Below, piece by piece: positions 1 through 64,000 of a DNA stretch of 64,000 bases. This DNA comes from Mesostigma viride (lineage: Eukaryota > Streptophyta > Mesostigmatophyceae > Mesostigmatales > Mesostigmataceae): the NCBI GenBank assembly GCA_009746045.1, contig RPFO01000082.1, positions 2,038,841 to 2,102,840 on the forward strand, given 5' to 3'. Position 1 is the stretch's first letter, and every line of letters starts with the position of its first letter. The position numbers and the translations under genes are program-made. Under the pieces are notes generated by a model. That model saw only the letters and a program-made list of their open reading frames with translations, was not told where the DNA came from and did not search any database.

Positions 1-614
1 TGAGAGGTAAGGGTGGATAGGACCGAGGGGGTCAACGGGCCAAAGGGGTATTGGGCAGAGGCCAAAAGGGGTGACCGCAAGTGTGCTCATGAGGTGAGGG
101 GGTGGACACAAGTAGGTCCACGTAGTTAGGGGATGACTGGCGTGGACAGCCACCGCTCACATCGTGTGCAGGAGGGAGCTTCTTGCATACCGAGCCATGC
201 TTTATTCCTGCACTTTTTTGTGGTTTCGTCAAGGTAGTACTGTTGGGTTTGTGCGTGATGTCTGGGTAATTGTCAGCAGAGCGGTAAAGGGCGGCCATCA
301 CACAGCGTAGGCATAGCGTGTGAGCTCAGGTAGCTGCTGTTCTGATCTCCTACTTACTATCGAGGCCTTCTTTCACGGTGGTGCTGCCTGCACTATGCTG
401 ATGTGATATCACTTGCCTACTTACATGCAATCATGTCTGTGGCCTCGCCTCCACAAATGCCTACAAGCCTTCCATGATGGCCACTTTGTCTAGTATCGAC
501 AGTAGCTAAAGTTTCTTCTTTTGTCGCCAGCAAAACTTCTCGCAGTTTTTGTATGATTTCCACGTTGCCTAATAAACCATATGGGCTGTTGTGGCCCTGC
601 AAATTTACTTGCAG
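1..614. other. Upstream flank, no exon recognised
   Basis: No reading frame here joins convincingly to the EF-hand exon that starts at 615, and no start codon for the C2CD3-like gene was found. The stretch is either intron or upstream sequence; the true 5' end of the gene probably lies outside the window. Confidence 0.4.
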
Positions 615-24112
<23,498 letters not shown>

Positions 24113-24237
24113 CGGCGATGTCCCATGCATGGCCCCTACACCGCTGTGCTTTGTTGTTGGAGGGGGGCTTTGTGCCCAGTTTGCACCCCAGGGAATGGAC
24201 CTCTTTACTGCAGTTCCTCGTAGATTCGCATTCATTG

Positions 24238-24610
24238 ATTAATAAATCAATTAAACACGTGCTCCCGTTGGGGAGTCATGGAGCACCGGAGTGCTTTCAA
24301 TCCCTGTGTATGCACAGCGGTAGTTTACACCCTACCCTTGCAGGAAGTAGCCCAGAATGTATTAAAAGCCATATGTAAGCCCCTTCTCAGGGATATGTGC
24401 TACATGTACTCCCAACGGAGATATGTTCCAATTCAATATAATTTAATTTTTTAAAGCACAGCGGGAAGGGGGCAGAGACCCCCCCAGTCCCTCATGCCAG
24501 TACGTGGCATGCCGCAGTTGCAATCGGGCACGACTAAACGATCCGGCATGTTCTGTGGGTGCAATAAGACCCGTGTGTCGAGACTCGCATGACAGGCAGG
24601 CATTTTGCAA
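24238..24610 (+). repeat. Dispersed repeat family B, split by a family A insertion
   Basis: Left part 24238-24320 (acgtgctcccgttggggagt ... aatccctgtgt) and right part 24456-24610 (gggcagagaccccc ... aatcgggc ... ctgtgggtgcaataagaccc) match the uninterrupted copy at 38020-38220. The 9-bp sequence gcacagcgg is present at both edges of the insertion (24312-24320 and 24456-24464). Confidence 0.7.
24321..24455 (+). mobile_element. Retroposon family A, 5'-truncated, with 9-bp target duplication
   Basis: A 135-bp insertion carrying the family A signature and ending in an AT-rich tail (attcaatataatttaatttt). It is flanked by gcacagcgg on both sides. Against the 299-bp copy at 59876-60174 it lacks the 5' half. 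Truncated 5' ends, a variable AT tail and target duplications fit target-primed reverse transcription. Confidence 0.7.
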
Positions 24611-24855
24611 GTGCATGATGAAACAGGTGGCCTGACTGCTTTTCGTCCGCATAATCAAAGCGCCATGCTAGGAAATTAAATTGTTGACATCGGACAGCCT
24701 ATGGTCAATAGCAAAGCAATCATTTTGTACAGTACTTATTATTCTAGCTGCCGCCTCGTCGGCCATTACAGTAGAGGACAGCGCGCTCAGATGAGGATTA
24801 TATCCCCCTCTAGTGACTATATGGTGCCATTGGGCATGCATGCATGATGCAGACG

Positions 24856-24955
24856 ATATTTGTAACTTTCGTGTAATTATTTTTCTAATGAGATTTGCAT
24901 AACGTACTCTGTGACATGCCCATGCGCATGACACACAAGTACTTACTTATTATTC
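24856..24955 (-). repeat. Dispersed repeat family D
   Basis: About 100 bp; its reverse complement matches 36759-36843 and 59169-59256 (agtaagtacttgtgtgtcat; gcatgggcatgcca; ctaatctcattagaaaataa). No coding content. Confidence 0.65.
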
Positions 24956-25702
24956 TGCCCCGATTGACATGTGCACACCTATAATTGTTTTAATTGGGAT
25001 TGAAGAGAATATGAATTTCTCAACAAGACAATTATAACAGCCCTGCATGGACGCTTGGATTCCAAATATGTACAAAGTGCATGTAAGGCCGGTCGACTAT
25101 TAAGAGTCATCGTCTGGGACGAAAGGCGCGGAGACCACGGAGGCGTGAATCGAAGCGCCACGTGGCGCTGCATGTATCACCCATGCATACCCATGGCCTA
25201 GCTGCATGCCTGAAAACAAAAGCACAGGACAGTGTATTGACCCACTACACCGAAAATATACGTGAGGCCCCCGGACACGTATGCATGCCTTGAGCACACG
25301 TAAACATGAATGCTGAAGAAATGCTAGCATTGCACAATTCTGAAAACAAGTTGTCCACGCGTTTCACTATACACAGGGAACCATAAACAGTGGCAACCTC
25401 ATTCTCAGTCACGCGAGCAACTCTGATGAGACTTGGGCCATCCGCCCTGAACCGCTGGGTTCTAAGAATGTCTCGTGGTGGCCACCATCAGGTTAAGCAT
25501 TCGTTCTGGTCTGATTACGGGGCCCCATTCTAGACACGGGTCAACACGCGGACTTGCTCAAGGCCAAATGGCAAAAACTTGAGCTTGCTGTAATTGAAGA
25601 GGAAAATGCAGCGGATGTGAGCTCAGATTTTCCCACCATACTATACAACTGCACTCTTCCACCCCATGCCAGACCCCTAGGTCTGCTGCGAGCATGGTCG
25701 TG

Positions 25703-25855
25703 CAGGTGCCCTTGGTGCACCTAGAGCAAGTGTCCTGTACATCCCCACCCTTGCAGGAAGTAGCCCAGAATGTATTAAAAGCCATATGCTCCTTCTCCGG
25801 GATATGAGCTACATATACTCCCAACGGAGTTATGTTCCTAATTAATTCATACAAC
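25703..25855 (+). mobile_element. Retroposon family A copy
   Basis: Contains ggtgcacctagagcaagtg, cccttgcaggaagtagccca and actcccaacggagttatgtt, ending in an aattaatt tail. It lies just beyond the stop codon of the minus-strand membrane gene, so it may be in that gene's 3' UTR. Confidence 0.7.
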
Positions 25856-25873
25856 TGCAAACTCACTCCTCCC

Positions 25874-28800
25874 TTACGCGCCCGCCGCCACGATGTACCA
25901 GATGAGGTACTCGGACACCCTGAGGGGCATCAGCAGGATGTTGAGCGGGAAGCCGAGCGTGAACCCAGAGCGCACCTGCTGCCAGAAGCCCAGCGCGGCC
26001 AGCAGGGAGCACACGCCCAGGAAGATGGGGGAGCTCTCGTTCACGTCCGAGACGCCATCGCCGTCCAGGTCGATGACCTTTCCCCTCCGCGCAAAATAGC
26101 CCAGCAACCCCGCGGTGAACACGAACCCACCGCGCATGGCCGAGTGGAACGCGGAGATGTAGCGTTGGATGATGTGGGCAAAGCTCACGCCGACGAGCTG
26201 TGTGGCAGATGATGATGACGGTGGGGGGGCACACGCCAGGTGGCACGGGCGGCACCGATCATTGGGGCAGGGTGAGGTGGTAAAGGCAACAATTGCAATT
26301 CAGTAGTCAGATCGATGCAAAATTCTGAAACGTGCAGTATAATGCCCAATAATTGGTTTTGCCAGGCTGGCCAGGCTGTCAATCTTTTCACATTGCCCTC
26401 ATGTGGAATTGGCTGATGAGGGGAAAGGGCACAGGAGGGAGCAGCACGCGTGGGAGACCGCCGAACGCATCCTCGGCCGCGCCATGTCCCCTCCCAAGGA
26501 ATGAGCACAGCCGCAATCGCCCAAACAGTCTGCCTGTAGAGAAAAGAGGAATCAGCCTGCATTCGCAAAGGCAGCAGCCTCGCGCTCCAGTTTCAACGGT
26601 CATGAATCATCTCCCTCGTGTATCAAATCACCACGTGGTTCAAAATGTCAGCAAACATGTCATCGACAAACCACCCCCCTGTGGTGGAGTGCCGGGGCGA
26701 CTTGCGGAGGAAGACGACGCTGGACCCCGCGGCCCCCGTTCCAAATCCCGCCCACCCACATGTCTGCCTGGGAAGTGGCGATGCCAACACTCTGTGGGAT
26801 CACACTGGTCGCCCTTGTTGAAAAGGAGTAGAGGTTTTCTTGTTGGAATACAGGCTAGGCAGATGTTGGAGAGGAACACAGGCTAGCCGACGTACCGAGA
26901 GCGCTTCCCCAGTTCAGGTAAGGTGAAACCCTTGGCAAGGTTCATGGCCTACGGCCTGCTGTGCTCATGGCTTACTGGCAACGGTTGGCGTACGAGCAGC
27001 GGTTGTGGCACCCAGTGTGCGCCAAGCCACGGGGGGATAGGGCCAAAGGGCGGGCAAGTACCACGGAGGATGGCGCAGGGGGGAGGGAACAGCGGACGGC
27101 TCGCGCCCCACCCACCTTGCACGCGTACTGCAGGCACATGCCCCACCCACCTTGCACGCGTACTGCAGGCACATGCCCCACCCACCTTGCACGCGTACTG
27201 CAGGCTGGGCACCACCCACCTTGCACGCGTACTGCAGGCTGGGCACCACCCACCTTGCACGCGTACTGCAGGCTGGGCACCACCCACCTTGCACGCGTAC
27301 TGCAGGCACATGCCCCACCCACCTTGCACGCGTACTGCAGGCTGGGCACCACCCACCTTGCACGCGTACTGCAGGCTGGGCACCACCCACCTTGCACGCG
27401 TACTGCAGGCACATGCCCCACCCACCTTGCACGCGTACTGCAGGCACATGCCCCACCCACCTTGCACGCGTACTGCAGGCACATGCCCCACCCACCTTGC
27501 ACGCGTACTGCAGGCACATGCCCCACCCACCTTGCACGCGTGCTGCAGGCTGGGCACCACCCACCTTGCACGCGTACTGCAGGCACATGCCCCACCCACC
27601 TTGCACGCGTACTGCAGGCACATGCCCCACCCACCTTGCACGCGTACTGCAGGCACATGCCCCACCCACCTTGCACGCGTACTGCAGGCACATGCCCCAC
27701 CCACCTTGCACGCGTACTGCAGGCACATGCCCCACCCACCTTGCACGCGTACTGCAGGCACATGCCCCACCCACCTTGCACGCGTACTGCAGGCACATGC
27801 CCCACCCACCTTGCACGCGTACTGCAGGCACATGCCCCACCCACCTTGCACGCGTACTGCAGGCACATGCCCCACCCACCTTGCACGCGTACTGCAGGCT
27901 GGGCACCACCCACCTTGCACGCGTACTGCAGGCACATGCCCCACCCACCTTGCACGCGTACTGCAGGCTGGGCACCACCCACCTTGCACGCGTACTGCAG
28001 GCTGGGCACCACCCACCTTGCACGCGTACTGCAGGCTGGGCACCACCCACCTTGCACGCGTACTGCAGGCACATGCCCCACCCACCTTGCACGCGTACTG
28101 CAGGCACATGCCCCACCCACCTTGCACGCGTACTGCAGGCACATGCCCCACCCACCTTGCACGCGTACTGCAGGCACATGCCCCACCCACCTTGCACGCG
28201 TACTGCAGGCACATGCCCCACCCACCTTGCACGCGTACTGCAGGCACATGCCCCACCCACCTTGCACGCGTACTGCAGGCACATGCCCCACCCACCTTGC
28301 ACGCGTACTGCAGGCTGGGCACCACCCACTTGCGATACTCGCGGGGAACAATCTCGCTCAGTGCGGGCACGAGCACGCGGTACAGCAGGCGGTAGAGAAC
28401 GTCCCCGATCGCCACGCCCAGTGCGACCGTGCGCGCAAACTCGATGCGGAGCGTGGCGACGGCCGCCATCAGGCCTGCGCGCGGGGTGGGGTGGGCATCG
28501 GGTGCCATGGGGGGGAAAGGGGGAACAAGCACACAGTACTATCGACCGCTTCAAACAGGCTTAAACAACTAGAGGTTTGCAGTGGGAGGGGGCTTGGGGA
28601 TTGGAGTGCTTGCCTTGAAGAGCCATAGGGTTTCTGTGGGTGTGGGGGGGGTGGAGAAGGGGGCGGCCAATGCAAGCGTTCAGGGTTGCCAAGCTTCACA
28701 ACACATCAAGGCTGGGCGGCATGGCAGCGGTAGGACCGAGTGCTTGCGCCAGATGTAAGCATTAATGCGAAGCGTTGGCAACCCTGGCGTGCCCTTGAGT

Positions 28801-30235
28801 AAGCATGTTGGGTGCACCTCCCACCGCAGCACACCTCGTGCACAGCTAATGGCATGATATCCTGGGCCCACTTCCGAGAGTGACCCAGCCTTCATGGAGC
28901 ATGGACGGGACCGCCAGATAGGAGCATGTGGCAAGCCGCGCAGGCGTGTGCGCATGTGGCAGCGGCCAACGTTCACGAACCCCTGCGCTACATTCACAGG
29001 CAAACTATGAAGCAACGTGTATATGAAGGAGGTAGACAGATATGTGCATGTGTGGCAGTGGTCAAGCCCCACGTACCCACGTAGATGCTGGCCGACGCCT
29101 CAGTGACCACGTTGGGGTCCACCGCCTTTAACGCCACCAGCAGCTTGCGCTGAACGAGCTCCGGGGCCGACAGCACCTTCACGTCTTGCACGCCATCCTT
29201 GTTGGCATCCACTTTGTCGTCCTTGTCGGAGGCCTCCTTGGCCACTTTGAAGCTCTTCCTGCGAGGTCGTGGGACAGGCAAACACAAGGACATACGACTT
29301 TGATGAGTCATCAATAACACCAATAATAGCGATTAATATATTATTAGGAGTAAATGGGGTCCTCTAGTCTCGAGAGCAGTTTGGACCGCTCTTGAGGAGT
29401 AGTTTCTAGTGGGGAGAGCAGTTCGTATGTGGCTGGCTATGGTCAGGGGGGGGGCTATTACTGGCATACGGGAATGCATTTCCCAACCAATGGAGTCCAT
29501 GCCTCGAAAATCTCCCACCTTCATGACGTCCATGCACGTAGTCATGGACGGCACCGGGCCAAACGCACATGTGGGAAAGAGGGAGGAATGCAACGCCCCC
29601 AGAGAATGACATGGGTCGAAAGGGATACGGGAAGAGATCCATACAACAGCCATGGCAAACCTGAGAGCGACTACATGCAAGATTCCACGCCACCGTCTTG
29701 TGACACATCCCAAAGGCACTCTAAGCACTGACCGCAATTGGGCAACATAATACATCGGACAGCAGAAAACGGGGGGGCAGACCTTGATGCTGTTACAGTA
29801 TTGCAAAATAACACCGCGCGCATGGTGGTGCTCAAATGAGTATCCTAAAGTGAAAGTGAACGATCGGGGCGGGCGGAGGGGTGCAATGAGCTAGAGGGTG
29901 TCAATGCTTGGTTTGCCTCACCATAGGTCCACGAAGCAATGCTTCGTCGTGCTCCAGGACGATATCCGATAAGCTTCAATTGCGGCGATGGTGAACAGGA
30001 AATGCCCTCCAAAGAAGATGAGGATGAGCCCAAAGATCATGGGCAAGAACTCCTCTGGATGGTATGGCTCCAGAATCGTGTAGCCTTTCTCTGCTGCGTT
30101 CCAACATGCTGAGACGACGGGTATGGCGTAGCTCACTGCCTTCCCGATAGCTAGAATCAAAGGGGCAGCTTTCTGCAGGTAAGGCTGTATAGTACTCGGC
30201 AAGACAATCGATCGAGACGAAGATCGGCTCGCCAT
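25874..30235 (-). CDS. Multi-pass membrane protein with EF-hand-type calcium loop, four exons
   Basis: Exons (minus strand): 30235-29922, 29258-29077, 28474-28296, 26197-25874. Phases agree at all junctions, giving 332 residues. Start context is atcATGgcg. Hydrophobic segments are at about residues 25-44 and 63-85 (EEFLPMIFGLILIFFGGHFL), 175-215 and in the last exon (SSPIFLGVCSLLAALGFW; LNILLMPLRVSEYLIWYIV). Residues 268-279 (DLDGDGVSDVNE) form a complete EF-hand loop; an earlier DANKDGVQDVKV (exon 2) lacks the final acidic residue. I recall similar unnamed membrane proteins in algae and stramenopiles, with a YHPEE motif before a membrane span, but know no function. The exon 3 end is placed after YRKWVVPSLQYACK because this joins smoothly to LVGVSFAHIIQRYISAFHSA. 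Intron 3 begins with the 34/35-bp minisatellite. Confidence 0.75.
27109..28325 (-). repeat. 34/35-bp minisatellite made of an exon-end plus 5' splice site
   Basis: About 35 head-to-tail units in two forms: 35 bp (plus-strand cacatgccccacccaccttg + cacgcgtactgcagg) and 34 bp (ctgggcaccacccaccttgc + acgcgtactgcagg). Roughly 25 are of the long form and 11 of the short, in mixed order. On the minus strand every unit reads cctgcagTACGCGTGCAAG|gtgggtgg, the last codons of exon 3 (YACK) followed by its donor site. The array starts inside exon 3 (28325-28296 is coding) and fills the first half of intron 3. It has no stop codon in any of six frames. Confidence 0.92.
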
Positions 30236-30951
30236 GATGGCACAAACACTTCTATGAACTTCAGGAACAAGGTAAGCAGCAAATCCCTTCTACCTGACAA
30301 ATCCCTTCCACGCTAGCTCAATTGTAGACAATAAAAACCAAGTTTCACTCAATGGTTGCAGACAGTTTACTATATAACATAAAGCCGGGGAAAAACACAA
30401 GTCTGACGATGCAAGTTACGCTGCCGGTATGCCCCCATAGCCCTGATTTGGCCAGCACTACACTGTGAATTTTTTTTGGTACGATACTGAGGTGGAGACC
30501 TGGTGGAGATATTTATGATGTGCGAGGATCTCTCGACGCTGAAGCGGTGGAAGTGTCATGAAAACACCACAACGTGCCATGAGTCAGAGAATCTGCATCA
30601 GTATCTTTTTCCAGTGAGATCTTGGCCTGCAACTCAAGAATCGAATTGTACCGTATTTCAACGAGACTTGACCGTACATCACGTTTACTATATGACACGA
30701 CTTTCCGCGGCTTTTACGTTGCAAACATGAACATTCCAACGCGAATACGCGCACAATTCTGGAAATTGGATCACAGAGAGAAGACTGTGAAAAATTGATT
30801 GGGGAATAATATGGAAAGCTTCTTTTTTGCGTCGAGGATCTAATCGAGACGATTCAAGGATCGATAGTTTGGCGATGATTTCAAAACTCATTTAATTAGT
30901 GAAGGATATCACTCAGAGCCAATTGCTGCTTTCGCTGTCGCACTTTACAAC
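30236..30951. promoter_or_regulatory. Head-to-head intergenic region, probable shared promoter region
   Basis: 716 bp separate the start codons of the minus-strand membrane gene (30235) and the plus-strand acyltransferase (30952). The DNA is AT-richer than the exons around it. No TATA box or other element can be assigned with confidence; the call rests only on the divergent arrangement. Confidence 0.4.
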
Positions 30952-33900
30952 ATGGCCAAGGGCCTCCAGCAGAATGGGGACAAGGCCACGGGGGAAACTG
31001 GCCAAAGTCCACCCGCTGAAGACAGTAACAAGAAGTCCGTAAATGACGCGAATCGATTTTTGGACAGCAAAGAGTGGGAAAAGTTCCGCCCATTCATCAG
31101 GACCGACGATTTCGGGATGGTTGGTTTGAGCCCGATCGACTGGAAGGTCCGCATGAAGTTAGCGTTTGGGGCTATCATCTTGCTTCCAATTCGGATAGTG
31201 TTGACGCTGCTGTGCGTGATTCTCTATTTCATAACTTGCCGCTTAATTTGGGCAAGCCGTGTCTTCTCGAAGGCAAACACCAAGGAGAGTTACTGCAATC
31301 ACAATGACGGCAGCCTTAATTTATCCCGATGGCAGCAACAAATGATGGCGTCCACCGGCCGATTTTTCTGTCGAACGGTACTTTTCATCATGGGGTTTTA
31401 CTACATCAAGAAGACAACGACGGCTCCCAAACAAGCAACCGCTGGGAAGCCGTTTGCTCCCTACATGGCTGTAGTTTCCAATCACGTGTCGTATCTGGAC
31501 ATCCTCTACCACATGTCTGACAGCTTTCCCAGCTTCGTCGCCAAGGTACGTGGCAAGGTTGCAACGGGAAACGCAGCATTTGAATCCGTAGGTATCCGTA
31601 GCTTCTATTCAAATGACGGCGGTTATTTTGAGGCCGGCTGGCGGCATGCGTGCCTCTTCCTCAAATGTCTCTAACCTGACAACTTCGATGAGTGCAAAAC
31701 TTAAACACTGATGTTCGGGAAAGACTTATCCAACGGCCGCAGCCTTTGTCTGCTAAGATATGAAACTTTCGGGGGTGCCTATCACGCAAGGCTGCAACCT
31801 TCCGCCCTCGTCTGGTCATGATGACGTGCAGAATTGCCGGCGCATGTGCATGCGTAGTGGCATCAAGTCAGCTCAGATAAACGGACCATGTTATGGTTTC
31901 TGTTTCTATTGAAACGTACTTTTTCCTGTTTTGCTCTAGCATTATTCATGTCAAGCATGCCGTGCATAGCAGCTGTTACTTGGCTTGTGCTTCCTCGCCA
32001 ACATTTTTTCAAATTAGTTCGAAATGCTTACCACATCATTTCTTCCTGAGAAAGCGACAGTCAGATGGTTCATCTCAACCAGACGTCCCGTGAGAAAGGA
32101 CAAAAACATCTGGTGCCCATGCTGACGGCCTAATGCCCATTCCTGTGCCGTGGCTTCCTCGCGGCGGCTGGCTCCTTTCTCCGTGTTCTCTTTTCTCTTT
32201 GCGGTCACTCTTCGGTACTTCTCTTCTGTTTGTACGCAGGCGTCAGTGCGCAAGATCCCCATGATTGGCTTTGTCAGGTGAGGCCGTAACTGCTGCGGGA
32301 CTTGATGAGGTGGGGTAGTATCTGCTGTGTGGCTTTGTCAGGTGGGGTAGTAATCCCTGCGTGGCTTCATTAGCTAAGCATGGCGGTGTTAACTCTCTTT
32401 TGGCTTCGTCAGATACGTGCGGCGGTAGCTCCCATGCGGCTTCATCAGGTGATGTGGAATGGTTATCTCAGGTATGTGAGTAGTGGCAGCTCGTTGGTCG
32501 CGGTATGGCAGTACGGTAGCCACGCGGTCGTACCTGGCTGTGGCTGAGCTTGTAGCAACCACAGATGAGCGGCCGTTGTACCTGGGTTGTGATGAACGGA
32601 TGAATCGTGATGTGGTCATCGAGTTGGCACCGGCTTCTGTAGGGTGTTATGGCTTCATTGCCCTCCAGCTGAGCTTGCAGGAATCCCCTGTGATGGGATG
32701 AGAAAGGACTTTTTTTTCTTAAAGGAGAGCCTTTGGCGAGCATAGCGCTGCGTGGGTTGCTGCTTTATTTGCTCGACAAGGGGGAGTTCAAAGGGGAAAA
32801 TGAAGCTATGCTGGAATCCACCGATTTTCCAGCCATGGATAATGCCATTGATTTGTACTTTTCTTGGCTTGGCTCATATGGAGTGCATTTGCTGCGCTGG
32901 CTGCCTGGGGCCTTGGGATCATGGCGATAGTCCCCAGTGCCTTCTTTTAGTGGATAGCATTCCTGCACCTAGGAGGGGGGGGGCTTGTATGGTAAAAGTA
33001 AAGCATCCCTAGTCGAGTGAAACGCCTAAACGCCTGCCTACTTTGATTGCAGCCCTGGCCATGAGTGGAGAAGTTCCGACTGCGCAGTGGGAATAGTGGT
33101 TTGTTACCGTCTTTCTTATTATAATATGTGCAGATTTTAAGCTGGGGAATGGCAGCTGGGGGTCAGGGTCACAAAATGTGCTGACATACTCATCGCTCTC
33201 CTGCGCCCCCTTCCTCCCCCTCCCATCTTTTCCTCCTACCATGCTCCCCCCCTCGCCCCACCCACCCACCCACCCCCTGTCGATTCCGTTCTCCTTTTCT
33301 TGCCATCCTAATCTTCCCCCCTGATGTGTTCCCTTCCCCCAGCGCCTGCATGGGCTGCATCTACGTGCAACGGGAGAGTGGCAGCGGCGGCGTGTCTGGT
33401 ACGTGGGCATGTGGTGATTCTCCCGATTTCTGGCCTGCGCTGGTTGTCTCTTTGATGTGCGTGTGCTGCTCAGTGAGATGGGGCCAGGGGGGAACCAGGT
33501 GTGCTACCCAGTGAGGGGGAGTTTTGAGTTTGGAAAACAGATAGTGAGGGATACTATTCAAAAGGCTCTATAGTGGGGGAAGATTTACCACGATAACAGC
33601 CGTTCTTTTTGTATTTAAAAGGTCATTGTAAAAGGGTAACCGGCCCATACGAGTTGGGCCTGGTTCGGTGCGGCTCCTGCGCCGTATGGCAAGGCTATAT
33701 GTTGTCAAGCTTGCGTGTGCCACATCATGGTGGCACTATACATTGCGTGTGCCACATCATGACTGTCACAGCCTTGCGGTGCAGAGGCAGAGCGTGATGC
33801 TGTGGCACAAGTTTTCACAGGTTGGTGGCTCTGGGATGGGCCTGCGGTGGACTTGGCTCTATCGTATGGCAGGATGCAAGAGGCAGCGGTGGTATGAACA

Positions 33901-36625
33901 CGCTATCATCTTGGCACATGTGTCAGACATCACATCAGAATGGCCAGGTGTACTATGCCTTGGGTCTGTTTTTCTTTATTGGGATGCAGGTGGGCTGACC
34001 TGCAAAATGCTGCAAGTCCTTCCAGTACCCAACTTGAGTGGGGGGGCTTTTGGGTAGCCTGCGTGCATGCGTCCTCTATCCGTGTGGTTACTTTTTGCAA
34101 GCTCGATATTAGTTGATATGAGTACAACTCCTTTGAATCACATGGTCATTGGCAGGTGCCTGCTCTCCCCCGCCTTGCCCGCTGCCCGGCCACCATCGTA
34201 CTCACCCACCACGGAAGGCACTCCTGCAGTCTCTCGCGTGCTGATTTGCTGGTTGTGTGCTGAGCGGTGATTTTTTGATACCATAGCCCATAACATCCGT
34301 GTGCGGTCTCTCATGCGCGCTTGGCTACACAACCTTCGTAGTGGCACTTTCACAAATACTTTGGTCTGCCTTGAAAGCATTTTGCATTGCGCCGTGGCTG
34401 CTGCTCCCTATCTTATGCCATCTTCCTTGCCCCCTCGGTGTGTGGGCCTCCTCGGTGATACTGGGCCCCTGCAGACATCGTTCGCAAGCGGCTAGACTTC
34501 CGCCGCGACAACTACGAGGACTGCCCGCCCCTGCTGGTGTTCCCAGGTGTGCGCCTCGAGTGCCGGGGATGCCACAGCCGCCCCTTGTAATCACAGCTGG
34601 GCATATCCCATTACATTCGTACTACGCTGTCTAAGATTTGATAGACAGCCAGCTTGGAGATGTGTTGTTTGCGTGACGAGGGTACAAACAGGCTGGTCCT
34701 CAGGGCCCTAGACTCTGCATTCTAATTCCAGCCTCTTTTCTTGGTTGCCCCATTTCCCATCCTCCCCACTCGGCATGCCTTTTTCCGTTAATCCTGGGCG
34801 GCGGGTCGTCCTCTTGGACGCCACCCACCTGGAAACGCGTTCCATCTGCCAGAGGGCACCACGACCAACGGCGAGTTTCTGCTGCCATTCCGCTCGGGCG
34901 TGTTCCGAGGCGGCCACCCCGTGCGGCCCATCTTGCTGCACTACCGCTGGGCACACTTCAGCCCCGCGTACGAGAGCATCTACACGGTGCGTGCCTCTAC
35001 GGCCTCCCAAGGGGGTGGCTTCCGAGGACATTGCTTGTATTATTTTGCTCGGGATGCAATCGTGTCTGGGAGGATGGGTGGCAGGGGGGGCAACTCCAGG
35101 CAGCACATGGGGGTGGAGTCCGCAGCCATGCACGCGATTTCCAGTCGCTGGCTGTAACGGCCTATGCATCGTCTCTTGCCAGTGCCGCTACTGTGGCGTC
35201 GAGGTACTGGGGCCTTTATTGCTTTTGATCACAGCTGCATCAGATCCTAGCGGGGTCCCATTCAGACTGGATGAGGAGATCCCCCATCGCGTCCTAACGT
35301 TGAATGCTGAATCCATAACAGCTGTTGAGTGTAAAGCTGGCTCTGGATCTCTCCTAGCGCACCCTACTATGTCGTACTTACAGTGGCCCCTGGCATCCGT
35401 ACCTGTTGGCAGGCCGTATCTATCCCCATGTAATCATCCCGGATTACATGCTCTGCGTCGCCAAGCGGCTGTTGCGCAGGCACAAAGTGACGGCTCACCA
35501 CCTCCTTAGCCTGCTGGTGGCCGCCACACCTCATGTCCTCATGAGTGTCGTCCGCTCACTGTCCTTAGTTGCTGCACTCTCTCACTGTCCTTGCCTCTTC
35601 TTACCTTCTCTTCCTTACTCAGCTCGTCGCACGCCTCCTCCCTTGTCCCCCCCGTCCTCGTGCATCTCCCCTCGCCTGCCTCCCCTCCTTGTATTCGTCT
35701 CCGGGCATTCCTGCCCTTGCTTGCCTCCCCAGGGCCGCCACATCTTCCTGCTGCTGTGCCAGCTGTACAACACGCTCGAGGTGCAGGAGCTGCCGGTGTA
35801 CGAACCGCCCATGACGGCGCTCGAGGACCCGGTGGGCTACGCGGGCGCCGTTCGGTCCAGCATGGCGCTCGCGGTGCGTGGGATGGCGTGGGACAGCGTG
35901 GGACAGCGTGGAACAGCATGGGGAAGCGTGGGGGAGCGCGGGAAACTGGGAAACCGTTGCACATTACGTGTAGGGGGGGGGGCTGCACTTCTGGTAAAAA
36001 TAGGCGCATGCTTCAAAGGAAATGTAGGGCTGTGTCATGTGCTGCATTGTCTCCTCTGTGTCTTACCGCGTGGGCTGTTCTTTAAAGGAATGATGTCGTT
36101 CTTTATCGTCCTAATAAATTGTGGAAGGCGTCTAGAGTCGGAGACTTTTGTATCTCCTTATTGATGTAGGTCCCTCGTCGAGCATGTGCCAAGTATATTA
36201 ATTCGCTGCTCTGCTTCATCCCTTTTTCATGTTTGACATGTGATAGTACTTAGCAATGGAAGATGAACGGCAGGCTGCCTTCAAAGTCTTGCGTGAGTGG
36301 AGGTTCAGCATATCCTTGGATGGCATATAAGGGCCCGCCGTTTTGTGTGATAGCGTAATGATGTCTGGTATTGTCGACGCAAGCAACAAATAGTAAACAA
36401 ATATTGGTATGCTTGTAGTTGCCTTTCTGCTTCTCTCCCCCTCTGCACCTTGCTTGTTTCCCTTTCCCTTTCCCTTCTCCCCTCCCCCCCTCTTCACTGA
36501 TTACCCATTTTTCTTTACTATTTGCACAGGGCGGGCTCATCCTTTCTGACGCGACTTTGGAAGACAAGCGCGCATTCCATGCCAAGTACCGGCAAGCCAC
36601 ACAGCCGCACATCAAGAAAGACTAG
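30952..36625 (+). CDS. Lysophospholipid acyltransferase, LPCAT/LPEAT type, seven exons
   Basis: Exons: 30952-31545, 32240-32277, 33343-33398, 34475-34546, 34853-34986, 35733-35873, 36530-36625; every phase matches and the product is 376 residues. Such enzymes transfer a fatty acyl group from acyl-CoA to a lysophospholipid at the ER membrane. Visible motifs: a membrane segment at about residues 69-99, the catalytic NHxxxxD box (NHVSYLD, 177-183, His and Asp both present), a second-block-like IPMIGFVSACMGCIYVQRES (205-224), and motif III FPEGTTTNG (252-260) followed by FRSGVF and PVRPILLHY. The C-terminus has HIFLLLCQLYNTLEVQELPV, typical of this family. It is shorter than animal LPCAT1/2 (over 500 residues) and lacks their EF-hands and a C-terminal KKxx-type signal (it ends HIKKD). 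Plant LPEAT-like enzymes are the closest alternative. The exact substrate cannot be read from the sequence. Confidence 0.88.
32265..32472 (+). repeat. Degenerate ~32-39-bp tandem repeat of an exon end plus 5' splice site
   Basis: The end of acyltransferase exon 2 with its donor (tggctttgtcag|gtgagg) is the first unit. Further units begin at about 32298, 32330, 32362, 32401 and 32437. Unit 32330 repeats tggctttgtcaggtg exactly and unit 32298 shares ggtggggtagta with it; the others are more diverged (tggcttcattag, tggcttcgtcag, cggcttcatcag). Confidence 0.75.
35874..35945 (+). repeat. Short ~10-bp tandem repeat at the start of acyltransferase intron 6
   Basis: Directly after the donor gcg|gtgcgtggga come several near-copies of cgtgggacag / cgtggaacag / catggggaag. 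The unit resembles the donor region itself, but it is too short and simple to be sure. Confidence 0.55.
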
Positions 36626-36758
36626 CTTCATTTATCAGTTGGGCTAGGCCCTGGTAAAATACCTACGCCGTGTGGCCCTGTTTGAGCGATTGAATGGTGG
36701 TCTGGAGTGCCACAAACTTCGTCCCGTTGCCTTCTTTGCATGTACAAACGGTGAAGTT

Positions 36759-36843
36759 AGTAAGTACTTTCGTGTCATGCGCATAGGCATGCCACGGAGT
36801 ACTATGCTAATCGCATTAGAAAAATAACTACACGACAAGTAAC
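36759..36843 (+). repeat. Dispersed repeat family D
   Basis: Matches 59169-59256 and the inverse of 24856-24955, with small indels. It lies downstream of the acyltransferase stop. Confidence 0.6.
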
Positions 36844-36981
36844 GGTTTTCTACTTCACATCCGCCATAGTACAAACTTGGAGTTGCTTTCAAATGGCAGG
36901 TGGAGTTAGACAGTTGGTACGTGCAACCTTGCGCGAAGTACAGGAGCATGAAGCTGATGTTTGGTCTTCCGCAGTATATGT

Positions 36982-37140
36982 TATTAATTTATTAATTGCC
37001 TCCGTTGGGAGTACATGTAACACATATCCCTGACAAGGGGCACATGATTTTTGATACATTCTGAGCTACAACCTGCAGGTGGGGGGTGTAAACTGCCACC
37101 TACGTTCTCCAGGGGTGCACAGGTCTGCATGCACCACCAT
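36982..37140 (-). mobile_element. Retroposon family A copy (diverged)
   Basis: Reverse orientation: an attaattt tail, then ctccgttgggagtacatgta, cacatatccctgacaagggg, cattctgagctac, ctgcaggtgggg. It is more diverged than the other copies. Confidence 0.6.
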
Positions 37141-37669
37141 GGTGTAATCATACCAAAAGAGGCCTGACAATGATGGGGTGGAAGATTATAATGGCGCTAG
37201 GCAATGGCTAGGGTAGACACCACCCTCGGTCTGGCCGGCCCCCAGCTAGAGGCTTTCGACCAGCTAGCCAGCTAGGGCGGCATATGTATCCTGACCTGGC
37301 CTGGCCGGCCCCAGGGACAAGCCCCAACGGGTTGGTAGACCTGCCATGAACTATACAGATCAGTTGCTGGCCGACCTAGTGGTCCCCTGGAGCCCAGTTT
37401 GAACACCGCATTTCCTCCAGGCTCTCTGTTGCTTGGACGGCTATCTAGATGCAGGACAAGAAGAGGTGCATGGCATACCATCCAGGCCCACACGCCCGCC
37501 CCTGTGGGCAAGCCCCCCCCACACAGGAGGCAGGGGTGCTTTGCGGAGTAGAGTAGTTAGGATTTTGTAGATCAGTAGTTTAGAGTTAGCTTAGTTAGGT
37601 TTCGCGGCTTCACCCACCCCCATCCATCAGCAAGGGAATACGTGCAACATGATCTCCTCATGGAGCTAG
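37141..37669. other. Non-coding stretch, nothing recognised
   Basis: Short inverted gctagc/ggccgg-rich words are present around 37200-37320, but no gene, long repeat or RNA could be supported. Confidence 0.4.
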
Positions 37670-37990
37670 TCATGTGTCATAATCTAATACTTCTACGAGT
37701 ACTTCTAAGTGCTCCCCCGTGGTGACGAGTGCCCTAAGGTCTACCATGAACTGTGCCCACAAAACATTTTCTGCCACATCCACCCCGCTGCTGGCACGCT
37801 TTTGGTACAATTGTACCAACTGTTGGATGGGCTTGGCAGAGTGATGTATAGGTGTGGATGCACGCAGGGATGCAAACCAGTCACGCACGTTATCACTAGC
37901 ATAAGCATGTGAGAGCTTGAACAACCATTCCCTAGCCTCATCCTGGGTATGGCCCTCTGCATGGCAGCCCCGGGAATACTAGCTTATCCT
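37670..37990 (-). pseudogene. Unrecognised ORF fragment, ~100 residues
   Basis: Open on the minus strand from about 37980 to the stop at 37670-37672. It has an ATG at 37922-37924 and in-frame sequence upstream (QDEAREWLFKLSHAYASDN). Its even, charged-helical composition (IQQLVQLYQKRASSGVDVAE) looks like real protein, perhaps a fragment of a retroelement structural protein, but no family is recognised. No introns or partner exons were found. Confidence 0.3.
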
Positions 37991-38019
37991 CTTTCTTCGA
38001 TTGGGATCAATTAATTAAT

Positions 38020-38220
38020 TAATTAAACTCGTGCTCCCGTTGGGGAGTCACGGAGCACCGAAGTGCTTTTAATCCCTGTGTGTGCACTACAGGAGAAAGG
38101 GCAGAGACCCCCAGTCTCCTTCATGCCAAAGGCATGCCACAGCTGCAATCGGGCGCGGCTAGCTAAAAGGACAGGCTAACGATCCGGCAAACTGTGGGTG
38201 CAATAAGACCCGTGTGAGCA
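38020..38220 (+). repeat. Dispersed repeat family B, uninterrupted copy
   Basis: Begins after an (aatt)n run. It contains cgtgctcccgttggggagtc, the gggcagagacccccagtctc block and gtgggtgcaataagacccgt. It is the empty-site counterpart of the interrupted copy at 24238-24610. Confidence 0.65.
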
Positions 38221-38222
38221 TA

Positions 38223-38888
38223 TCATAGCAAGGAGCGTGGGCAGGTAATCTGAACATGGCCAGGGCGTAGCATGGCTGTACTAGGACTAGGCTGAGTTTG
38301 ATTGGGATCAAACCTGGGCCTACACAAGGCCATGTTGGTGGTGTTGGTCGTTCCTGCAGGTGGCTGCTGCGGCTGTTGCTGTTGCTGCTGCTGCTGCTGC
38401 TCCCCGCCCGCTCGTTGCGCTGGTGCAGATTCTTGGTTGCCGTGTCCTCCCCCGCCCTGGTTGCCCCCCCTTTCTCCACCATCCTCCCCCTCATCCCTCC
38501 TGCGCTTGGGTCGTGGTGCACATGCCTCAGCCTGTGCCCGTCGCTTGGCTGGCTTCAGTGATGCAACCAACCTGGCCACCGTGTCGGCCAGCCTGCCGTG
38601 CTCTGCCGGGGTGAGCTCCCTCCCCTCGTCTAGCATCCGCTGCGCCAGACGGAGTTGCTCCCGGACGTCCTCTCGGTGCGACAATGTCGCTGGCCCAGGT
38701 TCTCCCCGGTGCGTCACCCGTGTACGCGCTGCTGTACCATCTCTGTTTGAAATGGTGTGGGTGGGTTGTGACAGAAAATAATAAAGCTGCTCCGTTGAAA
38801 CATCCTCATCTGGCATCAAACCAAACTCTGCTCTCACCGCCTCCCCCATCGACCCTCGCACAGCTGCCTTCTTTATGTTTTTGGCCAT
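38223..38888 (-). CDS. Hypothetical protein, 221 residues, poly-Q and basic patch
   Basis: The ORF starts MAKNIKKAAVRGSMGE and contains EDVSTEQLYYFLSQPTHTI, a helical stretch (DVREQLRLAQRMLDEGRELT), a basic KRRAQAEACAPRPKRRRDE patch that could act as a nuclear signal, a Gly-rich part and nine glutamines. It begins about 12 nt after the stop of the upstream minus-strand ORF, an unusually tight spacing for this genome. The family is not recognised. A structural (gag/ORF1-like) protein of a mobile element is possible but unproven. Confidence 0.4.
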   Translation of the reverse strand: MAKNIKKAAVRGSMGEAVRAEFGLMPDEDVSTEQLYYFLSQPTHTISNRDGTAARTRVTHRGEPGPATLSHREDVREQLRLAQRMLDEGRELTPAEHGRLADTVARLVASLKPAKRRAQAEACAPRPKRRRDEGEDGGERGGNQGGGGHGNQESAPAQRAGGEQQQQQQQQQPQQPPAGTTNTTNMALCRPRFDPNQTQPSPSTAMLRPGHVQITCPRSLL

Positions 38889-38900
38889 GCGCCTCCGCTG

Positions 38901-40032
38901 CTAATTGAGCATCCGACGCTCCAGCCTGCCGACGCTCTCCTCCCAGGCGGCCGGCTTCCTGCGGTACCGCTCCTCGGCCTCCCTGCGGGCCGGCCCCTGC
39001 AATGGCGCCAGCTCGGCGACCTTCCTGTATTTCCACGACTTCATGTCGCGGGCCAGACGTTCGCACCGCACCTTGGTGTGAGACATCTTCACCCGGATCC
39101 GCACAGCGAGCGCTTCCGCCCGATCACGTTCCTGCTGCTCGCGCAGCTTCCTCTGCGCAATCACATTCCTCCGCCGCTGCTTCTTCTCCCGCTCGGCCTT
39201 GAAGACCGCCAGCCTCCGCTGTGCCTAGCTCCTTTTCTCGCGCCTGCATCGCCGGCGTCATCTCCACCAAGTCGTCGGCCTCAGCTAGGGCTCAGATGCC
39301 GACGGCCCCGTCAAAGAAAACTCGGATTCCTGAAGAATCCCGTCGATCTCCCTCGGGATCGTCGCTGACCGCCGCAGTCGCTGAAAACACGCCAGGTCCC
39401 CCCGCCTCACCACCTCGTGAGTCGGCGATACTGGCCTCCTCAGGGCCGCGCGGACCCGAGCAGCATCCTCCATCTGCTGGGCGCGCTCACGTGAGCGCAC
39501 GTCCCGAGCCACCTCTCCTCCGCGGACTCCTGCTCCTGCAGGCTACGTGCCACTGCGGCATCGGCTTCCTCCTGCGCGATGCGAGCCTCGTCTGCCGACG
39601 AAGGCTGCGGACCGAACAGCCCAAGGGAGCTGGTCTCCGACTCGCTGCCGGAATCCCCACCCGCCTGCTCATCCGACGAGGTGACCCCCGGCCCCGCACC
39701 GCACGGCCGGTGCATATGGCGGTCCCCTCGGAACCACCACCGGGGTCGAACCCCTCGTCCTGCGCATATATAAGAGGGATGCGCACCACCCTTTCCACCA
39801 CATCCCTGTACGACGGGTCCTGCTCCTCCATGGCCACATCATCGGGATGCATCGGATCCAGATTGGACCTGTCCGAAAAGTCCTGGCGCATGCTCGCCAG
39901 GATTGAGTCAGACGTCCCCGAGTCATCTGACGCCGGGGACGAAGAAGAGTGCTGCTGCTGCACCTCCTCCTCGGAAGATGCCGCGCTCATCAGGGCCTTG
40001 CCCTTGTTGGTCGGAGCGTTCTTGGGTGCCAT
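38901..40032 (-). pseudogene. Frameshifted ORF relic, acidic N-terminus and charged coiled coil
   Basis: Minus strand from ATG at 40032: an acidic Ser/Gln/Glu-rich start (MAPKNAPTNKGKALMSAASS), continued in other frames by EARIAQEEADAAVARSLQEQ, then RERAQQMEDAARVRAALRR, then REKKQRRRNVIAQRKLREQQ and a Lys/Arg/Glu-rich end stopping at 38901. At least three frame changes are needed, with no splice sites fitting them, so the copy is broken or the assembly has indels. Together with the ORF below it may be the remains of one mobile element. Confidence 0.35.
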
Positions 40033-40059
40033 TTTTCCGAAAAAAAAAAAAGATGGGTA

Positions 40060-41080
40060 GAAAGTAGAGAGTAAAATGGGTAGGTTTTTGCTCGTCGTAA
40101 CAACGCGTGTCTTTTTGCCGGAGTTTTTTAATGCAAGTTATGGGATACACAGAGCCAGAATGCTCAGGCATGCAGTGCCAAATGGCGTGTGTGTGAACGA
40201 TGAGACACCTTGGCATTAGGATACTGATGTGGCACATATACCGCTGGTCAGCCGTCACTTGCGGCTGACCAGACTTTGCATAAGTTAAGCCTAACTTACT
40301 GATCCTGGACGGACTAGCCTATCAGTTACAACCTGATCTAGTGAGTCCTAACATGACAACTACAGTCCTGGTACTGTGGTACCGGCTCATCACATACTGA
40401 GTCTTAGAGCCATGCACGTGTCCATGCCACGACTGCTCTAGTCCAGCACCGTCCCAGTACCCAATTGGGCGCCGGCGGTGCTGGCACGCGTCCACTTAGG
40501 CTACAGGCGGGAGACTTAGACTAACTCTCTCCGGAGCGCAGTGAAGGACCACGTACTACGCAGTGAGCGGGCAGCGGGCAGACCCTGAACCGCCCCAAAG
40601 TGCTTTTTTTGGCTGGGCGAAGCCAGCGGGTAACACTCAGTAGTACAGTAGCGGGTAACACTGTAAGGGTTAATTAAGGGTCAGCCATGCCATGCAAGAA
40701 AACTGCCCATATTTTGTACCACGCACAACCATATATAACAAAGCAGCAGCTTTGTTATCCATAGCCTTGACTGCGTCGACATCAATGTTGTCATCGGCGG
40801 CAATGGCCAGCCAGCCGGCAATAGCTTGCACGCAACCAAGCACGGCCTCTCCCTAACATCCGTGTGAAGAATTGCTTCTTGATATCCCTACTAGTCTCTA
40901 AACTAGGCTGCACATCGCTCGTGTGAGGAAACAGCTCGCCATCAAACCGTCGCTCGCTGAATGGCGCACTTCCCGTAAAATAGGAGTACGATGACACAAA
41001 GGGACTCCGGAGACGGGGAACTGTTACAACATATTCATCCACGAAAGGCAAGGGCTTCGTCAATTAAGGAGTAAATTGGC
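40060..41080. other. No gene supported
   Basis: Contains a possible minus-strand frame at 40791-41063 (LPFVDEYVVTVPRLRSPFVS) that could be an exon of the degenerate ORF region next to it, but the splice junction could not be fixed. Confidence 0.35.
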
Positions 41081-41082
41081 AC

Positions 41083-41980
41083 CTAGATATGAATATGAGA
41101 ACGTACCGCTAGTCGATCGACAACCATGACTCTCTTGCATTTGAGGTCTGTTTCGCACACCCCGCAGCAGAAATTCGTTGCGGCATGCACCTGCCATGGC
41201 ATGCAGGTTGTGCATGTCGGGAGGTTAATAACAACCCCGACGCCGTGGGCGTCGGTAGTGCCAAGAAATCCTGCATTCGACATGACCGACGTTTGGGGCA
41301 AACTCGAATATATATGGATTATCGGTTTGCCAAGCCTGACGCAGCCTTGAAATTGGTCGGAAATATGCGGTAGCTCGGGAAAAAAAATTGCAGTGGTACT
41401 GAAAAAAGTTGTTCGGTCAAAGTCTTTAGAATTAAAAAATGCGTCGTTTATGATCATAAACTCGATCTTAGGGCGCACTTCATCGGGAAATTTTTTTGCT
41501 GCAGTCAGGTGGGGTCGAGAGAAAATCTGCGACCAAACAGCTAGGCACCCACCTGTGAATGACGCAATATGCTGTTCGATTCCGCAAATTTTCTGCCGAA
41601 AAAAAAATACTGGTGGACCAAATAACTCCTTAGGAGGATGAGCGTTAACTTTCAGCCTTGATAATGCTTTTTTACGCGCTCAACATCGCCTGCCAGACCG
41701 CCATGCCTGTCGCCCGGAATTCGGTCACCATCGTGCACGCGCACACCCAAATTTGCATTTGGCGCCACTTTTCGGGTACCGCTTACGAGGTCGGACTTTG
41801 GCGCGGCTCGTACCGTTGTGAAGGGTAAATTAAAAAAACCCGGAAAGAGAGGCAAGGCATAGGTGGGCTCCAACCCGGTATCCCACGAGCAGATGTACGT
41901 TGAAGTGTGCCTTGGCGCAGGCCTGCATGAAGTCTACACAACCAAATCTTGCCGAAGTTGCACAACATGTACATTGCTAC
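41083..41980 (-). pseudogene. Long degenerate ORF region, product unknown
   Basis: On the minus strand a frame is open from about 41670 to 41083 (PKELFGPPVFFFRQKICGIE ... EVRPKIEFMIINDAFFNSKD ... INLPTCTTCMPWQVHAATNF, with CxxC and CCGVC groups). It is continued upstream in other frames by APKSDLVSGTRKVAPNANLG and VDFMQACAKAHFNVHLLVGY. The frame changes fall at an A6 and a T7 run. GC is lower than in the host genes. This could be an inactivated element gene or a gene with assembly homopolymer errors; no family is recognised. The plus strand is also partly open, so even the strand is uncertain. Confidence 0.3.
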
Positions 41981-42486
41981 AAAGGGACCAATTGCGCAAC
42001 CGCGCAGTGGACAGAGCTCGCGAACTACTTGCGGAGTTCAAGCCCCAGATTGACTGCTACCCCTGCACGGGAGCGCGATGCGGGCGGGGATGAGTGACCT
42101 CGCCAACCCCGCAGACAGCAGGGGAAAATCGCTTACAGGCGGTGGAGCAGAGGAAAATCCACGTGTGAGCTTCCTGCGCGTTTGTAACGGTATTTTACAA
42201 CAGAAAGTTTGGTCCAACTGCCCAAAAGTTTGCGACGGTTATATCTGGAGCTCGCGAACAAAGGACATCGCAGAGTTTTCTAGTAGGAGCAATCTGGGCA
42301 TACGGATCGACCTCTGCCATTGAAATGGCTCATCTGGATGTAACGCTTCAGAAACCTAAAAAATGGGCACGCCGTGGTTTGACCTTTTCGTGATTGGTCG
42401 CAACGAAATTTCGCGCAGCTCATTCGTCAAGCGGACTGTAAGTCACGCCGCTGAGTGGCTGGAGCCGAAAGCCGTTCGATAGAGTG

Positions 42487-42897
42487 TTAGCTAAAATTGT
42501 GCCAAGGCTGCGTTTTTAAAATTGTAGTATAAATGTTGAAACATGCTCTCGGTGGCAATGAACTCGTGCTACCAGTTCCTAACATCATTTCAAAGAAACC
42601 CAGCGAATTGCATTTCACTTTTTTGTGTTTCCAGATTTTATGCCCCTTCGGCGAAAAAATGAGAATTATAGGAGCGCTGACAGGGGCAACACTGCATGTA
42701 GTGCTTATAATCGCTTTTACGTCTTTTCTTGCAGCTATATGACATCGCTCGGTAAGAGAAACGTGAACAGGTGCGTCCACTGCGGGCCGGCAGGGCGCAC
42801 TTCCCATCTCCCTGGTGCCCAACCGACCGGTGGTCATGCAGAGCACACCGTGGGCGTGTAGAACACCCGGGTATCCAGAAACGAAGTGTACCACCAC
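42487..42897 (-). CDS. Hypothetical ORF, 136 residues
   Basis: Single open frame with protein-like composition (VHVSLTERCHIAARKDVKAI; KHKKVKCNSLGFFEMMLGTG). It lies upstream, on the same strand, of the degenerate ORF region 41083-41980 and might belong to the same former gene. No family is recognised and a chance ORF is possible. Confidence 0.22.
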   Translation of the reverse strand: MVVHFVSGYPGVLHAHGVLCMTTGRLGTREMGSAPCRPAVDAPVHVSLTERCHIAARKDVKAIISTTCSVAPVSAPIILIFSPKGHKIWKHKKVKCNSLGFFEMMLGTGSTSSLPPRACFNIYTTILKTQPWHNFS

Positions 42898-42899
42898 GT

Positions 42900-44640
42900 A
42901 GTCCAGACAGGCCTGACGGCTGACAGTCGTTAGGGCCCCGAAAAGTGACCAAGTCCTGTGAGGGACGTTAATTGGAGGTGGCAGCTAGTTGACAGCACTG
43001 AACCATCGGCCCGCTATCCGGCAAAAAGGCAGAAAACATGGGGGTGTAAGGTGTTGTCGTTTGCAGCTAGCAGTCGTGCCGGCAGGCGCAAAGCAACTGC
43101 CAGCAGTGCCCACGGGGAGCGTTGCGTTGGCGTCGAGCAGCATATAACCAAGAAGTGGCGGGCCGGGGTGGTAGTCCTCAAGGCTATGCTAGTCCTCGAA
43201 GAACTTCCAGATGGCGTTCCAACTCCTAGCTAGGTAGACCGACCACTATTCCACTAATAATGGGGTGCGTAACCCACCCCAACCGTGAGGTGGTGCTTAT
43301 CTAGACCGCCCCTCAACAGAGGTGAAATGCCACCATATATATTAGGCGTGGGGTTAGAAGCGTGCTGAGGCTGGCAGCTGCATGCCAGCGGCGAACACAA
43401 AAGGCCAACGCCACCTTGGCGGGCCTGGCGTCCCACTGCCAGCAAAGTAAAAGCGCCAACTGCCTGCCAGGCGGTCAGTGAGCACGATGCCAGAAAGTCA
43501 CCGTGCGACGATCGATGCTCGATCCTGCACGCCTAGCTAGAATATGATATACATGTATTGAGACACATGGTGTGCCATGCAAAAGGCAACAAGCTCCTCT
43601 ACCCGGTAGCTATGGTCGCCATGCATGTACGTACGTTGAAAGTTGCAAGGGCCAAGGATGCCTACTGGCCCAACAGCTAGGGGAGAACGGCGACGGGTGA
43701 TGGGGGTGGATGCAGCGGAAGGTGGGGGTGGGGATCATTGGAACGGAGGGAAGGGAAGCGGAAGGAATAGTGCTTTTCATCGCATGGATTTTGTCCAGCA
43801 GGGCCGCGTAGGATGCGAGCCTGGGTACCGCCTGCTCGGGGTATGTATGATGGGGGGGGGGGGCTGATTGCGAAATTCGCCGAGGCGTAGGTAATCTAGC
43901 AAGCGTTGTGTTTTACGAATCTGACAGTTGACAGATGTCGTTCTAGCCTGAAATACCGGCACCACCTACTATAATACTACCGGCGACATACCATCTGCAT
44001 ATGTCATTTATTAAAAAAAATATTAAAAATTATAACATGACTCCGTTGGGAGATCGATCATGTAGAACATATTCCTTGCCGGATAGATAGGTGGAGGTGG
44101 GCGGAGCCGTGGAATCGAACTATAAGCTTTCTAGTATAGAAAATCCGAACTACGCTACTCAGCAAAGCGCCCCTTCCGCTTGGGGGGAGGGGGCTTGCCC
44201 ACACGGGCTGGCGTGTGAGCCTGGATAATCTTCTGCCACTTCGGCTTCTTGTTCTGCATAGCATGCAGTCCAAGCAAGAGAGAGAAAGCGGTGAATGTGG
44301 TGTTCAAACTGAGCTGGGACCACTAGGTCGGTCAGCAACATCTGGATATGCCATGGAGAAGTCCTAAAGTTGCTTGCATGCCTGATTCTCTCCCCCCGCA
44401 AGTTCCGGTATAGAGATCCACTACTACATGCAATATTCCCAATTGCTTGTGAAGCATATATCAATCGAGTACCCATCATAGCTGTGCATATTAATAAGTG
44501 AGACAACTATGCTCACAGATGGTGCACGTAATCTCATGCAGTTCGATCCATTTTGTTCACGTGACTTACGTGAGACAAACCACTTAAATTAGCTGCTTGC
44601 AAACCACTTGATAGATAGAGCCTGCATGATTTGCCTAATT
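42900..44640. other. No gene supported
   Basis: Only short ORFs. A degraded family A retroposon end (ctccgttgggagatcgatca, next to an AT-rich run) is visible at about 44010-44090. Confidence 0.4.
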
Positions 44641-44644
44641 ACCG

Positions 44645-44862
44645 TGCATGCAGGAGCAAACTAGCCATGTAGTAGACAACAATAGGATGTGTCGGTTGGT
44701 TGTACGCCGCTTGTCACATGCAACTTATTCAGCACGTAGATTGCGTCACGTGCAGGAGCAAACTAGCCATATGTAGACAACACTAGGATCTGTCGGTTAT
44801 ATTAGTTGTATACGCCGCTTGTCACATGCGACTTATTCAGCACGTAGACTACGTCACGTGCA
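44645..44862. repeat. Tandem duplication, ~105-bp unit, two copies
   Basis: Both copies contain caggagcaaactagccat, agacaacaMtaggatSTGTC, gtcggtt and gccgcttgtcacatgc, then acttattcagcacgtaga. The second copy differs by small indels. Confidence 0.85.
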
Positions 44863-44908
44863 TATATGGGTTCCCGTAAGCCAGCTATAATGTCAATGAA
44901 CAAGGCTA

Positions 44909-45300
44909 CTCGACCTCCGCGAGGAGGCCGACCGCACCCAGCGCAGCCACAATGTCATCGTCAAGGACTTCGACAAGCCAGCAGATAAGACCTCGACGAC
45001 TCTTCTCACGGCATTTAAACACGACATTATTGGGCCCCCATGCAACTCACTGGTGAGCTGCGGATGTCGGCTACTCGCCTTCCCGCGCGCGGGGTAAGGC
45101 TGGCCCGGCTCCCGCGCTCCTCATCATCACCGGCCTAAAGTTAAGTACATGGCGGACAAGCTGTCGTTCCTCCGGAAAGTTAGGACTCGCTTCACGTTGG
45201 ACGACGACTTGACCCTGGCCCAGCAACAACGGCGACGGGAGCTATCATCATGATGGCCGCCGACCGGCCTACCTCCAGCTCCGGCAGACTGAGAGCGCAT
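44909..45300 (+). pseudogene. LINE ORF1-like (RNA-binding) relic
   Basis: Two blocks in different frames: 44909-45093 (EEADRTQRSHNVIVKDFDKP then a stop) and 45143-45252 (KYMADKLSFLRKVRTRFTLD ... DLTLAQQQRRREL then a stop). Both patterns resemble the RNA-recognition and C-terminal parts of LINE ORF1 proteins, where a 'DLT..QQ..RREL' ending is common. The frame change and stops show it is dead. No reverse transcriptase is visible nearby. Confidence 0.45.
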
Positions 45301-45479
45301 GAGGGGGGAAACCCGACCGGTAAGTAGACGCACGGCAAGCCTAAGTCGGTGGGTCATCATAGCCATGGTTTCCTATCTGCTCGCGTCCCTCACCGCCATG
45401 CCGCACTGTACGCCGGTCTCGGCTTGCTTCCGTCACCACCGTGCTCTAGCCTCCCTGCCGGGTCCGACCCCGGGACACC

Positions 45480-45525
45480 CGCTTAAAACCAGGGGGGTCG
45501 GGGGGGGCGGAGCCCCCCCCGCCTT
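45480..45525. other. G/C-run hairpin
   Basis: A run of G (gggggggg) followed by cgga and a run of C (cccccccc) can pair into a strong stem. It is close to the LINE-like relic and could be a structured 3' part or simple chance low complexity. Confidence 0.4.
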
Positions 45526-46032
45526 GTTGAGTTTATTCGTTTATTCCTGCGCCGGTGGTCCGACAGGGTGCGGCGTTGGTAACAACAACAGTGGTTATTT
45601 TAAGTGGTTATTTTTGTTGTCCAATTGTTGTTGTTTGGGTGGTTCCGCCAATTGTTGTTGTGGTTGTGGCCCACGCCGCATTGTCCAGTTATGGACCAGA
45701 GATGTAAAATGGGGACTCGAGTATCATCCAATCCTTGGTCTGAATTTTCACTTCAGCAGCTTGTCAGCCCTTTCGGCCCCTGCCAGGCTGCCACTCAAAG
45801 CGTGCGTTTGTTACTGTGTACACACAGCCAGCGTTCAGCCTGTGTTTATTCTTGTTGGGATTCGAGCAGCAGCCGTTCCCAAATTATGGCAGCTGCAGCC
45901 TTCACGTCTTGAGACAGGGATGGCATGAAGTCATTAATTTTATGGGCTGGCAAATTAGCAAGGTGCGTCGTTGCAATGTGCGAAAGCCATGGTTATGAAT
46001 GACAGACACTGGAATGCTTTCCTTGGACAGCG

Positions 46033-49000
46033 ATGGCGCACAGTCCACGCCCATTCCGGCAATGGGCCATACTGCTGTGTGTGAAAGCCTGCCTCTTGCT
46101 GCCGTCGCTTCTGGCAACGATCGATGGCATACAGGCTGCGCTAGCTTCATGCCCATGCGAGGTTTGCCCATGTTATTGTCCATGCACAGACCGGCGGGAG
46201 ATGCATCTAGCTTTCGTCCAGAACTACAATTTAAATGCCATTCAGCTAGATGACTCACAGAGCCGAACGGGTTTTCAGCTTTCCAGTGGTGCGCATCAAG
46301 CCGCTCGAGATAGAGGCTTGCAGTTGGGATATTATCAGCATTTTAAGGTATGGCCGCCTCCTTACATCTTGTGTAGCTATAGCATTCCGTTGCTGTAATT
46401 GACCAGATTATTTCGAAGGAAGCTATGCCATGTTCAAACCTTACTTACACGCCTACCGACCTTTACCCATGTGCAACCATGGGGCGGAATCGTGCAGTCG
46501 GAGGACGCCCGGAGTCTTCTGCGACATGTGCTTCAAGGGGAGTTGGTGGATGCGATCATAACAACATTGTACAATGACATGGTAAGTGAATGAAATTGCC
46601 CACCTGGTCGCCAGGTGTCAGGAACGGCGTCTAACGAATGCGGATCACAATTTTACGATAATGATAATAACCGTCGTTAGCCAAATAAACAGTCCCGCAC
46701 CACCTGCCCCCAGGTATACCAAAATACACATTTCATAGATTGGGCGTCTGGCGCGTACGGTCTCGGCGAGGCCCGTGGTTTCCAAAGTTGCCATTCCCAT
46801 TCTGGCCTGTACAAAGCCACGCCGCCGTTCCCACGCAACCTGTTACCGCAGTGGTCAGAATCACCTTGCGACAAATGCTTTGCGAATCGACCTCACAGAC
46901 TGCTATCCATGGCCTTTGTTTCAGGTTGCAAAGTTCAAGTGTTGCCGCGCTGTGCCCGGTGTGCGCCCTGCCGGGCTTTCACAGTTCACAGGCCCAACCA
47001 AGCCTTGGCCTTGGCGCCTCGGCTAGCGAATGCGTCACACCACAATTTTTGCGCCAGTTGCACACGAATTCATAATTTCAAAGCGTAAGCTTCAAAAGCC
47101 CATACAGGAAATATGCACGTTGTCGTGGCCGGCAATGTCAATGCAATCATGCAAGACCGCAATATTATTGACCGCACCCCCGAGCAGGTGGAAGCCGTGT
47201 GCTTGGGTTCACCTTGGGTGATGATGCCGAGAAACCCACTGTGGAAGGTTGAGGAGCTAGTTGCTGCACATTGCCTAGGTTTCTTATGCGACATCCTGAC
47301 ATGCCCGTGTGCCGGTCTCTACAATCCAGCTCGGCTGCGGGTGTTTGTGGTCAGCATAGTCCTTCACTTTGTGGCAGCCTTCTGGTTGAGTACCTTGGGC
47401 AGAAGGCCATGCTTTGCATGCATGTTTGGCTTTTACACTAGAGATATCAAAGAGACAACCAGCGCAGGCCAGAAATGTGGAATAGTCCGGACCTTGGTAG
47501 CTCGACCCTGCTGTTATCTTATCCGCGTTTGTCGAGTCATTCAGGATGATGGAAATTAGTGGAGGTGAAGATGTGTAGCCGCGGACATTAAAACATATGG
47601 CAGGCTAACGTTCATCGAGACCTAGACGGTGTAGGTAACAACAACCTCACATGATCAAGGCAGTTGTTCCTAGCAGCCAGGAGTGTCCAGTTGTAAGCAC
47701 CACTGCTGCGATTGCCTTCCCGCCATTGAGTACAAAGAGGATTTATCATGGAAGAGGACTGCAACAAGAGCTGATGCTTGCGTTTGTTTGCAAATAATAT
47801 AGTCATGAATAATTTTTATGAAGTACATGTTAGTGCCGGTAACTTGGTAGCACCGCTGGGGTTTGCCAACTGAATCCTTCATGGATGCCTGTGAACCTTA
47901 GAGCGCCATACACTCAGTTGTTAGGTCAGCAGATAATCATTTTATGTCACTCATTGCACTTGGTGATTGATAGATCAGTGCTACACTGGTGATTGATTTA
48001 TTACGTCACTTACATACTTGATTGCATGGGGTGGGGCCAGGGGTTATAGCTGGGCAACTCCCAGCTAAACCCCCAACCAATGAGCATGCCAGTTGACCCC
48101 TTCATTGGATCTGGGTAGTTGGCTCAACTAGGTAGACAAGTGCTTTACTCGTCATGTTCCACAATGAGTTGACCCGCACGCAAACCTAAAGATTTGCTTT
48201 CCTTTTGGTTCGCAAACTTGGACGTCCACCTTATTTGGGGGCCACGTAAGCATTTGTGGCAAAGTGAACTTGACCACTCGGGTACCACCTGCATCCCGCC
48301 CTGTTCCGTGCTTCATCCCTAGGCTTTGCCCAGTTCTACTTCCATCCATGTAGTTCTATCCATCTAGTTCTATCCATCTACTTCCATCCATCTAGTTCTA
48401 TCCATCTAGTGCTATCCATCTACTTCCATCCATCTAGTTCTATCCATCTAGTTCTATCCATCTAGTTCCATCCATCTAGTTCCATCCATCTAGTTCTATC
48501 CATCCAGTTTTCATTGCTTCTCACTGTTCCAGCTGTCCTCCAATATTGATGCACATATGCGGTCAATCTGTCTGCACCCCACTCCCTCCCGCCCGCCCGC
48601 CTGCTGTGTGCCCATCAATCCGCGCATGGACATAACCCCCCATGTTGGCGCACCCCCCACACCCCTGGGGCACGCAGTTCATGGAACCCCTGCTGGCGGC
48701 CATCGGCCAGCACATCCCCGTCTACGTGGTGGGCACCACCCACGGGCTGCAGCTTGGCAAGCTGCGCCGTGCCGCGAGCGGCGCTGACTCGGCCGGGCTG
48801 ATTCAGCCCACCTTGGTCAATGTAGGCATCATGGAGGAGACACTGTCCTCCCAGCTGGCGTCACGCCTGCTGGCTCGCGGCTTCCAGCGCGTGGACTGCA
48901 TCTACAGCAACGACCAGAACGTCGCGTTCCGCGAGCGATGCCGGGCGGTAGCGCAAGCATTCCGCGACGCGGGCAAGGCGGGCAAGTCCCACGTGAACAC

Positions 49001-52000
49001 GCGCGCGTTTGTGCCCATGGTGATTGCCCTCTCTGCCCTCGCCGAGGAGATCGACGCGTCTGAGAACCCTCTGGCTGCGAACGAGACGGCGCTCATCCTC
49101 ATGGACACTGTCATGTACTCGATCGTCAAGGAGGTCAAGCAGGGGAAGGGCGTGCTCGTGGACAGCCACGTCGTTGTGTTTGAGTCGAGCGTGGAGATAC
49201 TCACCGACATACGCAACGGCGCGCCCGTCACGTTCATCGACCAGCACACGTACTCGCAGGGGTACGCCGCGGTCGCCCTGGCCGCGTACGAGCTGCAGAC
49301 GGGGGAGGCGCTCGCCGCAGACGTCTCGCCCACGCCACGGTTTTATTCGGCGGGGATGGTGCGTGTTGCAGAATGTGTCTTTTTTGTTCGGCGGGGATGT
49401 GGGTAAAGGCAGTTTTTTATTGGAGTCCCGTGAATGGGTTCATGCGCCACAAAGCCACCAGACTAGTGTTGTAGCACCTAGAGTGCGCTCGAGTTGCGTT
49501 GTCAGTACGTAGCTGCGTGCCATGCATGAAGGCGTGTCACAAGCGTTGTACCAACCTTCTCCAATAAATGGGTGCACGATTCAGCTGTGCTTATCTAAAC
49601 CACGGCCTGTGCCTGGGCACTCCCTGGCCCCCTCCCCTCCACCACCACCACCACCACAGGTCACGGCAGAGGACATTGCGCGCGAGGTGTGCCGCCAAGA
49701 AGGGTTCCCCGTGTGCGGCAACCCCGGGGTGCTTGATGTGTCCCCCAAGGGCTGCCCCTGCTTCAACCGGTCCAGCGTGCTGACCAAGGTCATCTCCACG
49801 CTGCCCATCGTTGCCGAGCCCCAGAAGGCGGTGCTCGCAGGGATGGAGGACGCCATGCTCGACTTCCCGGGGACGAGCTATGAGTGGTACGTGCATCCTG
49901 ACCGTGAACGCGAATCATTTAAAGCAAAATAACAGACCATACCCGAGGGGTACTCGGATGATGGACGTATTGAACTTAAGTACATCGGGTATGTGATGAT
50001 GTGTAGGGTGATGGCTGAGGCAATGTAATTGGATTGCAGGGGGGTAGCGTGTGATTGCAGGGGTGTGCTCTCTGGGCGTCACCCACATTTACGAAGGGCT
50101 GAGTATCCCCAGGCACGTGTGGTTTGCGGGTTGGTGGACGGCTCCTGGCTCCAAGCACGCATGTGTTAAGTAGTAAATTGCCTGCATGTCGTGTTCATGA
50201 TGCCATGGAGCATTTTCCTGGTTCACGGGTTGGGATGGAAGTGAGCAGGTCTACCATCGCTCGCTGCCCAAGCGGGCCATGGTCAGATGCCCAGTCATCA
50301 GAGGGGTTGGCTGCCAAAACGGATGCACCACCACAGCGTTGCCTGGAGCATGCCGGCGGCACCACCAGCGGTAACAGTGGGCCCTCGCCCAGCCAAGTTG
50401 GATGGATGAGTGTTTGGATCATATATGGGCTCGCTCCTTGGCCTGAGGATGTTCAGCCGGGCGTTCCCATAGTTTACTTGAAGCAGGCAGAGTGTCCATG
50501 CGAAATGCCAGTTTTCCAGGCGAAAAACTTCTGCTGTATCAACCCCGAGGTTAACGGACTACTCCCTGTGAGGGACCTTGGACAAATGCATGTCGTTGGG
50601 GCCGGCCGTGTTAGTATCGTCCCAGCAGATACACACCTTGGTGGGCAGCGGCAATGACCTCAGTAGCATTCACTGGTAGGCTACTGGTCCGCTATCTTCC
50701 TCCCTTACCGGTGTGTGTTGGGGGCGGCTCTGCCCTTGATGCCCGGGATGATAGTAAAAAAGGACTTGGGAACTGTCTTGATTGACGACCTATGTGATCA
50801 TCACGTCACCTGTTTCAAACCATGTCGTGGGCCTGGCCTGGCCTGACTCCTTTGTGAGGGGCACAGAAGTGGGGGTGTTGCCTTGACGTTGGATGGCCTC
50901 TTCTGAGGTTGAAACAAATGTACAGTAATGGGAAAACCGGGACCTGCCCCAAATCAGGGGGGCGGGTGGCTGAGATTAGCTAACAGACTGAGGTCAACGT
51001 GCCAAGTATGGACCTTTCAAGCTCCTTCCCGATTTGCAGGAGGGGTCTAACGTCCCTCCTCCCTCTAGCATCAGATGTTGCCACGGACCGGCCCTGCTCG
51101 CCTACCCAGCCCCCCCTGGTCCATCTGCCCTTAGCGGCTCCTTTTGCTTCCTGTCTAGTATCGGAGGTGTCACACCATCCGCTGCTGTTAGAAACGTGAA
51201 ACGCTTGCGGGCGAAATGAGTTGCCATGCTGTAGGGTGCTGCCTGGGCTGAATAACCAGCCAACTTGCTTACCCTGCGGTTTTCCTCTCGGCTGGGCTGG
51301 GCTGGGCAACGGGTGGGGTTGTGGGGGGGGTGGATGGGGGGGATGGGGGGATGGGGGGGAGGTTGTGGGGGGGGGGGATGGGTGGTACTAAACGCAGGAA
51401 CCTCATCCCCGACGTGGGCGTGTCCACCGTCTACTCCACCAGCGACACGTATGCGGCGGTGCGCCAGGGCAACTGGACGAACGCGGTCCATCTGGACCAC
51501 TTTTTGGCGCAGGTCGACCCCAAGCTCATGGAGGCTATGCGCGTGCTGGGTGCCGCCAAACGCAATCGCACCTACTGGCTGACGACCGACCGCGACAGCG
51601 ACCACCAGAGCATTTCCCAGTTCCTGGCTCGCTTCAATGCCGACGGGTTCATGGGCCCCTCCCCGCAGGCGTGGCCCACTGCGGGGTCGTACATCCGGTC
51701 CAGCCTGCAGGGGCCTCGAGAGATGGTGCTCATGTACGTGCCGCTCCCGTACCTGCCCAAGTGGGGCTCCATGGTGCGCGGGTTCATCGACGGCTTCTTC
51801 ATCAACAGTGTCACGTACCCGGCCGGGTTCTGGGATTTCCCCGTCAAGGGCGATGTTGTCAACCGCACGGGCGTCTGGTCGGTCTTCCACGACGACTGGC
51901 GCGCGCCGGGGGACATCGGGGGGGGCGTGTCGGTCGGGCAGGTGGCCCCCTATAGCGGCCCGACGCTCTTGAACCGGCTGGCCCCGCCCTCATTCTCGGA

Positions 52001-55000
52001 CCGCGCGCCCTTTGTGCAAGGGCTGCGCGCGGTCCTGGAGGCGAGCGCGAACGCGAGCGAGACGTGCGACACGCTGGTCGTGCTGCCCACGCTCTCGGCC
52101 GACGTCCCCTTGGCGCTCGCGCAGCTGGAGCAGGTGGGCATGCACGGAAACCAGGGGCGGCCCACGCGGCTGCTGAGCTTGATCTGCGGGAGCAATGACT
52201 ACCGGGCGTTCGGGTACCCAGGCGGGCTCGAGGGCGGCGCCAGGCATGGCGCCTGCGTGGAGTGGCAGGTAAGGAGAGGCACCAAGCGGCAGGTAAGTCG
52301 TGGCATGGAGTGGCAAGCAAGGAGGGGCACCAAGTGGCAGGTAAGGGGTGGCGTGGAGTGGCAGGCAGGGAGTGGCGTGAACGGGCAGGTTTGACGCGCG
52401 CCGATGATTTGTTCAAAATGTTGACACCATGTGGTACAAATCCCTGATATACTGTCGTCTAGTGTACGTACTACACTTCTGTCTGCCTTCTAATGTGTAC
52501 TTCATAATTTTCTGGTAGGCACCGATTGTCGCATCCCCTTTCTTCTCCCGCGCACACGTCCCACCCAACAAGTCTTTTGCAGCTGTGTGGAGCCTTTTGT
52601 GGTCTTGGGCTCCCTTTCGCCTGTGGATCACGTGCCCTGCCGGCGGTGCATGGGTCATGCAGCTCCCTTCCCCGCTTCCCCGTCCAAGGGTATCACGGGG
52701 GCGGGTATCCATATTGCCCACCCATTACTCGGCTCTTTTTTGTCTCGGCATTCCAAAACCCCCAGGGCCGGATTGGCCCACGCGACGTACAAATGCTCGC
52801 ATCGTGGAACCTGGACCTGGGTCGTGTTTCCAAGGTTTGTCGAAACTGTGATTCAAAGCGTGAGCCCTCAGTAAGCCTTTTGAGGCCCCTGAAACCGTCG
52901 ACTCATGGCCACATACCCCGATTATGATGCTGCATCTCACCCCACCCCACCCCACCGCTTGCCTTCCTTCCTGCCTGCCCGCCCGCCCGCCCGCCCGCCC
53001 GCCCGCCCGCCCGCCCGCCCGCCCGCCCGCCCGCCCGCCCGCCGCCCGCCCGCCCGCCCGCCCGTTCACCCGCCCACCCGCCCGCCCGCCCGCCCGCCCG
53101 CCTGCCCGCCTGCCTGCCTGCCCTCCTGCCGTCCTGTGTGCCCAAACCCACCCCCCTCCCCCCAGTTCCGGCTGGTGGCGTACATGGCACACATGGCTGG
53201 CGTGCTGGAGCGCGGCACGCAAGGCGAGCGCCTATTTGGCAACGAGCTGGCGAGCGAGCGTCTTATGACGCGCACCGCGTTCCCGCCCGCGCGCATGAAG
53301 CGGCGGGCCGACTGCGGCCTCTACGAGACTCTGACCGCGCCGCGCCCGCTCGGGACCGCCGCGCACGGGTACCCCTACGCGCACCCCGTGTGCAACTACG
53401 AGCGCGGCTGCGGGAACGCGAGCCTGCCGTGCTCGGGGCGTGGCGTGTGCAAGTTCCCCTCGGCGGCCGAGAACAGCAAGTCAGGCGGCGTGCTGGACGC
53501 GCGCTTCGGCTGGTGCGTGTGCCACGAGGGGTGGGCGGGCGCGCTGTGCGAAAAGCCCGCGGACGACAGCCCCCGCTTCCAGCGCTGGGTGATCATCGCG
53601 GGCAGCCTCGTGGTCATCCTGCTCTCCTCGCTGCTCCTGTTCGTGATGTGCAAGAAGCTGCGCGCTGTCTCGAAAGCGCAGCTCAAGAAGAGGGAGGTGA
53701 CCGCGAGAAAGCGGCGCCCGCCGGCCAAGGGGCAGCCCGTAGCGGTCGTTTTCACGGACGTGAGTGTGTGTGGGCAGGGGAAACGAGCCGGTGGGCAAGT
53801 AGGCATGGGCAGGAGTGGGTGAGGGAGGAGAGAATGGCTGATGAAGTAGGCGTGGGTGAGATAGGGAACAAGTAGACATGGGCATGAATGGGGGAGGGGG
53901 AAGAGAGACAACTTGCAAAGTAGACAGTGGCTTGAGTGTCAATATCTACATAGCATGGACCGAGTGTCAAATGATTTGACTTCAGCATATTCGGGTAGAC
54001 ATGTGTGTCATGGCGTGTGGGGAAGCAACTAGGGCATGATCAGGGTTGGGAAACATGGGAAGCATAGACAGGAGGAGTCAGTGGCCGGGAGTAGAGAATA
54101 AAGCCATGGGTGTAGGGGTTGGGAACATGGGAAGAGTAGACAGGAGACAGGAGTCAGTGGCGGGGAGTAAAGAATAAAGCCATGGGTGTAGGGGTTGGGA
54201 ATATTGATGAATAGACATGGGTGTTGGTGGTCAGGAGTAGAGAACTAAGCAATTGGTGTAGGGGTTGGGAATATTGATGAATAGACATGGGTGTTGGTGG
54301 TCAGGAGTAGAGAACTAAGCAATTGGTGTAGGGGTTGGGAATATTGATGAATAGGCACCAACGTGGGTGGGAATGAATAAAAGCGTCTTTATGGGTGTTC
54401 ATAGAAAGAAGCAAAAGAACAGTCACGGGTGTCATTGGCAACCGAATGCTGAGTAAATGACAGTGTGCAGGATAGTCCAGTCTCGCCTTGACACGGCTGT
54501 TTGTGAATGGCACAAGTGATTGTTTGATTTATCGATCCCCACGTGGCTTGCGTTCATGCCTCCATTAGGGACCGTTGGGTTTCGTGGCTCCATTAGGGGC
54601 CCATTGGGTTTCATGCCTCCATTAGGGACCATCGCGCTTTGTGCCTCCATTTGGGGCCCATGGAGCTCATAGTGTGTTGCAAACTGTATGCAAAAGGGAA
54701 GGGTGGGAGGCAAGGGGGGGGCCGCCGCCCATCCTCTATCGCGTAAATGGGGCTGGCTATTGCACGTCCACCCCGCAAAGGCTGACCTCCGGACCTTTTG
54801 TGTGGGTTGCATGCGTGCCTGCATCGGTACCGGGTCCCCCTGTGGCCCCTGCAGATCGAAGGCTCCACCAACCTGTGGGAGTGGGACCCTGAGATCATGA
54901 ACCATTGCCTGCAGATACACCACCGGGTAAGGGCTTGGCCACAGGATGCAGTGGGAACGTTGTGGCATGGGGAGTGCGGTGGCATTCCGCTACCCATGGA

Positions 55001-58000
55001 CCATGTATGCATCCACAGAAGAAACCCCACTTATGCTTGCATGCGGGGTGGTGGGCGGCTGGGCGCAGTGGGGCACCTGGAGGCGCAGTGGCAATCGCCA
55101 TCCCACGAGCCCATCTCCTTTCCTGGTAGGCCTGCATACTCTACCCGCGTGGCGGTCTTAAGGTGGAGGGAATCTGGCAGTTTCGAGTGGCGGTCCGAGT
55201 CGTATGATAAGGTGCAGGTTTCCTATCGTGCTCTGCCACCTTGCACAACAAGTTTCTACCCTGATAGCGTGCTTGCAAGACCGCATGTGGAATAGCAGTG
55301 GCACCGCGATGTGGGATAGCAGCTAGGGTTGATCGTGTGCTCTGTACGCATGAATTGCCGCTGATGCAGCCAGCGTACGTTCTCTGATTCCTGGTTCAGG
55401 TCGCCTCCAGGTGCCCTGCGCTGCTTCCCCACGTGTGCGCTGACGCGTGCGGCCGCTTTCTCTTCTCCTCCCCCTATTTTTCCCGCTTCCCTCCCTCCCC
55501 CCCTGCCAGGTGCTGCGCGTGCTCCTCTCCAAGCACCACGGCTACGAATCCAACACAGAGGGTGACGCGTTTGAGGTCGTCTTCCACGACGCGAGCGACG
55601 CACTGCTCTGGGTGCTGGACGCCCAGATGGCGCTGCTCTACCCGGAGGAGCTCCTGCGGCCCACCAAGAATGGGTCCGCGCGCACGAGCTGGCCCGAGAA
55701 GCTGCTCCTTCACCCACTGGGATGCGAGGTCCGCGACGACGACGGCTGCATCCTCTACCGCGGCCTGCGCGTGCGCATGGGCATCCACGTGGGCGTTCCT
55801 GAGAACACCTACCAGCACCCGAACGGGCGCCAGCGGTACCTGGGCGAGGCCATGGACGTCGCCAAGGCGATCGGCGACGCACCCTCCCAGGGCGGCCAGG
55901 TGCTCATGTCCATGGACGCGTGGGCCGCGCTTGAGACGTCCTCGGGCCAGCTGGGCGACCTCCCCATCGTGGTCCACAACATGGGCGAGCACATACTGGG
56001 AAAAGACATGCCACCGATGCAGCTGATGGAGGTGCTCCCGCAGGCGCTCCATCGGCGGGCCCCCTTTGAGGCGATCCGGTCGCTGGAGCAGGTCACGCCG
56101 TCCTTCTTTGACGCGCCGGGGAGCCGCTCGTACGTCAACGACGAAGCCCCCGTGGACTACGTGGCCATTATGTTCACGTTCGTGGGGGGCGTCTCACGGC
56201 TCAAGCGCAGCCCCTATTTCCCCGCGGCCATCAATGTGCTGACCGGGTTTGTGCGTGACCGGCTGCGCAAGCACCATGGGTACGAGTGCGAGGAGAAGGA
56301 CGGGAACTTCCTGCTGGCGTTCGCGGATGCCATGGACGCGGCGCTGTTCAGCCAGGAGCTGCAGGTGGACGCGATGGACCTGCCCTGGCCGCAGGGTCTG
56401 TTGGAGAACGATGCAGCGGCCGAGGTGCCCCTCTTGCCGCTCCAGGTGACCAGCGCGGAGTGCGACGTGTCGCCGCTCGAGGGCCGTGTGCGGTGCCCGG
56501 ATGCTGGTGGCCGGTACCTGTTCCGGTGAGCGCCCCCTTCTAGTGTCCATTTTCTACAGCATCCATTGTGAGCCTGTTTCCGGCAGCGTCCTGTTTGTGC
56601 CTGTTTCTGTCCTTGCCCCTTGTGTGTGCCCTTCTGGCGAGCGTCTGCGTGCTTGACCCTTTGGGGATGAGCGCCTGCGTGCGTGCGCGTTCTGCAGGCT
56701 TCCTCTGCATACGCATGCTGCTGCTGCTTCTGTGGTCATGTGGTGCGGCATGATCCCCCCGCCCTTGCCTTTGGTGCATCCTTGGCACTTGCGTTGTGGG
56801 GCATCCCATGTGACCATGCGCTGGTCAAAGGCGACATGGTGGCCCAGGCAGAATTCGCAGGTCTATCGGTCACCGCTCTGTGCCCTCCGTTAAGCCTCTG
56901 CCCTCTCTTACGCCTAAATGGATGGCCTTCACGTAGTATTGGAACAGCAAGGTTTTCACATATGTCTAGTCACTGCAAGCTCGTGTGCCCGTGGCATGCA
57001 AGGGCTGTGCTAACGAACATCACACCCATCCTCTGCACGACCTGCCCCTCCCGCGTGCCACTGTCACGCTCGCCAGGGGGTTGCGCCTCAAGTGCGGCTG
57101 GTACTGGGGCATCCCCACGCGGTGCCTCCCCCACGCGAGCACCGGGCGGGCGTCCTATTTCGGACCGCTGATGAACCGCGCCGCCCGCATCGCCTCCGCA
57201 GCCGCAAACGGGCAGACGCTCTGCAACTCGGATGCGGTGGAGGCGCTGCAGGCAGCGATTGACGCTCTGGAACCAGACATCACCTTCACGCCGCTGGGCC
57301 GCTTCTCTCTCAAGGTAAGGCACTAGAAGGCATCGCCTTTGCTGATGCCGCTGGGGCGATCCTCATGGAAGCAAGAAAAGGCCGGCAGGCTCGAGCTACC
57401 ATGGTCCCGATTCTCCAGATTTCTGGTTGCGCCGCTTGCCTCATGGATAAGGCATGCATGTGGACTGTGGCGCACCCATGAACCCTTCGACTTCCCTGAA
57501 CAAGACATCACGCACATTCCTTAATTGTTTGGCCTCATATCTTCCTACTGCTTTCTTCTCGACGATGTCCCTCTGAACATCCGTATCTTGGGTGCAGGGC
57601 ATCTCCACGTCGCTCGAGCTGTCCGAGGTTAGCTGCTCGCGCACGCGTGGCCGCACGTTCCCGCGCCCTGCCCAGATGGCGCGCACCACCTCAAGCACGC
57701 CCGGCCAGATCCTCACCCGCCGCCTCTCGCAGACGGATGGCAACTGGACGCCGATGGAGACCAACCGCTTCCTCACGCGGCAGGAGACGATGATGTGGGG
57801 GGAGCAGGGGCCGCTGAGCGTGGGCGGCAGCACAGCCGGCGGTGACGGCATGCTCTCCTCGAGCAAGGACGACACGGGCAGCGCGTGCAGCAGCCGGCGG
57901 TCGAGCGTGAACTCGGATCACATGGTCCCGCATGCGGGGGATCTGGCGGTGCCCGGGACAGGCCGGTTCCGCCGCATGAGCACCAAGCAGAGCGCGCAGG

Positions 58001-58449
58001 CCGTGGCGGCGATGATGACGGCGCTGCAGCAGGCGGCAGACGGGATACCGACCAACATCGAGGACTTCCCGCCGAGCCCGACAGCCGCGTCGGCCCCGCC
58101 CCCGCCCCCGGCCAAGCGGCCCGGCCGCGTGAGCCTGGACAGTATCGCGGGGCTTCTCGACAAGCCGTTCCACATGCTTGGCTCGCTCGCGCACAGGAAG
58201 GTGTCGCCGTTGCCCGTGCCCAAGTACGGCCAGCTCAAAGGGACGCAAAAGGGGAAGGTGTACGCGGACAAGGAGGCGGAGGGGTGGGACATGAGCAGCA
58301 CGCCAGAGTCGCCCAAGACCCGCGCGGGCGTCGCGCCGGACACGGTCGTGCGCAAGATGGGGTGGCTCAACGAGGCGTCGGAGCCCGGCCCAGAGAAGAG
58401 TGACCGAACGAGCGCCAGCCGGCCTCACGTGGAGATACCGATGCCATGA
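46033..58449 (+). CDS. Receptor cyclase: PBP-like ectodomain, EGF module, one span, tandem class III cyclase domains
   Basis: Exons: 46033-46347, 46498-46581, 48678-49358, 49660-49886, 51398-52268, 52766-52834, 53166-53759, 54855-54926, 55510-56525, 57077-57314, 57598-58449; all phases agree, 1672 residues. The N-terminus is a signal peptide (WAILLCVKACLLLPSLLATI) followed by a Cys-rich bit. A periplasmic-binding-protein fold follows (HLAFVQNYN; HQAARDRGLQLGYY; LVDAIITTLYNDM; IPVYVVGTTHG; FIDQHTYSQGYAAVALAAYE), then a second similar module (TLVVLPTLSADVPLALAQLE). An EGF-like Cys-rich module (about 823-880), one transmembrane helix (890-910) and a basic linker come next. Cyclase domain 1 starts VAVVFTDIEGSTNLWEW; domain 2 covers about 1186-1389; a Ser-rich tail ends the protein. 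Kinetoplastid receptor adenylate cyclases have the same order but only one cyclase domain. The product would convert ATP or GTP to a cyclic nucleotide on ligand binding outside the cell. Confidence 0.85.
47446..47476 (+). repeat. 31-bp sequence shared with 33426-33456
   Basis: atcaaagagacaaccagcgc followed by aggccagaaat is identical to the reverse complement of 33426-33456 in acyltransferase intron 3. Here it lies in cyclase intron 2. It is probably a fragment of another dispersed repeat. Confidence 0.7.
47580..48337. other. Intronic stretch, nothing recognised
   Basis: Second half of cyclase intron 2 (46582-48677) before the 14-bp minisatellite. No repeat or reading frame of note. Confidence 0.4.
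48338..48512. repeat. 14-bp minisatellite
   Basis: About twelve copies of tccatctagttcta with variants acttcca, agtgcta and agttcca, in cyclase intron 2 shortly before the 48678 acceptor. Confidence 0.88.
49887..51397. other. Cyclase intron 4, 1.5 kb
   Basis: No exon or repeat array is recognised, except that the last ~90 nt before the acceptor (51300-51397) are G-rich (tggggggg blocks) instead of pyrimidine-rich. This is unusual for a 3' splice site. Confidence 0.5.
52254..52395 (+). repeat. ~23-bp tandem repeat of an exon end plus 5' splice site
   Basis: The end of cyclase exon 5 with its donor (gtggagtggcag|gtaagga) is the first of about six units; pairs form a higher-order ~46-bp unit. 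Exact or near donors ggcag|gtaag recur at about 52269, 52293 and 52341, with decayed versions (ggcaagcaag, ggcaggcagg, ggcaggtttg) between and after. Confidence 0.8.
52975..53140. repeat. (GCCC)n tetranucleotide array before a 3' splice site
   Basis: About 40 copies of gccc, with a few gttc, acc and tgcc variants, end roughly 25 nt before the acceptor at 53165. It may serve as an oversized pyrimidine-rich tract. It is open in frame with the next exon and would add Arg-Pro-Pro-Ala repeats if retained. Confidence 0.88.
54040..54355. repeat. ~70-77-bp minisatellite
   Basis: About four and a half units, each starting ggggttgggaa and ending in gccatgggtgta or gcaattggtgta. The last two full units are identical. 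It lies in cyclase intron 7 (53760-54854). Confidence 0.88.
54553..54664. repeat. ~28-bp tandem repeat, four copies
   Basis: The unit catgcctccattagggaccR + ttgggttt is repeated with substitutions, in the same intron as the 70-bp minisatellite. Confidence 0.8.
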
Positions 58450-59168
58450 CATGGAAGGCTGGTCGTGGCGGGGGGGGCAGGAGTGGAAAGGGCATCCCAC
58501 ATAATAAGCCATACGCGTCCGCACGTTGAGAGGGTGATATGTTCCTGGGTGCATCCAGCAGAATTGTCAGGAGTTGTCTCGTGTTCCAGGAATCGATGTC
58601 GGCTTTGCTGGGGGGGGAACTGACGGCTGCGCCCTGCGATTACATGAATAACAACGGCGGTGAGCTCTACCTGGGTCGTCGCATGCATGAACAGCGATGG
58701 CACCAACCAGTATGACCGGCCCAGCATGGTCAACCATGGCATGGGTGAGGGGTGGACTAGGGTAAGAGAGAACATTAGTTGTACAATACTGCAGCACACG
58801 CAGCCCATGTCAAGTCATGGCTGCGACTTGCCGTCTGCATCGTAGTGCCCATGCATCTTTTTTGGTAGCGCTTCTTTGGTAGCGCTCTAGGAAATGCGAA
58901 AAACTCGTTGAAGGCTGCGTCTCGAATAGGTTTTCAGAATACTAGAAGTTTGAGGGTCAGGGTCCAGAGGATGGCCGCGGATACCCTCACTGGCAAATGT
59001 CGCGCCTAATCCCAAGGGCAATTCATCTCTGCCCTCAAGATGCCAGGGAGAACCCGTTTTTTTGCAACCGATGCATTCCCATTCAGGCTAACTTTGGTTG
59101 TCCCCCTTCTTTTGACAGGTCGGGGCTTCCTGAGCATGTGAATACGGTAGCAGTTGTATGTCAGCATA
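58450..59168. other. Region downstream of the cyclase gene
   Basis: No gene. Only a small local duplication (ttggtagcgctt / ttggtagcgctc near 58863-58888) is seen. The cyclase 3' UTR should lie in the first part. Confidence 0.4.
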
Positions 59169-59256
59169 AGTAAGTACTTGTGTGTCATGCGCATGGGCAT
59201 GCCACGAATACTATGCTAATCTCATTAGAAAATAATTACACGAAAGTTACAAATAT
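59169..59256 (+). repeat. Dispersed repeat family D
   Basis: Third copy of the ~90-100 bp family, in the same orientation as 36759-36843. Confidence 0.65.
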
Positions 59257-59622
59257 CGCCGTCACCAAGATGCTGTGCAAGGCCCTTAAGGGGAGGGGAC
59301 ATGCCTAAAGGGCACTTTTCTGGAAACCATACCTATGCATGTGCAAAAAATCCAATGATGATTGGGGACCATAAATATGATTAAAAAAAAAAATTCCAGC
59401 CACTTGGGGGGGGTACTAGCCCCCACCATACACCGGTAACGCGCTAAAAATAGAAAAAGACGCTATTTTAGTCACATTTTCCCTAGGACAATGGGCAAAC
59501 ATATTGGGACCAAATCATATATTCCCGCATAGTTCCCCCACTTTTGAGAAATTCTACCTAATTGGGACCAAGAAATAAGAATGTTTACTCACGTTGATGG
59601 ATTTCCCGCAAAACAGGTACTT

Positions 59623-59750
59623 TTCATGTCCCACGTAGCTCCCACAAAAACCAGCATCTTCATTAAAAACAATAAGTGGAAGCATACATGTGACACGTTT
59701 GACATGCCCGGAGGCACGCCGTTCAAGGCCCTTCATGAAGTACGTTGCCC
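59623..59750 (+). repeat. 128-bp direct repeat, copy 1
   Basis: Matches 60514-60640 without a visible difference. Both copies lie in an open frame encoding the same 42-residue peptide (MSHVAPTKTSIFIKNNKWKH ...), but different sequences follow, so coding is doubtful. Confidence 0.85.
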
Positions 59751-59783
59751 TAGAGGCAACCAAGACAAGGGTGGGTGGGTGGG

Positions 59784-61904
59784 GAGCAAAGAAAGAGGCC
59801 GACAAAACCAGCCAGAGCGGCTTTTAGTCGCAAAACCTCCCTTATCCCTAGCTAACTGACGTCATTAAACCCTTAGCCTTATTTAGTAATGTTGTGCCCA
59901 TGCAGGGAGTCACTCTCTGCTGAGAAGCCATGCCATAGCTCTTGTATAGCCATGATGATCTTCCCCCTCACAGGCATGCTCCCCCCTTACCCGGGCATAG
60001 CGTGATAGACCATGAGGGTGCGGGTGCCCTGGTGCACCTAGAGCAAGTGTTGTTTACATTCCCACCCTTGCAGGAAGTAGCTTAGAATGTATTATAGGCC
60101 CATATGCCCCTTCTCAGGGCTATGTGCTACATATACTCCCAACGGAGTTATGTTCCTAATTAATTAATTAATTAATTAAACCCTTATGTTCAGTGATGCT
60201 AGTAAGACGCTAACCGTACAGACCGGGGGTAGAATATCCCGAATCTGTACGGCTAGTATTAAATAATGCGTAGGTTGTTCTTTTCAGGGGCACTGCAACT
60301 CACGCCCCGTTCCACCCGGGTATAATCAACCCAAGCGCGGAACGCACATTTTATTTAATTCATTTTTCAACCATGCACTATACTGCATCTACTAATCACA
60401 AAAGCTCTAGCCAAACAGCTACGAGAAAGCACTACGACCTATAAGCCGCTCATCCAGCGGCCTCTTGTTCCCGCATTCACGTATAGAAGAAACTCCGTTC
60501 AAAGAACCCCGATTCATGTCCCACGTAGCTCCCACAAAAACCAGCATCTTCATTAAAAACAATAAGTGGAAGCATACATGTGACACGTTTGACATGCCCG
60601 GAGGCACGCCGTTCAAGGCCCTTCATGAAGTACGTTGCCCAATCACCCCCGCCCTGGCTTTCCCTTGAAGCCGCACTCCACCTTGCTCGTTGTCACAAGT
60701 GACCGCCCTGCCGCAAAACGGGAGCCCCCCACATCGGGAGGCGTGTGCCCGGCGGCTGTGGATGCATGGCCAGGCCCAAAAAGGCCCAGCGCATTTGCAC
60801 TGCGATTGCGCACGGCCAGCCTATCATGACCCCTCTCGGGGCCCCGAGTCGGTACCGCTATGGCCGTCTCCCCATAGACCCGGGGTGCTTCGAGAAAAAA
60901 ACGTGGACCTAGCCCAGGCCCCGCCAGCCCGGATGCCCGAGGCCACAGCCCCAGGCACCTGGCTGAATGAGAGTCCGTTCAGCCAAGACCGCATTCCCCC
61001 CCGAGGTTTCTATGCGTGGGGAAAAAATTTCTAGCTTAGGCGCTTTTCCCATCGCCGTCCCCAGCCCCAACCACCCCCCCTCGGCGGAAGGCAATTGCAA
61101 AGTTTGCTGGCCAGCAGCAATTTCCGAAGAAAAAGCCTCAGGCCGCGGACCGAGACACGGGTCGCCAGTGCCAGCCATCCGGCTCCAACCCGGGGTGCAA
61201 GCATCCCCAGGTACGGAGCACCAGCTCGCGAGCGCACTGGGCCGACCAAGCGACAGTTGAGCACCTGTCACGGCACCCGGCCCACCAAAGACCCCAAGCT
61301 GGGGAAAAGGTGCGGACCGGAGGTAATCATTTTCTTTTCTTTTAGTTAACCGGCCGAGGAACTACGCCTGGCCGGTTAACAACTGGAAGTCTCACCACTG
61401 GCCAAGTGGCCGGTGCAACCAGTGCTTTTGGGATTTTGCTGAGTCCGCAGCACCCATAGCTGCGGCTGCCGCCGCAACGACAACGAGCAAAGAAAGAGGC
61501 CGACAAAACCAGCCAGAGCGGCTTTTAGTCGCAAAACCTCCCTTATCCCTAGCTAACTGACGTCATTAAACCCTTATGTTCAGTGATGCTAGTAAGACGC
61601 TAACCGTACAGACCGGGGGTAGAATATCCCGAATCTGTACGGCTAGTATTAAATAATGCGTAGGTTGTTCTTTTCAGGGGCACTGCAACTCACGCCCCGT
61701 TCCACCCGGGTATAATCAACCCAAGCGCGGAACGCACATTTTATTTAATTCATTTTTCAACCATGCACTATACTGCATCTACTAATCACAAAAGCTCTAG
61801 CCAAACAGCTACGAGAAAGCACTACGACCTATAAGCCGCTCATCCAGCGGCCTCTTGTTCCCGCATTCACGTATAGAAGAAACTCCGTTCAAAGAACCCC
61901 GATT
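59784..61904 (+). mobile_element. LTR-like element: two ~420-bp direct repeats around a ~970-bp body
   Basis: Terminal repeats 59784-60515 (after removing a 311-bp retroposon plus target duplication, 421 bp) and 61485-61904 (420 bp) appear identical apart from the insertion. The body 60516-61484 begins with the second 128-bp repeat and encodes no recognisable protein. It also holds a gttaaccggcc inverted repeat (61345-61380). The repeats do not start TG or end CA, and no primer-binding site or flanking duplication is seen. A non-autonomous TRIM-like element or a plain segmental tandem duplication are both possible. The copy of the 128-bp repeat upstream (59623-59750) suggests a second, mostly deleted unit in tandem. 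Confidence 0.5.
59876..60174 (+). mobile_element. Retroposon family A, longest copy, 12-bp target duplication
   Basis: A 299-bp insertion flanked by attaaaccctta on both sides (59864-59875 and 60175-60186). The uninterrupted site with one copy of the 12-mer is at 61565-61576 in the duplicate repeat. The element ends in (aatt)n and carries the family A core (cccttgcaggaagtagcWta; actcccaacggagttatg). It has no reading frame, so it is a SINE or the 3' end of a LINE. Confidence 0.8.
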
Positions 61905-62004
61905 TTAATCCAAAAAAAAAAAATCAAATCATTAACACATCATATCATGCTCCACCATATATTCCCAAATATTACAGGTGGGGGGACATGCAGCCCCAAA
62001 TTTT

Positions 62005-62255
62005 CAGGTCATTCTGACGAGCGCAGCTCTAGTTGATGGATTTCCTAGGTAGCCACCTGTGACGAAGCTAAGGGAGGTTTTTTAGTGTATCTTACACCAT
62101 AAACACCCCTTTATCCATCCAAACCATGCAAAAACTGGCCAAACCACATGCTGCCAACCTCTGCACATACGGTACCTCCTATGTTCAAGGCTTGACGCCA
62201 TTCTGACAAGAACTGCCCAAGTTACAACCATTCCAAGACGGCCACCCATGTAGAC
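62005..62255 (+). repeat. Diverged direct repeat with 62845-63060
   Basis: Both segments share ggtcattStgac, agttgatggRtttcct and cacctg-type words in the same order. They appear to be old copies of one dispersed element. No coding content. Confidence 0.4.
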
Positions 62256-62324
62256 TTTCCGCGTTTTCCGCGGCCCGGCACTGAACGCAAAGGTTTTCAC
62301 CTTTGCGGAGTGTCTGATCAGAAT
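62256..62324 (+). mobile_element. tRNA-derived SINE, 3' fragment
   Basis: Carries only the tail of the SINE: ttccgcggcccggcactgaa, the cgcaaaggttttcacctttg hairpin, and gtgtctgatcagaat. It lies about 110 bp upstream of a full copy. Confidence 0.6.
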
Positions 62325-62430
62325 ATACGCTTGGCTGATTTCGATAGTACCGGCTACGCCCCCTTCTAAAGAAGGATTCAGCCGTGTTCAGCCCGTCTCA
62401 CGGTGCGAGACTGAACAAGTCTCGCGTGCA

Positions 62431-62717
62431 GACACGTGTGTAGTACTCCTACACACAGATCTCGAGTGATTTATCTAGTACCAAATCCGAAAGGCTTGCA
62501 TCACTCCCCGGACAGGAGAACTTTTGCGGATGACTGTAGGTGTAAGTTGGCGATGCCATGGTAACCGGAGACGTCCGTCCTATAGTCAGCAAAATTGGTG
62601 CGAGAGGTCCCCAGTTCGATTCCGGTCGGATTCATTTGCAGATCGCGTTTTCCGCGTTTTCCGCGGCCCGGCACTGAACGCAAAGGTTTTCACCTTTGCG
62701 GAGTGTCTGATCAGAAT
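62431..62717 (+). mobile_element. tRNA-derived SINE-like element, copy 2
   Basis: Matches 12636-12920 over its length. Box A-like taggtgtaagttggcgat and box B agttcgattcc are present. It differs by a short tandem duplication of ttttccgcg in the tail. Confidence 0.6.
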
Positions 62718-63060
62718 CTACAAGGAAATTAGAGTAACCATTCAGCCACACTAGCACCTCCTTCTTCATCAAGGACATCTGCAAACTGACCCAAGCACAC
62801 ATAATTAACTCTTGCACGCTGACGGCAACGCATGCTCAACGTGGGGGGTCATTGTGACAAGAACTACTCAAGTTGATGGGTTTCCTATATGACCACCTGA
62901 CAAGGCGCCAAGGACCACTCAGTAAGTCAGTAACCCCACAGTGCCACTTCATATGCCATCCAACATGCACCAAAACCATGCTGAGTATGTTTACAATGTA
63001 CGAAGGGGTGGCCACGCACCTCATATGTCTTCATCATCCCTCCAGCATGGCCAGCCTTGT

Positions 63061-64000
63061 AAATATGTTCATAGCCTTGACGATGGTAGCCCTAATATGC
63101 CTAAGCAGCATTTCCTATGTTTCTCCTAGGTTAGAGTGTAAGGTTGATGACAACCAAGCTAATCAACTCAACAACACCTCCTAAACTGTCCTCCCCGGCA
63201 TGGATGACAAACTGGGACTATGGAGGGCAAGGAACCAAGTAGGAACATGGTATATATAGCTTGCATGCAGTCATGCATGTCAACCATGGTTGGCTCAGCA
63301 CATTGTAGTCTTGTCACATCATCATAACATAGGAAAGCTCAAACAACCATTGGTACAAGCTATCTACATGCAGTCACACAAATGCAATATCTCCAACATC
63401 ATCATCACTAAATCACTTCCATCCCTGCACGATAAAATGCAAAGAAACCATTGGCGGCCCTTCAGCGCATGAGCGCTGTGATGCCGCTGCGAAGAGAGGG
63501 TGCGTCACTCTCACACAACAAGAAGCGTCCATACGCACAACATCCTTGCCGGAACACGTTTTATGAAATGCCTTATACCTTCCCGAAGAGCTATAGGCTG
63601 CGACTGAAGCGGCCCTGATCACGACATCAACGAAAACAATCTAAAGCTGCCAGGTATTCGACAGCACAACGGCAAGCGACGGCGAGATAGCTGGCGGAAA
63701 CTGCCCAAAAAGAACGCAAAAAACCTCGAACGATGAGCTCATAGAAGAAAGCACTGATCGCAGATAACATTCGCGACAAATCTGTACCTCGCCCTCGTAA
63801 ATCCCTCGCCCAGGCGCGCAACAACCGCCGTTCTTCCATGGACAGGTCAGACACGCACTGCGTAGGTCTGAACAATTACTTACCGATAATGGCCGAAAAT
63901 CTGGCAAAAAGCACCAGCTCGGTTTAGAATTCGATGCAAAGGGTATTAACGCCTGCTTCACGGTCAAAACAACCCTAAAAACCGCGATTTTACCGCCGCT
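63061..64000. other. No gene supported
   Basis: Only short overlapping ORFs on the minus strand (63627-63967) without recognisable motifs or splice sites. Confidence 0.4.

Follow-up and report, generated by a model that had tools for sequence, protein, structure and literature searches.

The 5′ boundary of intron 3 in a membrane-protein gene of Mesostigma viride is repeated head to tail as a minisatellite of 35 units, each carrying the end of exon 3 and its donor. The gene lies on the minus strand of the window, the 64,000-nucleotide stretch of contig RPFO01000082.1 that was analyzed. Judged by its sequence organization, the array fits the structural definition of a mirage: (i) it spans an exon-intron boundary, with the first unit in exon 3 and the others in the intron, (ii) its unit of 34/35 bp falls in the reported mirage range, and (iii) it presents the splice signal AAG/GTGGGT (the slash marks the boundary) 35 times. 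The array is probably such a mirage, that is, a young and unstable exon-intron-boundary minisatellite that is near neutral, with the first donor mainly used.

The four exons of the membrane gene (Table 1) join into an intact open reading frame of 332 amino acids across GT-AG introns. This structure holds as proposed in the first-pass annotation of the window, and exons 1 and 2 agree exactly with the public model P0001. The spliced protein, used as query, is 95% identical to that model (jgi/Mesvir1/28145/Mv04712-RA.2, 561 aa) over 72% of its own length; in PhycoCosm, Mesostigma viride goes under the name Mesvir1 (PMC9164057). The protein has no match to a Pfam family. As a query, it retrieves 35 proteins besides P0001, 22 of which make up the homologue alignment, with P0035 lying outside it.

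Exon 3 ends in YACK/GTGGGTGG, and exon 4 resumes with LVG. All 22 aligned homologues cross this junction uninterrupted by an insert, W215 is invariant among them, and K214 is nearly so. This backing supports YACK-LVG as the real exon 3-4 junction, in agreement with the annotation. The latter had listed two findings that would speak against its own reading, namely homologues lacking the YACK-LVG junction, which is intact in 22/22, and an exon 3 end near 28326, which is disfavored because the KW...Y.CK stretch beyond 28326 is conserved coding sequence.

Table 1. Features of the membrane-protein gene and of the donor arrays, in window coordinates
Feature	Position	Strand	Description
Membrane gene exon 1	29922..30235	-	314 nt, from ATG; agrees exactly with the public Mesostigma model P0001
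Membrane gene exon 2	29077..29258	-	182 nt; matches P0001 exactly
Membrane gene exon 3	28296..28474	-	179 nt; end ...KWVVPSLQYACK; placed by the joined reading frame and the 22/22 aligned homologues crossing to exon 4
Membrane gene intron 3	26198..28295	-	2098 nt; donor G 28295
Membrane gene exon 4	25874..26197	-	324 nt including stop; begins LVGVSFAH
Array of 35 units plus partial unit	27105..28329	-	24 A (35 bp), 10 B (34 bp), one variant of B; exon 3 supplies the first unit
Sole full unit with a substitution	27531..27564	-	TACGCG to CACGCG; unit parse
Exon-internal GTGGGTGG in K-W-V-V codons	28322..28329	-	First-unit start, probable seed repeat
GTGGGTGG at intron 3 start	28288..28295	-	Presumed real donor
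Second case, LPEAT-like acyltransferase gene	32266..32367	+	Degenerate 32-bp array of exon-2 end and donor (TTTGTCAG/GTGAGG); looser copy 32438-32452
Third case, periplasmic-binding/cyclase gene	52255..52390	+	24/48-bp array of exon end and donor (TGGCAG/GTAAGG); P0157 splices at first donor 52269
Fourth case, periplasmic-binding/cyclase gene	49341..49399	+	Exon end TTTTRTTCGGCGGGGATG twice (17/18 nt identical), second copy intronic, 41 nt on; exon end 49358 fits P0157 exactly; donor 49359
10-bp G-rich array, LPEAT intron	35876..35943	+	Starts 2 nt inside the intron; donor itself not repeated

On the minus strand, CAAGGTGGGTGG occurs in 35 copies, comprising the exon 3 end and 34 intronic copies, the last of which places its donor at 27115. 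The approximately 35 donors of the annotation are thereby confirmed as the exon's own plus 34 in the intron. A unit parse likewise bears out its picture of exon end and donor repeated head to tail, the first unit (type B) being exon 3 sequence itself; the annotated range, 27109-28474, takes in the array and the whole of exon 3. From exon 3 inward, the units read BAAAAAAABBBABAAAAAAAAAbAAAABBABBBAA, followed by a partial unit; A stands for the 35-bp type, B for the 34-bp type, and b for a B carrying one substitution. TRF reports 27105-28315 with a period of 35, 34.9 copies, and 95% matches. The array occupies 1191 nt of intron 3 and the other 907 nt are non-repeat. The array is free of stops in all three minus-strand frames, and CCTGCAG is present in every full unit, both as the annotation had stated.

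A 26-mer of the unit, searched in the 440-Mb assembly with up to 2 mismatches, occurs at a minimum of 35 places (34 exact and one with one mismatch, repeat counts being lower bounds), all within the array. Since the unit was found at this locus only, it does not resemble a dispersed element, and a mobile or dispersed repeat or transposon was rejected. The near identity of the units, with one substitution among the full ones, points to either youth or homogenization. No RNA family reached its gathering score in 25800-30300, and a scan of 27000-28500 for bacterial promoters and terminators returned nothing. RNA fold z values are 0.95 for a single unit, -2.44 for the exon boundary piece, and -1.16 and -2.69 for three-unit arrays of A and B, respectively; tandem copies pair mutually, and no conclusion is drawn from these values.

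All 34 inner donors match the exon's donor for no fewer than 11 nt on the upstream and 8 nt on the downstream side. In nine of them the upstream match extends to 34 nt, and inner donor 12 combines this with 253 nt downstream (287 nt in all). The near sequence therefore cannot mark the first donor, and, if that donor is used, the choice must rest on its position or on signals that lie farther than 34 nt upstream. The offsets of the donors fall into frames 0, 1, and 2 in 12, 11, and 12 cases. Exon 4 would thus stay in frame from 12/35 donors, while the 12 frame-2 products would meet a stop within a few codons past the junction and the 11 frame-1 products would be stop-free to the end of exon 4. 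The annotation had also held that unit order decides which products stay in frame; this stands for the use of inner donors, which shifts the frame by unit order, and fails for the 12-nt microexon (TACGCGTGCAAG, encoding YACK), which is always in frame.

The rival reading that survives best is a splice-site lottery, in which many of the 35 donors are used to yield graded proteins with insertions between YACK and LVG, the set being tuned by copy number. The local near identity of the donors, the openness of the array in every frame, the dozen in-frame donors, and the appearance of array sequence within the public model P0001 are all compatible with it. It is nonetheless improbable, given that none of the 22 aligned homologues has an insert at the junction, that 23/35 donors are frame-shifting (12 of these leading to the early stop), and that repeated boundaries in amphioxus are reported, in PMC3087553 and PMC3902484, without disturbance of splicing. 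For a mirage spliced mainly from its first donor, the effect of the array on the protein is probably small.

The age of the intron is relevant to a second reading, namely that intron 3 was recently gained by tandem duplication of an AGGT segment. The distant homologue P0035 matches the membrane protein up to PDEYRKWAHPIVQY (...KWAHPIVQY) and then reads ILQVSIYIYIYIYIY. With KW as the reference point, its ILQ reaches as far as the K codon of YACK. The remainder, VSIYIYIY, is the expected phase-0 reading of CAG/GTAAGTATATATAT and resembles CAG/GTAAGTATATAT. Since the P0035 model seems to break off at the YACK codon, intron 3, as judged from this translation, is probably old, apparently sharing codon and phase with a counterpart in the distant homologue. 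DNA of homologues was sought in viral contigs, and none was found there. AAG/GT and CTGCAG both occur in the unit, and intron gain of this type is an established model according to PMC4974935. A recent gain is very unlikely all the same, as an intron apparently sits at this codon, in matching phase, in P0035, the 907 nt outside the array are non-repeat, and the acceptor CACACAG/C does not derive from the repeat.

P0001 runs through exons 1-3 and then through the array to a stop, intron 3 being unspliced in the model; this run-through may represent retention or a mere prediction fault. Its translation, decoded with A, B, and b, gives BAAAAAAABBBABAAAAAABABBBAA, or 26 units, with b and B indistinguishable at three places (8 equivalent solutions). 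When the two strings are compared by eye, P0001 has one contiguous 9-unit block fewer than the assembly's 35 units, and the A/B order agrees for the 19 units of one end and the 7 of the other. Retention of intron 3 in the assembly's gene would give 673 aa, as compared to 561 in P0001. The discrepancy (26 units against 35) may reflect different strains, haplotypes, or assemblies rather than within-strain instability. An assembly error in the array or its length, although suggested by the unequal copy number, is highly improbable in view of the A/B order common to both ends, and P0001 would be independent support for the array if it stems from another assembly.

Scarcely credible is recursive or microexon use, with CCTGCAG as an acceptor adding 12-nt in-frame YACK exons: the motif does precede a 12-nt, frame-keeping segment in every full unit, but the stretch ahead of it is G-rich and pyrimidine-poor (0.40-0.43, as compared to 0.52-0.95 at 15/16 examined acceptors, one being poorer still at 0.29, which weakens this argument), and adjacent units would leave “introns” of 22-23 nt, which is very short for an intron.

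For the favored reading, a boundary minisatellite of the mirage type, a four-step origin can be proposed. First, the conserved K-W-V codons (AAGTGGGTGG), which precede the donor AAG/GTGGGTGG by 34 nt, would have created an 8-11 bp direct repeat common to the exon end and the intron start, and slippage or unequal exchange between the repeats would have duplicated the intervening 34 nt to give type B. The exon-internal and donor copies of GTGGGTGG are indeed direct repeats 34 nt apart, and with their flanks they read CAAGTGGGTGG and CAAGGTGGGTGG. Second, an event with its breakpoint in the intron (GTGGGTGGGGC) and approximately four extra bases would have produced the 35-bp type A, after which both types may have spread through array turnover. 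The intron start GTGGGTGGGGC is present in type A and also in the sequence beyond the last full unit (GTGGGTGGGGCGCG), which suggests a second duplication with an intronic breakpoint. Third, the array may have changed in length, P0001 (26) and the assembly (35) being a 9-unit block apart. Fourth, the copies sit in what is probably an old intron and would mostly be removed by splicing from the first donor, leaving the array near neutral, while rare use of an inner donor would extend exon 3.

Smaller cases of the same kind are seen at three further donors in the window (Table 1). The acyltransferase junction, GFVS/ACMGCIYVQRES, is insert-free in 10/10 homologues, of which nine carry land-plant names (several LPEAT1) and one is unnamed. 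The joined exons of the cyclase gene match Mesvir1/28149/Mv04714-RA.2 at 100% over 78%, and the gene follows P0157 exactly from residue 37 over eight exons, the first 36 residues not being placed exactly. Public models treat such arrays differently: P0157 splices at the first donor, while P0001 runs through. The cyclase gene (46489-58446, plus strand) has periplasmic-binding, EGF-like, and class III cyclase matches; both EGF matches are below the Pfam cut-off, as is the periplasmic match in P0157. Another 27 Mesvir1 models match it, indicative of a sizeable receptor-cyclase-like family. Among 28 cyclase-family models screened for tandem peptides of the kind that read-through arrays would encode, one (P0178) has a short 11-residue repeat and none is array-like.

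A paralogue, P0163 (Mv04717), lies approximately 190 kb downstream and was mapped exactly over eight exons. At the start of its third intron the donor is likewise repeated in tandem, GGCAG/GTAAGGGG..., with a period of 49 and 2.1 copies (L027:5927-6029). This boundary corresponds to window position 52269 by sequence (VDWQ against VEWQ) and by order, and the two units are unrelated. The same boundary of the cyclase paralogues thus seems to have been hit twice, by different units. Two other sites were set aside. Site 12482 (plus strand) passed the first donor-copy scan and, owing to its apparently noncoding surroundings, was not counted as a donor; the segment CCGCCTAGTCCAGGTAGGCGACCCTCGCCGGTGA occurs there twice, 77 nt apart (12464-12580). 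Site 165696 (minus strand) of the extended sequence is without recognizable coding sequence.

Of the 11 arrays in 23 introns of the four genes, 4 overlie a donor and none an acceptor, where random placement expects 1.14 on donors (p 0.016); with the discovery case removed, the count is 3/10 with 0.77 expected (p 0.032). A gapped test of 16 introns finds copies scoring at least 16 at 4/16 donors, as compared to 0/240 cross-intron pairs, 0/540 exon-internal positions, 96/704 intron-internal positions (Fisher p 0.17), 94/1000 GGT sites (p 0.06), and 67/1310 genomic positions (p 0.008). Acceptors score at least 14 in 1/16 cases (donors, 5/16) and at least 16 in 0/16. Without the discovery case, the gapped test gives 3/15 donors against 119/2388 intron-internal positions (Fisher 0.037; one-per-intron permutation 0.0033), and an ungapped test of the 23 introns gives 3/22 against 35/925 internal GT (p 0.054) and 2/496 exon GT, with p at 0.13 under the loosest cut-off. 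The excess at donors relative to the rest of the intron is no more than suggestive, the thresholds having been set after the first cases, positions within an intron being non-independent, and two of the four genes being paralogues. The junctions of LPEAT introns 3-6 derive from tblastn homology with GT and AG picked by eye, and all others from exact public models or protein alignments.

The window together with 200 kb holds 83 non-overlapping arrays with periods of 12-120. The three with the strongest donor motifs are arrays at real donors, as are four of the first five, the fifth and sixth being tied at 4.6. Arrays scoring at least 4 number 7/83, as compared to 4.1 among shuffled units (reached in 8/100 shuffles), with 3 versus 1.6 at a score of at least 5 (26/100) and 2 versus 0.2 at a score of at least 7 (2/100). 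Taken as a whole, the arrays show no clear enrichment in donor motifs. Introns of the Mesostigma genome are generally rich in tandem repeats. A GCCC-type repeat at 52955-53130 directly precedes the acceptor at 53166 and makes the intron end C-rich; repeats therefore grow near intron 3′ ends as well, without covering the acceptor. The window also contains an array of the hexamer CCATCA at 969-1862 (894 bp, 149 copies, 98% matches) and one of the AT-rich pentamer ATAGT at 16032-16495 (93.6 copies).

To study how the spliceosome chooses among equal 5′ splice sites, artificial duplications are the usual means. The intron 3 array is a natural test of that choice, with 35 near-identical donors and a correct product known from homologues. 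There is a slim chance that Mesostigma repeatedly turns its 5′ intron boundaries into minisatellites, the largest of which would serve as a copy-number-tuned choice of 35 donors that places strain- or cell-specific in-frame insertions in the membrane protein. Mesostigma introns are the second longest among the species compared in PMC6947507, at 1141.9 bp, and the locus shows one way in which introns can lengthen in this long-intron species, by copying their own donors. The same paper reports PacBio isoform sequencing of strain NIES-296 with 10.5 million reads.

The closest known systems are the mirages of amphioxus. In PMC3087553 and PMC3902484, they are tandem copies of exon-intron boundaries in Adh3, the globins BflGb6 and BflGb9, TnC, and PGBD5. 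The first paper gives units of 10-72 (Adh3), 150-160, and 157 bp, and the two record a gene with 6 units in one haplotype and 3 in another, regular splicing being undisturbed. Mesostigma shares with them the minisatellite-like boundary copies, the splice signals within these, and possibly the variation in length. It differs in being a streptophyte alga with 35 near-identical copies of a 5′ boundary, and, while both boundaries are affected in amphioxus, its arrays lie on four donors and no acceptor of the 23 introns examined. No minisatellite-like boundary array in plants or algae is among the literature matches listed, and the Mesostigma case would extend the mirage type to a green alga, with many near-identical donors. 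Internal tandem repeats of duplicated human genes, as PMC2812944 describes them, likewise consist of approximately 30-bp units at such boundaries, differ in copy number, and can alter splicing; they form novel introns or remain exonic with RNA support, whereas the Mesostigma intron appears old and is known from DNA. In a potato case from PMC4974935, a tandem duplication over an intron-exon boundary also supplies splice signals in a plant, but there a single duplication makes a new intron, while in Mesostigma the donor of an existing intron is multiplied many times.
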